DNA of 64,000 nucleotides from the IMG/VR virus record IMGVR_UViG_3300030060_005656, positions 18,761-82,760 of that record. The stretch is one strand, 5' to 3'. The position numbers and the translations under genes are program-made. The DNA comes from a virus. How positions within the stretch are numbered: the stretch's first letter is position 1; every line of letters starts with the position of its first letter. The notes beneath the pieces were generated by a model. The model was not told the DNA's origin. It saw nothing but the letters and a program-made list of their open reading frames with translations, and searched no databases. Shown in pieces: positions 1-64,000 of the stretch.

Positions 1-609
1 TTTCCAGATAATGTAGAATACCCATTAACAGAAAAAAAGATACATCTAGGTGAACCCCATAACTCTAATTATCCGTATGCATATGCTAAAAGAATGGCAG
101 ATATACAAATTAGAGCATATAGAGAGCAATACGATTTAAATTATGTATCTGTAATACCAACTAATATATATGGACCAAACGATAACTTTAACTTAGAAAA
201 TGGACATGTAATACCTTCATTAATCCACAAATGTTATTTAGCTAAAAAAAATAATACTCCTTTTAAAATATGGGGAAGTGGTAAACCACTTAGAGAATTT
301 ATATACTCAGAAGATGTTGCTAAGTTAACTGAATGGGTTTTAGAGAATTATAATGAAGAAGAACCAATTATATTATCTACGTCTGAAGAAATATCTATTA
401 GAGATGTTGTTAAATTAATAATTAAACATATGGACTTTAAAGGTGATGTCATATGGGAAGATGAGAAACCTGATGGACAATTTAGGAAACCTAGTGATAA
501 TAGTAAATTAATGTCTTATTTACCAGATTTTAAATTCACTAGTTTAGATGAAGGATTAAAAAAAACAGTTGATTGGTTTGTATCAAACTATAAATTATGT
601 AGAAAATAA
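1..609 (+). CDS. GDP-L-fucose synthase-like epimerase/reductase, 3' part
   Basis: C-terminal part of an extended short-chain dehydrogenase/reductase; the reading frame is open to the left edge, so the start lies outside the window. The visible part begins with FPDNVEYP, followed by the catalytic Y-x-x-x-K (YAYAK, residues 26-30 of the visible frame) and NIYGPNDNF, an arrangement typical of GDP-4-keto-6-deoxymannose epimerase/reductase (WcaG/Fcl). That enzyme makes GDP-L-fucose from a GDP-mannose derivative in the cytoplasm. The two glycosyltransferases downstream suggest a phage sugar-modification pathway acting on virion or host glycans. The exact substrate is inferred; a related NAD-dependent sugar epimerase is the alternative. 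Confidence 0.85.
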   Translation, partial: FPDNVEYPLTEKKIHLGEPHNSNYPYAYAKRMADIQIRAYREQYDLNYVSVIPTNIYGPNDNFNLENGHVIPSLIHKCYLAKKNNTPFKIWGSGKPLREFIYSEDVAKLTEWVLENYNEEEPIILSTSEEISIRDVVKLIIKHMDFKGDVIWEDEKPDGQFRKPSDNSKLMSYLPDFKFTSLDEGLKKTVDWFVSNYKLCRK

Positions 610-619
610 ATAATTAAAA

Positions 620-1363
620 ATGGGAAGAAGAAGTAAAAAATTAAGTAGAGAGGAACAAATGGAGGTAGAAGAATGGATTTACCAAAATAATACCGAAGAA
701 AAAAGACTTTCGGACACTATGACAATTAGTGTTAAGTGTAAAACAGAAAACCAAAAATCTCTGGTTAACGCTATAAAAGAAAAAGAGGTCATAATTTGTT
801 CTGGACCAGCTGGTACAGGTAAAACTTATTTAGCGTGTGCTGAAGCACTAAAACTAATCAAACGTTACGCTAAATATAAAAAAATTGTAATTGTAAAATC
901 TGTAACCACATTAAAGAATGAGGAAATTGGGTTTCTTAAAGGTGGTTTAAGAGAAAAAATGGAACCTTTTATGTTTTCATTTGTACATAATTTTGAGAAG
1001 TTGGTGGGACAAGCTATAACTTCTAGACTTAGAGAATTAAAAACTATAGAAGAATTACCTATTGCTTATATGAGAGGTATTAATTTGGATAGGTCTATTA
1101 TTATTATAGATGAGGCTCAAAATATATCACAAGAAAATATAAGAACTATTATGACTAGGTTAGGTAAAGATTCTAAAATGATATTCTTGGGTGATGAAAG
1201 ACAACAAGATTCTAAAGGACATAATGGACTGACCTTTTTAATGGACCACTTCCAAGACATAGAGGAGATTGGGTGTGTTCAGTTTAATAAATCAGACGTG
1301 GTAAGAAACCCATTAATAGCTAAAATAGAAAGGGTTTTTGATTCTTTACATATTGGTAGATAA
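620..1363 (+). CDS. phoH: PhoH-like P-loop ATPase
   Basis: A 247-residue PhoH-family protein. The Walker A motif is GPAGTGKT (residues 62-69) and Walker B is IIIIDEAQN (D164, E165), followed by the family-typical TRLGKDSKMIFLGDERQQD segment. PhoH proteins are cytoplasmic RNA-associated ATPases/helicases, common in large marine phages, with no settled role in infection. The N-terminal 40 residues are charged and not conserved with the domain. The start at 620 follows the upstream stop by 10 bases and has an A-rich leader without a Shine-Dalgarno sequence. It is co-directional with the sugar and sigma-like genes. Confidence 0.93.
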   Translation: MGRRSKKLSREEQMEVEEWIYQNNTEEKRLSDTMTISVKCKTENQKSLVNAIKEKEVIICSGPAGTGKTYLACAEALKLIKRYAKYKKIVIVKSVTTLKNEEIGFLKGGLREKMEPFMFSFVHNFEKLVGQAITSRLRELKTIEELPIAYMRGINLDRSIIIIDEAQNISQENIRTIMTRLGKDSKMIFLGDERQQDSKGHNGLTFLMDHFQDIEEIGCVQFNKSDVVRNPLIAKIERVFDSLHIGR

Positions 1364-1378
1364 TAATTAGGTTTAAAT

Positions 1379-1951
1379 ATGATAATTAGTGTAAGTATAA
1401 ACGGTGTATTAAGAGATATTTTGGGTAAGTTCGAACAAATTTATGAAAAATATAGTGGTAAAGAGGTAAAATCTCCGGTAATAACACCTGACTTGATGGA
1501 GTATGTGGATTTTAAAGATGATGACGAATTATTAGATTTTTTATATAATGATGCAACTATGGAAATATTTGGTCAGGCAAAAGAAACAGAAAATAATGTT
1601 ATTTCTCACTTAGTAGAACTTTACAAAGAAATGCCTGTAGATTATAAATTAAGAATAGTTAGTGATGATTTAGGTAAATCTAAATCTGCTACATTATGGT
1701 TTTTATCTAAATATGGTTTAGTTTGTGATGAAATAGTTTTTTATACAACCGATACCATATCCGAATTATGGGATAAGAGTGATATTTTTATAACTGCAGA
1801 TACAGACATAATAAATAATAAACCAAAAGATAAAAAATTAATAATAATAGATAAGTGTTATAATGAAGGAATGAAAAGTGACTTGAGGATTAACACACTA
1901 AGAAAAATAAAATCGTTAGAAAATGCCTTTGAAAAAAACACTATCATATAG
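1379..1951 (+). CDS. Hypothetical protein, degenerate HAD-like layout
   Basis: A 190-residue protein I do not recognise with confidence. It starts with a hydrophobic strand (IISVSINGVLRD) where haloacid dehalogenase (HAD) enzymes carry their DxD nucleophile motif, has a middle RIVSDDLGKSKSATLWFL segment, and ends with the strands IFITADTDII and KLIIIDKCY. That spacing resembles a HAD-like Rossmann fold. The nucleophile aspartates are absent, so it would be catalytically dead or not a HAD at all. It lies between phoH and two glycosyltransferases on the same strand, and the next gene overlaps its end by 29 bases. Confidence 0.6.
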   Translation: MIISVSINGVLRDILGKFEQIYEKYSGKEVKSPVITPDLMEYVDFKDDDELLDFLYNDATMEIFGQAKETENNVISHLVELYKEMPVDYKLRIVSDDLGKSKSATLWFLSKYGLVCDEIVFYTTDTISELWDKSDIFITADTDIINNKPKDKKLIIIDKCYNEGMKSDLRINTLRKIKSLENAFEKNTII

Positions 1952-2225
1952 TAAACTAAGACTTAAGGTTGGTTCCGAACAACTTTATTTTGATGTTGAT
2001 GAATTAATGACTAACATTGAAATGGCGGGAAGTAAGGATGGTAAACCTACTGTAGAAATAAATTTACCTAAATTTGAGTTTTTTAAACTTATGCTAGATA
2101 CCACCTGTGGTATTGTGGAAGAGGCTGATGAGAATTTAGGTGTGGTGTCAATGAATAAATTATCTTTACCTTATAAGTTGGCTCTTAATACATTAATAAA
2201 ATATAATATAATTAAAAAACTATAA
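1923..2225 (+). CDS. Small hypothetical protein
   Basis: A 100-residue protein without a recognisable family. It is mixed alpha/beta by eye, with an acidic centre and a hydrophobic C-terminal helix (YKLALNTLIKYNIIKKL). The ATG at 1923 overlaps the upstream gene by 29 bases. The next in-frame ATG (2007) would remove a plausible first strand, so the longer form was kept, but this start is uncertain. It stops 4 bases before the glycosyltransferase gene, consistent with one transcript. Confidence 0.6.
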   Translation: MPLKKTLSYSKLRLKVGSEQLYFDVDELMTNIEMAGSKDGKPTVEINLPKFEFFKLMLDTTCGIVEEADENLGVVSMNKLSLPYKLALNTLIKYNIIKKL

Positions 2226-2229
2226 TTAA

Positions 2230-3297
2230 ATGGAAATGGAAAAACAATTATCCCAGTTAAAGTCTGGGTTGTCAAAAATGGAAAACAAAGAAGCTAAAAT
2301 TTACTTTCTAACTCAGGATACGGAGGGTAGAGCGATAGCTTCTGTTAACTTAAACTATCAGTATGTAAAGTATTTAAAAGAAGCGGGATTTAACGCATAC
2401 ATTCTTTACGAGAAAAAAGAATACAAGGGTGTTGGTGATTGGTTACCTAAAGAGTATTCAGAATTACCACACGCTAACATAGAAAGTGGTGAACTTAAAG
2501 TAGGGCCACAAGATTTTGTAATTATACCTGAATTATATGGTCACGTATTAGAACAAATAAAAGATATGCCTTGTACTAAAATGGTATTCTGTCAAGCTTA
2601 TGACTATATTTTAGAAACTTTACAACCTGGATTTAGTTGGGTTAATTACGGTGTAACAAAATGTATTACAACTACTGAATCACAAAAAGAGTATATTTCT
2701 GGTCTTTTTCCTTCAGTAGAAGTTAGTGTTATAAAACCTTCTATACCTGAATACTTTAAACCTTCTAAAAAACCTAAAACTCCTTTAGTAGCTGTTCATA
2801 CTCGTGACCCTAGAGAAACTATGAAAATTATAAAAGAATTTTATTTAAGAAATCCACAATTTAAATGGTTAACTTTTAGAGATATGAGAAATATGAGTAG
2901 AGAAGAATTTGCTAAAGTATTAGGTGAAGCTTGTGTTGGTGTTTGGGTGGACAGAATTAGTGGTTTTGGTACATTCCCTTTAGAGGCTATGAATTGTAAT
3001 ACACCTGTTATTGGTAACTTACCTATTTTAAAACCTGATTGGATGTCACAAGAAAATGGTTTATGGGTTTACGACGAATCTAAAATTGTTGAGGTTTTGG
3101 GTAACTACGTTAAGAACTGGTTGGAGGATAATTTACCATCTAAACTATATGAAGAAATGGCAAAAACAGTCGTCCCTTATAAAGAAGAAGATGAACGTAA
3201 ATCAGTAATTTCTTATTTTACTAACTTATTTAATGAAAAAACGGAAGAATTTAAAAATTCCATAAACAAATTATCCCCTGTGGGTGTAAACGCTTAA
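2230..3297 (+). CDS. Glycosyltransferase, GT-B (family 4-like)
   Basis: A 355-residue protein with GT-B architecture: an N-terminal half with YLKEAGFNAYILYE and DFVIIPELYG, and a C-terminal half ending in the donor-binding block GFGTFPLEAMNCNTPVIG (around residues 240-257), the E-x(n)-E-like region of retaining family 4 enzymes. The expected activity is sugar transfer from a nucleotide sugar. In phages such enzymes modify DNA, capsid or host surface glycans; which applies here cannot be read from the sequence. It stops 5 bases before a second, GT-A-like transferase and probably works with it and with the GDP-fucose synthase-like enzyme. Confidence 0.8.
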   Translation: MEMEKQLSQLKSGLSKMENKEAKIYFLTQDTEGRAIASVNLNYQYVKYLKEAGFNAYILYEKKEYKGVGDWLPKEYSELPHANIESGELKVGPQDFVIIPELYGHVLEQIKDMPCTKMVFCQAYDYILETLQPGFSWVNYGVTKCITTTESQKEYISGLFPSVEVSVIKPSIPEYFKPSKKPKTPLVAVHTRDPRETMKIIKEFYLRNPQFKWLTFRDMRNMSREEFAKVLGEACVGVWVDRISGFGTFPLEAMNCNTPVIGNLPILKPDWMSQENGLWVYDESKIVEVLGNYVKNWLEDNLPSKLYEEMAKTVVPYKEEDERKSVISYFTNLFNEKTEEFKNSINKLSPVGVNA

Positions 3298-3302
3298 AAG
3301 AT

Positions 3303-4100
3303 ATGAATAATAAAGATGTAACAGTTATATTACCTATACATAGTGTAGATGGTAAATTTGATGAATGGTTTTCTAAAGCCATAAAAAGTTTAGAACAGAC
3401 ACAAGTAAAACCGGGTTATTTATATTTGGTTTGTGCTGATGATAAAGAAATTAAAAATTATATGGAATCCTGGACCCAACCAGAAGGGTTAACAACTAAA
3501 ATACTATATAATGGAGGAGAAACTGATTATTGTAGTCAAATAAATTTTGGTGTTGAGTCTTGTGAAACAGAATTTTTCTCTATTTTAGAATATGATGACG
3601 AATATTCAAATATTTGGTTTAAACAATTTAATGAATACGTAGAGGCTTATGAGGATGTTGATTTATTTTTCCCGTTAGTTGTAGATACTGATGAAAATGG
3701 ACAGTTTATAGGTTTTACTAATGAGGCTTTATGGGCAATGGGATTCTCTGAAGATTTAGGATATCTGGATAATAACACACTATTAAAGTACCAAAATTTC
3801 CAAGTGAGTGGTATGATAATGAAAAAAGATAAGTTTGAAGAGGTTGGTGGTTTAAAACCTTCTATGAAACTAACTTTTAATTATGAATTTTTATTACGTG
3901 CTACATATAATGACACTGTTATCATGACCATACCTAAGGTAGGTTACAAACACACTAATCAAAGAACAGATTCCTTGTTCTGGGATTACAAATTTAATAA
4001 GGATAAACAACTAACACCAGATGAGGCTAAATTTTGGATTGAGTTGGCTAAAAAAGAGTATTTTTTTACTAAAGATAGGAAAGTAGAATATTCAGTATAG
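3303..4100 (+). CDS. Glycosyltransferase, GT-A (family 2-like)
   Basis: A 265-residue protein starting with a strand of the type VTVILPIHS, as in family 2 glycosyltransferases. A segment SILEYDDEYS near residue 95 fits the metal-binding D-x-D region, and FQVSGMIMKKDKFEEVGGL is the typical later block where the acceptor loop sits. The predicted role is inverting sugar transfer in the cytoplasm. It is packed tightly between the GT-B enzyme and the sigma-like gene. The exact donor and acceptor are unknown. Confidence 0.72.
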   Translation: MNNKDVTVILPIHSVDGKFDEWFSKAIKSLEQTQVKPGYLYLVCADDKEIKNYMESWTQPEGLTTKILYNGGETDYCSQINFGVESCETEFFSILEYDDEYSNIWFKQFNEYVEAYEDVDLFFPLVVDTDENGQFIGFTNEALWAMGFSEDLGYLDNNTLLKYQNFQVSGMIMKKDKFEEVGGLKPSMKLTFNYEFLLRATYNDTVIMTIPKVGYKHTNQRTDSLFWDYKFNKDKQLTPDEAKFWIELAKKEYFFTKDRKVEYSV

Positions 4101-4102
4101 TT

Positions 4103-4807
4103 ATGGGACGTAAACCACTAACTAAACAATATTTTGGACCTGAACAGGAATTAGCTGTCCGTATATTTTTGACAGCTACTACCTGGGAAGAAAAGAATAC
4201 TGTTTACAATACATTCCTTCGTGACCCCTTAACTAAAATGATTGATAGTATTATTAGACGTTATAGGTTATATAGACCCAACATGGAATTTAGAGATATA
4301 CATGTAGATACGTTGTCTTTTTTGGTTACTAAGATGGAAAAATTTAAACCCGCAAAGGGAAAAAAGGCCTATTCTTATTTTGGCACTATTTGTAAAAACT
4401 ACTTAATGGGTCAAATAATGAAAGATAATAGAGATAGGAATAGAAAAATTTCATATGAAGATATATCTTTTAGTTTAGAACAAGATGTGAAATATTCTTA
4501 TGAAATATTAGAGGACGATGAATTACCTTTAGAAAAAATAATTCATTCATTAGTTGTAGAAATAAAACAGTTTATAAATGAAAATAGATTAAATATAAAC
4601 GAAGAAAAAATAGGTTATTGCCTTATAGACGTGTTTGAAAATTATAAAACTATATTCATAGCTGGAAAAGGTAATAAATTTAATAAGAACGTAATACTTT
4701 ATCAGTTACGTGAGATGAGTGGTCTAACGACAAAAGAAATTAGGGCTTCTTTAAAACCTTACAAAAATATATATAAAGATATCCTAGGGTCATTAGTAAA
4801 CCAGTAA
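4103..4807 (+). CDS. Candidate late-transcription sigma factor (gp55-like)
   Basis: A 234-residue protein. Residues 60-115 resemble sigma region 2 of T4-type late factors: an acidic helix, then KFKPAKGKKAYSYFGTICKNYL and a basic stretch (NRDRNRK). C-terminal helices, including REMSGLTTKEIRASLKPY, look like a helix-turn-helix. T4 gp55 is a minimal sigma that recognises a -10-type element only. The assignment is an inference from motif pattern and length (gp55 is about 185 residues). It is supported by the recurrent TATTTATA element in front of structural genes, the first copy lying immediately downstream of this gene. Confidence 0.55.
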   Translation: MGRKPLTKQYFGPEQELAVRIFLTATTWEEKNTVYNTFLRDPLTKMIDSIIRRYRLYRPNMEFRDIHVDTLSFLVTKMEKFKPAKGKKAYSYFGTICKNYLMGQIMKDNRDRNRKISYEDISFSLEQDVKYSYEILEDDELPLEKIIHSLVVEIKQFINENRLNINEEKIGYCLIDVFENYKTIFIAGKGNKFNKNVILYQLREMSGLTTKEIRASLKPYKNIYKDILGSLVNQ

Positions 4808-4812
4808 TAAGA

Positions 4813-4820
4813 TATTTATA
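4813..4820 (+). promoter_or_regulatory. TATTTATA late-promoter-like box
   Basis: Exact TATTTATA, preceded by GA, 3 bases before the ATG at 4824. It is one of about fifteen copies in sense orientation before starts in this window. If it acts as a -10-type box the transcript would be almost leaderless. Confidence 0.5.
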
Positions 4821-4823
4821 GGT

Positions 4824-5198
4824 ATGCCTAGACCTAAAAGAAAAGAAATAAAATTAACTCATGAAAGTGCTGTATCTCTAATGCAAGAGATTTACAATGA
4901 ATGCGTTGAGCAGCGTAGTACAGCCATTAGAATTCAAAATAAAATGATTGGGTTTATGAAAGAGGCTGCCGATATGGCTTTAATTGGTCCTGTACTTAAA
5001 GAACAACAAAAAATTATCGACTCTTCAATCGATAAAAAACTACAATTATCAAAATTATTGGCTACTATTGTTTCTAAAAGTATGGAAGATGCTCAAAGTC
5101 CACATTCTTTAGGTGAAGATATTAAAGAATCCATCAACCAATTACTAACCCAATCAAAAGATGGTGATGGTGATAATACTATTAAATATAATATGTAA
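4824..5198 (+). CDS. Small alpha-helical protein heading the tail/baseplate cluster
   Basis: A 124-residue, almost entirely helical protein with a basic N-terminus (MPRPKRKEIK) and heptad-like hydrophobic spacing through the centre. Size and helical character would suit a small packaging or tail-assembly protein, but no motif decides this. A TATTTATA box lies 3 bases before the start. The stop codon overlaps the next start (TAATG at 5196-5200), so translation of the 702-residue protein is probably coupled to it. The function is unknown. Confidence 0.65.
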   Translation: MPRPKRKEIKLTHESAVSLMQEIYNECVEQRSTAIRIQNKMIGFMKEAADMALIGPVLKEQQKIIDSSIDKKLQLSKLLATIVSKSMEDAQSPHSLGEDIKESINQLLTQSKDGDGDNTIKYNM

Positions 5199-7306
5199 TG
5201 GCCAATGATTCTATACAAACCCAAAAAGATATATTCGCTGGAATTCAAGGTTTATTAGCTTTTTTAGATACAACTGATGAAAAAAAGAATAGGGAAAATT
5301 TAGAAGCTTGGAAAAATACTCTAGAGTCCTTAAGAAATATTACTAGTAATCCACTCCCATTTCTTCTAGAGTTACTCAAAGTCTTAAAACAAAAAAAGTC
5401 TAATGAAAAAGCTGGACAAAAGGCTAAAAAAATGCGTGCCGCAAAACGTAAAAAAAGGAGAGGACAAAAAAATAAAACTGAAGATGGTAAATTTAAAGAG
5501 ACTAAAAAATCTTTTGCTGAAAAATTCGGATTAGATGTTTCTTCGGATGCTTGGTTAAGGATATTAAATCAAATAATTAGAGAGTCTATTATAGAGACAC
5601 TACCCAAAGTTGATGATATACTCTATGAGGAGATAATTAAAGCTTTTAATTGTGACCTTTCTATGTTAGTACCTGTAGATGGTGATGGTTTAAATGGTCC
5701 CATAGTTATTAACATTAGTGCGGTCGACCAGTTAAAACAATTATTTAATGACCCCAATAGTGAGGTTGGTAAGTTTATGTATGAACAAGACCAACTTAAC
5801 TCTGGTGTGTATTCACCGGGTCAATCACCATACCCGGTTAATAGATTTTTAAGAGATATAATTTTTAATAACGGTGCTTTAGTTTCAGGGGCAGCTGGTA
5901 CAAAACAAACTATATATGGTAGAAGTGGGAGAGCTCTTTTTGATATTGAAGCGTTAAACGGTCAATTCCTTATTTATCCTTATTATAAATTTGAGCCTGG
6001 TAACGCTCAGTATGTTTCTGCTCCTTCAGTCGCTGGTCCCGTACCTGGAGCACAAAAATTTACTTTTGTAGAATTTCTAAAAGATTATTTCGGTAATATA
6101 AAACTTATTGAGTTACAAAACTTTTTAGGAGCTCTTATGGAAATACTAACAGGATTTATGAGTGTAAGAAATAAAAACTTTAGTATAGAGGATTTATTAG
6201 GTTTACAGAAATTTATGGCTTCGATTAATAAAATGTTAGAATCTTGTGATGGGATGGAAATGCATACATCTACTGATTCATTAAATGCTTTATCTGAGTT
6301 ACATCAGGACGATAGTTTTTTTGAGTTTACTGCTGAAGAAATTAAAAATATAGAAATAGAAACTGAAAAAAAATCTCAGAATGTAATTAGTTTATTAAGT
6401 TGTGGGGTTGTAGACGTACCTGTGGATAATGATGTTATAGATGAGGGGGTCGACGCAATATTAGCAACTTTTAATAAAGACGAACAAATTAAAGAGTTTG
6501 ATTTGGTTTTACAAAAATTTGCTAGTACTTCCGCTAAGAAATATGGTTTTCAGATTGACTTAGGTTCTTTATCTTTACCCGCAGAGATAGACTTTAAGGA
6601 AAATTTAATTAAGAAATTACCACAAATATTAATGTATTGTGTTCTTAACCCTAAGGGGGTTCTACCTATTGTTTTAACAGCTGAAATGTTAAATCAAAAT
6701 GGAACGATACCTACAGGTATCGATGTTTGGGCAAAAATATTTAAAAGAGTTATAATAAGAGTAATTAAAGAATTTTTAGCCGCAGTAGCTAGAAGAATAT
6801 TAGCTTTAGTTAAAGAAATACTTTTACGTTATATAAGAGATTTGATAAAAAGAAAATTATCAGAAATGAATAAGAAGAAAATTAGAATGATTAGAAAATT
6901 ATTAGACATTTTACTACCTCTTATTATAGCTTTACAAGAAGCCAAAACATGTAAAGAAATATATGATATTTTATTAGCAACTTTGGCTGCTAATATGCCT
7001 GATATTCCTTTTGGGGTCCCACCTTTCTTAGTTTCTGCGGCAAGTCTACGTCCAGGAACTAGTGCTCTAGGTACTTTTGAAAAACTGATTGGTAAGTTAC
7101 AAGACCAAGGAATACCTATCGGTGATATGCCTGATGGTTCACCCAATTTATTTATGTTATCACAATTTTCATTAATTCAGGCACAAGATGAAGAAAAAAC
7201 AGATAATGGTTCCGCACAAGGAGTTATAATGAACGGACAAGTTATCCACCCATTAGGTCCCGGTATAATAAAACCTTTTACAAGAACTGATAGTATATTA
7301 AAATAA
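5198..7306 (+). CDS. Large probable tail/baseplate structural protein
   Basis: A 702-residue protein of unknown family. Residues about 65-100 are very basic (KKMRAAKRKKRRGQKNK). The centre has an acidic surface-type sequence with VPVDGDG and a proline/glycine-rich stretch (SPGQSPYPVNRF). Residues around 525-600 are strongly helical with alternating basic and hydrophobic faces, and the C-terminus contains MPDIPFGVPPFLVSAASLRPG. Position between a coupled small gene and a gp5-like baseplate protein suggests a virion component, perhaps a baseplate wedge or hub protein. That role is inferred from context only. The start is fixed by the TAATG overlap. Confidence 0.65.
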   Translation: MANDSIQTQKDIFAGIQGLLAFLDTTDEKKNRENLEAWKNTLESLRNITSNPLPFLLELLKVLKQKKSNEKAGQKAKKMRAAKRKKRRGQKNKTEDGKFKETKKSFAEKFGLDVSSDAWLRILNQIIRESIIETLPKVDDILYEEIIKAFNCDLSMLVPVDGDGLNGPIVINISAVDQLKQLFNDPNSEVGKFMYEQDQLNSGVYSPGQSPYPVNRFLRDIIFNNGALVSGAAGTKQTIYGRSGRALFDIEALNGQFLIYPYYKFEPGNAQYVSAPSVAGPVPGAQKFTFVEFLKDYFGNIKLIELQNFLGALMEILTGFMSVRNKNFSIEDLLGLQKFMASINKMLESCDGMEMHTSTDSLNALSELHQDDSFFEFTAEEIKNIEIETEKKSQNVISLLSCGVVDVPVDNDVIDEGVDAILATFNKDEQIKEFDLVLQKFASTSAKKYGFQIDLGSLSLPAEIDFKENLIKKLPQILMYCVLNPKGVLPIVLTAEMLNQNGTIPTGIDVWAKIFKRVIIRVIKEFLAAVARRILALVKEILLRYIRDLIKRKLSEMNKKKIRMIRKLLDILLPLIIALQEAKTCKEIYDILLATLAANMPDIPFGVPPFLVSAASLRPGTSALGTFEKLIGKLQDQGIPIGDMPDGSPNLFMLSQFSLIQAQDEEKTDNGSAQGVIMNGQVIHPLGPGIIKPFTRTDSILK

Positions 7307-7308
7307 TT

Positions 7309-7491
7309 ATGGCTGAATTTTTTAAAGAATATAAAGAAAAATCTAATAATGAAATATTAGAAATAATGCAAAAACTAAAAGATGAGTTTGAGAGAAGTAA
7401 GGATATTATGATACAACTTACATATCATATAGACGATGTTGAGAAGAAATTTAATTTATTAAATGATGAAATTAAAAAAAGAAAGGGGTAA
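7309..7491 (+). CDS. Small coiled-coil protein
   Basis: A 60-residue protein made almost entirely of a charged amphipathic helix with heptad repeats (EILEIMQKLKDEFERSKDIM). It sits 2 bases after the stop of the 702-residue protein and 3 bases before the gp5-like gene, so it is clearly part of that operon. A small assembly chaperone or a linker in the baseplate is plausible. No family was recognised. Confidence 0.6.
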   Translation: MAEFFKEYKEKSNNEILEIMQKLKDEFERSKDIMIQLTYHIDDVEKKFNLLNDEIKKRKG

Positions 7492-7494
7492 AAA

Positions 7495-9294
7495 ATGGCT
7501 TTAGGATATCAAAATAGGGATAATGCACAGAATTCTGTGGTAAGAAATAAGTTTATTACTTTTGCCACTTGTGTAAATAATTCTGACCCTAAAAGAGCTG
7601 GTAGAATTCGTGCTATACCATCAGAAGGTGAAAATGTCACAATAACCAAGTGTGATGACCCAATTCAGTGTATAAAAATATATGATGAATTAGCTGCAAA
7701 AGGTGAACTTATTATTGGCGGTTCAAAACTACAGTACATACCCTGGGGCGTAAATGACCCATATGTGTTCCCGTCTTTTTTACCACTCCCTATTAATGTT
7801 ATACCTAAAGTAGGTGAAGGTGTAAAGTTAATATCTTGGGAGTCGGAAAAAAATCTAAACCAGGAATATATTGGTCCTATGATTTCACAACCAGGTAGTA
7901 TAGAATTAGAAAATTATAAAAGTGGTAAAGAAAACACTGCTGCGGGGGTTAATAACTCACCTCTTATGCCTTATGCAGTACCGGTGGGTGATTCAAAAAT
8001 AAACCCAATAAATTTACCACTCCCACAAAGTAAAGGAAGTTTTGTGAATCCTGACGACATAGGAATTTATGGTAGAAATAATACAGATATTATTTTAGGT
8101 ATGTCAGAAAATGCTGTAGAAGACGAAACTCCGGAAGATGTTGAGGCGTCTTACCCCCAGATACTTTTACGTTCTGGTAAATTAATTAAAAATACTTCTA
8201 TTAGTTCGAGACCAACAACTAATTTTAAACCTACTTTTATACAAATAAGTACCTTTCCACAAACTCTAACTAGAGTAGAAGTGGAAAAAGAAATAGTTAC
8301 AACAGAAGATTTACCCTTAAATACTTTAATAGAATATAAGATGGACCGTGCAGCCCTATGTCAATCACCGATGGTTTTTAATGGTGAAGTAGTGGTATAT
8401 AAAATGCCCCCTAAAGATAGTGCAGGACAAGCACCTATGTGTTGGCAGTCTACAAATTCAACCCCATACAATACTAGTGCACCCCCAGCACCTACTACAC
8501 CACAGGTTGGTCTTACAATGAATTTTGTAAATGCTCCTTCTATAGAAGATATAGGTAGACAAATAAATTCTTTAATATCCCATATAGATAAAGAACAATG
8601 GAATAAGGTTTTAAAACAACCAAATGTTAGTTGGGCAACTAAAACATTTAGTAGTTCTGTAGATTTAAATAATCAAAATAATCTAGGTGCCTTTTTAGGT
8701 AATACACACCCATTATATTTTAGACCTGAAGCCACACTATTAGAAACAATGGAAGAAGGTGAACCAGCAGCATGGCCTGTCCCTGGTACTTTTAATGCGG
8801 TAAAAGAAGAAGTTACAAAATTAAAAGCTACTATAGGTTTAGATGGGGTAAAAAATAAAGGTGGTGGTTTAGCTTTTGAGAATGCTGAAGGTAGTAGAGA
8901 GGTTAAACAAGAAACCAAAAAGGTAAAGGAGACTGTACCTGGACCCCCAAAACCACAACAAGAAGGTATAATTACCGCGGCAGGTGAAAAAATATATTTA
9001 TTTTCATATAACACGACTGATTTAAATGGTCCTATTACATTAACCTCTAATTACGGAATACCCCAAGCAAAATTTATAGATGATATAGATAAAAAAACTA
9101 ATTCCCTTGTTAGAGGAGAAAAACTTCTGGAACTTTTAGTGAAAATGGCAGCGTTTCAAGCTAATCACACACACTCCTGTCCTGGAGTTGCTTCTTGTCC
9201 TACAGCACATGATGGTACAACCACCTCAGATATAGATAAATTAATTAAAGAAGCTGGTGAAACTATCCTTAATAAAAATATAAGGATTAACTAG
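7495..9294 (+). CDS. Baseplate protein with gp5-like OB-fold
   Basis: A 599-residue protein. Residues 15-40 (RNKFITFATCVNNSDPKRAGRIRA) and 80-110 (PWGVNDPYVFPSFLPLP, then VGEGVKLISWE) match the N-terminal OB-fold layout of T4 gp5-type baseplate hub/spike proteins: a fold that records a change between subunits, then a conserved DP.v..FLP....P..GE.V pattern. The C-terminal part carries AFQANHTHSCPG, with a His-x-His that could bind a metal as in some spike tips. No lysozyme domain is visible, unlike T4 gp5. The role as a baseplate component is inferred from this pattern and from the neighbouring structural genes. Confidence 0.6.
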   Translation: MALGYQNRDNAQNSVVRNKFITFATCVNNSDPKRAGRIRAIPSEGENVTITKCDDPIQCIKIYDELAAKGELIIGGSKLQYIPWGVNDPYVFPSFLPLPINVIPKVGEGVKLISWESEKNLNQEYIGPMISQPGSIELENYKSGKENTAAGVNNSPLMPYAVPVGDSKINPINLPLPQSKGSFVNPDDIGIYGRNNTDIILGMSENAVEDETPEDVEASYPQILLRSGKLIKNTSISSRPTTNFKPTFIQISTFPQTLTRVEVEKEIVTTEDLPLNTLIEYKMDRAALCQSPMVFNGEVVVYKMPPKDSAGQAPMCWQSTNSTPYNTSAPPAPTTPQVGLTMNFVNAPSIEDIGRQINSLISHIDKEQWNKVLKQPNVSWATKTFSSSVDLNNQNNLGAFLGNTHPLYFRPEATLLETMEEGEPAAWPVPGTFNAVKEEVTKLKATIGLDGVKNKGGGLAFENAEGSREVKQETKKVKETVPGPPKPQQEGIITAAGEKIYLFSYNTTDLNGPITLTSNYGIPQAKFIDDIDKKTNSLVRGEKLLELLVKMAAFQANHTHSCPGVASCPTAHDGTTTSDIDKLIKEAGETILNKNIRIN

Positions 9295-9295
9295 A

Positions 9296-9303
9296 TATTT
9301 ATA
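9296..9303 (+). promoter_or_regulatory. TATTTATA late-promoter-like box
   Basis: Exact TATTTATA in the context GATATTTATAG, overlapping nothing but the upstream stop region, 15 bases before the ATG at 9319. Confidence 0.5.
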
Positions 9304-9318
9304 GTAAAAGTAAAAAGA

Positions 9319-10812
9319 ATGATACACAGGTCATATTTTAGCAAAAACAATACTATACTTGCAAATAACGAAGTTAATACTGGGAGAAATCCAGTAACAC
9401 AACTTTTTTACGGTAAGGGTGTAACTAATAGTTGTAGATTTACTGGTTCTGCTGACCACATATGTAATGGACAAACAGGATTTACTAAAAATTTAGATAC
9501 TGGATTTAGTAGATTTATTTTTAATTTAGATTTAGAAGATTTAAGAGAAAAAATAAACAGTTGTTGTATACCCGCATTAACATCTTTAACTCACACCATA
9601 AAAATGACTAATACTTCTCATTTTGATGATACTTTGATGAATGATAAAATATTAGTTGATGGTACCAGACGTGCTACATCTTTTACTTTGATGTTATTTA
9701 AATCTACTACTGGTAGCTCTTGGTCAGAAGGTGTTGGTTATGATTATCAAGTTGCTGATGGTATGTTTGCACCGGAATTTGATTTAACTCATTCTACAAG
9801 ACCCAGTAATTGGTTTTCCTCGACAACTCTAAGTATGTGGGCTATTCCAGGTACCTATGATAATAATGATAATACAACTTATACTGTTTTAGACACGCAA
9901 GTTTTTGACCAAGGTAATGAAAATATAGAATTTAATAGTTTAGCACTTAATACGGAGATAAATAATTTACTAATTTTACCAACAGCAACTACTTCAGCTA
10001 ACACATATGGGATTGCTTTTATTCCAGCTTTTGAAAATATAACCGGTTTAACAGAGGCTTATTCTGTTGGTTTTTTTAGTAGACACACTCAAACATTTTA
10101 TGAACCTTTTTTAGAAACTACTTTTGATGATGTTATAAATGATGATAGGGGAGATTTTCATTTAGGGGTTAATAATAGATTATTTTTGTACGCTTATGAC
10201 CATAATGGTCATCCAATATGTTTTGATTTATTACCTACTGTAGATATTAAGGACTGTAATGAAAGTACGGTTGCTACTTACACCGCAACCCAATTAACTT
10301 GTGGTGTTTATTATATACCACTATCTTTAACTAGTGTAGCACAAAGTCCACCAGTTATATATACCGATACTTGGTCTAATTTATTTGTGGGTGGTATATC
10401 ACAACCTAACGTAACAAATGAATTTATAATTTATAATAATAATTTAAGTATTGGTTCAACCGCGGGTGAACCTAAAATATATGGTTATTCTGTATCTGGA
10501 ATTAAAGAAGATGAAAAAGTAACTAATGGAGAAACAAGAAAAGTATTTGTTTCAACCAGAGTTCCTTACACTGTAGATGAACAAGTTTTAGTCGATAATT
10601 TGCAATATCGTCTCTATGTAACCCAAGGTACCACTCAAGTGGAGGTAGTTCCTTGGACACCTATTAACAAGTCATTTACACACAATTATTTTATGTTAGA
10701 TACAGGATGGATGATTCCTAATGAATATCACCTAGACATTAAAGCAACTTCTAACCAACAAGTAGATATTTATAGGAAAGTAATAAAATTTCAAGTAATT
10801 AATCAATTATGA
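9319..10812 (+). CDS. Probable virion protein, beta-rich
   Basis: A 497-residue protein of unknown family, rich in Thr, Asn, Ser and aromatic residues with long runs of predicted beta strands, as in tail, fibre or neck proteins. Cysteines occur at several places (SCRF, NSCCIP, KDCNES, QLTCGVYY). No catalytic motif is visible. It has its own TATTTATA box and its stop overlaps the start of the next gene by 4 bases (ATGA), suggesting coupled synthesis. A structural role is inferred from composition and position. Confidence 0.65.
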   Translation: MIHRSYFSKNNTILANNEVNTGRNPVTQLFYGKGVTNSCRFTGSADHICNGQTGFTKNLDTGFSRFIFNLDLEDLREKINSCCIPALTSLTHTIKMTNTSHFDDTLMNDKILVDGTRRATSFTLMLFKSTTGSSWSEGVGYDYQVADGMFAPEFDLTHSTRPSNWFSSTTLSMWAIPGTYDNNDNTTYTVLDTQVFDQGNENIEFNSLALNTEINNLLILPTATTSANTYGIAFIPAFENITGLTEAYSVGFFSRHTQTFYEPFLETTFDDVINDDRGDFHLGVNNRLFLYAYDHNGHPICFDLLPTVDIKDCNESTVATYTATQLTCGVYYIPLSLTSVAQSPPVIYTDTWSNLFVGGISQPNVTNEFIIYNNNLSIGSTAGEPKIYGYSVSGIKEDEKVTNGETRKVFVSTRVPYTVDEQVLVDNLQYRLYVTQGTTQVEVVPWTPINKSFTHNYFMLDTGWMIPNEYHLDIKATSNQQVDIYRKVIKFQVINQL

Positions 10813-11294
10813 AAAAAATAAGAATATCTGAAAGTGAACTAGTAGATTTAATAGAAAAACTAGTTAAAGAAAATCTAAGTAATGGTACTGGATTTGACTT
10901 TGGTATGTTGGGTACACCTACATCAAAGTATAAAGATTTATACGAAGATGAAGATATAGAAGAGGAAAAAGAGTTAGATGAAGATGAATTTAATGTGGAT
11001 ACAGCACAGACTGGTGATAAAACATTAAATGTTAATGTAATGAAACAAACTAACCAATCTGACTGGATGGGTGAAAATAAAATTACCGAATCTCAGTTAG
11101 TTAGAAGGTTATCAAAAAAATTACATGAAGCAGAAGGAAAAGGATGTGCTGAATCAGAAGGTGGTTCTGGTTGTATTAAAAAAAGAGGAGACGGCTGGGT
11201 TATATTAAATAACAAAAAAGGTGGTGTCTGGAGAAAATGTACTAGTGAAAAAGATTGTCAAGAACAATTAGATGCTTTTCACGCTAATAAATAA
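10809..11294 (+). CDS. Protein with two capsid-targeting-like segments
   Basis: A 161-residue protein. The first 21 residues (MKKIRISESELVDLIEKLVK, then E21) have the short amphipathic leader found on many proteins of this genome, with a V-K-E triplet at 19-21. A second copy of the same pattern is internal: KITESQLVRRLSKKLHEA at residues 91-108, ending in L-H-E-A. Between them lies a very acidic linker (around 45-60). The C-terminal 50 residues form a small cysteine-containing module (C112, C122, C138, C144) with GWVILNNKKGGVWRKC. Cleavage after both E residues by a T4-type prohead protease would free that module; this is inference. Confidence 0.72.
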   Translation: MKKIRISESELVDLIEKLVKENLSNGTGFDFGMLGTPTSKYKDLYEDEDIEEEKELDEDEFNVDTAQTGDKTLNVNVMKQTNQSDWMGENKITESQLVRRLSKKLHEAEGKGCAESEGGSGCIKKRGDGWVILNNKKGGVWRKCTSEKDCQEQLDAFHANK

Positions 11295-11314
11295 AACTTT
11301 AAAAATAAAAAACT

Positions 11315-11380
11315 ATGAAATGTGATTGTCAAGTGTGTAAGTGTGGCACAAAATGTGACTGTACTTGTTGTGACTGTTAG
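11315..11380 (+). CDS. Cysteine-rich micropeptide, metallothionein-like
   Basis: A 21-codon reading frame encoding MKCDCQVCKCGTKCDCTCCDC: nine cysteines in 21 residues, in C-x-C, C-x-x-C and C-C arrangements with only K, D, Q, V, G and T between them. That composition is what metallothionein-like metal-thiolate peptides look like and is very unlikely for random AT-rich DNA. It sits 20 bases after the stop of the upstream gene, has an A-rich leader (AAAAATAAAAAACT) and is followed within 35 bases by an intrinsic terminator. Metal or thiol buffering is an inference. Confidence 0.6.
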   Translation: MKCDCQVCKCGTKCDCTCCDC

Positions 11381-11412
11381 ATAACAGTTAATTAAAAAAT
11401 AAAGATATAAAA

Positions 11413-11440
11413 AAACCACTCAAAAGAGTGGTTTTTGTTT
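11413..11440. terminator. Bidirectional intrinsic terminator
   Basis: A 9-bp stem AAACCACTC / GAGTGGTTT (11413-11421 and 11426-11434) with an AAAA loop, followed by T-rich sequence on the plus strand and preceded by A-rich sequence. It lies between convergent genes and should stop both the plus-strand tail cluster and the minus-strand gene ending at 11442. Confidence 0.85.
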
Positions 11441-11441
11441 T

Positions 11442-11732
11442 TTATATATCTTCGTCATCATAATCATATTCATGAGTCACGACCGTTCTACTAGGTTCTG
11501 GTTCTTCTTCCACAATAACCTCATCTTTCGGTGAGAAATTCTCTGCAGCTGTAAAACCAAGTCCTGCCATCACAATCCATTGTAAAGACTCGAATAAATT
11601 ATTGTCAATTGTGAAATCCCAAAAAAGATTTGCTGTGTAACCAATTAACATAAATAAAAGACATACGAAAGTAACAAATCTCTTACTAGAGACTTTACCT
11701 TCACTACTTAACATGTTTTTAAAGAAGTTCAT
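11442..11732 (-). CDS. Small membrane protein, holin-like
   Basis: A 96-residue protein with two hydrophobic segments (about residues 19-38 and 48-65), a basic N-terminus (SSEGKVSSKRF) and an acidic C-terminal tail (EVIVEEEPEP, then EYDYDDEDI). Length, two-helix topology and the charged tail fit class II-type holins, which make lesions in the inner membrane so that the endolysin can pass. No endolysin is adjacent, so the function is inferred only. A TATTTATA box lies 12 bases upstream, and the gene is separated from the capsid gene by a terminator, so it is its own transcription unit. Confidence 0.55.
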   Translation of the reverse strand: MNFFKNMLSSEGKVSSKRFVTFVCLLFMLIGYTANLFWDFTIDNNLFESLQWIVMAGLGFTAAENFSPKDEVIVEEEPEPSRTVVTHEYDYDDEDI

Positions 11733-11744
11733 AAGCGTTTTTAT

Positions 11745-11752
11745 TATAAATA
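11745..11752 (-). promoter_or_regulatory. TATTTATA late-promoter-like box
   Basis: TATTTATA on the minus strand, context GATATTTATAAT, 12 bases before the ATG at 11732. Confidence 0.5.
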
Positions 11753-11768
11753 TCAGTACATAAAAAAA

Positions 11769-11789
11769 AAGCCCTCATAAAGAGGGCTT
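11769..11789 (-). terminator. Intrinsic terminator of the capsid transcript
   Basis: An 8-bp stem AAGCCCTC / GAGGGCTT with a 5-base loop. On the minus strand it is followed by a run of T, 25 bases after the stop codon of the major capsid gene. Confidence 0.88.
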
Positions 11790-11814
11790 CTTTTATATAT
11801 AACTTATTCAGTTA

Positions 11815-13659
11815 TTAGAATCTTTTCAATTCTCTTACATCAAATGTTCTAACTCCATCAACAGTGATTCTTCCATAGAATCTGTTGTTAACCATTTTCT
11901 TAGCGTATCTAGTCATGATACCTTTGATTGGTGTAAAGTTGAATGGGTTATACATTGTAGGTGTCAACTGTAATGGTACATATGGTGCGTAAACGTACCC
12001 AGTATCCAATAAAGATGTTCCTTTATGTCCAATTAACACTTGGTTAGCTGGGAAGTAAGGGTCTCTATATACAGTAAATCTACCTGATAAAGTACCTATT
12101 TTCTCAATACCCATGTTATATTGGTCTTGTTCTGGTGCTGCGTTTGAAACGTGGAAGTACTCCAAGTCATCAAATATTGCAGAAACTTCAGAAGAACATA
12201 CAATCCAGTTAGCCCCACCTCTCAATGTTGACTTGTGAATTTGAGCTGATAACTGATTAATAGCAGTAATCAACGTTTGATTCCAGTCTTTTTGAGTGTA
12301 AGGTGCTTGACCTGCAGAGAATCTCTTCCATCCGTTGTAATCCCATCTTAAGTCCCAAGCTGCTCCTTTTCTAAGGTCTCTCAAGATTTCTCTATCGATT
12401 TCAGCTGCAACTTCTTCAGATAATAAAGCTGTTAATTCAGCTTCAGCATCGATGTTATGGAATGCAGAAACATCTTGTGCAAGTTCTGGTGACCATTGTG
12501 CTCTTAATTTTCTTTCAGTAACAGAAACTGTAACAGCTTGTAAGTCGAAAGAAACTTCACCCATTTGGTCCTCAAATTCAAGAGTTGCGTACTGTCTCCA
12601 AGTAGCTGTGATAGTTTGTGACGCTGCTGTAGAACCTACATAACCATCAATCGAACGATAAGATGTTTCACCACAATCAACACATGCTGGACATGAAGTA
12701 TCAACTTCTAAGTAGATATTTCCTTGTGAATCACAAACGTCAGTTCTATCAACAATTCCAAAACCATACTTTTGTGTAACAACACGGAATAACATTGGTT
12801 TGCCAACACCGTAAACCATTGTTCCACCTGAGTTTGCGTTAGTAGAAGAATTACAACACCATACTCCAGTATTGTTTGATAACGTTAATGAAGCTAAGAA
12901 CTCTTCAGTATCTTGCTCATTTCCATCAGGTCCAGTTAATTTACCAACACCAGCAGTATTAAATCCTGCTAATTTAACGATAGCACTTCTTGTACCACCT
13001 TTTGGTATACCCACACCATAACCTAAAGTTGTAGTAGCGTTACATCCAGATAATGAGTTCATCGCTGCATAATCTTGTAATGTATTACCGTTCCAAATTA
13101 CGTTTGTTGTAGAAGCTGCACTTGACGTATAACTTCCTTTTGAGTAGTCATAAAGACCGTCATCAGCTGCTGTAGGTGCGTTACCTGCATAGTACTCATC
13201 ATATAATGAAGTAGATGCTGCAGAAAATGGTGCTCCTGGTGTAGGTGGAAATGGTCCACTACCTGGTACAACACCCTCTGATGGTGCTCCAAAAGGTGCA
13301 TAATGTGACCCATCTGGTGCATATGCTGCAATTTTAGGTACAAAGTAGAACAATTTACCGATTGGTAAGTTCATAGCTTGTACAGAAACGATATCGTTTG
13401 CCAATAATTTAGAGAAAACTCTTCTAATTATTGGGAAAACAACTGTTTCGAATGAACCTGAATCAGAAGCTGTAGTAGCTTCGTTGATTAGGTTTGTTGC
13501 TTGGTTTTCATATAGCTGAGCTATATTTTCTCTAACGTGACCTTTAAGTCCGTCTAGGAATCCAAGACCATCCCATTTTGCTAAGGTATCTTCTTTGATA
13601 ACTTTTAGGTGTTTTAACCCAATGTTACCAACCATACCTGATTCTAATAGTGCTCCCAT
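11815..13659 (-). CDS. Major capsid protein, gp23-like
   Basis: A 614-residue T4 gp23-family capsid subunit that forms the hexamers of the head. The N-terminal segment (WDGLGFLDGLKGH at 29-41, then VFPIIRRVFSKLLAND) and the C-terminal NNRFYGRITVDGV are diagnostic. An I-N-E-A sequence at residues 58-61 sits where T4 gp23 is cut by the prohead protease (E65/A66), so the mature chain probably starts at A61. Compared with T4 gp23 (521 residues) it has extra sequence near residues 120-350, glycine/serine-rich and with several cysteines (for example CPACVDCG). A strong terminator follows. Codon choice is more GC-rich than in the neighbours, as expected for very high expression. Confidence 0.97.
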   Translation of the reverse strand: MGALLESGMVGNIGLKHLKVIKEDTLAKWDGLGFLDGLKGHVRENIAQLYENQATNLINEATTASDSGSFETVVFPIIRRVFSKLLANDIVSVQAMNLPIGKLFYFVPKIAAYAPDGSHYAPFGAPSEGVVPGSGPFPPTPGAPFSAASTSLYDEYYAGNAPTAADDGLYDYSKGSYTSSAASTTNVIWNGNTLQDYAAMNSLSGCNATTTLGYGVGIPKGGTRSAIVKLAGFNTAGVGKLTGPDGNEQDTEEFLASLTLSNNTGVWCCNSSTNANSGGTMVYGVGKPMLFRVVTQKYGFGIVDRTDVCDSQGNIYLEVDTSCPACVDCGETSYRSIDGYVGSTAASQTITATWRQYATLEFEDQMGEVSFDLQAVTVSVTERKLRAQWSPELAQDVSAFHNIDAEAELTALLSEEVAAEIDREILRDLRKGAAWDLRWDYNGWKRFSAGQAPYTQKDWNQTLITAINQLSAQIHKSTLRGGANWIVCSSEVSAIFDDLEYFHVSNAAPEQDQYNMGIEKIGTLSGRFTVYRDPYFPANQVLIGHKGTSLLDTGYVYAPYVPLQLTPTMYNPFNFTPIKGIMTRYAKKMVNNRFYGRITVDGVRTFDVRELKRF

Positions 13660-13689
13660 AGTTTTTTTATTTTTTTTAAAAAGCGTTTA

Positions 13690-15270
13690 TTATAATTTAG
13701 ACATTAAGTCTTTCATCCTACTAAATTGAGGGTTTTCGTAAATTTTTGATTCCAATAACTTACCTCCACCACTAGTAGGTGATTTAGTAATTTTCTGCTC
13801 CACTGACTCAGAAATTGTTTTTGTAGGTTTAGCTACTTCCTGAGAAAGTTCTTCTTTGATTACCTTATACAACTCTTTAGAACCTTTTAATGAGTTTATC
13901 CCATCAAAACGTTTTAATATGTTGATTTTTTCCTGCTTGGTAGTTGAATGTTCAGTAAATAGACGTGTTACGTAAGCTAAGTTTGAATTAAACACACCTA
14001 CTTCATTCAGTTTATCTCTAAAAGTTGTTAAAGCTTTCTTATAGTCAGAATTTTTAACTTTTAAAGTTTCTACCTCTTCTTTAAGAAGATTGTAGGACTT
14101 TCTTATACGACTTTCACCAAGGTTACGATTGTTAGTGATTCCTTTTCTAAAAGAAGGCTTGTGTTTTCCACCAGACTCTCTTCCAAACCCTAAAGTTCTT
14201 GAAGCTTCTTTCATTTCGTAATCTCTATGAGTTGCTGACTGGTCACCTTTCTTAGCTCCACCTTCTTTTACTTCTTCGTAATCTAAATGTGTTGCTGATT
14301 GGTCTCCTTTTTTAGCCCCTCCTTCTTTCATTTCATAATCTAGATGAGTTGCAGATTGGTCCCCTTTCTTAGCTCCCCCTTCCTTCATATAATCTCTGTG
14401 TGTTGCTGATTGGTCTCCCTTCTTAGCACCACCTTCCTTCATATAATCTCTATGAGTTGCGGATTGGTCACCTTTTTTTGCTCCTCCTTCTTTCATATAA
14501 TCTCGGTGAGTTGCAGATTGGTCTCCTTTTTTTGCTCCGCCTTCTTCCATATCTTCCATTTCCATCATGTCTCCACCTTCCTTTTCATAATCTTTAAGTT
14601 TCCTCATCGATTCAGGTTGGTCTACGCCCATAACTTTACCATGTCCTTCGTCCATGTCATCCATTTCGTCTAGCTCAATTTCATAAACCACTTCTTCGTC
14701 CATTTCTTCCATCTCATCCATGTCATCCATTTCGTCCATGTTATCCATGTCCATTTCTGACACTTCTGTTTTGTTTTCGTTGACTGCTTTTTTCATAGTT
14801 TTTGTTTTTTTGCTTTCGTCTAATTTAATGATGTATTCAGTATCAGTAGTATTGTCGGTTAACTCAATTTCGTCATCGTCCTGTTGGATAATGATTCCGT
14901 CTTCGTCTCCCATTGCTTTAAATACTTTTAATACTTCTTCATCGGATGCTAATGTTAAATCTAGAGGTGGCAGTTCAGGTAACTCTACGTCGTCTGTCTC
15001 GTCCTCAATATCAAGTTCCATATCATCTCCCATTTCAGTTTCCATGTCCATTTCCATTTCGTCATCGTCCATGTCATCGTCTAGGTCAATCATATCAACT
15101 TCTTCTTCTTCTTGCTCCTTAAGGTAATCGTCTGCATTTAACGATTCTTTTACTAGTTCGTGAATTTCTTCCTTCATTGTTGAAGCAAGTATTTCTTTTG
15201 CATTAGACTTCATAGTTTCTTCTAACTGTTCCGCCTCGAGCAACGCTTTTTCTAAAATTGATTCGCTCAC
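13690..15270 (-). CDS. Prohead scaffold protein, gp22-like, with hexarepeat
   Basis: A 526-residue acidic, coiled-coil-rich protein immediately upstream of the capsid gene and downstream of the protease gene, the T4 position of gp22, the main core protein that shapes the prohead and is digested during maturation. Residues 55-110 and 170-220 are Asp/Glu/Met-rich. Residues about 238-352 contain six copies of an 18-21-residue unit, EGGAKKGDQSATHxDY. The C-terminal 170 residues are helical and end in SRMKDLMSKL. The start is GTG at 15270, preceded by an A-rich leader. An L-L-E-A at residues 10-13 could be a protease site. T4 gp22 is only about 270 residues; the repeats and acidic blocks account for the difference. 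Confidence 0.8.
   Translation of the reverse strand: MSESILEKALLEAEQLEETMKSNAKEILASTMKEEIHELVKESLNADDYLKEQEEEEVDMIDLDDDMDDDEMEMDMETEMGDDMELDIEDETDDVELPELPPLDLTLASDEEVLKVFKAMGDEDGIIIQQDDDEIELTDNTTDTEYIIKLDESKKTKTMKKAVNENKTEVSEMDMDNMDEMDDMDEMEEMDEEVVYEIELDEMDDMDEGHGKVMGVDQPESMRKLKDYEKEGGDMMEMEDMEEGGAKKGDQSATHRDYMKEGGAKKGDQSATHRDYMKEGGAKKGDQSATHRDYMKEGGAKKGDQSATHLDYEMKEGGAKKGDQSATHLDYEEVKEGGAKKGDQSATHRDYEMKEASRTLGFGRESGGKHKPSFRKGITNNRNLGESRIRKSYNLLKEEVETLKVKNSDYKKALTTFRDKLNEVGVFNSNLAYVTRLFTEHSTTKQEKINILKRFDGINSLKGSKELYKVIKEELSQEVAKPTKTISESVEQKITKSPTSGGGKLLESKIYENPQFSRMKDLMSKL
14213..14555 (-). repeat. Six tandem repeats within the scaffold gene
   Basis: Six in-frame copies of a 54-63-base unit encoding GGAKKGDQSATH-[RL]-DY with short spacers (MKE, EMKE or EEVKE). 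The peptide is identical in all six copies except R/L, whereas the DNA copies differ at many synonymous positions, so the protein sequence is under selection and the expansion is not recent. Confidence 0.92.
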
Positions 15271-15300
15271 GTTTTTTTATTTTTTTAAAAGTTTATTATT

Positions 15301-15326
15301 ATACCGCACCGCATACCGCAGCATGG
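15301..15326 (-). promoter_or_regulatory. GC-rich leader element upstream of the scaffold gene
   Basis: A GC-rich island with three closely spaced ACCGCA/CCGCA units (plus-strand reading ATACCGCACCGCATACCGC) in an otherwise very AT-rich 117-base gap. On the minus strand it lies within a possible 15-codon leader reading frame (15324 down to 15277) that stops 6 bases before the scaffold GTG. A TATTTATT variant of the late box lies at 15333-15340. Regulatory function is a guess. Confidence 0.3.
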
Positions 15327-15387
15327 TTTATTAATAAATATAAACTTTTTGTAAAAAATCTTTATTTTGAGGTTTTTAGTGGGGAAT

Positions 15388-16080
15388 TTATCTATTTAAG
15401 AAATTGTCTAGTTTAGACATCATAGATAATGACTTGTTTACTGTATTAGATTTTGACGATTCTATCATTTCTGTTGGTTCATCTACACTGTCAGCTTTTT
15501 CGTCTTCTTTAAATAAATATGACCCCGGAGTTGATGGTGAAGAAACCAAATCGAAACAAATTAATTCAAAATCTTCTTGTACTTCATTATACTCTCCATT
15601 TTTAGTTAATGAACCCACACCTCTAGAAGAAATACCTAATGTTACACCTTGTCTTAATAAATTAGCGGCCATATCACCAACACACGATATTACACCTTCT
15701 TTTAGATAACCTGGAGATGTTAATAATTTAAGTTTACCTATTAATCTATTTCCATCCCACCAGGTTTCTGTAATTATGTGAGAAGCTCTGTCTAAATCGA
15801 TAAGTGAAGATTCTGGGTGGTTAAGTTCTGATATTGCACCACCTCTTTTTATAACTTCCTGGTATCTTTCGTTTTCTCTTTTTAATATATTTTCTGGGTA
15901 TATTCTACCGTTTCTATTTGGGGTGTTATATTTTTGGAGTATTGCGTTCATATATATTTCACCGTCGAAGTTGTCTTTTGCCATTTCTCTTAAGATTCCT
16001 TTGTTGTCATCTGGTGAAAGGTGTCCGTCATGCTCAACTAATATTCCATGACCGATTTCTCTTGCTTCTAATACTCTCAT
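15388..16080 (-). CDS. Prohead core protease, gp21-like
   Basis: A 230-residue serine protease of the herpesvirus/T4 prohead type. The catalytic histidine is in ELNHPE (H88) and the nucleophile in LGISSRGVGSL (S151 or S152, matching the S-R-G motif). MNAILQKYNTPNRNGRIYP is the usual N-terminal block. It cuts scaffold and capsid proteins after [IL]-x-E during head maturation inside the prohead and then degrades itself; a V-L-E-A at residues 3-6 and similar sites occur in it. Its position between core/portal genes and the scaffold gene matches T4. Confidence 0.93.
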   Translation of the reverse strand: MRVLEAREIGHGILVEHDGHLSPDDNKGILREMAKDNFDGEIYMNAILQKYNTPNRNGRIYPENILKRENERYQEVIKRGGAISELNHPESSLIDLDRASHIITETWWDGNRLIGKLKLLTSPGYLKEGVISCVGDMAANLLRQGVTLGISSRGVGSLTKNGEYNEVQEDFELICFDLVSSPSTPGSYLFKEDEKADSVDEPTEMIESSKSNTVNKSLSMMSKLDNFLNR

Positions 16081-16127
16081 AATATTCTTTTTAAATAAAT
16101 AGTGGTGTTAGGCAAAAAAATCTTATA

Positions 16128-16565
16128 TCACTTTTTAGATTTATAGAACTGAAATGTCTCAGAAGTTAGTAAAGTTTTATTTATTATCTCATTTGTGATA
16201 TTATTAACTGATTCGGAAATAGAAGGTACTTTAATATCTTTATGTTTAAGGTCTTTAAGGAATAAGGTTATTTCACACCTAAGAAAACTTCTTTTACCTT
16301 TTTTTATCCCACTAGCTCTTAAATCTAAATCTACTATAGTTTTTGTTTTGAATGGAGTTTCTGATAATTTATTATATACTCTATGTTTTATATCGTTTTT
16401 TACTTTTTTAATAGGTCTTTCCCAGTTTAGTAAGTCTTCTTTTGGTTCTGCCCAGCTAGATAAATTTAAGTATATAGATTTTAGTGAAGACACATCTACA
16501 GTGCCATAGGATGTTTTAAATACATCGGAAATTTTAGTGTTTATTTCTCGTCCTTGTTTTATCAT
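16128..16565 (-). CDS. Hypothetical protein in the head-gene cassette
   Basis: A 145-residue basic protein of unknown family, mixed helix and strand, with a central TIVDLDLRASGIKKGKRSFLRCEITLFL. It lies between the prohead protease and a helical core candidate, with short gaps and the same direction, so it is probably expressed with the head genes. Nothing in the sequence points to an activity. The upstream region has AT-rich sequence similar to, but not exactly, the late box. Confidence 0.6.
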   Translation of the reverse strand: MIKQGREINTKISDVFKTSYGTVDVSSLKSIYLNLSSWAEPKEDLLNWERPIKKVKNDIKHRVYNKLSETPFKTKTIVDLDLRASGIKKGKRSFLRCEITLFLKDLKHKDIKVPSISESVNNITNEIINKTLLTSETFQFYKSKK

Positions 16566-16607
16566 ACCATATATTTTTTATACTTTAAATATAAAAAATA
16601 CGTGTAG

Positions 16608-17348
16608 TTAGTTCAAGTCCTCTAGGAGACTCCTAACCCTAATATATGATTTTTTTGTGATATTTAACCCTCTTATTTCGTTTTTAACTTCCACTAACTT
16701 AGCTGATAAATTATCATCTTTAGACTCTTTTAATAAATCGTTAATTTTATTTAGGGTTATTTCTTTAACATTATTAAACTCAGAACTTAAATTATCTTCT
16801 GTCATTAACAATGTATTTTTTAAAATGGTTTGTTGATTTTCACTTAGTGAATTTCCATATTCTTTTCCATAATTTTTAGATAAAACATGGGAAAGTATTT
16901 TAGGGTTTTTTATTTTACCTTGGGTTTTTTTGGTTTTTAGGGTATTTTCACTTAGTATATTTTTTGAATTACTAACACTCTCTAAGTTAATTATAGAATT
17001 ACTATAAACTATATTATCTATATTCTCATAAATAGTATTTGTTTTTTTGGTACATAGTTCTTTTCTATCAGAGATAATTTTATCTAGAATAGGACTAACT
17101 TTATTTAGTTTATGTTTGTTTCTTTTTAAAAAATCTACAGCTTCATTTATGTAGTTAACCGAATCTTTTTCATTCTTAAACTTTTTAGTCTCTATTTCAT
17201 TGTATAAAGTAAAGAATTCCCTCAATACTTTGGAGTACTTCATTGCTCCCATTACTACAGATAAATTTCTTTTAAATTTATTAGTGTCAGTAAAGGAGTT
17301 TTCTAAAATACTGTCTATATTATTTTTGTAGTAACCGAAATTTTTCAT
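16608..17348 (-). CDS. Helical protein in the prohead-core position
   Basis: A 246-residue, lysine-, asparagine- and serine-rich, largely helical protein. The N-terminus ends in SILENS (I-L-E triplet at residues 14-16), a possible prohead-protease site. It sits directly after the portal gene where T4 has the small core proteins gp67 and gp68, so a prohead core component is a reasonable inference, but no sequence family was recognised. A TATTTATT variant of the late box precedes it (17362-17370 region). Confidence 0.58.
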   Translation of the reverse strand: MKNFGYYKNNIDSILENSFTDTNKFKRNLSVVMGAMKYSKVLREFFTLYNEIETKKFKNEKDSVNYINEAVDFLKRNKHKLNKVSPILDKIISDRKELCTKKTNTIYENIDNIVYSNSIINLESVSNSKNILSENTLKTKKTQGKIKNPKILSHVLSKNYGKEYGNSLSENQQTILKNTLLMTEDNLSSEFNNVKEITLNKINDLLKESKDDNLSAKLVEVKNEIRGLNITKKSYIRVRSLLEDLN

Positions 17349-17372
17349 AAGTGTCTTTTATAATAAATATAC

Positions 17373-19217
17373 TTAATCCTCTAATAATGAATCTACCTTA
17401 TCATTTATACTATCAATATTATTTTTTGTTCTATTTACTACCTCCTGTAACCCATCCAAAGATAGACCTTTTTCTTCCATTAATAATGGTAACCCTTTTT
17501 CTTTTTTAAACGATTCTGCTGCTGGAACTGGTTCTGTCACTTCATCTCCACCACCAGGAGCCTCAGTTTCAGGACCACCCATATCAAAATCTGCAACATC
17601 CTGACTTCCCGTATCTAGTCCTGGTTCATCACCTGCTGTATCTGCTCCACCTTCACCACCTTCCTCAGTTGGTGGTTCTCCATATAATTTGTCAACAGTA
17701 TTAAATAATCCTGTCTTCTTAATAGTTTCTGCAGTTTTTTCTAATTCACCTGATAATGCTTTTTCAAATCTTTGTTGTTGTAAATCTAATTTAATTTCTT
17801 CATCACTCATCCCTAAAATAAATTTCTTTGCCCATGTTGCTGATACCGGAGCTATACCACTACCAGGGTCTCCTACAGCATCTTTATATAAAGTTATTTT
17901 AGTTTGCCATTGTTCTAACTTTAATAATTCAGCTTGTGTCGATGGGTTTGTCAAGCCTAAAGAAAAATTCTCTAGTTCATCTTCAAAACCTAAAACATAT
18001 AAATGAATAATAGCTATTTTATTTAATTCTTGTATAATAGCTTTTTGAATCTTATTTATGGTTCTTGCGAATCTAATATCTAATAAAGCCAAATTTTTAC
18101 CTTCTCCAACAACCTCCTCAAAACCTAAAAATGCTTTTGGTATTCTAAGAGATGCTAGGAGTTTTTTCTGGATATATTCAATATCTGCAATTTCACTTAG
18201 GTTGGTTGCTCCAGGTAATGTATCTATTGGACTTGCCGCTGCTTGGTCTCTTACAGGTATAAAATAATCTTGGTCAACAGCCATTTGATTCATTCTCAAA
18301 TCTACATTACCGTTTTGTGGGTCAACAATAGGGTCTCTTTTAAATTTATTTGCAACTTTTTGGATATAAGCTTCGACATCCTTATCATCCATATTACCAA
18401 CAAAAACTTTAAAAACTCTCCTTTCAGGTGCTCTAGAAGTTCTATAGACTAACATAGCGTCCTCAGCTAACAATAATTGTTTCCATATTCTTCTACATTT
18501 TTCCAACATTGACGTACCGTAAGGTAGTCTTCTATCATCACCTAGTAACCTAAAGTGAGCTACCTCCCAAGAATTGAATTTGATGTCTTTTTCTCTCCAA
18601 TTAAATTCTACTTTATGAGCGTTAGGGTCATCGTTACTTATCTGGTTTAACGCACTATGCCCCTCATTTCTTTCCAATTCAATATTAGGTAATTGATTAA
18701 CACCGATAATTCCTTTTTCCGGGTCAATTTTAAGATAAACAAAATTATCACCATATTTACACGTATTACGAATCCACATAGGTAAATTTGTATTAACATC
18801 TAATACGTTATTAAATAAATCACCTAAAATAGATTTAATTCTAGTGGACTCAGAGTATATGGACAACATGTAACCTTTTTCTGATGGAGTAGTTGCTTCT
18901 TCAGAGTATATATCTAACGCTGCTGATATTTCTGGTGTAAATTCCATTGATTCATAATCGTAATATGAAGCTAGTCTTGTTGGTTCATAGTATACTGATT
19001 TTGTGTATAATTCATTATCTATTTTTTGCCATTGATTGGATAGATAAAGTGATTGTTGCATTTGAAGTTTTTCCTTTTCGAACTCATCTTTCGAGTCTGT
19101 TTTAAGGATATCTTTTGGTAACATCTTAAATTTTTGGTACGTTGGTTCCTCTTGTGTGGGGCCACCAGGTCCAAATAATTTACTCAGTCTTTGGTATATT
19201 GTTAAGTTATCTGCCAT
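17373..19217 (-). CDS. Portal vertex protein, gp20-like
   Basis: A 614-residue portal protein of the T4 gp20 family, the dodecameric ring at the unique vertex through which DNA is packaged and where head assembly starts. Recognisable blocks are YEPTRLASYYDYESMEFTPE, ALDIYSEEATTPSEKGYML, RNTCKYGDNFVYLKI and FNSWEVAHFRLLGDDRRLPYG, followed by the clip/stem segment with RAPERRVFKVFVGNM. The C-terminal 110 residues are a Gly/Glu/Asp-rich extension (EEGGEGGADTAGDEPG) that T4 gp20 lacks. It is transcribed together with the terminase and head genes and has a TATTTATA box 24 bases upstream. Confidence 0.95.
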   Translation of the reverse strand: MADNLTIYQRLSKLFGPGGPTQEEPTYQKFKMLPKDILKTDSKDEFEKEKLQMQQSLYLSNQWQKIDNELYTKSVYYEPTRLASYYDYESMEFTPEISAALDIYSEEATTPSEKGYMLSIYSESTRIKSILGDLFNNVLDVNTNLPMWIRNTCKYGDNFVYLKIDPEKGIIGVNQLPNIELERNEGHSALNQISNDDPNAHKVEFNWREKDIKFNSWEVAHFRLLGDDRRLPYGTSMLEKCRRIWKQLLLAEDAMLVYRTSRAPERRVFKVFVGNMDDKDVEAYIQKVANKFKRDPIVDPQNGNVDLRMNQMAVDQDYFIPVRDQAAASPIDTLPGATNLSEIADIEYIQKKLLASLRIPKAFLGFEEVVGEGKNLALLDIRFARTINKIQKAIIQELNKIAIIHLYVLGFEDELENFSLGLTNPSTQAELLKLEQWQTKITLYKDAVGDPGSGIAPVSATWAKKFILGMSDEEIKLDLQQQRFEKALSGELEKTAETIKKTGLFNTVDKLYGEPPTEEGGEGGADTAGDEPGLDTGSQDVADFDMGGPETEAPGGGDEVTEPVPAAESFKKEKGLPLLMEEKGLSLDGLQEVVNRTKNNIDSINDKVDSLLED

Positions 19218-19241
19218 GTTGTTTAATAATATTAATTATTT

Positions 19242-19249
19242 TATAAATA
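19242..19249 (-). promoter_or_regulatory. TATTTATA late-promoter-like box (portal gene)
   Basis: TATTTATA on the minus strand in the context ACTATTTATAAA, 24 bases before the ATG at 19217. Confidence 0.48.
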
Positions 19250-19261
19250 GTAAATCATTTG

Positions 19262-21007
19262 TTATCGGACCTTCCCAAATAACCACCCGTAATCTTTATA
19301 CATTTGTTTTGCATCACTATTTTGATTTCCTGGTTGTCCAAAAATCCCTCTATTGGCTGGGGGTTTTCTATGTTCTGGTTCTTTACTTTCTCCATTTGCA
19401 CTCCCTGAAGTGGTCCAACTATCCAACATAGCTTTAGTTAAACTATCTGCTTTTTGTAGTTGTGAAAAAGAATTTTCCCCTACATATAAAGCCATTGCTA
19501 TTGCCATTATTAAATCATCGTGTTTTCCCTTCATATGATTAGGTTTACCATTTATATAGACAAAAGTATATAATTCGTTTAATAATCTTTTAGAACGTAT
19601 AGTAAATTTATGTCTTAATGACTCTTCAAATGCCGCTACAATTTGACTTCGTTTATTATTAAAAGCCAATCCTGGAGTTTTATTTCCATCATTAGGGTTG
19701 TATTTCCATTTATCAGCGGTATTCATACCTTCAACATATAGGTCTTTATACCCTAGTTCTTGTAGTTTTCTAGATGTTGCGACACCCATACCACCTGTAA
19801 TGTCAGTAACAACATAAGCATTATACATACTCCCCCATTTATATACTATATCTGCTGCTAAATCTGGCGGTATCTTACCTAAATATTCTAAAACCTGGCA
19901 CCTTTCATCAAAATCTATTATGATGATAGAAGTAAAATCTTCTGAGTCACCCCTACTAACATCACACCCCAAAATATATCTGTGACCTTTTTTAGGTTTT
20001 TCCCAAACCCATAACTGATTACCCACAAACATTTCTTCTGGGTCTCTAATATCTTCATTTTTTATTCTCTCTATTGTCTCTACTGGTATTACATTATCTC
20101 CAGAACCTAAAAAAGCACTTTCTAATTCTTGTGAAACCTTTCTTCTATCGTACTTAAGTTTTTTAACCATACTCTCAAACCAAGAAGAACAAGGTTTATA
20201 ACCATTTCTAATTAAACCCTCAAACTTATCTAAACTTTTTTCATATATAAATTCATCCTCATTATAATCTTCTCTATTTAATAAAAAATGCACAATATCT
20301 TTACACTTAACCCAGAAAAGGTCTTTAGTAAATCTAGGGTCATTTTCCCAATGTAGTTCGGAAATATGAAAACTATTTAAACCTTTTATAGCTTGTTCAT
20401 ATATTTCATAATATATTTTATCATAACCATTAGGTGTGGATATTACTATTACTTTACCACCGGTAGATAAGGATGCCATACACGCTGCCCAAAAATCATC
20501 ACCAGCCTCAATATATGCAGCCTCATCAAATATTAAGGTAGTTGGTGTGTACCCTCTTAATGCATCCACTGAGGTTGCTACAGCTTTAACTTCACATCCA
20601 TTGTTTAATTTAAAATGTTTTTGTGAATCTTTTTCTTTGGAAAAACCTACATTAATCCATTGAGGCCACTGATTTAAGAAACCTCTAACTTTATTGGCAA
20701 ATTCAGACGCTGTGTCTAATTTATTGGCAATAATCAATATTTTTTCTGGTTTTGTTTTAGAAGCGAATTGTAATTTTTTAGAAACCCAAGCTGCTGTGGC
20801 TGTAGAGACCCCAGCTTGTCGATATTTTTTAGTTATATTATCACTGTAGGTTTCAAAGTTAGATAACATCATTTCCTGTTCAGGAAACAAATTAAAAGGT
20901 ACATATTTAGATTGTGTATTATCGTATGTTTCTAGATATGTTTTAATAGCATAATTAGTATCTTGTAAGCATCTTGCATATTCTTGTATCAACTCTTGTT
21001 TGTCCAT
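19262..21007 (-). CDS. Large terminase subunit, gp17-like
   Basis: A 581-residue packaging motor: ATPase plus headful nuclease. The Walker A variant is RQAGVST (63-69), Walker B is TLIFDEAAYI (D161, E162) and motif C is ISTPNG (189-194). The RNase H-like nuclease shows D349 in LGCDVSRGDSEDF, D402 in VVTDITGG and D497/D498 in KGKHDDLIMA, matching the three acidic positions of T4 gp17. It acts at the portal during DNA packaging. No small terminase subunit was recognised next to it. A TATTTATA box lies 4 bases before the ATG, so the transcript should be nearly leaderless. Confidence 0.96.
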   Translation of the reverse strand: MDKQELIQEYARCLQDTNYAIKTYLETYDNTQSKYVPFNLFPEQEMMLSNFETYSDNITKKYRQAGVSTATAAWVSKKLQFASKTKPEKILIIANKLDTASEFANKVRGFLNQWPQWINVGFSKEKDSQKHFKLNNGCEVKAVATSVDALRGYTPTTLIFDEAAYIEAGDDFWAACMASLSTGGKVIVISTPNGYDKIYYEIYEQAIKGLNSFHISELHWENDPRFTKDLFWVKCKDIVHFLLNREDYNEDEFIYEKSLDKFEGLIRNGYKPCSSWFESMVKKLKYDRRKVSQELESAFLGSGDNVIPVETIERIKNEDIRDPEEMFVGNQLWVWEKPKKGHRYILGCDVSRGDSEDFTSIIIIDFDERCQVLEYLGKIPPDLAADIVYKWGSMYNAYVVTDITGGMGVATSRKLQELGYKDLYVEGMNTADKWKYNPNDGNKTPGLAFNNKRSQIVAAFEESLRHKFTIRSKRLLNELYTFVYINGKPNHMKGKHDDLIMAIAMALYVGENSFSQLQKADSLTKAMLDSWTTSGSANGESKEPEHRKPPANRGIFGQPGNQNSDAKQMYKDYGWLFGKVR

Positions 21008-21011
21008 ATGC

Positions 21012-21019
21012 TATAAATA
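21012..21019 (-). promoter_or_regulatory. TATTTATA box 4 bases before the terminase ATG
   Basis: TATTTATA on the minus strand (context CGATATTTATAGC) with exactly 4 bases to the ATG at 21007, the same spacing as several other starts here. Confidence 0.52.
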
Positions 21020-21038
21020 TCGTAAAAATATTAACTCT

Positions 21039-22358
21039 TTACAAGTTATATAAAAAGTCTTTCTCAGCTTTTGTTAAAGAATCCATACCACTTTTATTTA
21101 TTTTATCTAAAATGGTGTCCATATCTAGTTCTTCAACATCTGTAGTTGGTGGGGTATCGTCTATCGGTGTAGGAGTTTCACCGGAAACATCTTCATAGTC
21201 TTCCTGTTTTAACTGTTTAACAATATCATCAATCATCTTTTTAACTTGGTCTTTACCTTTTTGGCTACCAGACAATATCTCTTTAGCTAATTTAAGAAAT
21301 TCTTCCGCTTCTAAACTTACAAATTTAAAATAAAAATAGTTTTTAATTCTTTTTTGTTCTTCCATATCAAAAAAGTTATCTGGGTAAACTTCCAAAAATT
21401 TTTCCCAAATTACCGGCCCTAATCTTAAGTCCCATACTTCTGCTGGTAATGTATCTTCCATTCCAATTACCTCATCTGCCATTTCTGGGTCTGAAGGTAA
21501 ACCATGAGCTGATATATATTCCATAACCCCCTTATATAATTCATGAACTAGAATAGGGAACATTAGTCCTGTTGCTTTAATTGTTGGTGGGTCTGTTTCT
21601 AGGTCTAACTCTTCTTTTCCAGCCATTGCAGATTCTGCTCCTCCACCACCCATCATACCTTCCATATCTGGCATTACCCAATAAAGTAAGTCATTTACTG
21701 ACATTACTATAGAATATAAACCAACTAAATCTGGATTAATATCATTTAATTTTTCATTAACTAAATGATACATATAGTGTGCTTTTTTTGCAGACCCTTG
21801 TATTAAAGAATTTATAAATCTTCTTTTTTGTTTTTCTAAATCTAATTTCTGTAACCTTTTTGCTGCCTCATCTTCCATTTCAAAATTAGGGAATTCTGGT
21901 TCTTTTTTCTTCTTTTTTTGAGGTTTCATTTGCATTCCAGAAGTATCCGGTTTTTCGAGTTTTGCATCAAATTGTAAATCTCCTTCTGGTATACCCATTT
22001 CACCCACCACTAACTCTACAGCTAAATTTTCTAGGGTTTCTCTGTTTTGAGATTCTATTTGCATGATTCTTCTTGCTGCTTGCATTAACATTGGTTGTAA
22101 AGACATGAAAGTTTGTGGGTCAATGTTCTCTACCCCTGTCGCGTCTTTTACTTTTTGTACAACGTCTTGGAATCTTTGGGATGCTATTAATTCTTCGAAA
22201 TTATCTGGAATACCGTCTTTGTCTATATCTGGAAATGCTTGATGTCCACCGAGTGGATGTTCCTGGGACCCTAACTTACGTTCAATGTCCGGGGACATTC
22301 GTTCTCTACCATCACCATAATCAATAGGTGGTGCTTCATTAAGTTTTTTCTTAGCCAT
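21039..22358 (-). CDS. Probable head/neck protein with an EF-hand-like loop
   Basis: A 439-residue protein of unknown family between terminase and scaffold-like genes. Residues 44-55 (DIDKDGIPDNFE) form a canonical calcium-binding EF-hand/thrombospondin-type-3 loop with D44, D46, D48, D52 and E55. A conserved-looking helical core follows (SAKKAHYMYHLVNEKL; VGLYSIVMSVNDLLYWVMPD). The C-terminus, ILDKINKSGMDSLTKAEKDFL, resembles a short tail found in other Bacteroidota proteins. The N-terminus contains L-N-E-A (6-9), a possible prohead-protease site. A virion role is inferred from the context. The stop of the upstream gene overlaps its start by 8 bases. Confidence 0.65.
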   Translation of the reverse strand: MAKKKLNEAPPIDYGDGRERMSPDIERKLGSQEHPLGGHQAFPDIDKDGIPDNFEELIASQRFQDVVQKVKDATGVENIDPQTFMSLQPMLMQAARRIMQIESQNRETLENLAVELVVGEMGIPEGDLQFDAKLEKPDTSGMQMKPQKKKKKEPEFPNFEMEDEAAKRLQKLDLEKQKRRFINSLIQGSAKKAHYMYHLVNEKLNDINPDLVGLYSIVMSVNDLLYWVMPDMEGMMGGGGAESAMAGKEELDLETDPPTIKATGLMFPILVHELYKGVMEYISAHGLPSDPEMADEVIGMEDTLPAEVWDLRLGPVIWEKFLEVYPDNFFDMEEQKRIKNYFYFKFVSLEAEEFLKLAKEILSGSQKGKDQVKKMIDDIVKQLKQEDYEDVSGETPTPIDDTPPTTDVEELDMDTILDKINKSGMDSLTKAEKDFLYNL

Positions 22359-23430
22359 GTTGTGTTAATGCTTTACCCAAGTTAGTTGATTTTAACCAAT
22401 CCGGTAAAGAAGAGTCATTACCTCTAGCTTTAGGTTTTGGTTTGGTTTTTGGTTTTTCGAATGGTCCTCTTCTTTTCTTTTCTCCTGGTTTTGTTGGTGC
22501 TATGGTTGGTGTTTTTACTGGGGCAGTATCTACGGGAGCTCCTATATAGTCTCCTTCATCATCTCTATCAGTTTCACTTAATTCCATACCACCTACAGCA
22601 TTACCATTAAGTTTTATGTTACCTGATGGACAAATATTTAACTCTATAATTTGTTCGTTTTCTGGGTTTTGGAGGTACCCATTCATGTGTCCGTCATCAT
22701 CAAACCCATCAACTTCTACTGTCATAGGAGGTGTCATTTCTGAAGCGATATCCATAACCGTAGCAAATGAATCTTTTTGTGAATCAGTACCTATTGTATA
22801 TGGTGAATCCGTATCCACACCATTTAAATTTTCTTTTATAGTTTTTATAAAATTTCCTTTTGTAATTGTTGGTAGTTCCCTAGATTCCACTAACGACATT
22901 ATCCAACTCTCCAGAGCTTCTTGTTCATTTACATATTCAGGTAATTTTTCATAATCTGACTTACTCATCTTTGATGCTAATTTTTCTGCTGCTGCAGGGT
23001 TAACCGAGTATAAGTATTTTTGTTGAGCTTTGGAGGCAAATTTTTCTTCCACTTCTTGTGGTAGTTCAACTAACAATGGTTCTCCATCTATATCAACTTC
23101 TGGATTTCCCATTGGGTCGGTTTCTATATTTTTTTCTTCTTCGGTTTTATATTCTTCATTTGTAGTTACTGTTACCGAACCATCATCATTAGGTGTTACA
23201 GTACCGTCAACATTTAACCCACCATCATCCTGTTTCATTTTATCTACTTCTGATTTAGTATATGTTGTTTTTGTTACAGTTTTCTTTTCAGCTTCATTGA
23301 AGAGTTTTTTACTTAGTGCTTTTAACTGTGTGTCTGAAAATGAAGATAGGGTTCTATGAGTGAACCCTTCTTTTAAAAATCTTTTAACTAATTCTTTTCT
23401 ATTATTTAACATGCTCGAATTTTTTATCAA
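22351..23430 (-). CDS. Acidic, proline-rich protein with a leader-like N-terminus
   Basis: A 359-residue protein. The first 22 residues (NNRKELVKRFLKEG at 9-22) resemble the amphipathic leaders of this genome and end in L-K-E-G at 19-22; an alternative start at M7 would shift this to 13-16. Acidic residues dominate 60-120, and a long Pro/Lys tract precedes the C-terminus (KPGEKKRRGPFEKPKTKPK). The overall make-up suggests an assembly or core protein. It overlaps the upstream gene by 29 bases and the downstream gene by 8, indicating tight coupling. No family was recognised. Confidence 0.62.
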   Translation of the reverse strand: MIKNSSMLNNRKELVKRFLKEGFTHRTLSSFSDTQLKALSKKLFNEAEKKTVTKTTYTKSEVDKMKQDDGGLNVDGTVTPNDDGSVTVTTNEEYKTEEEKNIETDPMGNPEVDIDGEPLLVELPQEVEEKFASKAQQKYLYSVNPAAAEKLASKMSKSDYEKLPEYVNEQEALESWIMSLVESRELPTITKGNFIKTIKENLNGVDTDSPYTIGTDSQKDSFATVMDIASEMTPPMTVEVDGFDDDGHMNGYLQNPENEQIIELNICPSGNIKLNGNAVGGMELSETDRDDEGDYIGAPVDTAPVKTPTIAPTKPGEKKRRGPFEKPKTKPKPKARGNDSSLPDWLKSTNLGKALTQHG

Positions 23431-23809
23431 ATTTTAATATTATATCACGTGAATATAATTTATCTTTTACTTTTTGTAGTGTCTCCCCAAAATGAAAAAC
23501 TAACCTTTCTTCATCACCATTCTCATAGTCTTCTTCATATGTTTCCCACCCTAGAGCTATCACATTATCTAAAGCGTGTTCCATACTAAAATAATCTGAG
23601 TTTTGTACTAAATCTAAAGCTACTTTAGTATTATTTAATACTCCGACTGTTTCAATATATTGTAATTCTGGAGGTCCTGGTTTACCATGTGCTGGTATAG
23701 CGTCCCATTCATCACCCCATAATTCTTCTGTTTCACTACCAAAAATAAATTCATAAATGTTCTCATTTTTGTAATTGGGTCCTAGTTCATTTATGAATAA
23801 AAGTTTCAT
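23402..23809 (-). CDS. Conserved-type hypothetical protein
   Basis: A 135-residue soluble protein, starting MKLLFINELGPNYKNENIYEF, acidic with several aromatic residues (WGDEWDAIP; ALGWETYEED). I have the impression of similar unknown proteins in other large T4-type phages, but no function. It begins 1 base after the stop of the acidic scaffold-like gene and overlaps the next gene, so it is part of the head-gene operon. Confidence 0.65.
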   Translation of the reverse strand: MKLLFINELGPNYKNENIYEFIFGSETEELWGDEWDAIPAHGKPGPPELQYIETVGVLNNTKVALDLVQNSDYFSMEHALDNVIALGWETYEEDYENGDEERLVFHFGETLQKVKDKLYSRDIILKFDKKFEHVK

Positions 23810-23810
23810 C

Positions 23811-25010
23811 CTACTTTATACTACCATCTTTTTTTATAACTACTTTTTTGTTTGTGGATTCTAAAATTACATCCCCGTCCTTGTTTTCTTTATTTAATTT
23901 AATGTCCTGATTTTCTTTTAATACTTTTTTAATACTTAACTCTTGTTCTACTGTTTTAGCTACTTTAGTTAGTTTATTTTCTTTTAGTACATTTTTTAAT
24001 CTAGATTGTAAGTATTCTTTTGGGTCTACGGACTTAGTTTCTTTTTTTTTATCTTTTTTTGTAATATAAGATTCTAAAAGACTACCAACTCTTTGTTTTA
24101 GAGATTCCATAGCCATTTCTTCATCTTCCATATCCATATCTATCTCTTCATCACCCATATCCATGTCATCATCAGAACCTTCCATATCCATATCCATATC
24201 TACATCCATATCTACATCCATTTCTTCTTCATCACCATAACTTGTTTCATCCTCTTCAAATCTATCTAACACATCTTCTTTGTCCTCATCATCTAAATTA
24301 TCTAAATCAACAGCAGAAATGACAGAATTTAAAACATACTTAATATCTGAACTACCCATTTCTTCCTCAACGTCACGTAATTTTTGTCCTAACTTACCAG
24401 TTAACTTTTGGATTGATTTCATAAAACCTTCCATATCTTCTTCACCACCCATTTCATCTTCAACATCAACATCCATTTCTTCATCACCCATCTCATCTTC
24501 CATATCCATATCCATGTCAATATCGTCATCTCCCATATCGTCTTCCATATCCATGTCCATATCCATTTCTTCGTCACCACCTTCATTAGGTACATTTAAA
24601 ACAAATTTTTCTTGTTCATCCATTTCATTATAGGCTTCATCTACTTCATCATAAGCTTCATACATACTATCACCTTTTCCATCGTTATAAGCTTCGTTTA
24701 ATGGTTTGAATATTAGATTCATTCTCTTAAGTGCAGCAGAATAACTTTTAAACCTATCTTTCTTTTTATTCATTCCACCACTTATATAGTCTAATTCAGA
24801 TTCATTGATACCTGATTTTAAATAATAACCATCCTTTTCTTGGATTATAGCATATGTTTTACCGTCTGCTGCTTTTTTACTGAATGAATTAGTGTTAGTG
24901 TGATACTCGTCATTTTTTTTGACTTCACCATAACGAGCAATTTCCATGATTCTTTTAATCTTGTCTTGTCCCGTTAATTTTTCACTTCCTATAGGTTTTA
25001 ATTTTCCCAT
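23811..25010 (-). CDS. Asp/Glu/Met-rich scaffold-like protein
   Basis: A 399-residue, extremely acidic protein. Residues about 140-190 and 255-300 consist of alternating Met and Asp/Glu (such as EEMDMDMDMEDDMGDDD), very like the acidic blocks in the scaffold protein at 13690-15270. Between and after them are helical, coiled-coil-like stretches (SIQKLTGKLGQKLRDVEEEM; EEMAMESLKQRVGSLLESY) and a basic C-terminus. An I-M-E-I lies in the N-terminal helix. Together with its place among head genes this suggests a second prohead core or scaffold component. It could also be a DNA-mimic-like protein. Confidence 0.65.
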   Translation of the reverse strand: MGKLKPIGSEKLTGQDKIKRIMEIARYGEVKKNDEYHTNTNSFSKKAADGKTYAIIQEKDGYYLKSGINESELDYISGGMNKKKDRFKSYSAALKRMNLIFKPLNEAYNDGKGDSMYEAYDEVDEAYNEMDEQEKFVLNVPNEGGDEEMDMDMDMEDDMGDDDIDMDMDMEDEMGDEEMDVDVEDEMGGEEDMEGFMKSIQKLTGKLGQKLRDVEEEMGSSDIKYVLNSVISAVDLDNLDDEDKEDVLDRFEEDETSYGDEEEMDVDMDVDMDMDMEGSDDDMDMGDEEIDMDMEDEEMAMESLKQRVGSLLESYITKKDKKKETKSVDPKEYLQSRLKNVLKENKLTKVAKTVEQELSIKKVLKENQDIKLNKENKDGDVILESTNKKVVIKKDGSIK

Positions 25011-25037
25011 TTTATTTATCTTTAATTTTAATTTATT

Positions 25038-25400
25038 TTAACTATTTTGTCCACCATTACCAATTATTGTTGGTTTCCATATATCGGAAGATGCACCTGA
25101 ATAATTAACAGCTGATGGTGCTGTTATTCCGGACATTATTGATAGACAACTACAATCATAACATAGAAAATATACTCCAACAGGTGCAGCTGTTAGTTGT
25201 CCTGGATTTAACAATAAATCTATATTTTCTGCTTCTCCTAGATTAAAAGTTACACCTCCTACTTGAAATGTGGCTGTACTAGCACTAGCTACTACACCCG
25301 TACATGCATATGTTTTGTAGGTTGTATTTCTACTATCGTAAAGCGTAGTGCCTCCGATAGGTGTTGTTGGGATAGAACTTCCTCCGTAATTTCCTGCCAT
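25038..25400 (-). CDS. Small beta-rich structural protein candidate
   Basis: A 120-residue protein rich in Gly, Ser, Thr and Ala with predicted beta strands and a central CYDCSC. No signal peptide, membrane helix or catalytic motif is visible. Small beta-sandwich proteins among head genes are often decoration or fibre proteins, which is the most likely role here, but that rests only on composition and context. A TATTTATA box lies 19 bases upstream, giving it its own strong expression signal. Confidence 0.6.
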   Translation of the reverse strand: MAGNYGGSSIPTTPIGGTTLYDSRNTTYKTYACTGVVASASTATFQVGGVTFNLGEAENIDLLLNPGQLTAAPVGVYFLCYDCSCLSIMSGITAPSAVNYSGASSDIWKPTIIGNGGQNS

Positions 25401-25419
25401 AATTAATTAATTATTTATT

Positions 25420-25427
25420 TATAAATA
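25420..25427 (-). promoter_or_regulatory. TATTTATA late-promoter-like box
   Basis: TATTTATA on the minus strand, context GTATATTTATAAA, 19 bases before the ATG at 25400. Confidence 0.48.
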
Positions 25428-25430
25428 TAC

Positions 25431-26174
25431 TTAAATACGAGAAACATTTTCATCTAATGTAAGATTTTTATCTATTAGATAATTTCTAACATCATTTAAT
25501 TTCTTTAAGTATCCATTTCTACGTAAAAATTTAAATGTTAAATTTTCATATGAGTACTCTCCTTTATCTTCTAATCCAGCTCCCCTATACTTTTTTATTT
25601 TATTTTTAAACTTCTGTATGTCGTCTAATACCTCATCAGGTTCTTGTCTTCTAGAGTTAACTTCAAATTTGTCTATTTGGGACATCCAATTCTTTGACTT
25701 ATTTAATATTTTTTTGGAATCTATGGAAACTTCTTCTTCTTTTGGTTCTACTATCCAGTCATTATATAATACTGAATAAACACCACTAGCAAAATGTGGT
25801 TCCTTACTATCTTGCACATATATCTCAACATCAAAACCTTTAACTGTCACATCTCGTAGTGAATTCCATATAATTCTTTTACTGTCTAAATATTTTTTAA
25901 GTAATGGGTCAGTATTTTCAAAATCCATAAGTATGTGTAAATCAACATCAGAAAATTCAGACCAATTAAAATTAGATAAAGAACCGGTTAAAGTTATATC
26001 ATCTATATCTAACTCTACATCTACAAAATCTTCATAATCTTTAACTATATCTAATAAAGAAATCCTAATTTCTGGTTTCATTTTATAGCTTTCGCCATCA
26101 TAATACCAAATATTAGGATTAAGTTCATCTTGTACTTTAAAGCTACTTATAATATTTTTGTTTGTAGTTTCCAT
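25431..26174 (-). CDS. Nucleotidyltransferase-fold protein
   Basis: A 247-residue protein. Residues 63-80 (TGSLSNFNWSEFSDVDLH) contain the G-S ... D-x-D signature of the DNA polymerase beta-type nucleotidyltransferase fold (G64, S65, D76, D78), and GFDVEIYVQD further on supplies a plausible third acidic residue. Enzymes of this fold transfer NMP groups to proteins, RNA or small molecules; minimal forms include antitoxins and toxins. The target here is unknown. The C-terminal part is helical and basic, which could bind RNA. It sits between a structural-protein candidate and a KTSC protein, with a TATTTATA box 4 bases before the ATG. Confidence 0.72.
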   Translation of the reverse strand: METTNKNIISSFKVQDELNPNIWYYDGESYKMKPEIRISLLDIVKDYEDFVDVELDIDDITLTGSLSNFNWSEFSDVDLHILMDFENTDPLLKKYLDSKRIIWNSLRDVTVKGFDVEIYVQDSKEPHFASGVYSVLYNDWIVEPKEEEVSIDSKKILNKSKNWMSQIDKFEVNSRRQEPDEVLDDIQKFKNKIKKYRGAGLEDKGEYSYENLTFKFLRRNGYLKKLNDVRNYLIDKNLTLDENVSRI

Positions 26175-26178
26175 ATAC

Positions 26179-26186
26179 TATAAATA
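26179..26186 (-). promoter_or_regulatory. TATTTATA box 4 bases before the ATG
   Basis: TATTTATA on the minus strand (context CTATATTTATAG) with exactly 4 bases to the ATG at 26174. Confidence 0.52.
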
Positions 26187-26200
26187 TAGTTAAGAAAAGT

Positions 26201-26446
26201 CTACGACAATTTTTTGTATTTATAACTTTTAGAAATATTTTTAGAGAAGTAAGAACCTTGACTTTCCGCTAATCTCATTTGTGTGAATATCTTCATAGGT
26301 ACTTTTTCATATGAATACTTACCCCCCTTTTTAAATTCAACAATTAGTTCACTGGTAATAGTATTATACTCGGAACTTTTTAAGTTGGAGGAATCGTATT
26401 CATTTAAAATTAATTTACCCACTATTTTTTCTTTCTTAATACTCAT
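26201..26446 (-). CDS. KTSC-domain protein
   Basis: An 81-residue protein starting MSIKKEKIVGK. The second half (GGKYSYEKVPMKIFTQMRLAESQGSYF is the region, residues about 40-67) has the KTSC pattern: a Y-x-Y-x-x-V-P segment, then an A-x-S-x-G-x-Y-F turn and a Lys/Tyr-rich end. KTSC domains are small and often found in phages and with lysyl-tRNA synthetases; they may bind nucleic acid. I chose the ATG at 26446, one base after the upstream stop, over an in-frame ATG at 26494 that lies inside the upstream gene. Confidence 0.75.
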   Translation of the reverse strand: MSIKKEKIVGKLILNEYDSSNLKSSEYNTITSELIVEFKKGGKYSYEKVPMKIFTQMRLAESQGSYFSKNISKSYKYKKLS

Positions 26447-26447
26447 T

Positions 26448-26882
26448 TTATTGTGGATTTTGTGCAGCTTGTACTTGTGGTTGTCCTGGACCATTATTAA
26501 TTGGTGGTTGAGCTGGGATTTTACCGTTTATCTGTTGCATAGTTTGGTTCATTTGATTTAACAATAAAGTTAAGTTTTTAACCGTATTATGTAGTTGGTC
26601 GATTCTTTCCTCAAACCTTAGGGTCTTCATAGGTGTATTTTTAAAGTGATTAATTTTACCAATTAACTCTTCGGGTGTTCTAAAATCTCTATTTGGTAAC
26701 CAAATCTCTTCTTGCATTACAATAGTGGGTGTCATCCCGATACCGGTAATCCTAACTAATTCATTCCATTCTTTTTCGTTATCTTTAGCTACTACTTCTT
26801 CGTATTCTAATTCTGCATTATTAAGTTGTTCCTTAATTCTATTACAATAATGACATGTTGGGTTTGTGTATATTTTAAACAT
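26448..26882 (-). CDS. Glutaredoxin with C-terminal helical/proline-rich extension
   Basis: A 144-residue protein. Residues 1-85 are a glutaredoxin fold: the active site is CHYC (C10, C13) in TNPTCHYCNRIKEQL, with cis-proline in MTPTIV. Residues 90-120 form a coiled coil (LHNTVKNLTLLLNQMNQTM) and the tail is Pro/Gln/Asn-rich. Phage glutaredoxins keep ribonucleotide reductase or structural thiols reduced in the cytoplasm. No reductase gene is in the window, and the abundant cysteines of the giant protein are another possible client. The helical tail is unusual for the family. Confidence 0.82.
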   Translation of the reverse strand: MFKIYTNPTCHYCNRIKEQLNNAELEYEEVVAKDNEKEWNELVRITGIGMTPTIVMQEEIWLPNRDFRTPEELIGKINHFKNTPMKTLRFEERIDQLHNTVKNLTLLLNQMNQTMQQINGKIPAQPPINNGPGQPQVQAAQNPQ

Positions 26883-26902
26883 AATTCTTTTTTTTTAAAA
26901 TT

Positions 26903-26910
26903 TATAAATA
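26903..26910 (-). promoter_or_regulatory. TATTTATA late-promoter-like box
   Basis: TATTTATA on the minus strand, 20 bases before the glutaredoxin ATG and directly downstream of the dnaK terminator hairpin, so transcription of the glutaredoxin gene should restart here. Confidence 0.5.
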
Positions 26911-26915
26911 AAAAT

Positions 26916-26947
26916 AATGAAAGGAAACTCTTTTGTTTCCTTTCATT
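26916..26947 (-). terminator. Intrinsic terminator after dnaK
   Basis: A perfect 13-bp stem AATGAAAGGAAAC / GTTTCCTTTCATT with a 6-base loop. On the minus strand it is followed by T-rich sequence, 8 bases after the dnaK stop codon. Confidence 0.8.
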
Positions 26948-26955
26948 TAATTAAT

Positions 26956-28830
26956 TTACTTTACTTCTTCGTATTCTACATCTGTGGCGGATTCTTCAGA
27001 ATTTCCTGTTGTGTCATCTGTCATATCTTGTTCGGTAGATTCATACATCTTAGTACTAATTTCTTGCCAAGTACTGTTTAATTTTTCTGTTAAATCTTCT
27101 ACCCCATCCATATCCTCTTCTTTACAAACTTCTCTAAGTTCTTTAATTGTGTTTTCTAGACGAGATTTATCGGTGTCTTCTAATTTATCCCCAAATTCCT
27201 TAATTTGTTTTTCGGTTTGGAACATCAGTGAGTCGGCCTCGTTTAACTTTTGAATTTTTTCTAGTTTTTTTGTATCTGCTTCTGAATTTGCCTCGGCTTC
27301 TTTTCTCATTCTCTCTATTTCATCGTCAGATAGACTACTTCCAGACTCAATCTTAATATTTTGTTGTTTACCAGTACCTTTATCTACAGCCTTAACATCT
27401 ATAATACCATTTGCGTCGATATCAAAAGTAACCTCTACTTGTGGAATACCTCTTGGTGATGGTGGTATGTCTGTTAGTTGGAATTTACCTAAAGTTCTAT
27501 TGTCAGTGGCCATTGGTCTTTCACCTTGTAAGACATGAATGTCAACAGCTGGTTGGTTATCTACCGCTGTAGAGAAAACTTGTGATTTGGAGGTTGGGAT
27601 TGTTGTGTTTGCATCTATTAATTTAGTCATTACCTGCCCCATAGTTTCAATACCTAAAGATAGTGGTGTTACATCTAATAATAAAACATCATTTACGTCA
27701 CCCGCTAAAACACCACCTTGAATGGCTGCTCCCATCGCTACAACTTCATCCGGATTAACCCCTTTAGATGGTTTTTTATTAAATAATTTTTCTACAGCTT
27801 CCTGTACTGCTGGAATTCTAGTAGAACCCCCCACTAATAAAATTTCATCGATATCTGAAGCTTTTAATTTTGCATCTTTTAAAGCTTTTCTACAGGGTGT
27901 TAAACTTTTTTTAACTAAATCACTAACCATAGACTCAAATTTTGCTCTAGATAAATTACGTACCAAATGTTTTGGTCCGGTATTGTCAGCTGTTATATAT
28001 GGTAAATTAATTTCCGTTGTATTTGAGTTTGATAGTTCTACTTTTGCTTTTTCTGCAGCCTCTCTAAGTCTTTGTAGTGCAGATGGGTCTTTAGATAGGT
28101 CCATACCATTTTCACTATTAAACTCATCTAATAACCACTCAATTATTTTTTCATCAAAATTATCTCCACCTAAGTGAGTATCACCGTTAGTAGATTTTAC
28201 TTCAAACACACCGTCACCAAGTTCTAAGATTGACACGTCGAATGTACCACCACCTAGGTCATAAACAGCAACTGTCATATCTTTATTTTGTTTATCCATA
28301 CCATAAGCTAATGCAGCAGCGGTAGGTTCATTTATAATTCTAAGCACTTCAAGACCCGCAATTTCTCCAGCTTCTTTTGTTGCTTTTCTTTGTTCGTCAT
28401 TAAAATAAGCTGGTACTGTTATTACAGCTTGGGTTACTTTTTCACCAAGATAGTCTTCGGCTGTCTTTTTTAGGTTTTGTAGTACTACTGCTGAAATTTC
28501 TTGTGGTACATACTTTTTATCATTCACGTCTATAGTTACAACACCTTTTGTTCCTTTAACTACTGAGTAAGGCATTTTTTTTGCTTCCTTACTAATTTCA
28601 CTAAATTTACTACCAATAAATCTTTTTACAGAATAAATAGTATTTTTAGGATTTGTAACTGCTTGTCTTTTTGCTGGGTCACCCACACTACGGTCACCAT
28701 CTTTAAAAGATACAATAGAAGGTGTGGTTCTTTTTCCTTCTGCATTTACAATTATTTCTGGGTTTCCACCCTCTACCACAGAAACACACGAATTCGTTGT
28801 TCCTAAATCAATTCCAATTACTTTTGTCAT
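26956..28830 (-). CDS. dnaK: Hsp70 chaperone DnaK
   Basis: A 624-residue full-length DnaK. The ATPase domain begins [14 protein letters not shown], with [15 protein letters not shown] and [16 protein letters not shown], and the substrate domain with [11 protein letters not shown] and [13 protein letters not shown] follows. The C-terminal lid is complete and ends DVEYEEVK, a bacterial-type (Bacteroidota-like) tail. It folds and refolds proteins in the cytoplasm, normally with DnaJ and GrpE, neither of which is in this window, so host co-chaperones are probably used. A dnaK gene is rare in phages. It is divergent from the ClpC-like gene, sharing a 178-base region with three palindromes, and ends at a strong terminator. 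Confidence 0.97.
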
Positions 28831-28887
28831 TTTTAATTAATTTTCTTTTTTTTATTTGTTTATGAAATTATTTTCATTAGTTTTGTA

Positions 28888-28961
28888 GTACAATTACTGT
28901 ACCAAAAGTAATAAATAATAAGTAAGATGTCAAACCTGACATAACTAATGACATTTTGTCA
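28888..28961. promoter_or_regulatory. Three palindromes in the dnaK-clp divergent region
   Basis: Three inverted repeats between the divergent chaperone genes: GTACA-ATTAC-TGTAC (28888-28902), TGTCA-AACC-TGACA (28928-28941) and TGACA-TTT-TGTCA (28949-28961). The last two use the same TGTCA/TGACA half-sites, like operator pairs for a dimeric regulator. They differ from the classic CIRCE operator. No regulator gene is adjacent. Confidence 0.5.
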
Positions 28962-28965
28962 GTGG

Positions 28966-28995
28966 TTGATTCTTATAAGAAATATAGTAAATTTA
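28966..28995 (+). promoter_or_regulatory. Host-type promoter for the ClpC-like gene
   Basis: TTG (28966-28968), a 19-base spacer and TAAATTTA (28988-28995), close to the Bacteroidota consensus TTTG-N19-TAnnTTTG with one mismatch at the last base. It lies 13 bases before the ATG at 29009 and just downstream of the TGTCA palindromes. Confidence 0.5.
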
Positions 28996-29008
28996 AATAA
29001 AAAAGAAT

Positions 29009-31045
29009 ATGATAGATTTTAGTGCGGACTCCGAAATGGAAGAAATTAGTGGGAAAGAGGAACCTACACAATCAAATAGTGAAAGTGGTACACCAATACT
29101 AGACAATTTTTCACGTGATTTGACTGCTCTTGCAGCAAAAAATAGATTAGACCCAGTTATAGGTAGGGATGATGAAGTTAAAAGAATAGTGCAAATTCTT
29201 GCAAGACGTAAAAAAAATAACCCAGTTCTTATAGGTGAACCGGGTGCGGGAAAAACTTCCGTAGTTGAGATGTTAGCGACAATGATTCATAAAGGTCAGT
29301 GTCCTAGAAAATTATTAAATAAAAGAATAGTTCTTTTAGAACTTTCTTCATTGGTTGCGGGTACCAAATATCGTGGTCAGTTTGAGGAGAGGATGAAAGC
29401 TATCATAGATGAGTTAAGAGAAAATAAGGATGTTATTATTTTTATAGATGAAATTCATACTGTGGTTGGTACTGGAAATTCTTCTGGGAATTTGGATGCT
29501 GCTAACATTTTTAAACCACCTTTAGCTAGAGGTGAAGTACAGTGTATTGGTGCAACAACAATGGATGAGTACCGTGAAAAAATTGAAAAAGATGGGGCCT
29601 TAGAAAGAAGATTTCAAAAAGTAACTATAGAACCACCTACACTTAACGAAACTATTGAGATTTTAGAGAATATTAAGCATGTTTATGAGGACCATCATAA
29701 TGTTATATATGATAAAAATTGTGTTGAGTTATGTGTTAAATTAGCGGATAGATATATAAGTGATAGAGCTTTTCCAGATAAAGCTATAGACATTATGGAT
29801 GAGGTCGGTTCGATGGTACAAATAGATGTTAAAACACCAAAATCTTTAGAGAAATTAAAAAATGAAATTGGTATATTAAAAAAGGAAAAGATTGATGTTG
29901 TTAAATCACAAGACTACGAAAAAGCTGCTGACTTAAGGGATAAGGAACGTAAATTAACAACTAAATTAAAGACCTTAACTCAGAATTGGGAGGAAAAACA
30001 ATCTTTACATAAAATTCCTGTCACAGTAGAGAATATAATGTCGGTGGTTTCTAAAATAACAAAAATTCCTTTAAGTAGAATGAATCAAAATGAAAAAAAG
30101 AATCTTCTTAATTTAGATAAACATTTAAAAAAGAGTGTTGTTGGTCAAGATAAAGCGATTGACACTATTGTAAAATCTGTAAGAAGAAATTCTGTCGGGA
30201 TTAAGGAGTTAGATAAACCTATTGGTTCTTTTATTTGTTTGGGACCTACTGGTGTTGGTAAAACTCATTTGGCAAAAAAATTAGCTGAACTAATGTTTGG
30301 TTCGGAAGAATCAATGATTAGAGTCGACATGTCCGAATACCAAGAAAAACATTCTGTATCAAGGTTAATAGGTTCTCCTCCAGGTTATGTTGGTTATAAT
30401 GAAGGTGGTCAATTCACAGAAAAAGTTAGACAAAACCCATATTCTTTAATTCTTTTTGATGAGATAGAAAAGGGTCATCGTGAAATATTTAATATTTTAT
30501 TACAAATTTTAGATGATGGTTATGTGACTGATGCTTCTGGAAGAAAAATAAATTTTAAAAATACCTTAATAATGATGACCTCAAACATAGGTGTTAAAAA
30601 CTCACAAGATTTTAGTAATAGTTTAGGATTCACAACCAAAGCCTCTCAACAAACTGATAAAGAAAGAGTTAGAACAATAATCTCCAAATCTCTTAAAAAT
30701 ACTTTTAACCCTGAATTCCTTAATAGGTTAGATGATATTATTATTTTTGAGACTTTAGGTAAAGAGAGTATTAAGAAAATTGTTAAAATTGAGTTGTCGC
30801 ATTTAACATCTAGATTAGTAGAAAAGGGTTATACAATTAAGTTTGGCCCTTCTATTGTTGACCATATATGTAAGATTGGTTATGATGAAAAATTTGGAGC
30901 TAGACCATTAAAAAGGTCGATACAATCAGAAGTAGAAGATTTTATTGCAGCTCAAATACTTAAGAGTGATGTTACCGAAGGGAAAGTTTATAGTATGAGT
31001 TATAATAAAACGACAGAAAAATTTAAATTGATTGAGAAACAATAG
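29009..31045 (+). CDS. ClpC/ClpA-like AAA+ unfoldase lacking the N-domain
   Basis: A 678-residue Hsp100 ATPase with two AAA+ modules. D1 has Walker A GEPGAGKT (about 76-83) and Walker B IIFIDEIHT; D2 has GPTGVGKTH (about 411-419) and SLILFDEIEK. A short UVR-like insertion (DYEKAADLRDKERKL) between them is typical of ClpC. The tripeptide LGF (about 539-541), in the position of the ClpP-docking loop, is retained, so it should hand substrates to ClpP. The usual N-terminal repeat domain for adaptors is replaced by about 30 acidic residues. No clpP is in the window, so host ClpP is the likely partner. It is divergent from dnaK. Confidence 0.93.
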   Translation: MIDFSADSEMEEISGKEEPTQSNSESGTPILDNFSRDLTALAAKNRLDPVIGRDDEVKRIVQILARRKKNNPVLIGEPGAGKTSVVEMLATMIHKGQCPRKLLNKRIVLLELSSLVAGTKYRGQFEERMKAIIDELRENKDVIIFIDEIHTVVGTGNSSGNLDAANIFKPPLARGEVQCIGATTMDEYREKIEKDGALERRFQKVTIEPPTLNETIEILENIKHVYEDHHNVIYDKNCVELCVKLADRYISDRAFPDKAIDIMDEVGSMVQIDVKTPKSLEKLKNEIGILKKEKIDVVKSQDYEKAADLRDKERKLTTKLKTLTQNWEEKQSLHKIPVTVENIMSVVSKITKIPLSRMNQNEKKNLLNLDKHLKKSVVGQDKAIDTIVKSVRRNSVGIKELDKPIGSFICLGPTGVGKTHLAKKLAELMFGSEESMIRVDMSEYQEKHSVSRLIGSPPGYVGYNEGGQFTEKVRQNPYSLILFDEIEKGHREIFNILLQILDDGYVTDASGRKINFKNTLIMMTSNIGVKNSQDFSNSLGFTTKASQQTDKERVRTIISKSLKNTFNPEFLNRLDDIIIFETLGKESIKKIVKIELSHLTSRLVEKGYTIKFGPSIVDHICKIGYDEKFGARPLKRSIQSEVEDFIAAQILKSDVTEGKVYSMSYNKTTEKFKLIEKQ

Positions 31046-31053
31046 TGTATGGA

Positions 31054-31061
31054 TATTTATA
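31054..31061 (+). promoter_or_regulatory. TATTTATA box 4 bases before the ATG
   Basis: TATTTATA in the context GGATATTTATAGG with exactly 4 bases to the ATG at 31066, right after the stop of the ClpC-like gene. Confidence 0.52.
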
Positions 31062-31065
31062 GGCC

Positions 31066-32166
31066 ATGAAACTGATAATAACAAAAAAACAATCTAGACG
31101 ATTAATTAAAGAAGCTTTAGGTGTACCAAAATCTATAGAATTTTGGGTGGATACATTTTCTGATGTAGTAAATGATGGTTTGTTAATGTTATTATCTTCT
31201 GATGATAAAGAAGTTTTTTTTACTGGAGATGATGTACAACAAAAAGCAGTTTCTAGAGGGTGGAATAGTTCCAATGATAAATTTTTAGACTTCCCATTAG
31301 CTGAACCTCAGTTAAATCTAAAATTAGTAGTAGTACCTGATGAAAATATAAATACTGGTGACGATTACATAGACGCTGCCTCTTTTGATACTAGTGAAAT
31401 TAATTTGGTTGACGCTACTTTTGATGATGGTAAGACCTTCCCTTTAGTTGTTGGTGGTATCATCAATATGGAAATTAATATCCCTAAGTCTTCATATGAA
31501 AATGGTTCTTTTATTGAACTTTATAATTCTGAAATCAAACCTTATGCAGAATCTATTTTGTTTCACGAACTAACCCATGTTTATGAATTTTACAAAAGAA
31601 TATTAAGTAATTCGGCAAAACCCAATTTCGAACAGGTCGCTAATTTAACTCAGATGTTAAATAAGATGGGTGCTGTGGATGATTGGGACGAATTAATGTT
31701 CATGATTTACCTACATTTAAGTTTTGAACTTAACGCTAGGATATCTGAAGTTTATGGCTTACTAAGAAATAAAAATATTAATTCCAAGGAAGAGTTTATA
31801 GAGTTTTTAAAGACTTCTAGGGCTTTTTCTTACGCTAAAAGACTTAATAACTTTAGTGCTGAAAAGTTTTTTGATGACTTCGAACTTTCTCAGGAAACTA
31901 TAGATAGAGTTAGAGAATACGATGGTAAAAAAACACCAATAGATGAGATAAAGAATGTGGTATTAGACCAACTAATTCAAAATTGGTCTGTGACATATGA
32001 AGATTTCCTAAAAGATTTTTCTGCTGATGAAACTATAAAGATACCTAACTTACCCACTAAAGTATTATCCTCACCTCAGAACTTCCTAAAATTTTGGGAG
32101 AAACGGTTCAATAAAGCAGGTCACGATTCTTTAAGAAAAATTTCACGTTTATATTCGGCCATCTAA
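31066..32166 (+). CDS. HExxH protein with capsid-targeting-like leader
   Basis: A 366-residue protein of unknown family. The N-terminus (MKLIITKKQSRRLIKEAL) has the short basic/hydrophobic leader seen on many proteins here and ends in I-K-E-A (14-17), a prohead-protease-type site. HELTH at residues 167-171, in SILFHELTHVYEFY, is a zinc-metallopeptidase H-E-x-x-H motif. A later LSFELNARISEVYG supplies an acidic residue that could be the third ligand. The fold is otherwise unrecognised. Its own TATTTATA box makes it a late gene. Together these suggest a head-packaged peptidase, which is inference. Confidence 0.65.
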   Translation: MKLIITKKQSRRLIKEALGVPKSIEFWVDTFSDVVNDGLLMLLSSDDKEVFFTGDDVQQKAVSRGWNSSNDKFLDFPLAEPQLNLKLVVVPDENINTGDDYIDAASFDTSEINLVDATFDDGKTFPLVVGGIINMEINIPKSSYENGSFIELYNSEIKPYAESILFHELTHVYEFYKRILSNSAKPNFEQVANLTQMLNKMGAVDDWDELMFMIYLHLSFELNARISEVYGLLRNKNINSKEEFIEFLKTSRAFSYAKRLNNFSAEKFFDDFELSQETIDRVREYDGKKTPIDEIKNVVLDQLIQNWSVTYEDFLKDFSADETIKIPNLPTKVLSSPQNFLKFWEKRFNKAGHDSLRKISRLYSAI

Positions 32167-32177
32167 TATTTTTTTCT

Positions 32178-32185
32178 TATCTTTG
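32178..32185 (+). promoter_or_regulatory. Host-type -7 box, 4 bases before the ATG
   Basis: TATCTTTG, an exact TAnnTTTG match, followed by TAGT and the ATG at 32190. The identical 15-base string TATCTTTGTAGTATG recurs at 43730. The -33 element is poor (TTCGG region). Confidence 0.6.
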
Positions 32186-32189
32186 TAGT

Positions 32190-32690
32190 ATGAATTTAGA
32201 AAAAGTAAGAAATACCGCAATTAGATTAATGAGAGAACATGGTCTCACTGACTACACATTTAAATGGGACAAAGCTGTTAGAAGATTTGGTTCTTGTAAT
32301 GGTAGAACAAAAGTTATAACACTTTCTAGACCTATGACCCAACACGAAACTAATGAAAGAAGAGTTATGAATACTATACTTCATGAAATTGCTCATGGGT
32401 TAGATTATAAAAATAGAGGGTACTCTAATCATGACTCTGAATGGAAAAGGGTGGCTAGGTCTATTGGTTGTAGTGGTGAAAGATGTAGTAGTGGGTCCGG
32501 TGTTGACAAGTCTCAATTTATGAAATGGGTGGCTACTTGCCCTAATTGTGAAAGAGAAGTTTATTATGCAAGAAAAACAAAAGTAGAGAAAGCGTGTGGT
32601 AGTTGTTGTAAAAAATATAATAACAACAAATACACATCAAAGTATAAGTTTAACTGGGAATTAAATCCCAAAGTTGTAAAATATAGATAA
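32190..32690 (+). CDS. SprT-like zinc metalloprotein
   Basis: A 166-residue SprT-family protein. The active site is HEIAH (65-69) in NTILHEIAHGLDY, with the third histidine in YSNHDSEWK (H81) and a C-terminal zinc ribbon (C117-P-N-C120 and C136-G-S-C139). Relatives include SPRTN/Spartan, which cuts DNA-protein crosslinks; phage versions are common but uncharacterised. It is expressed from a host-type promoter that implies early, leaderless transcription. Its stop overlaps the next start (TAATG), so the downstream gene is translationally coupled. Confidence 0.88.
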   Translation: MNLEKVRNTAIRLMREHGLTDYTFKWDKAVRRFGSCNGRTKVITLSRPMTQHETNERRVMNTILHEIAHGLDYKNRGYSNHDSEWKRVARSIGCSGERCSSGSGVDKSQFMKWVATCPNCEREVYYARKTKVEKACGSCCKKYNNNKYTSKYKFNWELNPKVVKYR

Positions 32691-33220
32691 TGGAAAGACT
32701 ACAATATAAAATAAAAAATGGACCACGAGTAGAGTCGGTAAATGAATTTACTCTTAATGATAATACAATAGTTGCGATGTTTCAGGGATTTAGAGGTTCT
32801 TATCCTGAATTAGATTTTATTGTGAAGTATAAAGAACCAATAAAAAAATTAAGAACCCCATCTCATACTCACTGGATTGTTGACCTTCTGGTGAAAGCAG
32901 AATTTAATAAAGAAATGGTTAGGGATTTTGTTCAGAAATATCTAGACCTATACGATGTTATGGTTCCTTTTGAGTCTCAAGAAGAACGTAATACATACGA
33001 ACTACAACATGTAGGAGGGTCTCTAACAGACTTTCAGGACCTAGATGGTCGTGGATACCTTAGTGTAGAATTTTTGTCCACAATCATCGAATTATTTATT
33101 CTATGTGAAAAACGTTCAGATGGGGCATTTATGTTTAAAGGTTTATTACAATTAGTAATTGACTTCTGTGATGGTAAGAGAGATTACTATCAAGTAGTGG
33201 GTTACTCTAAAAGAGTTTAA
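32690..33220 (+). CDS. Hypothetical protein coupled to the SprT-like gene
   Basis: A 176-residue soluble protein of unknown family with mixed helix and strand. It has THTHWIVDLLVKAEFN in the first half and a helical ELFILCEKRSDGAFMF in the second. The start is fixed by the TAATG overlap with the SprT-like gene, and the next gene (a peptidase) starts 1 base after its stop. It may therefore act with these two hydrolases. Confidence 0.68.
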   Translation: MERLQYKIKNGPRVESVNEFTLNDNTIVAMFQGFRGSYPELDFIVKYKEPIKKLRTPSHTHWIVDLLVKAEFNKEMVRDFVQKYLDLYDVMVPFESQEERNTYELQHVGGSLTDFQDLDGRGYLSVEFLSTIIELFILCEKRSDGAFMFKGLLQLVIDFCDGKRDYYQVVGYSKRV

Positions 33221-33221
33221 T

Positions 33222-34028
33222 ATGAAAGAAAAATTAAAAGAATTACTATCAATACCAACTAAGACTTGGGAGGAGGAGAGATTAATCAAATATCTTATAG
33301 GTCATTTCGAAGAAAAGGGTTATAAATATGAAAAAGATGATTTAGGTAATCTGTATGTGACAAAAGGGGTTTCCGATTATTATCCTTTAGTTCTTGCACA
33401 CACTGATAGTGTACATGACATTGAGGAGATGGTTGTTAAAGAAGAGTATTTACCTAATTCCCAGGGAGAAAGTAGATTGGCTCTTAAGGCCTACACAAAA
33501 GAAGATGGTTCACCTACAGGTATAGGTGGTGATGATAAAGCTGGAGTTTTTATATGTTTACAATTACTGGAAAAGTTTGATGTGATTAAGGGTTTTTTTC
33601 CAGTTGCTGAAGAGACTGGATGTCACGGAAGTAGAGGTGCTAACGAAGAGTTTTTTAAGGATGTAGGTTACGCAATACAATTTGACTCCACCGAAAATGA
33701 TACCATGTCTCTTTCTTTAATGGGGGTTCAATTGTTTGAACAAAAATCTGAGTTCTTCAATAAAACTCGTAATATAATTTTAGAACATGGTTTTACTGAG
33801 TGGAGACATCACCCATATACTGACACTATGGTTCTTAAAGATAAATTTAATTTTGCCTGTTTAAACTTTGCTGCTGGATATTACAATTACCATACTTCTA
33901 ACGAATATGTTATCGTAGAAGATGTGAGAAATTCTATAAAGTTAGGTGAAAATGTTATAGGTAAGTTAGGTAATTCTTTTTACGAATTTAAATCTACTAA
34001 GAAAGAGTCGGATTTTTGGTTTGACTAA
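33222..34028 (+). CDS. M20-type metallopeptidase, compact (PepT-like)
   Basis: A 268-residue di-zinc peptidase. The metal ligands and catalytic residues of the M20 family are visible: AHTDSVHD (H60, D62), GGDDKAG (D104), EETGCHGSRG (E130, E131), FDSTEND (D155) and YHTSNEY (H224). Tripeptidase T and relatives have about 400 residues because a lid domain of about 110 residues is inserted before the last histidine; here that insert is nearly absent. It probably degrades small peptides in the cytoplasm, perhaps products of Clp proteolysis. Its end overlaps the convergent gene by 32 bases. Confidence 0.85.
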   Translation: MKEKLKELLSIPTKTWEEERLIKYLIGHFEEKGYKYEKDDLGNLYVTKGVSDYYPLVLAHTDSVHDIEEMVVKEEYLPNSQGESRLALKAYTKEDGSPTGIGGDDKAGVFICLQLLEKFDVIKGFFPVAEETGCHGSRGANEEFFKDVGYAIQFDSTENDTMSLSLMGVQLFEQKSEFFNKTRNIILEHGFTEWRHHPYTDTMVLKDKFNFACLNFAAGYYNYHTSNEYVIVEDVRNSIKLGENVIGKLGNSFYEFKSTKKESDFWFD

Positions 34029-34536
34029 CAATCCCTTCTATCCATTCTGCAACAGGTTTATAAACAAAGGTATTCTCATCACCTAATATATTTGTAAAGT
34101 CTTCGTACTCAACAAAACCCTTTTCTGCATTAGCTCTAAAGTCTATTTCTGGGTATAAACCTAATTTTCGTAAATCAGCTATTATATCTGCAAGTATACC
34201 AGATAACCAAACACTCATAAAGTTATAATCACTCATCTGACTAACTTTTCTTTCTAGTGGTTCCCCCCAATTTTTGTCTAAATAATTTAAAAGATAAAAA
34301 TCCATTTTTTCCTGACTCATACCTTCAGTTAATTTTTCTTCTTTTAAAAGGTCATCTAAAAGTGTAATTGTGTGCGGGTTCCAATCACTATCTTTATTGA
34401 CAAAGTGTAAAACAGTAGCTACCTTACCATTAACTTCTAATATGTTAGAAATATTTTTAATTTGGTTTAAAGTATCACCTTCTGAGTTTTCAATAATACT
34501 ATTAACTCTATTTAGTAAGTGTTTAGTAGTGGTCAT
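33997..34536 (-). CDS. Hypothetical protein
   Basis: A 179-residue, mostly helical acidic protein (LLNRVNSIIENSEGDTL; FMSVWLSGILADIIADLRKL) without a recognised family. The N-terminal segment has an I-I-E-N at 14-17, weakly like the [ILV]-x-E sites of other proteins here. It runs against the peptidase gene and overlaps its last 32 bases antisense, with no terminator between them. A TATTTATA box lies 11 bases upstream, back to back with a host-type promoter for the opposite strand. Confidence 0.65.
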   Translation of the reverse strand: MTTTKHLLNRVNSIIENSEGDTLNQIKNISNILEVNGKVATVLHFVNKDSDWNPHTITLLDDLLKEEKLTEGMSQEKMDFYLLNYLDKNWGEPLERKVSQMSDYNFMSVWLSGILADIIADLRKLGLYPEIDFRANAEKGFVEYEDFTNILGDENTFVYKPVAEWIEGIVSQTKNPTLS

Positions 34537-34547
34537 TTATTTTTTAT

Positions 34548-34555
34548 TATAAATA
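34548..34555 (-). promoter_or_regulatory. TATTTATA late-promoter-like box
   Basis: TATTTATA on the minus strand, 11 bases before the ATG at 34536. It abuts the -33 element of the divergent host-type promoter. Confidence 0.48.
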
Positions 34556-34556
34556 T

Positions 34557-34587
34557 TTTGATTATTAGAATAAGATACTTATATTTG
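34557..34587 (+). promoter_or_regulatory. Perfect Bacteroidota-type promoter (TTTG-N19-TATATTTG)
   Basis: TTTG at 34557-34560, a 19-base spacer and TATATTTG at 34580-34587: an exact match to the housekeeping consensus. It should drive the 65-residue gene at 34613 and probably the tmRNA behind it. Confidence 0.72.
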
Positions 34588-34612
34588 TAGAGAATTTAAA
34601 TAATAAATAGAT

Positions 34613-34810
34613 ATGCCAAAATCAAGAAATAGAAAAAACCATAAGAAAAAGGTTGCAGCACGTAATATGAAGTTAAAAGGTGAAGCTAAAAAAATGCAGG
34701 AGACTTTAGAAGCTGTACAAGAAGCTTATATTAAAAAAATGGCTGAAGACGCTAAAAATAAACCACAAGAAGATAGTGGTGAGGTACCTTTTACTTTCGG
34801 TAATAAATAA
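34613..34810 (+). CDS. Small basic protein upstream of the tmRNA
   Basis: A 65-residue protein with a very basic N-terminus (MPKSRNRKNHKKKVAARN), a central charged helix (EAKKMQETLEAVQEAYIKKM) and an acidic end. Small proteins with this SRNRK-HKKK start occur in other T4-type marine phages as far as I recall, but have no assigned role. RNA or DNA binding is plausible. It stops 3 bases before the tmRNA begins, so both should be cut from one transcript. Confidence 0.68.
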   Translation: MPKSRNRKNHKKKVAARNMKLKGEAKKMQETLEAVQEAYIKKMAEDAKNKPQEDSGEVPFTFGNK

Positions 34811-34813
34811 TAT

Positions 34814-35211
34814 GGGGATGACTGGAATTGATTGGCGTAAGTCGATTGGTGTCAGCACGTCAAGCCTGAATTAAGCTTGTAAAACTGATTCATTTTTTTA
34901 ACTGGCAAAACAATTGCTAAGTTGGCGACTTTAGGACTTGTCCATGAGGAGTCAACAGTGGCTGTAGCGTAACTAGGTTACGAGATAGCTCCATCTCTTC
35001 TAAGGAATTTAAGATTTGTGTCCTTAGTTTTTGAGGTGTCAAATAGACAAATCGAACCCATGAAGTCGGTACATGGTAAAACTACCGTCACAGACCTCTG
35101 AAATCTTGTTTATTCTAATAGGTAGGTCTTTTACAGAATAAACTAAACGTGTAGGATAGACGTTAGTTGAATGCGAACAAGACGTGGGTTCGAATCCCAC
35201 CATCTCCACCA
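34814..35211 (+). ncRNA. ssrA: Transfer-messenger RNA (tmRNA)
   Basis: A 398-nt one-piece tmRNA. The acceptor stem GGGGATG (34814-34820) pairs with CATCTCC (35201-35207), followed by an encoded ACCA. The T-arm GTGGG-TTCGAAT-CCCAC precedes it. A pseudoknot upstream of the tag is visible: CAAGC/GCTTG with TGAAT/ATTCA. Eleven bases after it comes the resume codon GGC (34904-34906), and the frame runs 22 codons to TAA (34970-34972), ending HEESTVAVA. Bacteroidota tags also begin with Gly, but usually have about 8-10 residues and end in LAA or MAA. It rescues stalled ribosomes with SmpB, which is not seen in the window. Confidence 0.95.
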
Positions 35212-35216
35212 AAAAG

Positions 35217-35242
35217 AAAAGGACCATTTAGGTCCTTTTTTT
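35217..35242. terminator. Intrinsic terminator after the tmRNA
   Basis: A 9-bp stem AAAAGGACC / GGTCCTTTT with loop ATTTA, followed by a T run on the plus strand. It is also A-rich on the other side, so it can serve the convergent gene ending at 35241. Confidence 0.9.
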
Positions 35243-36368
35243 ATTTTAATATTTTAGCTAAACCTATCGGTTCTTTTTGTAGTACTAAACCTAATCCCTC
35301 ATTTACCGTTTCACTAATTATTTTACCATCTTTAACGGTAAATCTCACATCTTCAAAACCACCACCTGGACCAAATAATTTTATTATTCCAGATTCATGG
35401 TTAGGGTCTAGTATTTCTGTACCTACCTCATCTCTTAATCTTGCATTAAGTGTTCTAGATGAGTCGTGCATTTTAATATCACTTATACTATCCACTTCAC
35501 CATTTTTATCTGTATTTGGTGTGATTGAAAATTGACCTAGTGGTTGTGAGTCCCCACCATAAACTGTAAGTCTAGTAAAAGGAAATGTTCTGTTAGAGTC
35601 GTTTTTCTTAAATTTTGTTTTAAATATTGCTACGGTTAATGCGTTTGCAAATTCATTTATTAATTTTTGTGAAAATTGTCTAGTATAAAAACCTTTTTGG
35701 TTTTTTAAAAATATCCCTTTGGGTTTGATTTTTTCAATTAGGTCTTTCATACCCTCTTTTACTTGAAAGATGTGGTCATTGTCTATAGCTCCATTATCTA
35801 TCCATTTTGCAATATCTGTGGTAGGTGATATCCATCCTTCATCCGTGGTATCTTCTTCACCAAAACAACCGTATCTCCCATTACAAAATAAGTATTTATT
35901 TTCTACAGCTAATTCTTGTTCATATTCACAATTAATATCTACTACATTTTCTGGTGCTTTGTTATCTACACAATTATTTGTTAGACAATAGTAATTTGTT
36001 GCCTCTGGGTCTAAACAACCGTATATAACTTCTGGTTCTTTTGCTGTTTCTCCACCACCACTTCCATTTTGTACTACGGTTTCTTCTTCTTCTTCACCTA
36101 TAATATCACAAAGTGGTTTCCTTAACTCTTTAATTACATTTTGTTCAGTAGCATTTTGTTCTACCCATGGTGAACCCTCCATATCCTTTAATAAACCTTT
36201 TAAAGAACACGCTTGTGATTTGTCCTTATTCTTAACTATTTCTTCGTGGACATCCTTTACCGTTCGGTTATTTAGGTCATCTACGGTTGCGTCCATAACC
36301 TTGCGACTAGCAGGGGTAGTAAAATCCCAATAATTATGTGTGATATTTAAACAACTACAACTTGCCAT
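35241..36368 (-). CDS. Hypothetical cysteine-containing protein
   Basis: A 375-residue protein of unknown family. The N-terminus has CSCLN, and the centre (around 115-170) contains spaced cysteines in YGCLDPEATNYYC and NNCVDNKAP with an acidic surround, resembling GC-D-P-x-A-x-N-Y motifs of secreted Bacteroidota repeat proteins. The C-terminal 170 residues are a mixed alpha/beta domain with KGFYTRQFSQKLINEFANAL. Unlike its upstream neighbours it lacks the leader-like N-terminus. It is the last gene of a minus-strand run that starts at 40883 and ends at the tmRNA terminator. Confidence 0.65.
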   Translation of the reverse strand: MASCSCLNITHNYWDFTTPASRKVMDATVDDLNNRTVKDVHEEIVKNKDKSQACSLKGLLKDMEGSPWVEQNATEQNVIKELRKPLCDIIGEEEEETVVQNGSGGGETAKEPEVIYGCLDPEATNYYCLTNNCVDNKAPENVVDINCEYEQELAVENKYLFCNGRYGCFGEEDTTDEGWISPTTDIAKWIDNGAIDNDHIFQVKEGMKDLIEKIKPKGIFLKNQKGFYTRQFSQKLINEFANALTVAIFKTKFKKNDSNRTFPFTRLTVYGGDSQPLGQFSITPNTDKNGEVDSISDIKMHDSSRTLNARLRDEVGTEILDPNHESGIIKLFGPGGGFEDVRFTVKDGKIISETVNEGLGLVLQKEPIGLAKILK

Positions 36369-36371
36369 ATT

Positions 36372-38081
36372 TTATAAAGTTTCTTTTAAGATATCTGTTA
36401 ACCATTTTACTTTATCTTCACCTTCTAAATCATCTAACATCCCACTTAAGAAACCTTCATCTGTTTCTTCCACAGTATCTGGTTCTCCTTGTGTATAAAT
36501 GTCAGGTTTATTTGCTTCTACGGTTCTAGCAGCTGAATTAAAATCTAGTGGGTTGTACTTTCTTAAACAATCGTCCATAGTTTGACCAGCACAATTTTGC
36601 ATTAATACTGCGAGTAAAGCACCATCTATTGGTCCACTTAATCTACTGTAATACTTTAACTTATTTGGTTTATCAACTAGCATCCTTTTGTACCTTGGCC
36701 AATTTTTTCTTACTTGTCTAATATACTCTTTTTTTGATTCTACAGCATCTGATGTTGTCCATCTTTTACTCTCTATTTCATCTGTAACGTCACCTATTTG
36801 TGTATCTCCCAAAATTCTAGTCAGTGGCATAGGTGCTGCCTTGATGGACATCTTATCTAAAAGTGTATTTTCCAGTGTACCTGTGGTCCCTTCTACCTTA
36901 TTTTCCCACATATAACAAATCTGTGATGCTGCTAAAACACTAGGAGCTCTGTCATAGACATCCATAATTGCTGAGTCATCTACTGTATTTGGTATAAGAT
37001 TTCCTACTAGTGCGTCTTGTAACAGTATTGCTTCTGCTAAAGCCTCCTCATCTGTGTAACCACCGTAGGTATCCACAAACTTTTTATTTCCCATAACATC
37101 TATATACATATCTGGAGTTAAACCTGCTTTTGCTTTACCCTTACTACTGTATATATAATCTAACCAATAATTAATCCCAATATTTACCGTTACGTAACCA
37201 AGAAATATTCTTCCTTGGTTTGTCATAAATAACTGGTGAAGAAGCTTACCACCTTTCATTTTAACATATTCCCAACCGGTTCGTTTTATCGCCTTTTGAT
37301 AGATACTTTTAACCAATGGGTCGTCAGCTTTCCTGCCCATCATTGTAGCTAAATCCTCAATCTTAAAATCTTGTCTAACTAGTGTTTGGAATTCATCTGA
37401 GTTTTTCAGCATTCTTATCATATCGTCTTGGTAGTTTGGGTGTTCCAATAAAGAACCAAAGATAACTTCCAATCTACCTTTCCCACCAATAGTACCTGAA
37501 GTACTTATATTGTTCATAATTTTAGTTATCTGTTCTTCTGGTATTTCTATTTGTTTTAAAACCATTCTAAACTCATCTAAATTTTTAACGTTAACTACCC
37601 CTGAAATTGCATCAATTAATGGTTTTTGGAATTCTGATGGGTTCCCTTTGACTAGGATAGTTGATATGTCTTCTATTGTCTCTCTACCTATACGGTTTAT
37701 CGCTATCAAAAATTCATCTTCCCCTTTACTCCAAGCCTTACCCAGAGAATTTGCCTGAGATTCACTTATTTCTATACCCGCACCTTTAAATCTTTTCTTA
37801 AGAGCTTGTCCATTATTTCTTATTACAGCATTTGTTTTTTCCATAACTTCAGATAACACCTCCACCATATTAGAATTTTTAACTAATTTAGTGATAGGTA
37901 TAATTCCTACCGCATCTCCAAACTCCCTTTTTATAGTTTTACCTAATGCTACCATAGGTGAGTCACCGGCCTTTAGTAAACCTCTAAAAAATCTTAGTAA
38001 ACTAGACTGTTCTAAAATTAAGGGTTTTAATCCCATTATTTCACGAGTTCGATTTATTTCAGTTAAAATTGTTTTTTTCAT
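36372..38081 (-). CDS. Large putative internal head protein
   Basis: A 569-residue protein of unknown family. It starts MKKTILTEINRTREIMGLKP and then L-I-L-E-Q, almost the same leader as the protein at 44915-46108, with a possible prohead-protease cut after E24. The body is helical (ALGKTIKREFGDAVGIIPITK; GRLEVIFGSLLEHPN) with a hydrophobic patch around residues 285-310 (FMTNQGRIFLGYVTVNIGIN) and an acidic C-terminus. It is followed 3 bases later by the next gene. An internal, possibly ejected, head protein is inferred from the leader; there is no direct evidence of activity. Confidence 0.62.
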   Translation of the reverse strand: MKKTILTEINRTREIMGLKPLILEQSSLLRFFRGLLKAGDSPMVALGKTIKREFGDAVGIIPITKLVKNSNMVEVLSEVMEKTNAVIRNNGQALKKRFKGAGIEISESQANSLGKAWSKGEDEFLIAINRIGRETIEDISTILVKGNPSEFQKPLIDAISGVVNVKNLDEFRMVLKQIEIPEEQITKIMNNISTSGTIGGKGRLEVIFGSLLEHPNYQDDMIRMLKNSDEFQTLVRQDFKIEDLATMMGRKADDPLVKSIYQKAIKRTGWEYVKMKGGKLLHQLFMTNQGRIFLGYVTVNIGINYWLDYIYSSKGKAKAGLTPDMYIDVMGNKKFVDTYGGYTDEEALAEAILLQDALVGNLIPNTVDDSAIMDVYDRAPSVLAASQICYMWENKVEGTTGTLENTLLDKMSIKAAPMPLTRILGDTQIGDVTDEIESKRWTTSDAVESKKEYIRQVRKNWPRYKRMLVDKPNKLKYYSRLSGPIDGALLAVLMQNCAGQTMDDCLRKYNPLDFNSAARTVEANKPDIYTQGEPDTVEETDEGFLSGMLDDLEGEDKVKWLTDILKETL

Positions 38082-38091
38082 TTTTCTTTTT

Positions 38092-39342
38092 TTAATATGC
38101 TAACCCTGCTTCATCATAAATTTTATATAATGTTTCTATATCGGATTGTTTCTTACTTGTAAATAGTCTTGTAAAAACTTTACAATTTTTTAAATAGTTA
38201 GGGTATTTTGATATAAGTTCTGGTGCAACCTCCTGTATTAATTCATACACTATAACATATTCGTTTTGGTACCCATCAGGTCTCCATCCTTTTTGCCACT
38301 CTTTCCAAACATTATCTTCTGTAAAGTCTTTTGTTGGGTAATCTTGTTTCCAAGCAAATTCTATCGACATTTCTCCATCACCATCCCAAGTGTATACTTT
38401 TCCAGTACAGTCAAATGGTGTAGTTGTAATAGCTCCTTTAATATTACCATTATTCTCTAAAATTTTATTCCATACATTAAGCAACACTTTAGGTTTGTCT
38501 TTTAACCAATCAGAAAATGAATTCTTTCCAGCTATTATTTCAATAAGTTCTGCTGGTAGTTGTGGGTCATACCAACACATTTCTATAAAAATAACCAATG
38601 CTCTAATTAGGTATTCTGCTCCACTCATCATAGTTTCAAGACCTGGTATACGACCGTAATAAGCTCTAGCTGTAACTTGTGCTGCTGTAAAACCAGCCAT
38701 TAGTTCGGGCCCTAAAGACTTAGGAAATATTTTTCTAGCTAATTTTACTTGTTTTGGTGTTAACTTGGCCACTTCTTGAGCTACTGTACGACTAATATTT
38801 TTTGACCCATTCCAAGCTGCTTTAAATATTATATTTAAAGGTGTTTTTAATGGTTTTGCGGCATATTTAAGAGCTTCACCACCTGGTACAATAGCAAAAG
38901 CTAGTTGCATTCCCGCGGAATAATAATCATTCTTAGTATAAACATATAAAAGTGCATTACATATATCTGCAACAACTGATATTATACAACCAGCACCAGC
39001 AGTAAAACCACAAAGTAAATAAGCTACAAAAGAAATAGCGTCAATAACATAGTGATACCATGAATCGGATGCACTTACACTAGAACTACTAGACTTACTA
39101 GTATTGTAATCTTTACCACCATACTGTAAATCAAAATAGGTGTCATAAACTGTTCTTTGTTCCCTAACTTCTTCTTTCCTTTTAGAATTGTCTTTTCTAG
39201 GTCCGTACAATTTTTCTAGGTTTCTTATTACCTCACGAAATTGTTCGGGTGAAGTTATTTTATCTTCTTCTCTAACATCCATAACAGACTCAACTATTAA
39301 GTCAACCAGTTCCTTATGTGTTAATTTTATAGTATTTTTCAT
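38092..39342 (-). CDS. Putative internal protein with pretoxin-like hydrophobic core
   Basis: A 416-residue protein. The leader (NTIKLTHKELVDLIVES, then S19) ends in I-V-E-S. Residues 97-157 form a hydrophobic block with Cys and Gly (IDAISFVAYLLCGFTAGAG; then YSAGMQLAFAIVPGGEALKY). The D-x-x-x-A-x-x-Y ... D-Y-x-x-A ... P-G-x-x-A-x-K pattern resembles the short pretoxin segments that precede toxin domains in polymorphic secreted toxins. The rest is helical without a known catalytic domain. Membrane insertion or toxin-like delivery is speculative. It sits in the run of leader-bearing genes. Confidence 0.6.
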   Translation of the reverse strand: MKNTIKLTHKELVDLIVESVMDVREEDKITSPEQFREVIRNLEKLYGPRKDNSKRKEEVREQRTVYDTYFDLQYGGKDYNTSKSSSSSVSASDSWYHYVIDAISFVAYLLCGFTAGAGCIISVVADICNALLYVYTKNDYYSAGMQLAFAIVPGGEALKYAAKPLKTPLNIIFKAAWNGSKNISRTVAQEVAKLTPKQVKLARKIFPKSLGPELMAGFTAAQVTARAYYGRIPGLETMMSGAEYLIRALVIFIEMCWYDPQLPAELIEIIAGKNSFSDWLKDKPKVLLNVWNKILENNGNIKGAITTTPFDCTGKVYTWDGDGEMSIEFAWKQDYPTKDFTEDNVWKEWQKGWRPDGYQNEYVIVYELIQEVAPELISKYPNYLKNCKVFTRLFTSKKQSDIETLYKIYDEAGLAY

Positions 39343-39343
39343 A

Positions 39344-40090
39344 TTAGTATAATGGATTTGCTTTACCTCTTCCTGGTTGATAAGAGTCTGACCATTTGGT
39401 ATTTCCTAGTTGATTGGCCACACCTCTTGCTATTCCAGAATCCCAAACACCCATACTAGCTGTCCCAGCTCCTGCAGCATCATCAGATTCCCCACTTTCA
39501 GTCCCAGCCTCTTGTTCTCCTAATTCATAATTCATAAGTATTTCAGAATCCTCAACTCCAGACATGTAACTATCTTCTGGACCATCACTATCAAAATTAT
39601 AACCTTTTTTAATTTTAGAGTAGTTAGTTTCTGGCTCAGTAAAACCTTCATCACCTAATTCTGGTTGGGAACCTAGGGCTCCCTTACTTTGGAAATCATA
39701 TGCGTTATCACCTTCTGAGTCATCTGCGTATCCACCTTGTAGACCAGACATTATTTCTTCTCCTAAATCTAGTGTTATTACTTCTTCTTCATGATGGTCT
39801 TCGTGTTCGTCATAATCAAATGAGTTGGCTACACTGTCTATGTTATCCGCCATTTGTGCAATTTTAGACTCCATCCAATCTTCTAACTGTTCATTATCCC
39901 CCAATCTATCATGAACACTTTGTGCTTTTTTAGCGATATTATAAAGTTGTTGTTTTGCCATATAAGAACCGTGGTGTTTTTTTTCGTTTTTTGGTTTAAC
40001 GTCACCACACCCCTCATTTATCTGGTTTTCCGATGAGGTACCAAATATAAGTTCCTTAACTCTAGCAATTTCTTCTTGTATAGTAGGCAT
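39344..40090 (-). CDS. Acidic putative internal head protein
   Basis: A 248-residue acidic protein. The leader MPTIQEEIARVKELIFG is amphipathic, and I-N-E-G at 24-27 is a prohead-protease-type site. Then come a helical part (AKQQLYNIAKKAQSVHDRLG) and a long low-complexity acidic/Gly/Ser region (DDAAGAGTASMG), ending in WSDSYQPGRGKANPLY. No known family. It stops 1 base before the next gene, and its own TATTTATA box lies 18 bases upstream. Confidence 0.6.
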   Translation of the reverse strand: MPTIQEEIARVKELIFGTSSENQINEGCGDVKPKNEKKHHGSYMAKQQLYNIAKKAQSVHDRLGDNEQLEDWMESKIAQMADNIDSVANSFDYDEHEDHHEEEVITLDLGEEIMSGLQGGYADDSEGDNAYDFQSKGALGSQPELGDEGFTEPETNYSKIKKGYNFDSDGPEDSYMSGVEDSEILMNYELGEQEAGTESGESDDAAGAGTASMGVWDSGIARGVANQLGNTKWSDSYQPGRGKANPLY

Positions 40091-40108
40091 ATTATAATAT
40101 ATTATATA

Positions 40109-40116
40109 TATAAATA
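40109..40116 (-). promoter_or_regulatory. TATTTATA late-promoter-like box
   Basis: TATTTATA on the minus strand, context GTTATATTTATATA, 18 bases before the ATG at 40090, in the only gap of this operon wide enough for a promoter. Confidence 0.45.
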
Positions 40117-40146
40117 TAACAAAGGTGGACTAATTGCCTACCTTAT

Positions 40147-40425
40147 CTAAAATATTAAGTTTCGGTTTTGATTTACGTAAATACTTAAACCCTCTTTTAA
40201 TTCATACGGGTTTATTTTTCTTTGTAATTGTAGGTATCCGGTGTCATCATCTTCGGAGTCATACCAGTCAACTTCATCAAATAAATCACAGACATCAACT
40301 AATTCTTCAAATAAAATTTCTAAGGTTGCGGTAGTTTCAACTTCATCTTCTACCACAGTAAATTCAACTTCTACTGTTTCTCTTTGTTCATTCACAAAAA
40401 ATGAATGTATTTCTTCTATTACCAT
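40147..40425 (-). CDS. Small acidic hypothetical protein
   Basis: A 92-residue, very acidic protein with alternating strand-like sequence (TVEVEFTVVEDEVETTATLEI is the region around residues 17-37) and a C-terminal basic helix (LQRKINPYELKEGLSIYVNQN). No recognised family. It lies between two leader-bearing genes on the same strand but does not itself carry the leader. Confidence 0.55.
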   Translation of the reverse strand: MVIEEIHSFFVNEQRETVEVEFTVVEDEVETTATLEILFEELVDVCDLFDEVDWYDSEDDDTGYLQLQRKINPYELKEGLSIYVNQNRNLIF

Positions 40426-40472
40426 AATATTAAATCTTTTGTAATTTAAATATTATGTAATATTAAAAAATC

Positions 40473-40883
40473 TTAAAGTCTTCTAGATTTTAACCAGAAA
40501 ATTTCTCTACCAGCACGAGTTTCTAAAGCTCTTAATTTTTGTTTGGACCTTTTTAAATTTAAATCTTCAGACTTTTCTAAATCTTCCATTAAAAAAGATG
40601 TGAATTCCAGTACGTCAGCATTTAATTCTTCTACATATTGTACCCTATCTTGGAGTTGCATAATTTGTTCTTCCATTAAACCCATTATTTCTTCAGGGGA
40701 AAGAATTTGTTCTATTTCATCTTCTAACGCTTCTAAATCAGCATCCATCATTTCATCGTCTTCTAGGGTTGGGTCGTCACCACGAAGAGTAGCTAATACT
40801 TCATCGTCACCTAATTCTTGTTCTACAATTTTTTTAATAAGTCCAGTTAACTGTGCTTCTGTTAAGGTTAATTTTTTTGCCAT
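40473..40883 (-). CDS. Helical protein with capsid-targeting-like leader
   Basis: A 136-residue acidic, helical protein. The leader AKKLTLTEAQLTGLIKKIVE (residues 2-21) is followed by Q22, giving I-V-E-Q at 19-22, a prohead-protease-type site at exactly the position found in three other proteins here. The body is coiled-coil-like (LMEEQIMQLQDRVQYVEEL; LNLKRSKQKLRALETRAGRE) and ends in basic residues. An internal or core head protein is the best inference. A TATTTATA box lies 20 bases upstream. Confidence 0.62.
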   Translation of the reverse strand: MAKKLTLTEAQLTGLIKKIVEQELGDDEVLATLRGDDPTLEDDEMMDADLEALEDEIEQILSPEEIMGLMEEQIMQLQDRVQYVEELNADVLEFTSFLMEDLEKSEDLNLKRSKQKLRALETRAGREIFWLKSRRL

Positions 40884-40903
40884 TGTTAATTATTTTATAT
40901 ACA

Positions 40904-40911
40904 TATAAATA
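40904..40911 (-). promoter_or_regulatory. TATTTATA late-promoter-like box
   Basis: TATTTATA on the minus strand, context GTATATTTATATG, 20 bases before the ATG at 40883. Confidence 0.48.
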
Positions 40912-40925
40912 TACTCATCTTTTTG

Positions 40926-40956
40926 TTTGGTGTTGTATTTATTTTTTGTATCTTTG
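40926..40956 (+). promoter_or_regulatory. Perfect Bacteroidota-type promoter (TTTG-N19-TATCTTTG)
   Basis: TTTG at 40926-40929, a 19-base spacer and TATCTTTG at 40949-40956, exactly matching the host consensus. It is 5 bases before the ATG at 40962, and this placement decides that start. Confidence 0.75.
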
Positions 40957-40961
40957 TAAGG

Positions 40962-41123
40962 ATGAAAGAAAAATTAAAAACACATAAATTAGTAGGAGTA
41001 TCTTTAAGTGACCAACAAAAAAATGTGGCTATCGGAAAGTTAAAACAAAAAGGTTTAGCTCACGATGCTTACTGGAGTATGGGAAAGTCCTACTATTGGA
41101 TTAAACGAGGAAATAAAATTTAA
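40962..41123 (+). CDS. Small basic hypothetical protein
   Basis: A 53-residue basic protein starting MKEKLKTHKLVGVSLSDQQK, ending YYWIKRGNKI. An in-frame ATG at 40923 would give 13 more residues, but that codon lies inside the promoter (upstream of the -7 box), so the start at 40962 is preferred. Expression from a host-type promoter suggests an early gene. The function is unknown. Confidence 0.62.
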   Translation: MKEKLKTHKLVGVSLSDQQKNVAIGKLKQKGLAHDAYWSMGKSYYWIKRGNKI

Positions 41124-41137
41124 AAATAACTTAAAAA

Positions 41138-41338
41138 ATGGGACATTGGGAAGACTTTTGGTATGAAATCACCGAAGACATTAATAAAAAAGGTTTAAAA
41201 AAAGAATTTGATGCTCAATTAGCAAAAATGAATAATCAAGACAAACATAAATACAAAGATTCTAGGGGCAGATGGGATTATGCATATCATAAGGTCATAA
41301 AACTTTACGAAAATAAAAAGTCAAAAACTGTTGTATAA
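41138..41338 (+). CDS. Small hypothetical protein
   Basis: A 66-residue charged, aromatic-rich protein (MGHWEDFWYEITEDINKKG; RGRWDYAYHKVIKLYENK). It lies 14 bases after the previous small gene and just before an intrinsic terminator, so both form a two-gene early unit. No family was recognised. Confidence 0.62.
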   Translation: MGHWEDFWYEITEDINKKGLKKEFDAQLAKMNNQDKHKYKDSRGRWDYAYHKVIKLYENKKSKTVV

Positions 41339-41341
41339 TAA

Positions 41342-41367
41342 AAAACCCTGACCGAAGTCAGGGTTTT
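41342..41367. terminator. Bidirectional intrinsic terminator
   Basis: An 11-bp stem AAAACCCTGAC / GTCAGGGTTTT with a CGAA tetraloop between convergent genes. Both flanks supply a U-tract on the respective strand. Confidence 0.9.
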
Positions 41368-41388
41368 CTAATCTATATGCCCTACTAA

Positions 41389-41814
41389 TTAGAACTTGTA
41401 CGAGAAACCTAGATTGAAAGTTCCCTCTCTCTCACCAGCTTCATCTTCTTTTAATCCCATACTGTATCTTGGCTCAACATTAAGACCTTTCCATACATTG
41501 TAAGAATAACCGACACCAACAGTCATGTTGTCCATCATTTCTTCCGTAGGAGCTTGAAGAGATACGAATGTGTTAGCATTCCAGTTGTATCTTCCCCATA
41601 AGTCATAAGTCATTTCACCTTCAGCATCTTCGCCAGCTTGAATCATACCCACAGTCCAAGTGTCATTCAATGCATAACCAAAACCTAAGTTTTGAGTTAC
41701 TTTGTCCATTGTTTCTTCTTGGTCACCGTCATAGGTTCCTATGACCATGAAATTCTGAGCTGATGCAAATAACGTTGATAAGGCTACAGCGGATGTTAAA
41801 ATCAATTTTTTCAT
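41389..41814 (-). CDS. Secreted outer-membrane beta-barrel-like protein
   Basis: A 141-residue protein with a Sec signal peptide (MKKLILTSAVALSTLFASAQ, cut after AQ). The mature part has alternating beta strands with Gly/Tyr/Trp (LGFGYALNDTWTVGMI; VGVGYSYNVWKG; NLGFSYKF) and ends in Phe, the hallmark of small outer-membrane barrels. It should insert in the host outer membrane or be displayed there. Codons look more GC-rich than in the neighbours, as in the capsid gene, suggesting high expression or recent acquisition from the host. A role in superinfection exclusion or surface change is possible but not shown. Confidence 0.75.
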   Translation of the reverse strand: MKKLILTSAVALSTLFASAQNFMVIGTYDGDQEETMDKVTQNLGFGYALNDTWTVGMIQAGEDAEGEMTYDLWGRYNWNANTFVSLQAPTEEMMDNMTVGVGYSYNVWKGLNVEPRYSMGLKEDEAGEREGTFNLGFSYKF

Positions 41815-41897
41815 TTGTTTTTTTTTCTTTTAACTTTTATACTCTTGATTTTACTTATTTAACGAGACACTCAAAAGTAGGGGCCTCTTTTTTTTAC

Positions 41898-42122
41898 TTA
41901 CTTTTTAGTAAAAAATGATGCTAATAACACTAATACTACAAGTCCTACAAACCCACCTTCTCCAAGTGAAGTAATAAGTGCAGTAAGGTTAGCTACCACA
42001 TCCATGTTGAAAATAGCACCACCGGTTAATACATACCATAGGATTGATACTGGGATAACTGCCATCATAATACCACCTAAACCAGCGAAAAATCCTGTTA
42101 CATATTTCATTACTGAATCCAT
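41898..42122 (-). CDS. Small two-helix membrane protein
   Basis: A 74-residue protein with two strongly hydrophobic segments (about 9-35 and 55-71), Gly-rich, ending in FFTKK. A short Asn/Asp/Thr-containing loop joins them (FNMDVVANLTALITSLGEGG). Size and topology would fit a holin, antiholin or another small pore-forming protein in the inner membrane. It is next to the outer-membrane barrel gene on the same strand, 83 bases apart. The function is uncertain. Confidence 0.6.
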   Translation of the reverse strand: MDSVMKYVTGFFAGLGGIMMAVIPVSILWYVLTGGAIFNMDVVANLTALITSLGEGGFVGLVVLVLLASFFTKK

Positions 42123-42341
42123 AATTTAAAATTTTTAAATTCGTTTATATCTTTTAAGTTCCGGTAACCAAAAGATAACTACCATAATTTGGATATCCTC
42201 TTTGTGATAGTCTTGTTAATATGTACCGCTTAATTTTAAAAAGTCAATATATTTTAAAAAAATAGGGTTTTGGGGTCAAAATATGGTAAAAATTAAGCTG
42301 TATGGGGTGGATTATACGATAAATCTCTATTGATTTTTGAT

Positions 42342-42349
42342 TAAATTTG
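42342..42349 (+). promoter_or_regulatory. Host-type -7 box
   Basis: TAAATTTG, an exact TAnnTTTG match, 23 bases before the ATG at 42373. No clear TTTG lies 19-21 bases upstream, so this is a weaker call. The preceding 42123-42341 holds only AT-rich sequence in which I see no gene. Confidence 0.42.
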
Positions 42350-42372
42350 TATTATTTTTTAATAAAAATGCT

Positions 42373-43335
42373 ATGGGATTAAAGAATATTAAGAAACAAA
42401 ATAAGAGTTATGATGTCTCCATTTTAGATTTATTGAGGTTATTGGACCCATCTAAAACTGGAAAATTTATGTCGATTTTACTAAGTGAGTTGAAGTCTAT
42501 TCCTGCTCATGAGTATGGAGATTATACAGATAATTTAGAAGTTAATACTGAAAATTTACCTCCAGTAGCAAGAGTAATGCTTAACTATCTAGTAGAATTA
42601 GTTGGTGGTTTAGAGTCGGTAAATTCACTACACAAGTTTAATACTTTACTAGATAGAAAATTAATAAAACAGAATGATATACAAAAGTATCCAAATCTTA
42701 ATGAGATTGTAGATGTGGTATATAAGAAAGAATTGGAGTTGGCAGATAAGAGTTTACATGGTCATCATGATGTGCTTTTAGATGATGATTTTTTAATTAT
42801 AAAGCCTTTAAATATTATATCGAGTAGAAAATATGGTGCGTCTACTAAGTGGTGTACATCGTCTAATAATCCAGAAACATTTTATGATTATTCTCGTAGA
42901 GGAATTATTTTATATGTTATAAATAGAGATACTAACGAGAAGATTGGTGTTTATTATGAACTTAAAACCAACGAATTGTCTTGGTGGGATAGTAAAGATG
43001 ATAGGATAGATGGTTTAATGGTTAATTTACCTAAAAACGTAAAAAACTTCATTTTAGAGTATATTTTAAACGAAAAACACCCAAATAGTCATTATTTTAA
43101 CACAGAAACTAAAGAATTGTCAAATAAACCTACAAATGAAATGGTTTTACCTAACACAACAGGACGTTTCGCTAACCCAATACCATTTAGTGGTGTGTGG
43201 CGTAACTCTACTGACGGTCCTACCTGGACCCCTACTACTACTAATGATGAAAAAATAGATGAATTAGTTTGTAAAACTATGGAATACCATTATACTATTA
43301 AAGCTTTAAAAGAAGGTGGTGAAGAAATGAGTTAA
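42373..43335 (+). CDS. Hypothetical protein with STKWCT motif
   Basis: A 320-residue protein. The centre contains DDDFLIIKPLNIISSRKYG, then GASTKWCTSSNN and FYDYSRRGIILYVINRD, a block I associate with unassigned proteins of other T4-type phages (STKWCT followed by a Tyr-rich strand). No catalytic function is known to me. I start it at the ATG 42373; a TTG at 42337 would extend it by 12 residues but overlaps the -7 box. It ends directly against the convergent thioredoxin gene. Confidence 0.65.
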   Translation: MGLKNIKKQNKSYDVSILDLLRLLDPSKTGKFMSILLSELKSIPAHEYGDYTDNLEVNTENLPPVARVMLNYLVELVGGLESVNSLHKFNTLLDRKLIKQNDIQKYPNLNEIVDVVYKKELELADKSLHGHHDVLLDDDFLIIKPLNIISSRKYGASTKWCTSSNNPETFYDYSRRGIILYVINRDTNEKIGVYYELKTNELSWWDSKDDRIDGLMVNLPKNVKNFILEYILNEKHPNSHYFNTETKELSNKPTNEMVLPNTTGRFANPIPFSGVWRNSTDGPTWTPTTTNDEKIDELVCKTMEYHYTIKALKEGGEEMS

Positions 43336-43344
43336 TTAACTCAT
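43327..43344. other. 18-bp perfect palindrome joining two convergent stop codons
   Basis: ATGAGTTAATTAACTCAT, centred between the TAA of the plus-strand gene and the TAA of the minus-strand thioredoxin gene. Both proteins therefore end in Met-Ser. The stem has no loop and no U-tract, so ordinary intrinsic termination is unlikely. Confidence 0.6.
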
Positions 43345-43650
43345 GTAATATTTTAACTTTTCAGAATATACATTTTCTGGTTGTACCCCTTGTAATGTTT
43401 CCATTACATCTCCTTTTTTAAATATTTTTACACTAGGAATTCCTCTTATACCATATCTAGCCGCTACCTCTCTTTGTACATCTACATTAACTTTATATAC
43501 GTTATCTGGAAAGGTTTGAGAGAGTTTACTTATCGTTGGGGTCAACATTCTGCATGGTCCACACCATGGAGCCCAAAAATCAATTAGTACAGCTTTTTTT
43601 TCAGTATCATTTATAATTGAGTCAAATTGTTTTGTTGTTGTAATATCCAT
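43336..43650 (-). CDS. Thioredoxin
   Basis: A 104-residue thioredoxin with the canonical active site WCGPC (W29-C33) in LIDFWAPWCGPCRML, the cis-proline in GIRGIPSVKIF and full family length. It reduces protein disulfides in the cytoplasm using host thioredoxin reductase. With the glutaredoxin at 26448-26882 it gives the phage two thiol-redox proteins, notable beside its many cysteine-rich products. Confidence 0.94.
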   Translation of the reverse strand: MDITTTKQFDSIINDTEKKAVLIDFWAPWCGPCRMLTPTISKLSQTFPDNVYKVNVDVQREVAARYGIRGIPSVKIFKKGDVMETLQGVQPENVYSEKLKYYMS

Positions 43651-43706
43651 AATTATTTTTTTTTTAAAACTACTAATACTTTAACTAATAATAAATAGAC
43701 TTTTAA

Positions 43707-43737
43707 TTGTTTAAATCATTTAATTTTATTATCTTTG
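43707..43737 (+). promoter_or_regulatory. Host-type promoter for the CAP-like gene
   Basis: TTG (43707-43709), a 20-base spacer and TATCTTTG (43730-43737), 4 bases before the ATG at 43742. The string TATCTTTGTAGTATG is identical to that before the SprT-like gene. Confidence 0.65.
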
Positions 43738-43741
43738 TAGT

Positions 43742-44281
43742 ATGAAAAATATAACAACAACCATATTATTAATTTTACTATCTTTATTAAGTTATTCTCA
43801 AGAGTACTACAGAGACACTACTATAGAACGAGCTGTTTTTAACGAAGTAAACCGACACAGAGATAGTCTGGGATTACACATGGTAAAATTTAACTCGGAT
43901 AATATCCTAGCTTCTCCATGGGCAGAGACATTAACTAAACACGACTTAGAGACAGGTGGAAAGATTTATCATTGTGGTTGTAATCCTGGTATTGAGATTA
44001 TTGCTATTAAGGTTATTGGTGATGAGGATAGAGTAACGATGGGGGTGGATGTGATAGCTAAAAAAATAGTTCTAGCCTGGGATAATTCTCCTTCTCATAA
44101 AGAAGGTATGGAAGATATTAACATGAAAAGAGGTTTCAATGCTGTGTACGTATTCAAAAGTAAAAGATACGGAGGTAAGTACGTGGCGTTATCAGTATAC
44201 CAATTTATTAGAGATAAAGAATATTATGTAAACTTAGACTGGGACGAAAATAAAAAAGTACCTAACCAATTCTTACATTAA
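43742..44281 (+). CDS. Secreted CAP-domain-like protein
   Basis: A 179-residue protein with a Sec signal peptide (NITTTILLILLSLLSYSQ, mature from about residue 21). The mature part has the CAP/SCP-PR1 layout: helix FNEVNRHRDSLGLHMVKFNS, then KIYHCGCNPG, then AWDNSPSHKEGMEDINMKRG and a final strand pair. In CAP proteins the N-S-P-x-H segment holds a metal-binding histidine. Bacterial CAP proteins are exported and of mostly unknown function. A phage copy may act in the host periplasm or outside the cell. Expression is from a host-type leaderless promoter. Confidence 0.7.
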   Translation: MKNITTTILLILLSLLSYSQEYYRDTTIERAVFNEVNRHRDSLGLHMVKFNSDNILASPWAETLTKHDLETGGKIYHCGCNPGIEIIAIKVIGDEDRVTMGVDVIAKKIVLAWDNSPSHKEGMEDINMKRGFNAVYVFKSKRYGGKYVALSVYQFIRDKEYYVNLDWDENKKVPNQFLH

Positions 44282-44357
44282 TAAAAAGGTAAATGTTGTA
44301 ACTACAAAGATAAATTTTACGTATATAATAATAACCAACCTAACAAATAAAAATAAA

Positions 44358-44867
44358 ATGAAAAATATATTAATTACACTTTTAAGTATCTTAAGTTTAA
44401 CAGTTTATAGTCAAGATTTTGTTACTTGTACAAAATTAGATTCTTTAATCTGGAAAAAAGTTAATGAGTATAGAAAAACAGAAGATGCAATAACTAAAGG
44501 TGGTGGCACACCAAACACTATAACTAAGTTTGGTTTAGGTGATATGAGAGAATATTGTTATGAGGTAACAAAGATGAACGCTAAACTTTCATTCGAAACA
44601 ATGAGACACTCAACTTACGAAGAACTTACACCTACAGCTAATGGTGAGTGTTTATATAAGTTAGTAAGAAATAAATGTATATTGGACTTATCAGATGATG
44701 AAACTTTGGAGTATTTAGCTTCTAAGGTAGTTAATGGTTGGATTAATTCTTGGACTCACCGTACAGTTATTGGTTGGTTAGATAGTGTGGAGTCTACTGT
44801 AACTACGGTGTTTCATTTCCCTAGTGAAGGAGGTACTCATATGAATGTTACATTCCATTCAAAATAA
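44358..44867 (+). CDS. Secreted protein, distant CAP-like paralogue
   Basis: A 169-residue protein with a signal peptide (NILITLLSILSLTVYSQ). The mature part parallels the preceding gene: helix LDSLIWKKVNEYRK at the start, a later VVNGWINSWTHRTVIGW in the place of the CAP N-S-P-x-H segment, and a strand ending GTHMNVTFHSK. Three cysteines are visible in the mature half. It is probably a diverged paralogue of its neighbour, 76 bases away. A strong terminator follows. The function is unknown. Confidence 0.62.
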   Translation: MKNILITLLSILSLTVYSQDFVTCTKLDSLIWKKVNEYRKTEDAITKGGGTPNTITKFGLGDMREYCYEVTKMNAKLSFETMRHSTYEELTPTANGECLYKLVRNKCILDLSDDETLEYLASKVVNGWINSWTHRTVIGWLDSVESTVTTVFHFPSEGGTHMNVTFHSK

Positions 44868-44889
44868 AAAAGACCCGAAAGGGTCTTTT
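44868..44889. terminator. Bidirectional intrinsic terminator
   Basis: A 9-bp stem AAAAGACCC / GGGTCTTTT with a GAAA loop, between the convergent genes ending at 44867 and 44915. A and T tracts lie on both sides. Confidence 0.88.
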
Positions 44890-44914
44890 ATTATATTATT
44901 AAAAATGATTTTTA

Positions 44915-46108
44915 TTATTCTAAACCTATAAGGAAACCAAATAGGTTTGATTTTCCTGATTTAACCACCTTATCACCTTCTATAGAAGTTTTAATAATAA
45001 TAGTTTTAATCTTATCTTTTTTATCTACATTTAACATTAAATCTATAAATTGGTCTGACTGATTTTGACCTTCAACTTTCCAGTTTACAACATAATTATC
45101 AAATCCTGGGTGTCCTTTAGCTTTTAATCCTTTGTTAACAGCCATCATAAAGTTATTACCTCTATCAAAAGCTAATTTTTGGTTTTTACCTTCATTACCT
45201 TCAGCGTATCCAGTATCACCTTTACCTTGACTGTTAGGTAATTTTTCTGACCCCCAGTTAGCACTTGCACCAGCTTGTAAATTAAACACGTCTATCTCAA
45301 CATCCGCTGGGAACATTTGGAAAATCTCGTTAACAGCTTTAGCTACAAGTTTAGGGTCTGGTGTAGAATCTCCACTTTTATAATCTGTGTCATATTTTCC
45401 AGTTGCCTTATATCCTTTTTCTACAACATCTTCAGTACCTGTTTCAGCTGTTTGTTTCATACCTTTTGATAAAGAGTAGATTATTAATAACCCACCTGGG
45501 TCATTAGGTCCTTGCATAAAGTTTAAGAACCCACCATCATCCATAGTCTCTACATCATATATTTCACCGTCATTTGCATATGCTGACATATTAAAACCAT
45601 TTAAGTAGGTTACTAATGTAGTAGGTACAGTTCTGTTATTCATTGCTCTTCTACTGTCTGTATCAACCTTGTTTGGCATAACATTACCGTGTGTTGCTAT
45701 TTGTGTACCACTAAGATTAACCGGTAATGTTTTTTGGTCAACAAAAAGTTTCTGACCTTGTTCTTTAATAGCTCTTACTAATAATTTAACTCCCTTTTTT
45801 ACATTACCACCACCCATATGTTGTACTATAGCTTGTATAATATTTTGTGGTTCTAACTTTCTACCTTCACTACCTCCACCAAGAGGGAATGTATTAAATC
45901 TAGCAGATTGCATTAATGTTTGTAGTTGGTTATATCCTGGTATAGACTTAAGACCTCCCTTAAATCCTTTTTTCATTAAGTACTTGTTTATATATTCTGC
46001 AGAATCTTTTATTGTACCTTCCGCTCGTACTTCGTAAGCTTCACTAATTAAACTTAAACCCATGATTTCACGGTTTCTGTTTATCTCACTTAATATTTCT
46101 TTTTTCAT
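44915..46108 (-). CDS. Putative internal head protein with leader
   Basis: A 397-residue protein. It starts KKEILSEINRNREIMGLSL (residues 2-20) and then I-S-E-A (21-24), nearly the same leader as the 569-residue protein at 36372-38081 with an ideal T4-type cleavage site after E23. The body is Gly/Asn-rich with helices (NIIQAIVQHMGGGNVKKGVKL) and strand-like ends (IKTIIIKTSIEGDKVV). Unknown family. A TATTTATA box lies 18 bases upstream. Packaging in the head is inferred from the leader. Confidence 0.63.
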   Translation of the reverse strand: MKKEILSEINRNREIMGLSLISEAYEVRAEGTIKDSAEYINKYLMKKGFKGGLKSIPGYNQLQTLMQSARFNTFPLGGGSEGRKLEPQNIIQAIVQHMGGGNVKKGVKLLVRAIKEQGQKLFVDQKTLPVNLSGTQIATHGNVMPNKVDTDSRRAMNNRTVPTTLVTYLNGFNMSAYANDGEIYDVETMDDGGFLNFMQGPNDPGGLLIIYSLSKGMKQTAETGTEDVVEKGYKATGKYDTDYKSGDSTPDPKLVAKAVNEIFQMFPADVEIDVFNLQAGASANWGSEKLPNSQGKGDTGYAEGNEGKNQKLAFDRGNNFMMAVNKGLKAKGHPGFDNYVVNWKVEGQNQSDQFIDLMLNVDKKDKIKTIIIKTSIEGDKVVKSGKSNLFGFLIGLE

Positions 46109-46126
46109 AGTTCTATATTCTTTTAT

Positions 46127-46134
46127 TATAAATA
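46127..46134 (-). promoter_or_regulatory. TATTTATA late-promoter-like box
   Basis: TATTTATA on the minus strand in the context AGTATTTATAATAAAA, 18 bases before the ATG at 46108. Confidence 0.48.
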
Positions 46135-46153
46135 CTTTGTTATAATTAAATAG

Positions 46154-46636
46154 TTAATTCCACAACACGTGGACTGTTTTTTCATTAAAATCTACTTCTA
46201 ATCCAGTAGGGAAAACACTGTGTGAAAATAATTCATCTGACATTTGGTCTTCGTAATGCCACTTCCCTTCTTCATCACTACTAAATCCACCCATGTCGTC
46301 TACCATTAATTCGATTTCTTTTTCTACTTCTACTTTGGTGTAATCTTCATCGTATATTTCTACCATTGCATTTATAATTACACTAGTGGTGTAAACACTC
46401 ACGTCTTTGATTCCCCAACTTCTTACATCCATATCATATCTCCATTTAACATAACAGTTTGTATATGTTACATCCATATCCTGACCACTATACTCGGTGA
46501 AATATTTTTCTAACCCGTAAAAACTAACATCTTGGACTTCAGTATTAAATGCGTTTGGGTCATCTGAATATTGTTCTTTTATTACCTTCTCAGTAATATT
46601 AACTAATTGACTTTCCTTTACGATTATTTTTTTCAT
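46154..46636 (-). CDS. Acidic protein with capsid-targeting-like leader
   Basis: A 160-residue acidic protein. The leader KKIIVKESQLVNITEKVIKE (2-21) ends in I-K-E-Q (19-22), the same position as in several other proteins. The body is beta-rich with aromatic and acidic residues (DVTYTNCYVKWRYDMDVRSW; VEVDFNEKTVHVLWN-like end). Unknown family. A TATTTATA box lies only 2 bases before the ATG. Confidence 0.62.
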   Translation of the reverse strand: MKKIIVKESQLVNITEKVIKEQYSDDPNAFNTEVQDVSFYGLEKYFTEYSGQDMDVTYTNCYVKWRYDMDVRSWGIKDVSVYTTSVIINAMVEIYDEDYTKVEVEKEIELMVDDMGGFSSDEEGKWHYEDQMSDELFSHSVFPTGLEVDFNEKTVHVLWN

Positions 46637-46638
46637 AT

Positions 46639-46646
46639 TATAAATA
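46639..46646 (-). promoter_or_regulatory. TATTTATA box 2 bases before the ATG
   Basis: TATTTATA on the minus strand, 2 bases before the ATG at 46636. A second copy lies further upstream at 46694-46701. Confidence 0.45.
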
Positions 46647-46728
46647 GCTTTTAAAGCTGCTAGCTTGCATATAAATAAATATAAGCAATATACTATAAAT
46701 ATTAATATAATTTTATTATTATTATAGC

Positions 46729-47070
46729 ATGAAAAATTTAATTTTATGTTTATTACTTTTTGTTATTGCCCAGACCATGGTTTGGTTACAATTAAATGGT
46801 CAGTTTGTGTGGGACTCTTTTAGAAAATATGAATGGGTTCTTATTCTTTTCGGACTCCCTATTAGTTGGGTATTTTTAGAAGCTACTAGACAGGGTGTTG
46901 CTGCATTTGATGGTCTATTATGGCCACAAAGATTTTTAGCTTTTGCTTGTGGGATTATTATTTTTAGTTTATTTACTTGGATTCTAAAAGGTGAAGGTAT
47001 TAACACTAAAACACTTATTTCTCTGTGTTTGGCAAGTTGTCTGGTTTTGATTCAGATTTTCTGGAAATAA
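46729..47070 (+). CDS. Four-helix membrane protein
   Basis: A 113-residue protein with four hydrophobic segments (about 2-20, 36-52, 68-85 and 93-110) separated by short loops, with WLQLNGQFVWDSF and GLLWPQRFLAFACG in the loops. I recall similar small membrane proteins as frequent unknowns in marine T4-type phages. Inner-membrane localisation is clear; function is not known. It starts 92 bases from the divergent leader-protein gene. Confidence 0.68.
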   Translation: MKNLILCLLLFVIAQTMVWLQLNGQFVWDSFRKYEWVLILFGLPISWVFLEATRQGVAAFDGLLWPQRFLAFACGIIIFSLFTWILKGEGINTKTLISLCLASCLVLIQIFWK

Positions 47071-47086
47071 ACACTTACCATGATAG

Positions 47087-47094
47087 TATTTATA
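47087..47094 (+). promoter_or_regulatory. TATTTATA box 4 bases before the ATG
   Basis: TATTTATA, context AGTATTTATATA, with exactly 4 bases to the ATG at 47099. Confidence 0.52.
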
Positions 47095-47098
47095 TAAT

Positions 47099-48022
47099 AT
47101 GAATACCACATTTAAAGATATATTAACCGAGGATTATAAAGGAAACGTTATAACAAAAGCGTTACCCAAAGAACTCGATAATGCCCTTTTTACACTCATT
47201 CATATACTCGGTGGGTTCGATACCTCAGATGTTATTAACTTTGCAAGGAATGCAAACCATAGAGAGAAGAGACTACTAAATAAGATGGTTAATGACCTAC
47301 GTTTATACGATAATGTGGGGGTCCGTGGTTTTGATAAAGAAAGTATAAAAAATTCTTCTAGGTACCGTGCTTTAACTATATTCTTAAAGACAATTGCTGA
47401 TACAGGTGGTGCTGATTCTTTAATGGAACAAAAATCTCCTACTGACCCTTATTTTGATGAGTATGTTAAACCCGAATATAAAGATTATATTTTTAAACAA
47501 TGGGATAAATTAGGTAAAGCTGATTACGGTGTTTTAAAGTATTTTAATGTTGGGGAACATGAGGGTACAGAAGATTATACGGATTTTCGTAATGTAGGTG
47601 ACATTGTGTACCCCCTATTAGTAATGGAATGGTTAGGTGGTATAGAAAATACTGATTTTGCACAAGCTCCTTGGATGGAAACTAGTGAGATGGGTTTTGA
47701 AAATTTAAAATTTAAAGTTGAACCTATAGGTTTTGATTATTTATATGATGAATCTGTAGACTTTGGTGAATCTGGTTACGCTTGTTGGGATATCAGGGTC
47801 CTTATCGATAAGGATGGTGATTTGGTTACTAGTGAACCACCTTCTGAATGGGATGAACCATTCATACAGACCTTATTCCCAGAAAGTGCAAGAAATAAAT
47901 TAAGTTCATTTAGAAATTATACTGAAGACCAAATGGAAACTATAGAATCTTTATGGGACCACTATGACCAGTATAGAGATTTAGTTAACCAGTTCTGTAG
48001 AGTTGAGGTTGTTTTAGTTTAA
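47099..48022 (+). CDS. Hypothetical protein
   Basis: A 307-residue acidic protein of unknown family. The start MNTTFKDILTEDYKG has a short hydrophobic/acidic segment with I-L-T-E, weakly like the leaders on the other strand. The middle is aromatic-rich (FKQWDKLGKADYGVLKYF) and there is a strand-rich stretch FGESGYACWDIRVLIDKDGD. A TATTTATA box precedes it by 4 bases. Its last 4 bases overlap the convergent gene ending at 48019. Confidence 0.63.
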   Translation: MNTTFKDILTEDYKGNVITKALPKELDNALFTLIHILGGFDTSDVINFARNANHREKRLLNKMVNDLRLYDNVGVRGFDKESIKNSSRYRALTIFLKTIADTGGADSLMEQKSPTDPYFDEYVKPEYKDYIFKQWDKLGKADYGVLKYFNVGEHEGTEDYTDFRNVGDIVYPLLVMEWLGGIENTDFAQAPWMETSEMGFENLKFKVEPIGFDYLYDESVDFGESGYACWDIRVLIDKDGDLVTSEPPSEWDEPFIQTLFPESARNKLSSFRNYTEDQMETIESLWDHYDQYRDLVNQFCRVEVVLV

Positions 48023-48261
48023 CGACCTACCTTCGCAAACATTCCTTGAAAAATTTCTTCGATTGCACCTATTACGGCATACTGGTCATCACCCCAGTTT
48101 GATTTGTGTTTGTCTATAATCTTATCTACAACAAATCTTAAATCTTTTTCTAGTAAGTCCCATTTATCAGGACCTTCACTTTCCCACCAGTTATCATCCT
48201 CGTTAATTTTGTTAACGATTCTTTTTAACTGTTCTTCTGATATGATTATTTTTTTCGCCAT
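48019..48261 (-). CDS. Small protein with capsid-targeting-like leader
   Basis: An 80-residue protein whose first quarter is the leader AKKIIISEEQLKRIVNKINE (2-21), ending in I-N-E-D (19-22) at the same position as in other leader-bearing proteins. The rest is acidic and helical with tryptophans (NWWESEGPDKWDLL). It overlaps the upstream membrane-protein gene by 16 bases and is the last gene of the transcript that begins with the giant gene. Unknown function. Confidence 0.6.
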   Translation of the reverse strand: MAKKIIISEEQLKRIVNKINEDDNWWESEGPDKWDLLEKDLRFVVDKIIDKHKSNWGDDQYAVIGAIEEIFQGMFAKVGR

Positions 48262-48518
48262 TGTTTATAAGGTCTAATATAATAATGTTTAAAGAAGGTG
48301 TCTATCTTTTCCCACCCTAATCTTTTTCTTAACTTATTTTCCCATATTGTTAAAGGACAAACCAAAACTGGAGAAAATATTAAATGTAGAATCCAGGTAT
48401 TAACTGGTAACCACACCCAGAATGGTTCATTAATAACTAATAGAGGAACTGAGATTAAAAACCCTATAATACCTAAATGGTGAAATAGGACTAAAAAATA
48501 TAAAAGAATTTTTGTCAT
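48246..48518 (-). CDS. Small membrane protein
   Basis: A 90-residue protein with two to three hydrophobic segments (about 4-30 and 38-58) and a basic, aromatic C-terminus (KHYYIRPYKQWRKK). Inner-membrane location is likely with the C-terminus in the cytoplasm. Its ATG overlaps the stop of the upstream 39-codon gene (TAATG at 48516-48520), so translation is coupled. No family was recognised. Confidence 0.6.
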   Translation of the reverse strand: MTKILLYFLVLFHHLGIIGFLISVPLLVINEPFWVWLPVNTWILHLIFSPVLVCPLTIWENKLRKRLGWEKIDTFFKHYYIRPYKQWRKK

Positions 48519-48637
48519 TAGACTAGTATCTTTTGTACTTTTTTCTTTTTCATCTCAGATAGTACCTTAACCTTCTTAATTAGAAGGTTAAGTTTTTTAT
48601 CTATCTGTTTATAAGTAAGTTTTTTTTCTTCTACCAT
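48518..48637 (-). CDS. 39-residue basic coiled-coil protein
   Basis: A short frame (MVEEKKLTYKQIDKKLNLL and on to KVQKILV) of 39 residues, lysine-rich with a heptad pattern. Support comes from its tight packing: it starts 2 bases after the stop of the giant gene and its stop overlaps the next ATG (TAATG). Part of its DNA also forms a perfect 11-bp hairpin acting in the opposite direction. The function is unknown; it may be an assembly partner of the giant protein. Confidence 0.5.
   Translation of the reverse strand: MVEEKKLTYKQIDKKLNLLIKKVKVLSEMKKKKVQKILV
48566..48598 (+). terminator. Plus-strand intrinsic terminator inside a minus-strand gene
   Basis: A perfect 11-bp stem CTTAACCTTCT / AGAAGGTTAAG with loop TAATT, followed by TTTTTT on the plus strand only. 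Positioned just before the 15-kb minus-strand gene, it would stop plus-strand read-through from 47099-48022 before it becomes antisense to the giant gene. Confidence 0.6.
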
Positions 48638-48638
48638 T

Positions 48639-51600
48639 TTAATAATTTATATCATATATAGTTCTTTGTGTTCTTCCTCTACCTATACTATCTGGTGTTA
48701 GTGAAACCGCACAAGTACCATTTCTAACATATGGATTTAACTCTCTTAATAAATAACCTAATGGAGATTCGTAGAAAGTGTTTATCCCGATAACATTATA
48801 AAGTGGGAACCAAGTTTCATTCACATTACTACAGTGATTTTCACAATCTGTTACTGTTAATGGTATTGTAGCCGTATTTATATAACTTTCACAACACATT
48901 GGTATTGGATATAGTGAATTTGCTTGTATATCCACACCATTTACTTCACTAACTTGAGTTTGGTCACACGCCATCCATCCAGCACATCCACTATTTAAAC
49001 ACTCTTCTAAAGAGGTGAATAAACCTGGACCACCCACACCATCTACTGGTACACACGCTTGTTGGTTTTCACCTACTAATGTGTTTGTTTCTACTGTACA
49101 TTGGTAATATACCGTACCTGAAAAATCACATCCAGCTGCGTAACAGTCTTGTAGTGTTGAGTATTGTGGTGCAGCGTTACCAAAGTAAGCTAGGTAAGGG
49201 GCCGTACCATATTCTAAACACTCAGTATACGTTGGTGGATTACTTGGATTATCTACACAACTATAACCGTTTAGGGTTGCTCCTGTTAGAATAGGTGTCG
49301 TAGTTGTAATAACGTAGTCACCGTGGAATTGAGTTATTCCCATAACAAGTCCGTTTGGCATATAGTATGTCATACCATTTAGTACGTGGGTGTGATATGT
49401 CCCATTTCCACCCATGTGAGTTTCCGCACATGATGTTGTGGTGTATAATGGGTAGTAACCATTTACATCTAGGGCTGTACATGTTGTACCTATAGACATA
49501 GTATCATTACCACTTACTAAAAGACTTTTCCAACCTATCAAGGCTGAACCTTGTTCTTCGTAATTAGGGTAATATAAACATCCATCTAGAACACAAATAC
49601 CTTCAGTACCATCAGTACAATGAGTACACTCATCTCTACCTAAGTAATAACCTTTTTTAGTCATATACTCAAGTAATTCAGTACCTTCAATAAAGTCATT
49701 TATAATGTGTCTAACTCCACCTAACATTTTAAAGTCTGTGATACTTTGTAATACCTCACCATCAGACCCTACAAAATCTACAGGACCAAACGAATTAGGT
49801 ACACATTTACATTCTTTGAAACTCCAATGGTAACCTGGTATACATGATTGGGTCATTTCACAAACACATTTACATAGTGTCCAATCATAATAATAACCTG
49901 GTAAACAAGATACTGGGTGAGGACAAGGTCCACTTCCATCACATTGTACTTCTACTGTTCCTTTAGGACACACACATTGGTCAGGGGATAATGCTGGACT
50001 TAATTGAGTGATAAATCCATTTTTATCCATACAACATTTCCAACAATCATTAGCTGGACAACTATCCTGACATTGTTGTAGAGCGTCACCGTAATAAGGT
50101 GCTCCTATTGCGGTAATGTGTGTATATTGACAGAATAAACCTATACAAGGAATACAAGCTAAAGTACCTGAACCACCAGGACCGTCATCCTCAAGTTGAC
50201 AGTTATATCCTATTTTAGGACAAGCCTGGTCACAAAGAGCTGCTGTTTGGTATGGTCCTGGAGTACCATTTATTAAACCTACACATCCTGCTTGTGGTGT
50301 ACCTTGATTTAAACAATCATAATAGTGTCTATCACAACAGTTATTTGGATTATCTTTACAATCTTGTAGTGTTGGGTAACTACCTGGACTACCCGCAATA
50401 GCTCCTTGTACACAAACACAGTCACCTTGTAGTGTGCCTAATCCAGAACCACCAGGTCCAGTAGGTCCTGGTTGACAAGTCCACCAATCGTCTGGTGGTT
50501 GACAACATGGATTTGCGTTTGCTGCTAAATTACAACTAGGGAAATCACTGTAGACGTTACCTGTATTTCCAGTTCCTATTAATTCGTCACAATAACAAGG
50601 AGTTCCAAGACAGTCACAAATGTCATTGTATACTCTAATAGCCACTGGTGAAGTTAGACCAAAGTGGTAGTAGATGGCCTGAACGTATTGACTAGTAGGG
50701 TCATTTATATCAACTATATTTCCAGTACTCGGGTTTACCATACTTAATGACTGACATGCAGTTACTAAGTCTGACCAACTATCGAATTGACATCCTATAC
50801 CAGGACATTGTTGTGTAACTGGGTCGTAATTGTTTGCCGTAGGGAAAGCCGGGTTAGGATTATTCAAACTACTGTTAGGTACCGTAAAGTATGTAAGTCT
50901 TCTCAATGTATACATTCCTGGATTTGTAACAGGGTCAAATGCTTGTTCTTCACACGCAGTTGGGAATGTGTTTACACCTTGAGCTACGTCTACAACTTTA
51001 TAATTACTTACTGGAGTATATTGTAACATATTTGCTGGGTCTGAGAAATACTCAGCAGCTTTGGATATCATTAGACTAGTAGGTATGAGTGACCAATCTA
51101 TATTTAGGAATGTTGCTCCACTACAAGTATCAACATTGTTTGAACCTGGGATACATTTCCATTCTCTACAATCTGCTGTACAAGCTGACATAGAATTATA
51201 TAAACCTGTATTTGTAAGGTTAGGTACACAACCACTTTGAGTACAGTCGAAAGTTTCACCTGAACAACACGCGTCTACACATGGTTGGTAGTTAGAACTT
51301 GACCAATACCATCCACCAGTATGACCAGTACCATCTATTTCTACACAATCACATCCAGTAGGGGTACCGTAACATGGAGTTCCTTTAATTACAACTTCTC
51401 TTAAATCCGCGGCTAGTATTGTCGTAAAGTCATCATATGATGTACCAAGACTAACACTAAATCCTTGTTGTTGAGCTGCTGTAACAACATCGTCCCAAGT
51501 ATTATGTGGACCAGAATACACAAATGGTGGTGCTCCTTGTACAGATTCTATATACATACCATCCGGTGCCCACCAAGTTCCGTTTGGTGATGGACAAGTT

Positions 51601-54600
51601 TGGACTGGAGATGAACAATTTACACAATCAAATTTGTAATAAGTTATATCCGCTTGTTGCATATTACCTGTAATAGGTGGTAATAAAGGTGATTGTACCG
51701 GTGCAGTTGCTGGGGATGCAATATAACTAAGTATATCTGAAGTTAGTCCGAAGAACCATGATGGTAACTCCGTTCTTGGTGTATTATTACCACCAGTATC
51801 ACAAGAACCATAACAATCTCCATCTTCATCACAAATCCATTCTTTACAAACTTCTTCACAGTCTAATAGTGTTGGGAATGTACCATTACCACCCATTACT
51901 GGTACGCAACCTTGTATTGTACAATTAAACGTTGTAGTTGCTGATGGGTCTGGACAACAAACCGTTTCACAAGAAGCTGAAGTTGGGTATCCGTAAGTTC
52001 CTGGTATTTCTATACATCCACAAGGGTCTCCTGGACAAGTACATGTATTTAAACTATACCCTAAACTTTGTGTCACACTAAAGACTTGTGCGGCAGTCAT
52101 ATTTACAGTAACCGCAAGATTCCATGGTGGTGATTGAAGTTTACCTATAAAGTCTGCCCATGATATTGTCGAGATAACAGGATTATTAGTGTCTGTAAAT
52201 GCGTTGATTTGTTGTATGTATTCCCAACGAGCTACTCCATCTGGTATCATAACACTATTTACGTCATGACATTCCTCCCCAACACTATTATTAGATGCTG
52301 AGATAGTACCATCGGAAACATATTTCATATCACTAAAGAATGTTGTTTGGAGTCCATTCATTGGATTAGAAATATAACCAATTGGGTTAAGATTACTAAA
52401 GTACTGAGAACTTACCATTTGTTGAGGTATCTCAACCAATCTACTTCCACAGTCTACACTTGAATTTACTGCGATTGTAGTTCCTGTAACACAAGACCAA
52501 CTTGTTTCTCCAGAACAACATATTTCTTCACACATTGCTGATGTAGGGTAACCCGCTGAACCAGGTATTTCTACACAATGACATGGGTCATACGAAGGTG
52601 TTTGAGTTTGTCCAGTACAACCACACACATAAGTATTAGGTTGTGACCAAGTGTGGATTGCCTCACCAGCTGGTAATCCTAGTACATTAACAAAATAGAA
52701 TTCAGCTTTAACATTTAATTCATCATAATTATCTGAAGATGTAACCGCCATACCTGCAGGTAGTGGTGTTGAGTTAATTACTGCTGCTACGTCATTTAGT
52801 AGGTCAGCCCAATTAAACCATTGTCCTGGTGGGAAGTTTCCTCCACCAAAAGCCCAACCCATACTAAATGTTCTAGTATTTCCGTTACTTGGTCCTAAAT
52901 CTGCAACGAATGGGTCACAATCAAAGTAACCATTATTATTTAAAAACTGTGGACTACATAACTGATGTGTATAAGTCATCGGTGTTCCACCAGGACCTGT
53001 CCAAGGCATTTTTTCCCACTTCATTTCTCTAAAGTCGGTATTAAATAATCCATTAGATGGGTCTGTAATTATATCTCTTACTTGTTTTAAGTCATTAAAA
53101 TTGTAAGGTGGTGTACCATCTCCTAAAGCACCTCCATAATATGTTGTAGAAACATCTATCATAGGTGAGTAATTAGGTACAGATGCTGAACCAAAGTTAT
53201 ATACGTTACTCATACATAAAGTACATCCAGGAGCAGAACTATCACATTCACAATATTCAAAAATACACTCTATACCAACATGATTACCAAGTACATTTTC
53301 TATAGCTTGCCAGTTATCAGTGTAAGGGAAGTTATAAGGTACCCCACCAAATAAACTATTAATATGGTCAACAAAGTCTGCCCATGTAGTTTTTATAGCT
53401 GCTTGTGCTACTGTTGGTTGTGCATTAGCAATATGTGTTATTCTACAACCTATTATCTTAGCCCAGTGACCAATCACTGCTGGACATGGACTTGCTGGTA
53501 ATGGATATTGTTGACTTCCACTATCCCATTTTAAATTTTCAAATGGTGTGTTCCATAAAGCAAATCCACCAGCCGCTATATAAGATATTAGTGGTGTATA
53601 AGATAATCCTTGTACACCCACATCTACAGATGTAGCACATGTATCATTGGATACTATAGTGGTTCCTGTAACACAAGACCAACTTGTAACTGATGGACAA
53701 TCTTCATCACAAGGTATCCAATATATTTTTTCTCTTACTTGTGGGATATTACTAGCGTAGTTGTTTGAGTAGTATACCCATTCATCATAAGGATTCATAT
53801 TTGAGTTAGGCATTAGTAGGTTAACATATGTATAACAACATCTATTACCGTTAGCGTCCGCAAATATTACAACGTCACCCACTGAGTAAGTTCCAAGTGG
53901 TGACCACATACTAGCGAAGTTACCAAATGACACATTAGAATTTACTATATATTGAGTCCATTGACCTTGTGATTGGTATCCATAGAATGTTACTGAATCA
54001 CAACCAGCACAATCACAACAACCATCCCCACCGTCAATTATGTTTGTATTGGCTAAATTGTTTGCTATACAATCTGCCATGGTTGGTTCTGGGTCACATC
54101 CACTACTAACCGGTGTTTGAACTAGTTCACATTCACAACTTGATGCACAATCACCACAAACAAAATTACAGAGATTTTGACAATCTGCTAGTGTTGTGTA
54201 AGGACCAAAAGAATTTGGTGGTGTTACATTTGATGGGTAAGGTAAACAACCTAATAACTCATCACACCAATAAACATCACTACTGGAAGTGGTTCCTGTA
54301 ATATTAACACATCCATGCATCATACCATTAACTATATTGAATATGTTTGTTGCTCCGTGTACCTTATTACTTATTTGATTAACTAATGTTAATGTTTGTG
54401 CTTCTACCGGTGCAAATTGTAATGGGTTTTGTAATAACTCAATAACTCTTCTTTCTGTTGTTATACCATATATTGGTCCATTATATGGTGGAGTAAAGTA
54501 TTGGTACTGTCCTGGGAAAGCAGGTACTGGTGGTGTCCAAGTACCATAGTTAAATAAACTATCTATAGTTTCACCCGTACCAATTCCTAGTGTTGTACTA

Positions 54601-57600
54601 TTAATGTGACTTTCTTCTAATAAATTACCAGCTCCGTCAAATTTACCAACATATTGTGTTGTTCCACTACCATAAGTAATAATCATATTACCAGTTACAT
54701 TATCATACATAATGTCTCCAGTACAAGTTAGACCACTAGGTAAGTCAAATTGGTATGTAGTTGCTGCCACATTTGCTGTTATATCTACTTTGTAAACTTT
54801 ATCGTTTGCAGTTAATAATATATTAGGGTCTTCTGTTGGTGTTAAACCTCTACCAATATTCGATGAAAGTACCGAGATATTTCTGTTAAATGCGTATTGG
54901 AAATATGGGTAGTAAATTACATCGTATTCTTTAATTTCGTGTGCTGCTCCCGTGTCTGCGTATATCCATAACTTATTTTGTCTAGCCGCGATATCTATTC
55001 TTTCATACCCTGGTTCATCAAATAATTTAGTAGTTGCGTTTGTATCGAAGTCGTAGTAAAGTACACCTTCTTCTCTACCTGTAATTAAGATAGCACATTC
55101 TGGTATAGTAACACCTGAACAACAATCCCATTCACATTGTGTTTGTCCAGTTATTAAATGATAAGTACCACTATGTCCGGTACCACCAGTTAATATACAA
55201 TCACAAGGTCCTGGTGTACAATAACAAGGTCCCACCATAGGTATTAACTCATAACCACCCTCAAACGGAGTTCCCGGAACACCATTCCAAAGAATTTGAG
55301 CTACCGTATTATAGTCCATAGTTAGGTTCCATGCGTTTGGATAATATCCGTTCTGTTGTAATCCTGTATTTAACCAGTTAATTACCTCAACCCAATTATT
55401 AGCAGGACCTGAAGTACCTGGTACAGTAAATGCAGCTGAACCACTTGGTGTGTGTCGTGCCGTAACCTGATTTAAATACTTGTAAGCTCCAAGTGGTGCG
55501 TCACAATCATTAAGAGACCAACCACATCCGTTACCACAATCCCATTTATATTGGTCAAAACTAGCTCCTTGTAATCCATTAACTGGGTCACAGAAGTAAG
55601 CTAAAGCGTCAAACGGTCCTCTATTTAATGGACCATATGAAGGAGAATATTCACTTATATCTGGTAAAGTACCTAATGAAGGCATAATCGTTTTATTTGA
55701 ACACGAGTCTGTAATTGTTGAACTAGAAACACACTTCCATTCTTTACATACCGCTTCACAATCAGCTAATGCTGTTAATCCAGTATATTCTCCACTACCA
55801 TTTCCTGGGTCTATACATCCATTTATTGTACATGTGTAAGAACTTATTGATGGACAACATCCACTAACAGGGTCTAAACATTCTGGTTCTGTATTATATC
55901 CTTGTGTAAATCCACTTTCACAACAACAAACTGTATCACATAAACAAGGTACCATATCGAAAGTCCAACCACAACCTGAATACCAAGCCATTGTTGGTAT
56001 TGGTGAAGTTTGTGTTGTTATCATCGTTTCTGAACATCCAAACGTTAGTGGGTACATAGCTCCTAGTTGAGCTACATTATTATTAGTAGTTACACTATAA
56101 CCTAATAAGATTGCTGCATCTATAAATTCACCCCAAGAACCATATGGTGTATTACCGTTAATATCTCTATGTGAAACACTTAAAATACTAAATAATGGCA
56201 TCCCTGTTCCACCTGTTGCGTTTATACCCATACATGTTTCTATTGGTAATGTATATGGTAATGGATAAACTGATGTAACATCGTTAGGGTTTACAATACT
56301 TGTACCGACCATATTTACACTTCCTAACTGGAATGTAGTGGATGATAATGGAGTGTATGGGTCATAATAATGATAATCTGTTAATATTGTTTCTACTTGT
56401 CCGTATCCACCTAAATAACTTCCTATTGATGAAGAAGTAGATTGTAGTAGTGGCCACATTTGGTCTGTACTACTTGAGAATGGATATTGGATGTTAGTAC
56501 CTAGTAAAGTTCCGTACGTAAAGTCTAGACCATTCATATTTGGTCCTAGAGTAGTTCCAGTAATTTCACCTAAACTATCCCCATTAGGGTCACATGTACT
56601 AACTTCTGTTGTTACACAAGACCAGAAGTCTCCTGGTACTGGTGGGTCACAAGTCTCATCAGTGTTACATTCTGTTTGACCATCAAATCCATTAGAAGCA
56701 TTATCAGTAAAGACTAAACCTGTTATTGGTGAACTTTGAGTTACAAAGAAACATGGTAGTTGGTAACTTAACGCACCAGTTACTGGGTCTACTATTTCAC
56801 ATGTCCATCCAGTATATTCTGGACAACAACCACTTAATGGGTGTTCACATTGTGTTTCTGTAAAGTAAGTTCCACCTGTAGTGTATAATTCATAACAGAA
56901 ACAATCTTCTTCATTACAACATTTGCCTGTATCTACCACACAACCAAAGTTATTACTTCCCCAATACTGACTATCTATACTTTGACAAACTTGTAAAGCA
57001 TTTAAAGATGTTGTTAGTGTAAAGGATGCTGCGGCCGCTGTGTAGAATGCATTCCAGTTAGTATATTCTAAACCACCCGTAACACCTGGGTGAGAAATAC
57101 TCTTAACATATTCGTAAGGTAAATAAAAAGTAGGGTTAACTGGATTACCAACAGTAATAGTAATTTCTTTATAACATGATTGCCATTGGTATGCTGGATT
57201 TGTATTTGCTTGTACGTCTGCCCAAGTATAACCCACCATAGGTACATTAACACCAGAGTTATTTGTTGTATAACTACGTACCATTCTTTTGTGTCCAAAT
57301 ACACCTGTTGGGTTCCCTACTCTAAAGTAATCAACAGCTGTAAACTGGTCATTAAACGCACCTATATATGGTTTAGTATCACAAATAGGTAAATAAGTTA
57401 TACCTGATGTACAATCCCAAGAAGTAGCCGAAGTAGTTCCTGTGTCAGGACAACAAGCTGGTAATCCGGTTGTACCACTAATACAATCCGCGTAAGTAGT
57501 ATACTGACCTGTACCATCATAAAGTTCAATACACTCACATGGTTTAACTGAACAATGACATATTTCATCACAAACTTTTATAGTTTGTCCTGATTGTGCG

Positions 57601-60600
57601 TAAACATAATTGTTAACATTAGAGTAACTCATACCAGATAAAATACCTGTTGTACCAGCACCCTGCATTTGATTTATAAATAAGTTCCAAGTGTTGTAAC
57701 TAATATTCGCGTTTAATAGGGAGTAAGATACTGGTTCTATTTCGTATAATACACCACCATTTGGTCCTGCACATGCCCCACTAACATTTACTGCTGGAGT
57801 CGTAGACTCATAAGTTAATGTAGTTAGGTCTGTATTTGGTAAGTTAACTGTTAACCAATCCCAAGCATCAGTTGTAGAATTGTACTGACCTGGTAAAGTT
57901 GTTTTACCACTACAACTATCTAGTGTAGTAGCTGTTACACAACTATAAGTTATATTTTCACAACATGCTGATTCTGCTGCACCTGAACTAGTAAATGGTC
58001 CTTGTGCAGTACTAGGTATAATAACATAACCATCATCACAGAATATATCACATGGTACTTCATAACAAGTACACCATTCTGTATTTTCTTTTAATGCAAA
58101 TCCACAATTTTGTAGGGTAATAATTACACCATCAGAACCCCCAAATAAAGTACTTGAGTTCCAATTTGTCTGAGATGAACCATACGTTGTTGGACATCCT
58201 TGTGGATTTGGTATTAATGTTAATAAGTCATTCATAACACTATTCCAAGTAGTATGTGGTCCTCCAACAACTACATCAACACCTGATGTAGCATCTATTA
58301 TTTCTATAGAGTTAAGAACTTTATAATACCCTTGTGAATTTGGTGCCCAAACACCTCCAGTTATATTAGATGGATTGTTCGGTAGGTAAATGTTATTTGG
58401 TAATTGTGGTGACTCACACGTACTAGGTGGTACCTGAGTTACATCTACTGAATCTGGTACTGCTGTAAATTTGTAACTACTAAATGTACTTAAATGGTGT
58501 TGAGTTGTTGACACACTTCCAGCACCATTGCTTCCACCAAAATACATTAGTACTGTAGAAGTGTAGTAATTCTGTGTCGGATAGACTGGATTATTTGGGT
58601 TGGCCCCAGTAGGGTAATAATTATCTAGTCCGATATATTGGGTGTCTGTCTTACTATCACAAGTGTCTGCTATATAAGCTTCAGTACAATACCAGTCTAT
58701 TGAACAATTTGCCGTACATGAAGTTAAAGCCGTATATGTTGCTGCTGTATTTGGCCAAGATGTACATCCTGTTGTACCACCAGTACAATTTACTGTACAT
58801 GTCCATGACTGACATTCTGCAGTACATGCTGTCCAACCAAATATTGAACTTCCTGAACTTCCAGCTGCTGCCCCATAGAATGTACCACCAGAACCTGTTT
58901 GTTCTATACAACCATTAGCTAGTGGCCATGATTGACTTGGTGTATATGTTGTAATGTCTTCACAATTGTAAGATGTACACGCGGTAACACAACCACCAGA
59001 ACTTGTAAATGTCCCACCAGTACCTGCTTGTGTTGTACATCCTGTTGTCATACAGTTCCATGAAGTACACGCACTTTCACAATCTGCTAAAGTAGTGTAG
59101 TAAGTCGGTGTACCACCTGTTCCGTTAAATGGAACACAACCATTATATGTACATTCATAAGAATAACATTCACCAGTACATGCTGATAAAGTTAAGTGTG
59201 GGTATTGTGAAGTTTGTAATGTGGCAGCCGATACACATAAAGATAAATTAGATTGTATTGTATTTAAGAAACTAGATAAATCATTATTAAATCCATTCGT
59301 CGTATATTGTCCAAAGTTTATATTATACCCCCAACCTTTAGTATCTAATTTACCTACATTTGGTGTATAAGCATCAACCGTTAATAAATAAGGGTTACTT
59401 ACTTCTAAAGCAGTTAAATCAGCGATTGCACATAATTCTGGTACACCACCTAAAATACCACCACTAGTTAATCTACGTGGTGCGGTACCTGCTTGCCAGT
59501 TTTCTCCTTGAGCTCCCACAGTTTGATTTCCTGAATCTATAGCTGCAACTACATGTAACGCAAATAATTCGTTATCTGGTGATTGAGGTGAGAATGAAGC
59601 TGTTGGATACATATAACAATTTAATGACCCACCTGCTGTAGTTACTGTAGCGTATGTAGCAGAGTATGCTGTAAAGTCTACCTTCCATGTTGGTGTTGGT
59701 TGGTCTAATGGGTTAGATAGTGTAGCTGCAAAATTAGGTATTGCGTTATTAGGACTACCTGCATCATCTGAAGTATAAACATTATTACTATTTAAACCAT
59801 TCGATGGTCCTGATTCATCTATAAATGTAATTACTAATACATTATCGTCATGGTCTGCTGCTGGTGCTGGACCTGTTGTTGTTATTCCAGGGAATAAGAA
59901 GGTTGAGTTACCAGGAGCCATATTATCGTAAACATTCGTCATAGACATCCCACTTGCCCAATCTTTAACTAACATAGCAGTTGGATTTTGGAATATTGTT
60001 GACGTTCCAGCTGTAAATTGTGAGTGGTAAACTGAACTAGCCCAACTTAACCATCTTTCATCATTATTTAGTGTGTGATATAAACTACCTGTAAAGTTTT
60101 GGAATCCTAGGACCCAATTCTCTAAACCTGTGATAGCCTGTTGTACGGCTGTTAGGTCCATAGATGTGGTGTCGTAGTATGCGTATATTTTACTATCTGT
60201 TTCTATCGGGTTATTTAAACAACCCCACGCTATACAACTACCAGTACAAGCTGATTCTGCACTGAAAGTACCTGTCATACCAGTACCTTGTATGTCACTA
60301 CACCCACCTGTTGTACATTCATAAGATATACATGCCGCTGTACAAGCGGTTAATGCTGATATTGATGCGGTAGCGTTATAGAAAGTTCCACCTGAACCAC
60401 CACCACCTTGAGAGTTATATTGTAAACATCCTTCTACTACTACTCCAAGTACAGTAGGTGAACAATCATAAGATATACATGTTGCAGTACAAGCTGTAGC
60501 ACCCCACTCTGGGTTCCTCGCGTTAAAATAAGTTCCACCGGAACCTACTTGTGAAGTACATCCAGTATCACCACAATTATAAGAGGTACATCCACTATCA

Positions 60601-63600
60601 CAAGCAAGTGCTGTTAGGTAAGTTCCACCTGAACCAACATCTGCACTTACTTCAGTACAACCAGTAGACGTACAATCCCAAGACCTACATCCACCACTAC
60701 ATTCCCACTCGTAGAAGAAAGTACCACCTGTTCCGTATAATGGTGCGTTATATAACACACAACCACCAGTTCCAGGTATTTTACCACCTTCTCCCATGGT
60801 ACCAGTACTACAAGAATAAGATGTACATTGACCGGTACATGCTGCTAATGTAGAAAATTGTCCGTTCGAACCACTTACTACTACACAACCATTAGCGGCA
60901 CAATTCCAAGTTGTACAATCACCGGTATTTGTATAGTCTGGTGATAGATAGTCCATTCCCACCTCTAAACAATGGGTTAAACTACTATATGACCCACCTG
61001 TATATGTTTGTGGTATACATCCAGTTGGGCTTCCGTTGTATGAGGCACCTAAGCCTTCTGGACCACATTCATAAGATATACAATTTTCTGAACATGCTGT
61101 TGTACTCGTAAAGGTTCCTCCGGTTCCGTAGTTTGGTACATTCCATAAACCACATCCACCGTCTGTTATGGTACCACAAGAATAAGATACACAAGTTGCG
61201 GTACAAGACGCGGAGGTACTAAAAGTTCCACCAGTACCAGTTACTTCACTACAACCTGAAGTACCACAATTATAAGATACACAAGATGCGGTACAAGCTG
61301 CGGATGATACTATTGGTAATTGTGTTATGTCTTGGTATGTACCCGATAAATTACTTAGTTGGTAACACCCATTATCTCCACAGTTAAATGATGCACAATA
61401 ATTAGTACATGCTGTTTGTGTTGGGAATTCATATATTGAACCTGTAGTTGTACCGGTTTGTTCTATACAACCTAGGACTGTATTACACTCCCAATAGGTA
61501 CAACCTGTTTGACAATCTAATAATGTATCAAACTGAGCGTCATTACCAATCTCTGGGATACACCCGAATTGATTATCACAGTTATAACCTGAACAATTAA
61601 TCTGACAATGTGTTTCACTACTATAAGTCCCACCTGTACCACCTGGTTGTACATAACAACCACTTGCGCCACATTCCCAACTTTCACATACCAATGTACA
61701 ATCCGTATTACTACTAAATGTACCACCTGTACCATAATAAGAATAATAACTTACACCATCTGTTGATGTATATGGGAAGGTTGCTCCTGTTGGTGAATTG
61801 TGGTCTACACAACCTTGAGTAGTACATGAATAAGAGTAACAAGATGCTGTACAATCAGCTAAACAACTATATTCTCCGGTTACTGCAGTATAACATCCAT
61901 TATCACCACAATTAAATCTTGTACAACCAGTACATTCACCTAAACTAACCAATCCTTCACATAAAGTTTGTGAACTATATGGGAATTCTGCATCAATTGC
62001 GGTATGTCCTGATGTACATATAGTAGTACATGCTTGAGAAGTACCGGTCATAAATGAAGTTAAATCTGTTTCAAAAATAGTTTGCTCGTATGTGTCAAAT
62101 CTAAAATTAATTGACCAACCATATTGGTCTAATCCACCCCATGTTGGTGTTGTCCCACTCCAATAAGGATTATCGATACTGAGCACGACCATATTAAATT
62201 CACACTGAGCGTGTGTCCAAGGTTGTAAATACCCATACAAGTTGTTATCTAAAGGATATGTTGAATTGGTCCATTTACCATCTAGTGGACTATTGGTTCC
62301 ACTATGTATCGCAGCTATAGAATGTAAAGCAAAACCTCTGTTTGCACTATTACCACCAGGTTGTGTAACTGTAGGGTATAGAAAACTTCTTATATTACCT
62401 CCCGTACCACCTCCCGCGGTAGTTGCAGTAACAGCGTTATGTATTGCGAAATATCTTGCGTGGTCAGCTTTCCAGTCCGACGATGGTTCACCAGCAAAAC
62501 TACCACCATTAGCATGGTACTGAATAGATGATTCATCTTCGAATACTATAGTGATTACGTCGTCTGACGTAGATGCCGTCATTACTCCACCATAACCTTT
62601 TGTGGTTTGACCATTAGCCCACAAATAACTATAACCAGGTTCACCAGTACTTCCAGGTGCAAAACTATCATGAACAGTGTGTGTTGCATTTCCAGTATAA
62701 TTTCCAGGACTAATCCAAGAATCAAATCCTGTAGTAGGGTGGTACACCTCTCTTATTACCTCTACCGGTCTACTAGTACTATTAATCCAATATTGGCTTC
62801 CTTGTCCAAATCCCATATAACCCCATTGAGCAGGTGCATCATAAGTTATACCAGCTGCTAAGTTATTAGGGTCTGTAAGATATGACGATGGTGAATTTTC
62901 AGTAAACCTATAACCATCCATATTATAAGCTATGGTAGGGTAAACTAACCATCTTTCTGACCACCATAACATGTGATAGGTGTGTCCTGTAAATTCTAAA
63001 TGATTTTCCGTCCAATCAATAATACCTTTAATTGCGTTCTCTGTTTGAGTAGCGTCCATAGAGGTAATATCATAGTAAACATACATTACACTATCTGGAC
63101 CTATGGATAGTGGTTCACAACATTGCCAACTTATACAAGCTCCGGTACAAGCTGATAAAGTTGTATATTCGTTAAATCCTAAAGCGTTAGGACTTGTTCC
63201 TCCACTACCAGGTAGTTGTAAACAACCATTTGTGGTTCCTGATACTGCAGAGTTATAATCGTTTGGTAAAATTCCTGATGCCGCGTAACTAGCTGTTACA
63301 CATTCAAAGTGATAACATGATGCGGTACATGAGGACATTTCTAAATAAGTTCCTGTAGTTCCTGTTCCTTGGAAAGGACCATAACAACCTTGAGTAGTAC
63401 ATGAATAAGATTGACATTCTGCTGTACATGCAGATAAAGAATTAAATTGAGTGTCACCTGTTTCTTGCACACAACCATATTCACCACAAGTCCATCCTGA
63501 AGTAGTATTACATGTTTGGGTACATGCTGTCTCAGCGTCTTGAGATGTTGCGTATATCCCACCAACACCGAAAGTAAATGTTCCTTGTGGGTCTTGGTAA

Positions 63601-64000
63601 CAAGGTGTTCCTTGACCATCACAATACCATGGGTCTAGTGATGGGAAACAATTATCGTTACATTCAACTAGTGTTGTGTATGGGTACTCTACTGTCGCTG
63701 AAGTTTCAGCAGAAAGACATTGTGTTGCTGGAGTAACTACTGTACCTATTGAAGAATTTAAAGCGGCACCTAATATTGCTGAGTCTGTAGCTAAAAGGCT
63801 TACATTAATACCCCAACCTTTATCTTGTAATCCACCCCACGTTGGGTTACCTGCTATCCAAGCTGTGTTAACTGAACCTCCATAAAATGGACCAGCGTTT
63901 GTAGTCCACATGTCCGAACCCTGTTGACCACCCGATGTTGATACATCACTAGGTGACCAGTAACAAAGAACTTCACCTGGACAACTTAAGTTTTCAACAC
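48639..64000 (-). CDS. Giant cysteine-rich repeat protein, 5' end beyond the window
   Basis: An open frame of at least 5,119 codons; it stays open past the first ATG at 63911 to the right edge, so the true start is outside. Three regions can be seen. The N-terminal third has about 25 cysteine modules ([YWF]-x-C-x(3-4)-G-C ... G-T-G-G-T-[FY] ... C-x(3)-C) interrupted by vWA-like domains starting DITSMD (about 63,070) and DTTSMD (about 60,180). The middle has ten modules around a [TNS]-W-x-[ED] core, each closing with C-x-C and C-C pairs. A beta-propeller-like stretch lies near 55,110-54,290. No membrane helix is obvious. A tail-fibre or surface adhesin is the best guess. Confidence 0.85.
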   Translation of the reverse strand, partial: VENLSCPGEVLCYWSPSDVSTSGGQQGSDMWTTNAGPFYGGSVNTAWIAGNPTWGGLQDKGWGINVSLLATDSAILGAALNSSIGTVVTPATQCLSAETSATVEYPYTTLVECNDNCFPSLDPWYCDGQGTPCYQDPQGTFTFGVGGIYATSQDAETACTQTCNTTSGWTCGEYGCVQETGDTQFNSLSACTAECQSYSCTTQGCYGPFQGTGTTGTYLEMSSCTASCYHFECVTASYAASGILPNDYNSAVSGTTNGCLQLPGSGGTSPNALGFNEYTTLSACTGACISWQCCEPLSIGPDSVMYVYYDITSMDATQTENAIKGIIDWTENHLEFTGHTYHMLWWSERWLVYPTIAYNMDGYRFTENSPSSYLTDPNNLAAGITYDAPAQWGYMGFGQGSQYWINSTSRPVEVIREVYHPTTGFDSWISPGNYTGNATHTVHDSFAPGSTGEPGYSYLWANGQTTKGYGGVMTASTSDDVITIVFEDESSIQYHANGGSFAGEPSSDWKADHARYFAIHNAVTATTAGGGTGGNIRSFLYPTVTQPGGNSANRGFALHSIAAIHSGTNSPLDGKWTNSTYPLDNNLYGYLQPWTHAQCEFNMVVLSIDNPYWSGTTPTWGGLDQYGWSINFRFDTYEQTIFETDLTSFMTGTSQACTTICTSGHTAIDAEFPYSSQTLCEGLVSLGECTGCTRFNCGDNGCYTAVTGEYSCLADCTASCYSYSCTTQGCVDHNSPTGATFPYTSTDGVSYYSYYGTGGTFSSNTDCTLVCESWECGASGCYVQPGGTGGTYSSETHCQINCSGYNCDNQFGCIPEIGNDAQFDTLLDCQTGCTYWECNTVLGCIEQTGTTTGSIYEFPTQTACTNYCASFNCGDNGCYQLSNLSGTYQDITQLPIVSSAACTASCVSYNCGTSGCSEVTGTGGTFSTSASCTATCVSYSCGTITDGGCGLWNVPNYGTGGTFTSTTACSENCISYECGPEGLGASYNGSPTGCIPQTYTGGSYSSLTHCLEVGMDYLSPDYTNTGDCTTWNCAANGCVVVSGSNGQFSTLAACTGQCTSYSCSTGTMGEGGKIPGTGGCVLYNAPLYGTGGTFFYEWECSGGCRSWDCTSTGCTEVSADVGSGGTYLTALACDSGCTSYNCGDTGCTSQVGSGGTYFNARNPEWGATACTATCISYDCSPTVLGVVVEGCLQYNSQGGGGSGGTFYNATASISALTACTAACISYECTTGGCSDIQGTGMTGTFSAESACTGSCIAWGCLNNPIETDSKIYAYYDTTSMDLTAVQQAITGLENWVLGFQNFTGSLYHTLNNDERWLSWASSVYHSQFTAGTSTIFQNPTAMLVKDWASGMSMTNVYDNMAPGNSTFLFPGITTTGPAPAADHDDNVLVITFIDESGPSNGLNSNNVYTSDDAGSPNNAIPNFAATLSNPLDQPTPTWKVDFTAYSATYATVTTAGGSLNCYMYPTASFSPQSPDNELFALHVVAAIDSGNQTVGAQGENWQAGTAPRRLTSGGILGGVPELCAIADLTALEVSNPYLLTVDAYTPNVGKLDTKGWGYNINFGQYTTNGFNNDLSSFLNTIQSNLSLCVSAATLQTSQYPHLTLSACTGECYSYECTYNGCVPFNGTGGTPTYYTTLADCESACTSWNCMTTGCTTQAGTGGTFTSSGGCVTACTSYNCEDITTYTPSQSWPLANGCIEQTGSGGTFYGAAAGSSGSSIFGWTACTAECQSWTCTVNCTGGTTGCTSWPNTAATYTALTSCTANCSIDWYCTEAYIADTCDSKTDTQYIGLDNYYPTGANPNNPVYPTQNYYTSTVLMYFGGSNGAGSVSTTQHHLSTFSSYKFTAVPDSVDVTQVPPSTCESPQLPNNIYLPNNPSNITGGVWAPNSQGYYKVLNSIEIIDATSGVDVVVGGPHTTWNSVMNDLLTLIPNPQGCPTTYGSSQTNWNSSTLFGGSDGVIITLQNCGFALKENTEWCTCYEVPCDIFCDDGYVIIPSTAQGPFTSSGAAESACCENITYSCVTATTLDSCSGKTTLPGQYNSTTDAWDWLTVNLPNTDLTTLTYESTTPAVNVSGACAGPNGGVLYEIEPVSYSLLNANISYNTWNLFINQMQGAGTTGILSGMSYSNVNNYVYAQSGQTIKVCDEICHCSVKPCECIELYDGTGQYTTYADCISGTTGLPACCPDTGTTSATSWDCTSGITYLPICDTKPYIGAFNDQFTAVDYFRVGNPTGVFGHKRMVRSYTTNNSGVNVPMVGYTWADVQANTNPAYQWQSCYKEITITVGNPVNPTFYLPYEYVKSISHPGVTGGLEYTNWNAFYTAAAASFTLTTSLNALQVCQSIDSQYWGSNNFGCVVDTGKCCNEEDCFCYELYTTGGTYFTETQCEHPLSGCCPEYTGWTCEIVDPVTGALSYQLPCFFVTQSSPITGLVFTDNASNGFDGQTECNTDETCDPPVPGDFWSCVTTEVSTCDPNGDSLGEITGTTLGPNMNGLDFTYGTLLGTNIQYPFSSSTDQMWPLLQSTSSSIGSYLGGYGQVETILTDYHYYDPYTPLSSTTFQLGSVNMVGTSIVNPNDVTSVYPLPYTLPIETCMGINATGGTGMPLFSILSVSHRDINGNTPYGSWGEFIDAAILLGYSVTTNNNVAQLGAMYPLTFGCSETMITTQTSPIPTMAWYSGCGWTFDMVPCLCDTVCCCESGFTQGYNTEPECLDPVSGCCPSISSYTCTINGCIDPGNGSGEYTGLTALADCEAVCKEWKCVSSSTITDSCSNKTIMPSLGTLPDISEYSPSYGPLNRGPFDALAYFCDPVNGLQGASFDQYKWDCGNGCGWSLNDCDAPLGAYKYLNQVTARHTPSGSAAFTVPGTSGPANNWVEVINWLNTGLQQNGYYPNAWNLTMDYNTVAQILWNGVPGTPFEGGYELIPMVGPCYCTPGPCDCILTGGTGHSGTYHLITGQTQCEWDCCSGVTIPECAILITGREEGVLYYDFDTNATTKLFDEPGYERIDIAARQNKLWIYADTGAAHEIKEYDVIYYPYFQYAFNRNISVLSSNIGRGLTPTEDPNILLTANDKVYKVDITANVAATTYQFDLPSGLTCTGDIMYDNVTGNMIITYGSGTTQYVGKFDGAGNLLEESHINSTTLGIGTGETIDSLFNYGTWTPPVPAFPGQYQYFTPPYNGPIYGITTERRVIELLQNPLQFAPVEAQTLTLVNQISNKVHGATNIFNIVNGMMHGCVNITGTTSSSDVYWCDELLGCLPYPSNVTPPNSFGPYTTLADCQNLCNFVCGDCASSCECELVQTPVSSGCDPEPTMADCIANNLANTNIIDGGDGCCDCAGCDSVTFYGYQSQGQWTQYIVNSNVSFGNFASMWSPLGTYSVGDVVIFADANGNRCCYTYVNLLMPNSNMNPYDEWVYYSNNYASNIPQVREKIYWIPCDEDCPSVTSWSCVTGTTIVSNDTCATSVDVGVQGLSYTPLISYIAAGGFALWNTPFENLKWDSGSQQYPLPASPCPAVIGHWAKIIGCRITHIANAQPTVAQAAIKTTWADFVDHINSLFGGVPYNFPYTDNWQAIENVLGNHVGIECIFEYCECDSSAPGCTLCMSNVYNFGSASVPNYSPMIDVSTTYYGGALGDGTPPYNFNDLKQVRDIITDPSNGLFNTDFREMKWEKMPWTGPGGTPMTYTHQLCSPQFLNNNGYFDCDPFVADLGPSNGNTRTFSMGWAFGGGNFPPGQWFNWADLLNDVAAVINSTPLPAGMAVTSSDNYDELNVKAEFYFVNVLGLPAGEAIHTWSQPNTYVCGCTGQTQTPSYDPCHCVEIPGSAGYPTSAMCEEICCSGETSWSCVTGTTIAVNSSVDCGSRLVEIPQQMVSSQYFSNLNPIGYISNPMNGLQTTFFSDMKYVSDGTISASNNSVGEECHDVNSVMIPDGVARWEYIQQINAFTDTNNPVISTISWADFIGKLQSPPWNLAVTVNMTAAQVFSVTQSLGYSLNTCTCPGDPCGCIEIPGTYGYPTSASCETVCCPDPSATTTFNCTIQGCVPVMGGNGTFPTLLDCEEVCKEWICDEDGDCYGSCDTGGNNTPRTELPSWFFGLTSDILSYIASPATAPVQSPLLPPITGNMQQADITYYKFDCVNCSSPVQTCPSPNGTWWAPDGMYIESVQGAPPFVYSGPHNTWDDVVTAAQQQGFSVSLGTSYDDFTTILAADLREVVIKGTPCYGTPTGCDCVEIDGTGHTGGWYWSSSNYQPCVDACCSGETFDCTQSGCVPNLTNTGLYNSMSACTADCREWKCIPGSNNVDTCSGATFLNIDWSLIPTSLMISKAAEYFSDPANMLQYTPVSNYKVVDVAQGVNTFPTACEEQAFDPVTNPGMYTLRRLTYFTVPNSSLNNPNPAFPTANNYDPVTQQCPGIGCQFDSWSDLVTACQSLSMVNPSTGNIVDINDPTSQYVQAIYYHFGLTSPVAIRVYNDICDCLGTPCYCDELIGTGNTGNVYSDFPSCNLAANANPCCQPPDDWWTCQPGPTGPGGSGLGTLQGDCVCVQGAIAGSPGSYPTLQDCKDNPNNCCDRHYYDCLNQGTPQAGCVGLINGTPGPYQTAALCDQACPKIGYNCQLEDDGPGGSGTLACIPCIGLFCQYTHITAIGAPYYGDALQQCQDSCPANDCWKCCMDKNGFITQLSPALSPDQCVCPKGTVEVQCDGSGPCPHPVSCLPGYYYDWTLCKCVCEMTQSCIPGYHWSFKECKCVPNSFGPVDFVGSDGEVLQSITDFKMLGGVRHIINDFIEGTELLEYMTKKGYYLGRDECTHCTDGTEGICVLDGCLYYPNYEEQGSALIGWKSLLVSGNDTMSIGTTCTALDVNGYYPLYTTTSCAETHMGGNGTYHTHVLNGMTYYMPNGLVMGITQFHGDYVITTTTPILTGATLNGYSCVDNPSNPPTYTECLEYGTAPYLAYFGNAAPQYSTLQDCYAAGCDFSGTVYYQCTVETNTLVGENQQACVPVDGVGGPGLFTSLEECLNSGCAGWMACDQTQVSEVNGVDIQANSLYPIPMCCESYINTATIPLTVTDCENHCSNVNETWFPLYNVIGINTFYESPLGYLLRELNPYVRNGTCAVSLTPDSIGRGRTQRTIYDINY
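50520..58690 (-). repeat. Ten tandem modules in the giant gene
   Basis: Ten diverged copies of a module of very roughly 130-250 residues. Each has a cysteine-containing opening (such as SCVTGTTI or KCVSSSTITDSC), a variable centre, a T-W-x-[DE]-type helix (HTTWNSVMNDLL, YNTWNLFINQM, KTTWADFVDHI, ISWADFIGKL, HNTWDDVVTAA, FDSWSDLVTAC and others), and a closing C-x-C-x-E-[IL]-x-G-T ... C-C. The β-propeller-like stretch sits between copies. The copies share the scheme rather than long identical DNA, so the duplications are old. Confidence 0.75.
58690..63900 (-). repeat. Cysteine-module array with vWA-like insertions in the giant gene
   Basis: About 25 copies of a 30-55-residue module with four conserved cysteines (FNCGDNGC, YSCTTQGC, WECGASGC, YNCGTSGC and similar openings, then G-T-G-G-T-F and C-T-x-x-C). 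Two complete vWA-like units interrupt it, and the end of a third (WGGLQDKGWGINV) lies at the right edge. The equivalent ends WGGLDQYGWSINF and KGWGYNINF in the complete units show the homology. Confidence 0.78.

Follow-up and report, generated by a model that had tools for sequence, protein, structure and literature searches.

A giant cysteine-rich modular protein of a T4-like virus, a candidate virion surface fibre or adhesin

Very long, modular proteins without signal peptide are known from the fibres and baseplates of T4-type phages (gp10-gp12, gp34-gp37 region). The giant protein studied here resembles them in these traits and by a related module that related phages encode in their gp25/gp6 baseplate operon, while it differs in that it has no PHROG fibre match, contains about 300 cysteines and is encoded outside the baseplate operon. 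A second group for comparison are the vWA adhesins (integrin beta, VWF A1). They share with its alpha/beta module the predicted alternating alpha/beta topology, an Asp-x-[ST]-Ser after strand 1 and weak Foldseek matches, but the module shows neither a Pfam VWA match nor a significant fold match, and the MIDAS DxSxS is not intact. The best structural neighbour of the module is protein A0A7S9SUN3 of virus NIOZ-UU157 (Foldseek E 1.2e-3, probability 1.0), and A0A516LFR9 is a further one among viral models (E 1.4e-3, probability 0.98); both are uncharacterised, with 16% and 14% identity to the module, respectively. Within the literature open without subscription, no description of such a protein was found. 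The proposed kind of protein, a phage surface fibre or adhesin, is already known, while the cysteine richness and the set of modules are new.

The giant open reading frame and its relatives

We analysed a window of 64,000 nucleotides that forms the right-hand end (G000:18761-82760) of an 82,760-bp IMG/VR record. On its minus strand, ORF analysis identified one stop-free frame of 5,119 codons (window 48639-63998, more than 15,000 letters), while the plus-strand reading of the same stretch contains hundreds of stops. Since the frame reaches the contig end (63998), the N-terminus and the 5' end of the gene are missing. The earliest ATG (63911) would provide 5,090 aa, and no start is forced before the contig end. 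The gene and its downstream neighbour are located as follows.

48639..63998, minus strand: giant open reading frame, 5,119 codons, 313 Cys, N-terminus lost at the contig end; colinear relative in L003
48246..48518, minus strand: 90-aa gene directly downstream of the giant gene, 82-91% identical in all four contigs, used as synteny marker

A scan of IMG/VR returned one contig with a close relative, i.e., L003 (G001). Its protein (4,905 aa, N-terminus also cut) is colinear with the window protein at 71% aligned identity. The two show a dN/dS of about 0.27 (dS 0.8, dN 0.22) and keep 298/301 aligned cysteines (99%). Given the colinear relative, this ratio and the cysteine retention, a chance frame is excluded, i.e., the giant ORF is a real, conserved gene under purifying selection. 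The original prediction of a frame of more than 15 kb with at least 5,119 codons, open at the window edge, is thus confirmed by both the ORF analysis and the colinear relative; the minus strand and the coincidence of this edge with the end of the record are added here.

A scan with TerL yielded 75 loci, and 17 records were then searched with the giant protein. Among these, G005 (210,568 bp) and G008 (99,619 bp) carry two adjacent genes at the syntenic locus: gene a (2,948/2,955 aa with 146/141 Cys for G005/G008) and gene b (1,740/1,593 aa with 90/86 Cys). Window residues 169-2405 match gene a, and residues 2932-3219, 4647-4809 and 4946-5115 match the second half of gene b, while the first ~700 residues of gene b are without counterpart in the window protein. 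Following this match pattern, a and b are fused in the window gene, which lacks the N-terminal half of b and carries added modules. One part of the lineage has therefore turned the two neighbouring genes into a single one with additional modules. The expectation of a single gene therefore holds for the window and G001 but not for G005 and G008. A frame broken in relatives had been named as a refutation; here, no degradation is seen, and the frame is naturally two genes in 2/4 contigs (G005, G008).

Separate genes in G005 and G008, together with the fact that both fused contigs terminate within the gene, might also be expected if an assembly chimera had artificially joined two genes. We give this explanation next to no credence, since the same fusion and colinear modules are present in two contigs at 71% protein identity and neither fused frame contains stops. 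The locus is syntenic, with the same flanking genes, in all four contigs reaching it (window, G001, G005, G008), and fused and split gene forms are both available for comparison. The 90-aa downstream gene, used as a query, revealed no further contig carrying the locus, and none of the scans provided a contig that supplies the missing N-terminus.

The middle region of the protein shows in places 28-60% identity per 100 aa, compared to 83-100% for most flanking genes. Such fast turnover would fit a role in host contact; some small genes near the giant gene evolve equally fast. There was no sign of a diversity-generating retroelement, i.e., no reverse transcriptase scored above cut-off.

In G005, gene b contains a Hint/intein domain (L142:6174-6593; PT-HINT E 1.1e-23, Intein_splicing above cut-off) within its propeller-like region, which is absent from gene b of G008. 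Its end reads HN with a Lys after it, which differs from a canonical intein. When GenBank phages were searched by tblastn with the G005 gene b product, the matches listed fall on this insert.

Module anatomy and predicted fold

In the window protein, we distinguish about 25-30 repeats with four cysteines each, three or more alpha/beta modules, a region resembling a propeller and a C-terminus that is conserved. Respective coordinates are listed in protein order; "vWA-like" refers to predicted topology only.

63702..63848, minus strand: first alpha/beta (vWA-like) module, C-terminal piece only, aa 51-99 (profile match, E 1.5e-6)
62001..63119, minus strand: second alpha/beta (vWA-like) module, aa 294-666 (profile match; itself a member of the profile's alignment)
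60222..62000, minus strand: main tandem four-cysteine repeat block, aa 667-1259, 64 Cys (repeat profile)
59217..60221, minus strand: third alpha/beta (vWA-like) module, aa 1260-1594 (profile; AlphaFold2 core pLDDT 70-85, pTM 0.69)
58629..59216, minus strand: additional four-cysteine repeats, aa 1595-1790 (repeat profile)
54324..55205, minus strand: propeller-like region, aa 2932-3225 (homologous to gene b of G005 and G008)
50499..54098, minus strand: diverged region, aa 3301-4500 (28-75% identity per 100 aa to G001)
48642..49163, minus strand: conserved C-terminal domain, aa 4946-5119 (alignment with G001 and gene b of G005 and G008)

Since the alpha/beta module at the contig end is partial, the protein continues beyond the contig; with an N-terminal domain as in gene a of G005 (about 530 aa), its full length would come close to 6,000 aa. 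The four-cysteine repeat unit spans ~30-40 residues with the pattern of about [SW][YWF]xC-x3-GC-x(8-16)-G[GT]x[YF]-x5-C-x3-C, and the window protein has 34 matches to its profile, full or partial, mostly before residue 1790. A "Kunitz-like" label, assigned to the repeat by eye, was dropped for want of Pfam support. The propeller-like region is 42% identical to its counterpart in gene b of G008, with its fold assigned by inspection only. Within the diverged region, the alignment to G001 shows gaps and some modules are not alignable, while the final 25 residues of the C-terminal domain are identical in G001 and the domain is 40-46% identical to the ends of the two gene b products.

Copies homologous to the second alpha/beta module are found in L142, L143 and L149-L155. 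For one alpha/beta module (335 aa, 15 aligned sequences), AlphaFold2 provided a model with pTM 0.69 and mean pLDDT 57.5, in which strands and helices are predicted to alternate. Compared to the PDB using Foldseek, this model is without significant match (best E 0.17); integrin beta3, VWF A1 and ANTXR2 are among the near-top entries at E >0.1, alongside Rossmann dehydrogenases. Pfam VWA (PF00092) had zero matches in six records, while 12/14 control genomes were positive. The copies in alignment A4 read D-x-[ST]-S-x with M, I, L, T or N at the fifth position; since this is never Ser, the MIDAS DxSxS is not intact. For a 701-aa segment combining repeats and an alpha/beta module, AlphaFold2 provided only a low-confidence model (pLDDT 34, pTM 0.24).

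Pfam and PHROGs had zero matches for any third of the giant protein, and so had the PDB sequences when searched with a 971-aa N-terminal piece and the alpha/beta profile. No relatives were found in GTDB genomes with two alignments, a search by short peptide patterns that could miss distant relatives. In GenBank phages, tblastn returned no relatives either, whether queried with the repeat block, the alpha/beta module, the C-terminus or the second giant Cys-rich protein described below. The alpha/beta module was also not found in five named phage records, including Tenacibaculum phage PTm1. The four-cysteine repeat and the alpha/beta module represent module families that, as searched, have no counterpart in Pfam, PHROGs, GTDB genomes or GenBank phages.

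Composition and cysteine pattern

The 313 cysteines make up 6.1% of the giant protein, compared to a mean of 1.0% in the other proteins of the contig. In turn, K+R amount to 2.2% compared to 12.3% in the remaining proteins. The available part has a mass of 547 kDa, a pI of about 4.05 and 1.2% His. Codon GC at third positions equals that of the genome (0.185), while it is higher at first and second positions (0.479); the G+C bulge of the gene thus stems from the amino acids encoded and not from any obvious foreign origin. A Cys-specific avoidance of TGC was ruled out, as every NGC codon is avoided.

Compared to local shuffles, cysteine spacings of 4, 5, 9, 28, 33 and 37 are over-represented. 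The ordered cysteine pairs noticed initially are therefore recovered in the form of a four-cysteine repeat with enriched spacings. CxxC (spacing 3), on the other hand, is rarer than in local shuffles (9 vs. 26, z -3.6), which disfavours zinc or redox motifs. This bears on the initial suggestion that the protein might bind metals. In such a reading, its cysteines would bind zinc or iron-sulfur and the protein would work inside the cell. The reducing cytoplasm in which phage proteins fold as well as some CC and CxC pairs would agree with such a function; given the CxxC depletion, the low His content and no match to any Pfam zinc or Fe-S family, we consider it highly doubtful.

We also compared cysteine retention with that of ordinary orthologs. 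In 13 other window/G001 ortholog pairs (73% identity), 22/25 cysteines are kept (88%), i.e., fewer than in the giant protein (Fisher p 0.007). For the giant proteins (a/b) of G005 and G008, a more distant pair, the respective values are 218/233 (93-94%) compared to 36/39 (92%) in ordinary orthologs. Since this second pair shows no excess over controls, the conservation of cysteines by itself argues only modestly for disulfides. The fixed spacing, together with conservation above background between the window and G001 though without excess in G005/G008, suggests a disulfide-rich repeat protein, with the disulfides themselves being predicted.

No signal peptide was found in the a and b products of G005 and G008 by a crude hydropathy measure (0.1-0.7 for the first 40 residues vs. 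2.0-2.7 for two controls), and the giant proteins have no membrane segment. Since these relatives have complete N-termini, they point to synthesis in the cytoplasm. Thioredoxin and glutaredoxin genes are usual in T4-like phages, and both are present as conserved genes here (43336-43650 and 26448-26882, respectively). It had been suggested that they might handle the giant protein, but nothing ties either of them to it. Sulfhydryl oxidase (Erv1/ALR) and DsbA-type Thioredoxin_4 genes were not found in eight related records, which are fragments.

Phage context and candidate role

The contig encodes T4-like major capsid, portal and TerL proteins, and its source is an uncultured T4-like virus, the bacterial host of which is probably marine and a member of the Bacteroidota. 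The host assignment is based on the lipoprotein/signal-peptide style of the neighbours and on Flavobacterium phages among the nearest TerL matches, which reach 27-29% identity only. The giant gene is located among head-type and small late genes, outside the baseplate operon; in G005 and G008, the locus comes after a lipoprotein gene.

For the alpha/beta module and one other segment, homologs are nevertheless found inside this operon. The G005 operon with the baseplate wedge genes gp6 and gp25 (PHROGs) also encodes a second giant Cys-rich protein (2,883 aa, 228 Cys) that has a segment in common with the window protein. In L149, L150, L152 and L153, the alpha/beta module is part of a protein of 2,931-3,101 aa. 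Over its first 700 residues, this protein has 39-42% identity to the product of G005 gene 49477, a member of the above operon; the neighbours are orthologous to the operon as well (L149, L150, L153). The module is supported by a tblastn E of 1e-20 (L149) and by profile E values of about 1e-78 to 1e-83 from a profile built including those rows. Unlike the window protein, these proteins have ~2% Cys only and a baseplate-protein N-terminus. Its occurrence in giant proteins of baseplate-operon type ties the alpha/beta module to the tail/baseplate region.

We consider it fairly probable that the giant protein is a very long, modular surface fibre or adhesin of the virion that contacts the host, with cysteines that stay reduced in the cytoplasm and become oxidised once the cell has lysed. 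This reading is based on the T4-type capsid, portal and TerL context, the conserved syntenic gene with a dN/dS of about 0.27 and its cysteine retention, furthermore on the four-cysteine repeats, CxxC depletion, pI of 4, low K+R and lack of a hydrophobic N-terminus, as well as on the segments in common with baseplate-operon giant proteins and the fast-changing middle region. Weighing against it are the location outside the baseplate/tail operon, the lack of any family, PHROG or PDB hit for the pieces tried and of a significant PDB match by Foldseek, and the cysteine retention at control level in G005/G008. The same holds for the late-promoter-like motif, which precedes the giant genes of relatives as a one-mismatch copy only; the promoter of the window gene lies off the contig.

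The original prediction had pointed out the paradox of a disulfide-type phage tail protein made in a reducing cytoplasm. Given the T4-like context, the lack of a signal peptide, the CxxC depletion and the module shared with the baseplate operon, a structural or adhesive phage protein of disulfide type is the best reading, on indirect evidence. Here, we infer location in the virion, adhesion, the timing of expression and of oxidation as well as a C-terminal anchor. In the simplest scenario, the protein would be synthesised late in the reducing cytoplasm without signal peptide and would exit the cell at lysis as an appendage of the virion. Its cysteines could then pair as disulfides in oxygenated seawater and stiffen the fibre, while the alpha/beta modules may serve as binding modules and the conserved C-terminus may anchor the protein. 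More tentatively, it could belong to a phage-specific lineage of giant extracellular-matrix-like adhesins (about 5,000-6,000 aa or more) with four-cysteine repeats, integrin-like alpha/beta modules and a propeller, which are reduced inside the cell and become locked by hundreds of disulfides only as lysis brings the virions into contact with seawater oxygen, with oxidation as a maturation switch. Should the protein be a virion component, few phage proteins would be as long or as rich in cysteine, and the question would arise by what means a phage can fold and assemble it, given its hundreds of disulfides and a cytoplasm that is reducing.

The gene position may also be read differently. Head genes are located upstream of the locus, the genes around it have, on inspection, T4-type capsid-targeting-like N-termini, and the accessible part of the literature mentions head-fibre-like appendages for a Tenacibaculum jumbo phage. 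A head-associated fibre or decoration instead of a tail fibre is nevertheless rather improbable, since the giant proteins themselves are without capsid-targeting-like N-terminus and share modules with baseplate-operon proteins, not with head proteins. Equally unlikely is a non-virion protein (e.g., matrix, decoy or aggregation factor) that would be set free at lysis or exposed on the infected cell and act outside the virion once oxidised. In its favour, the gene stands apart from the tail operon and, in G005/G008, after a lipoprotein gene, and the composition and cysteines are of extracellular type; but without signal peptide or membrane segment its release would require lysis, and the other occurrences of the alpha/beta module are in a baseplate-operon protein.

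Further observations concern the phage genomes in general. By eye, similar amphipathic N-termini ending near [IL]xE are seen for the genes at 10809-11294, 31066-32166, 36372-38081, 40473-40883, 44915-46108 and 46154-46636. They resemble the T4 capsid-targeting sequences cut by gp21, and a gp21-like protease is seemingly encoded at 15388-16080 (by eye). The predicted scaffold-region protein (13690-15270) contains about seven copies of a KEGGAKKGDQSATHRDY repeat. A DnaK-type chaperone (26956-28830) and a Clp-type ATPase (29009-31045) form a neighbouring pair conserved across relatives, and a phage-encoded tmRNA with tag AKLATLGLVHEESTVAVA is located at 34814-35211.

The motif TATTTATA, often followed by ATAAAA, is found 10-30 bases before start codons, e.g., of portal (17373-19217, minus strand) and TerL (19262-21007, minus strand). 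It precedes 16/76 ORFs in G000 (1.7 expected) and 37/182 in G005 (4.0 expected) and resembles a late promoter or else a start region of unusual type. Finally, the tetranucleotide GATC is missing altogether from G000, G001, G003, G005 and G008, which are up to 210 kb long, and GCGC is far below expectation in these genomes (observed/expected 0.05-0.27), a scarcity that we take as restriction-site avoidance.
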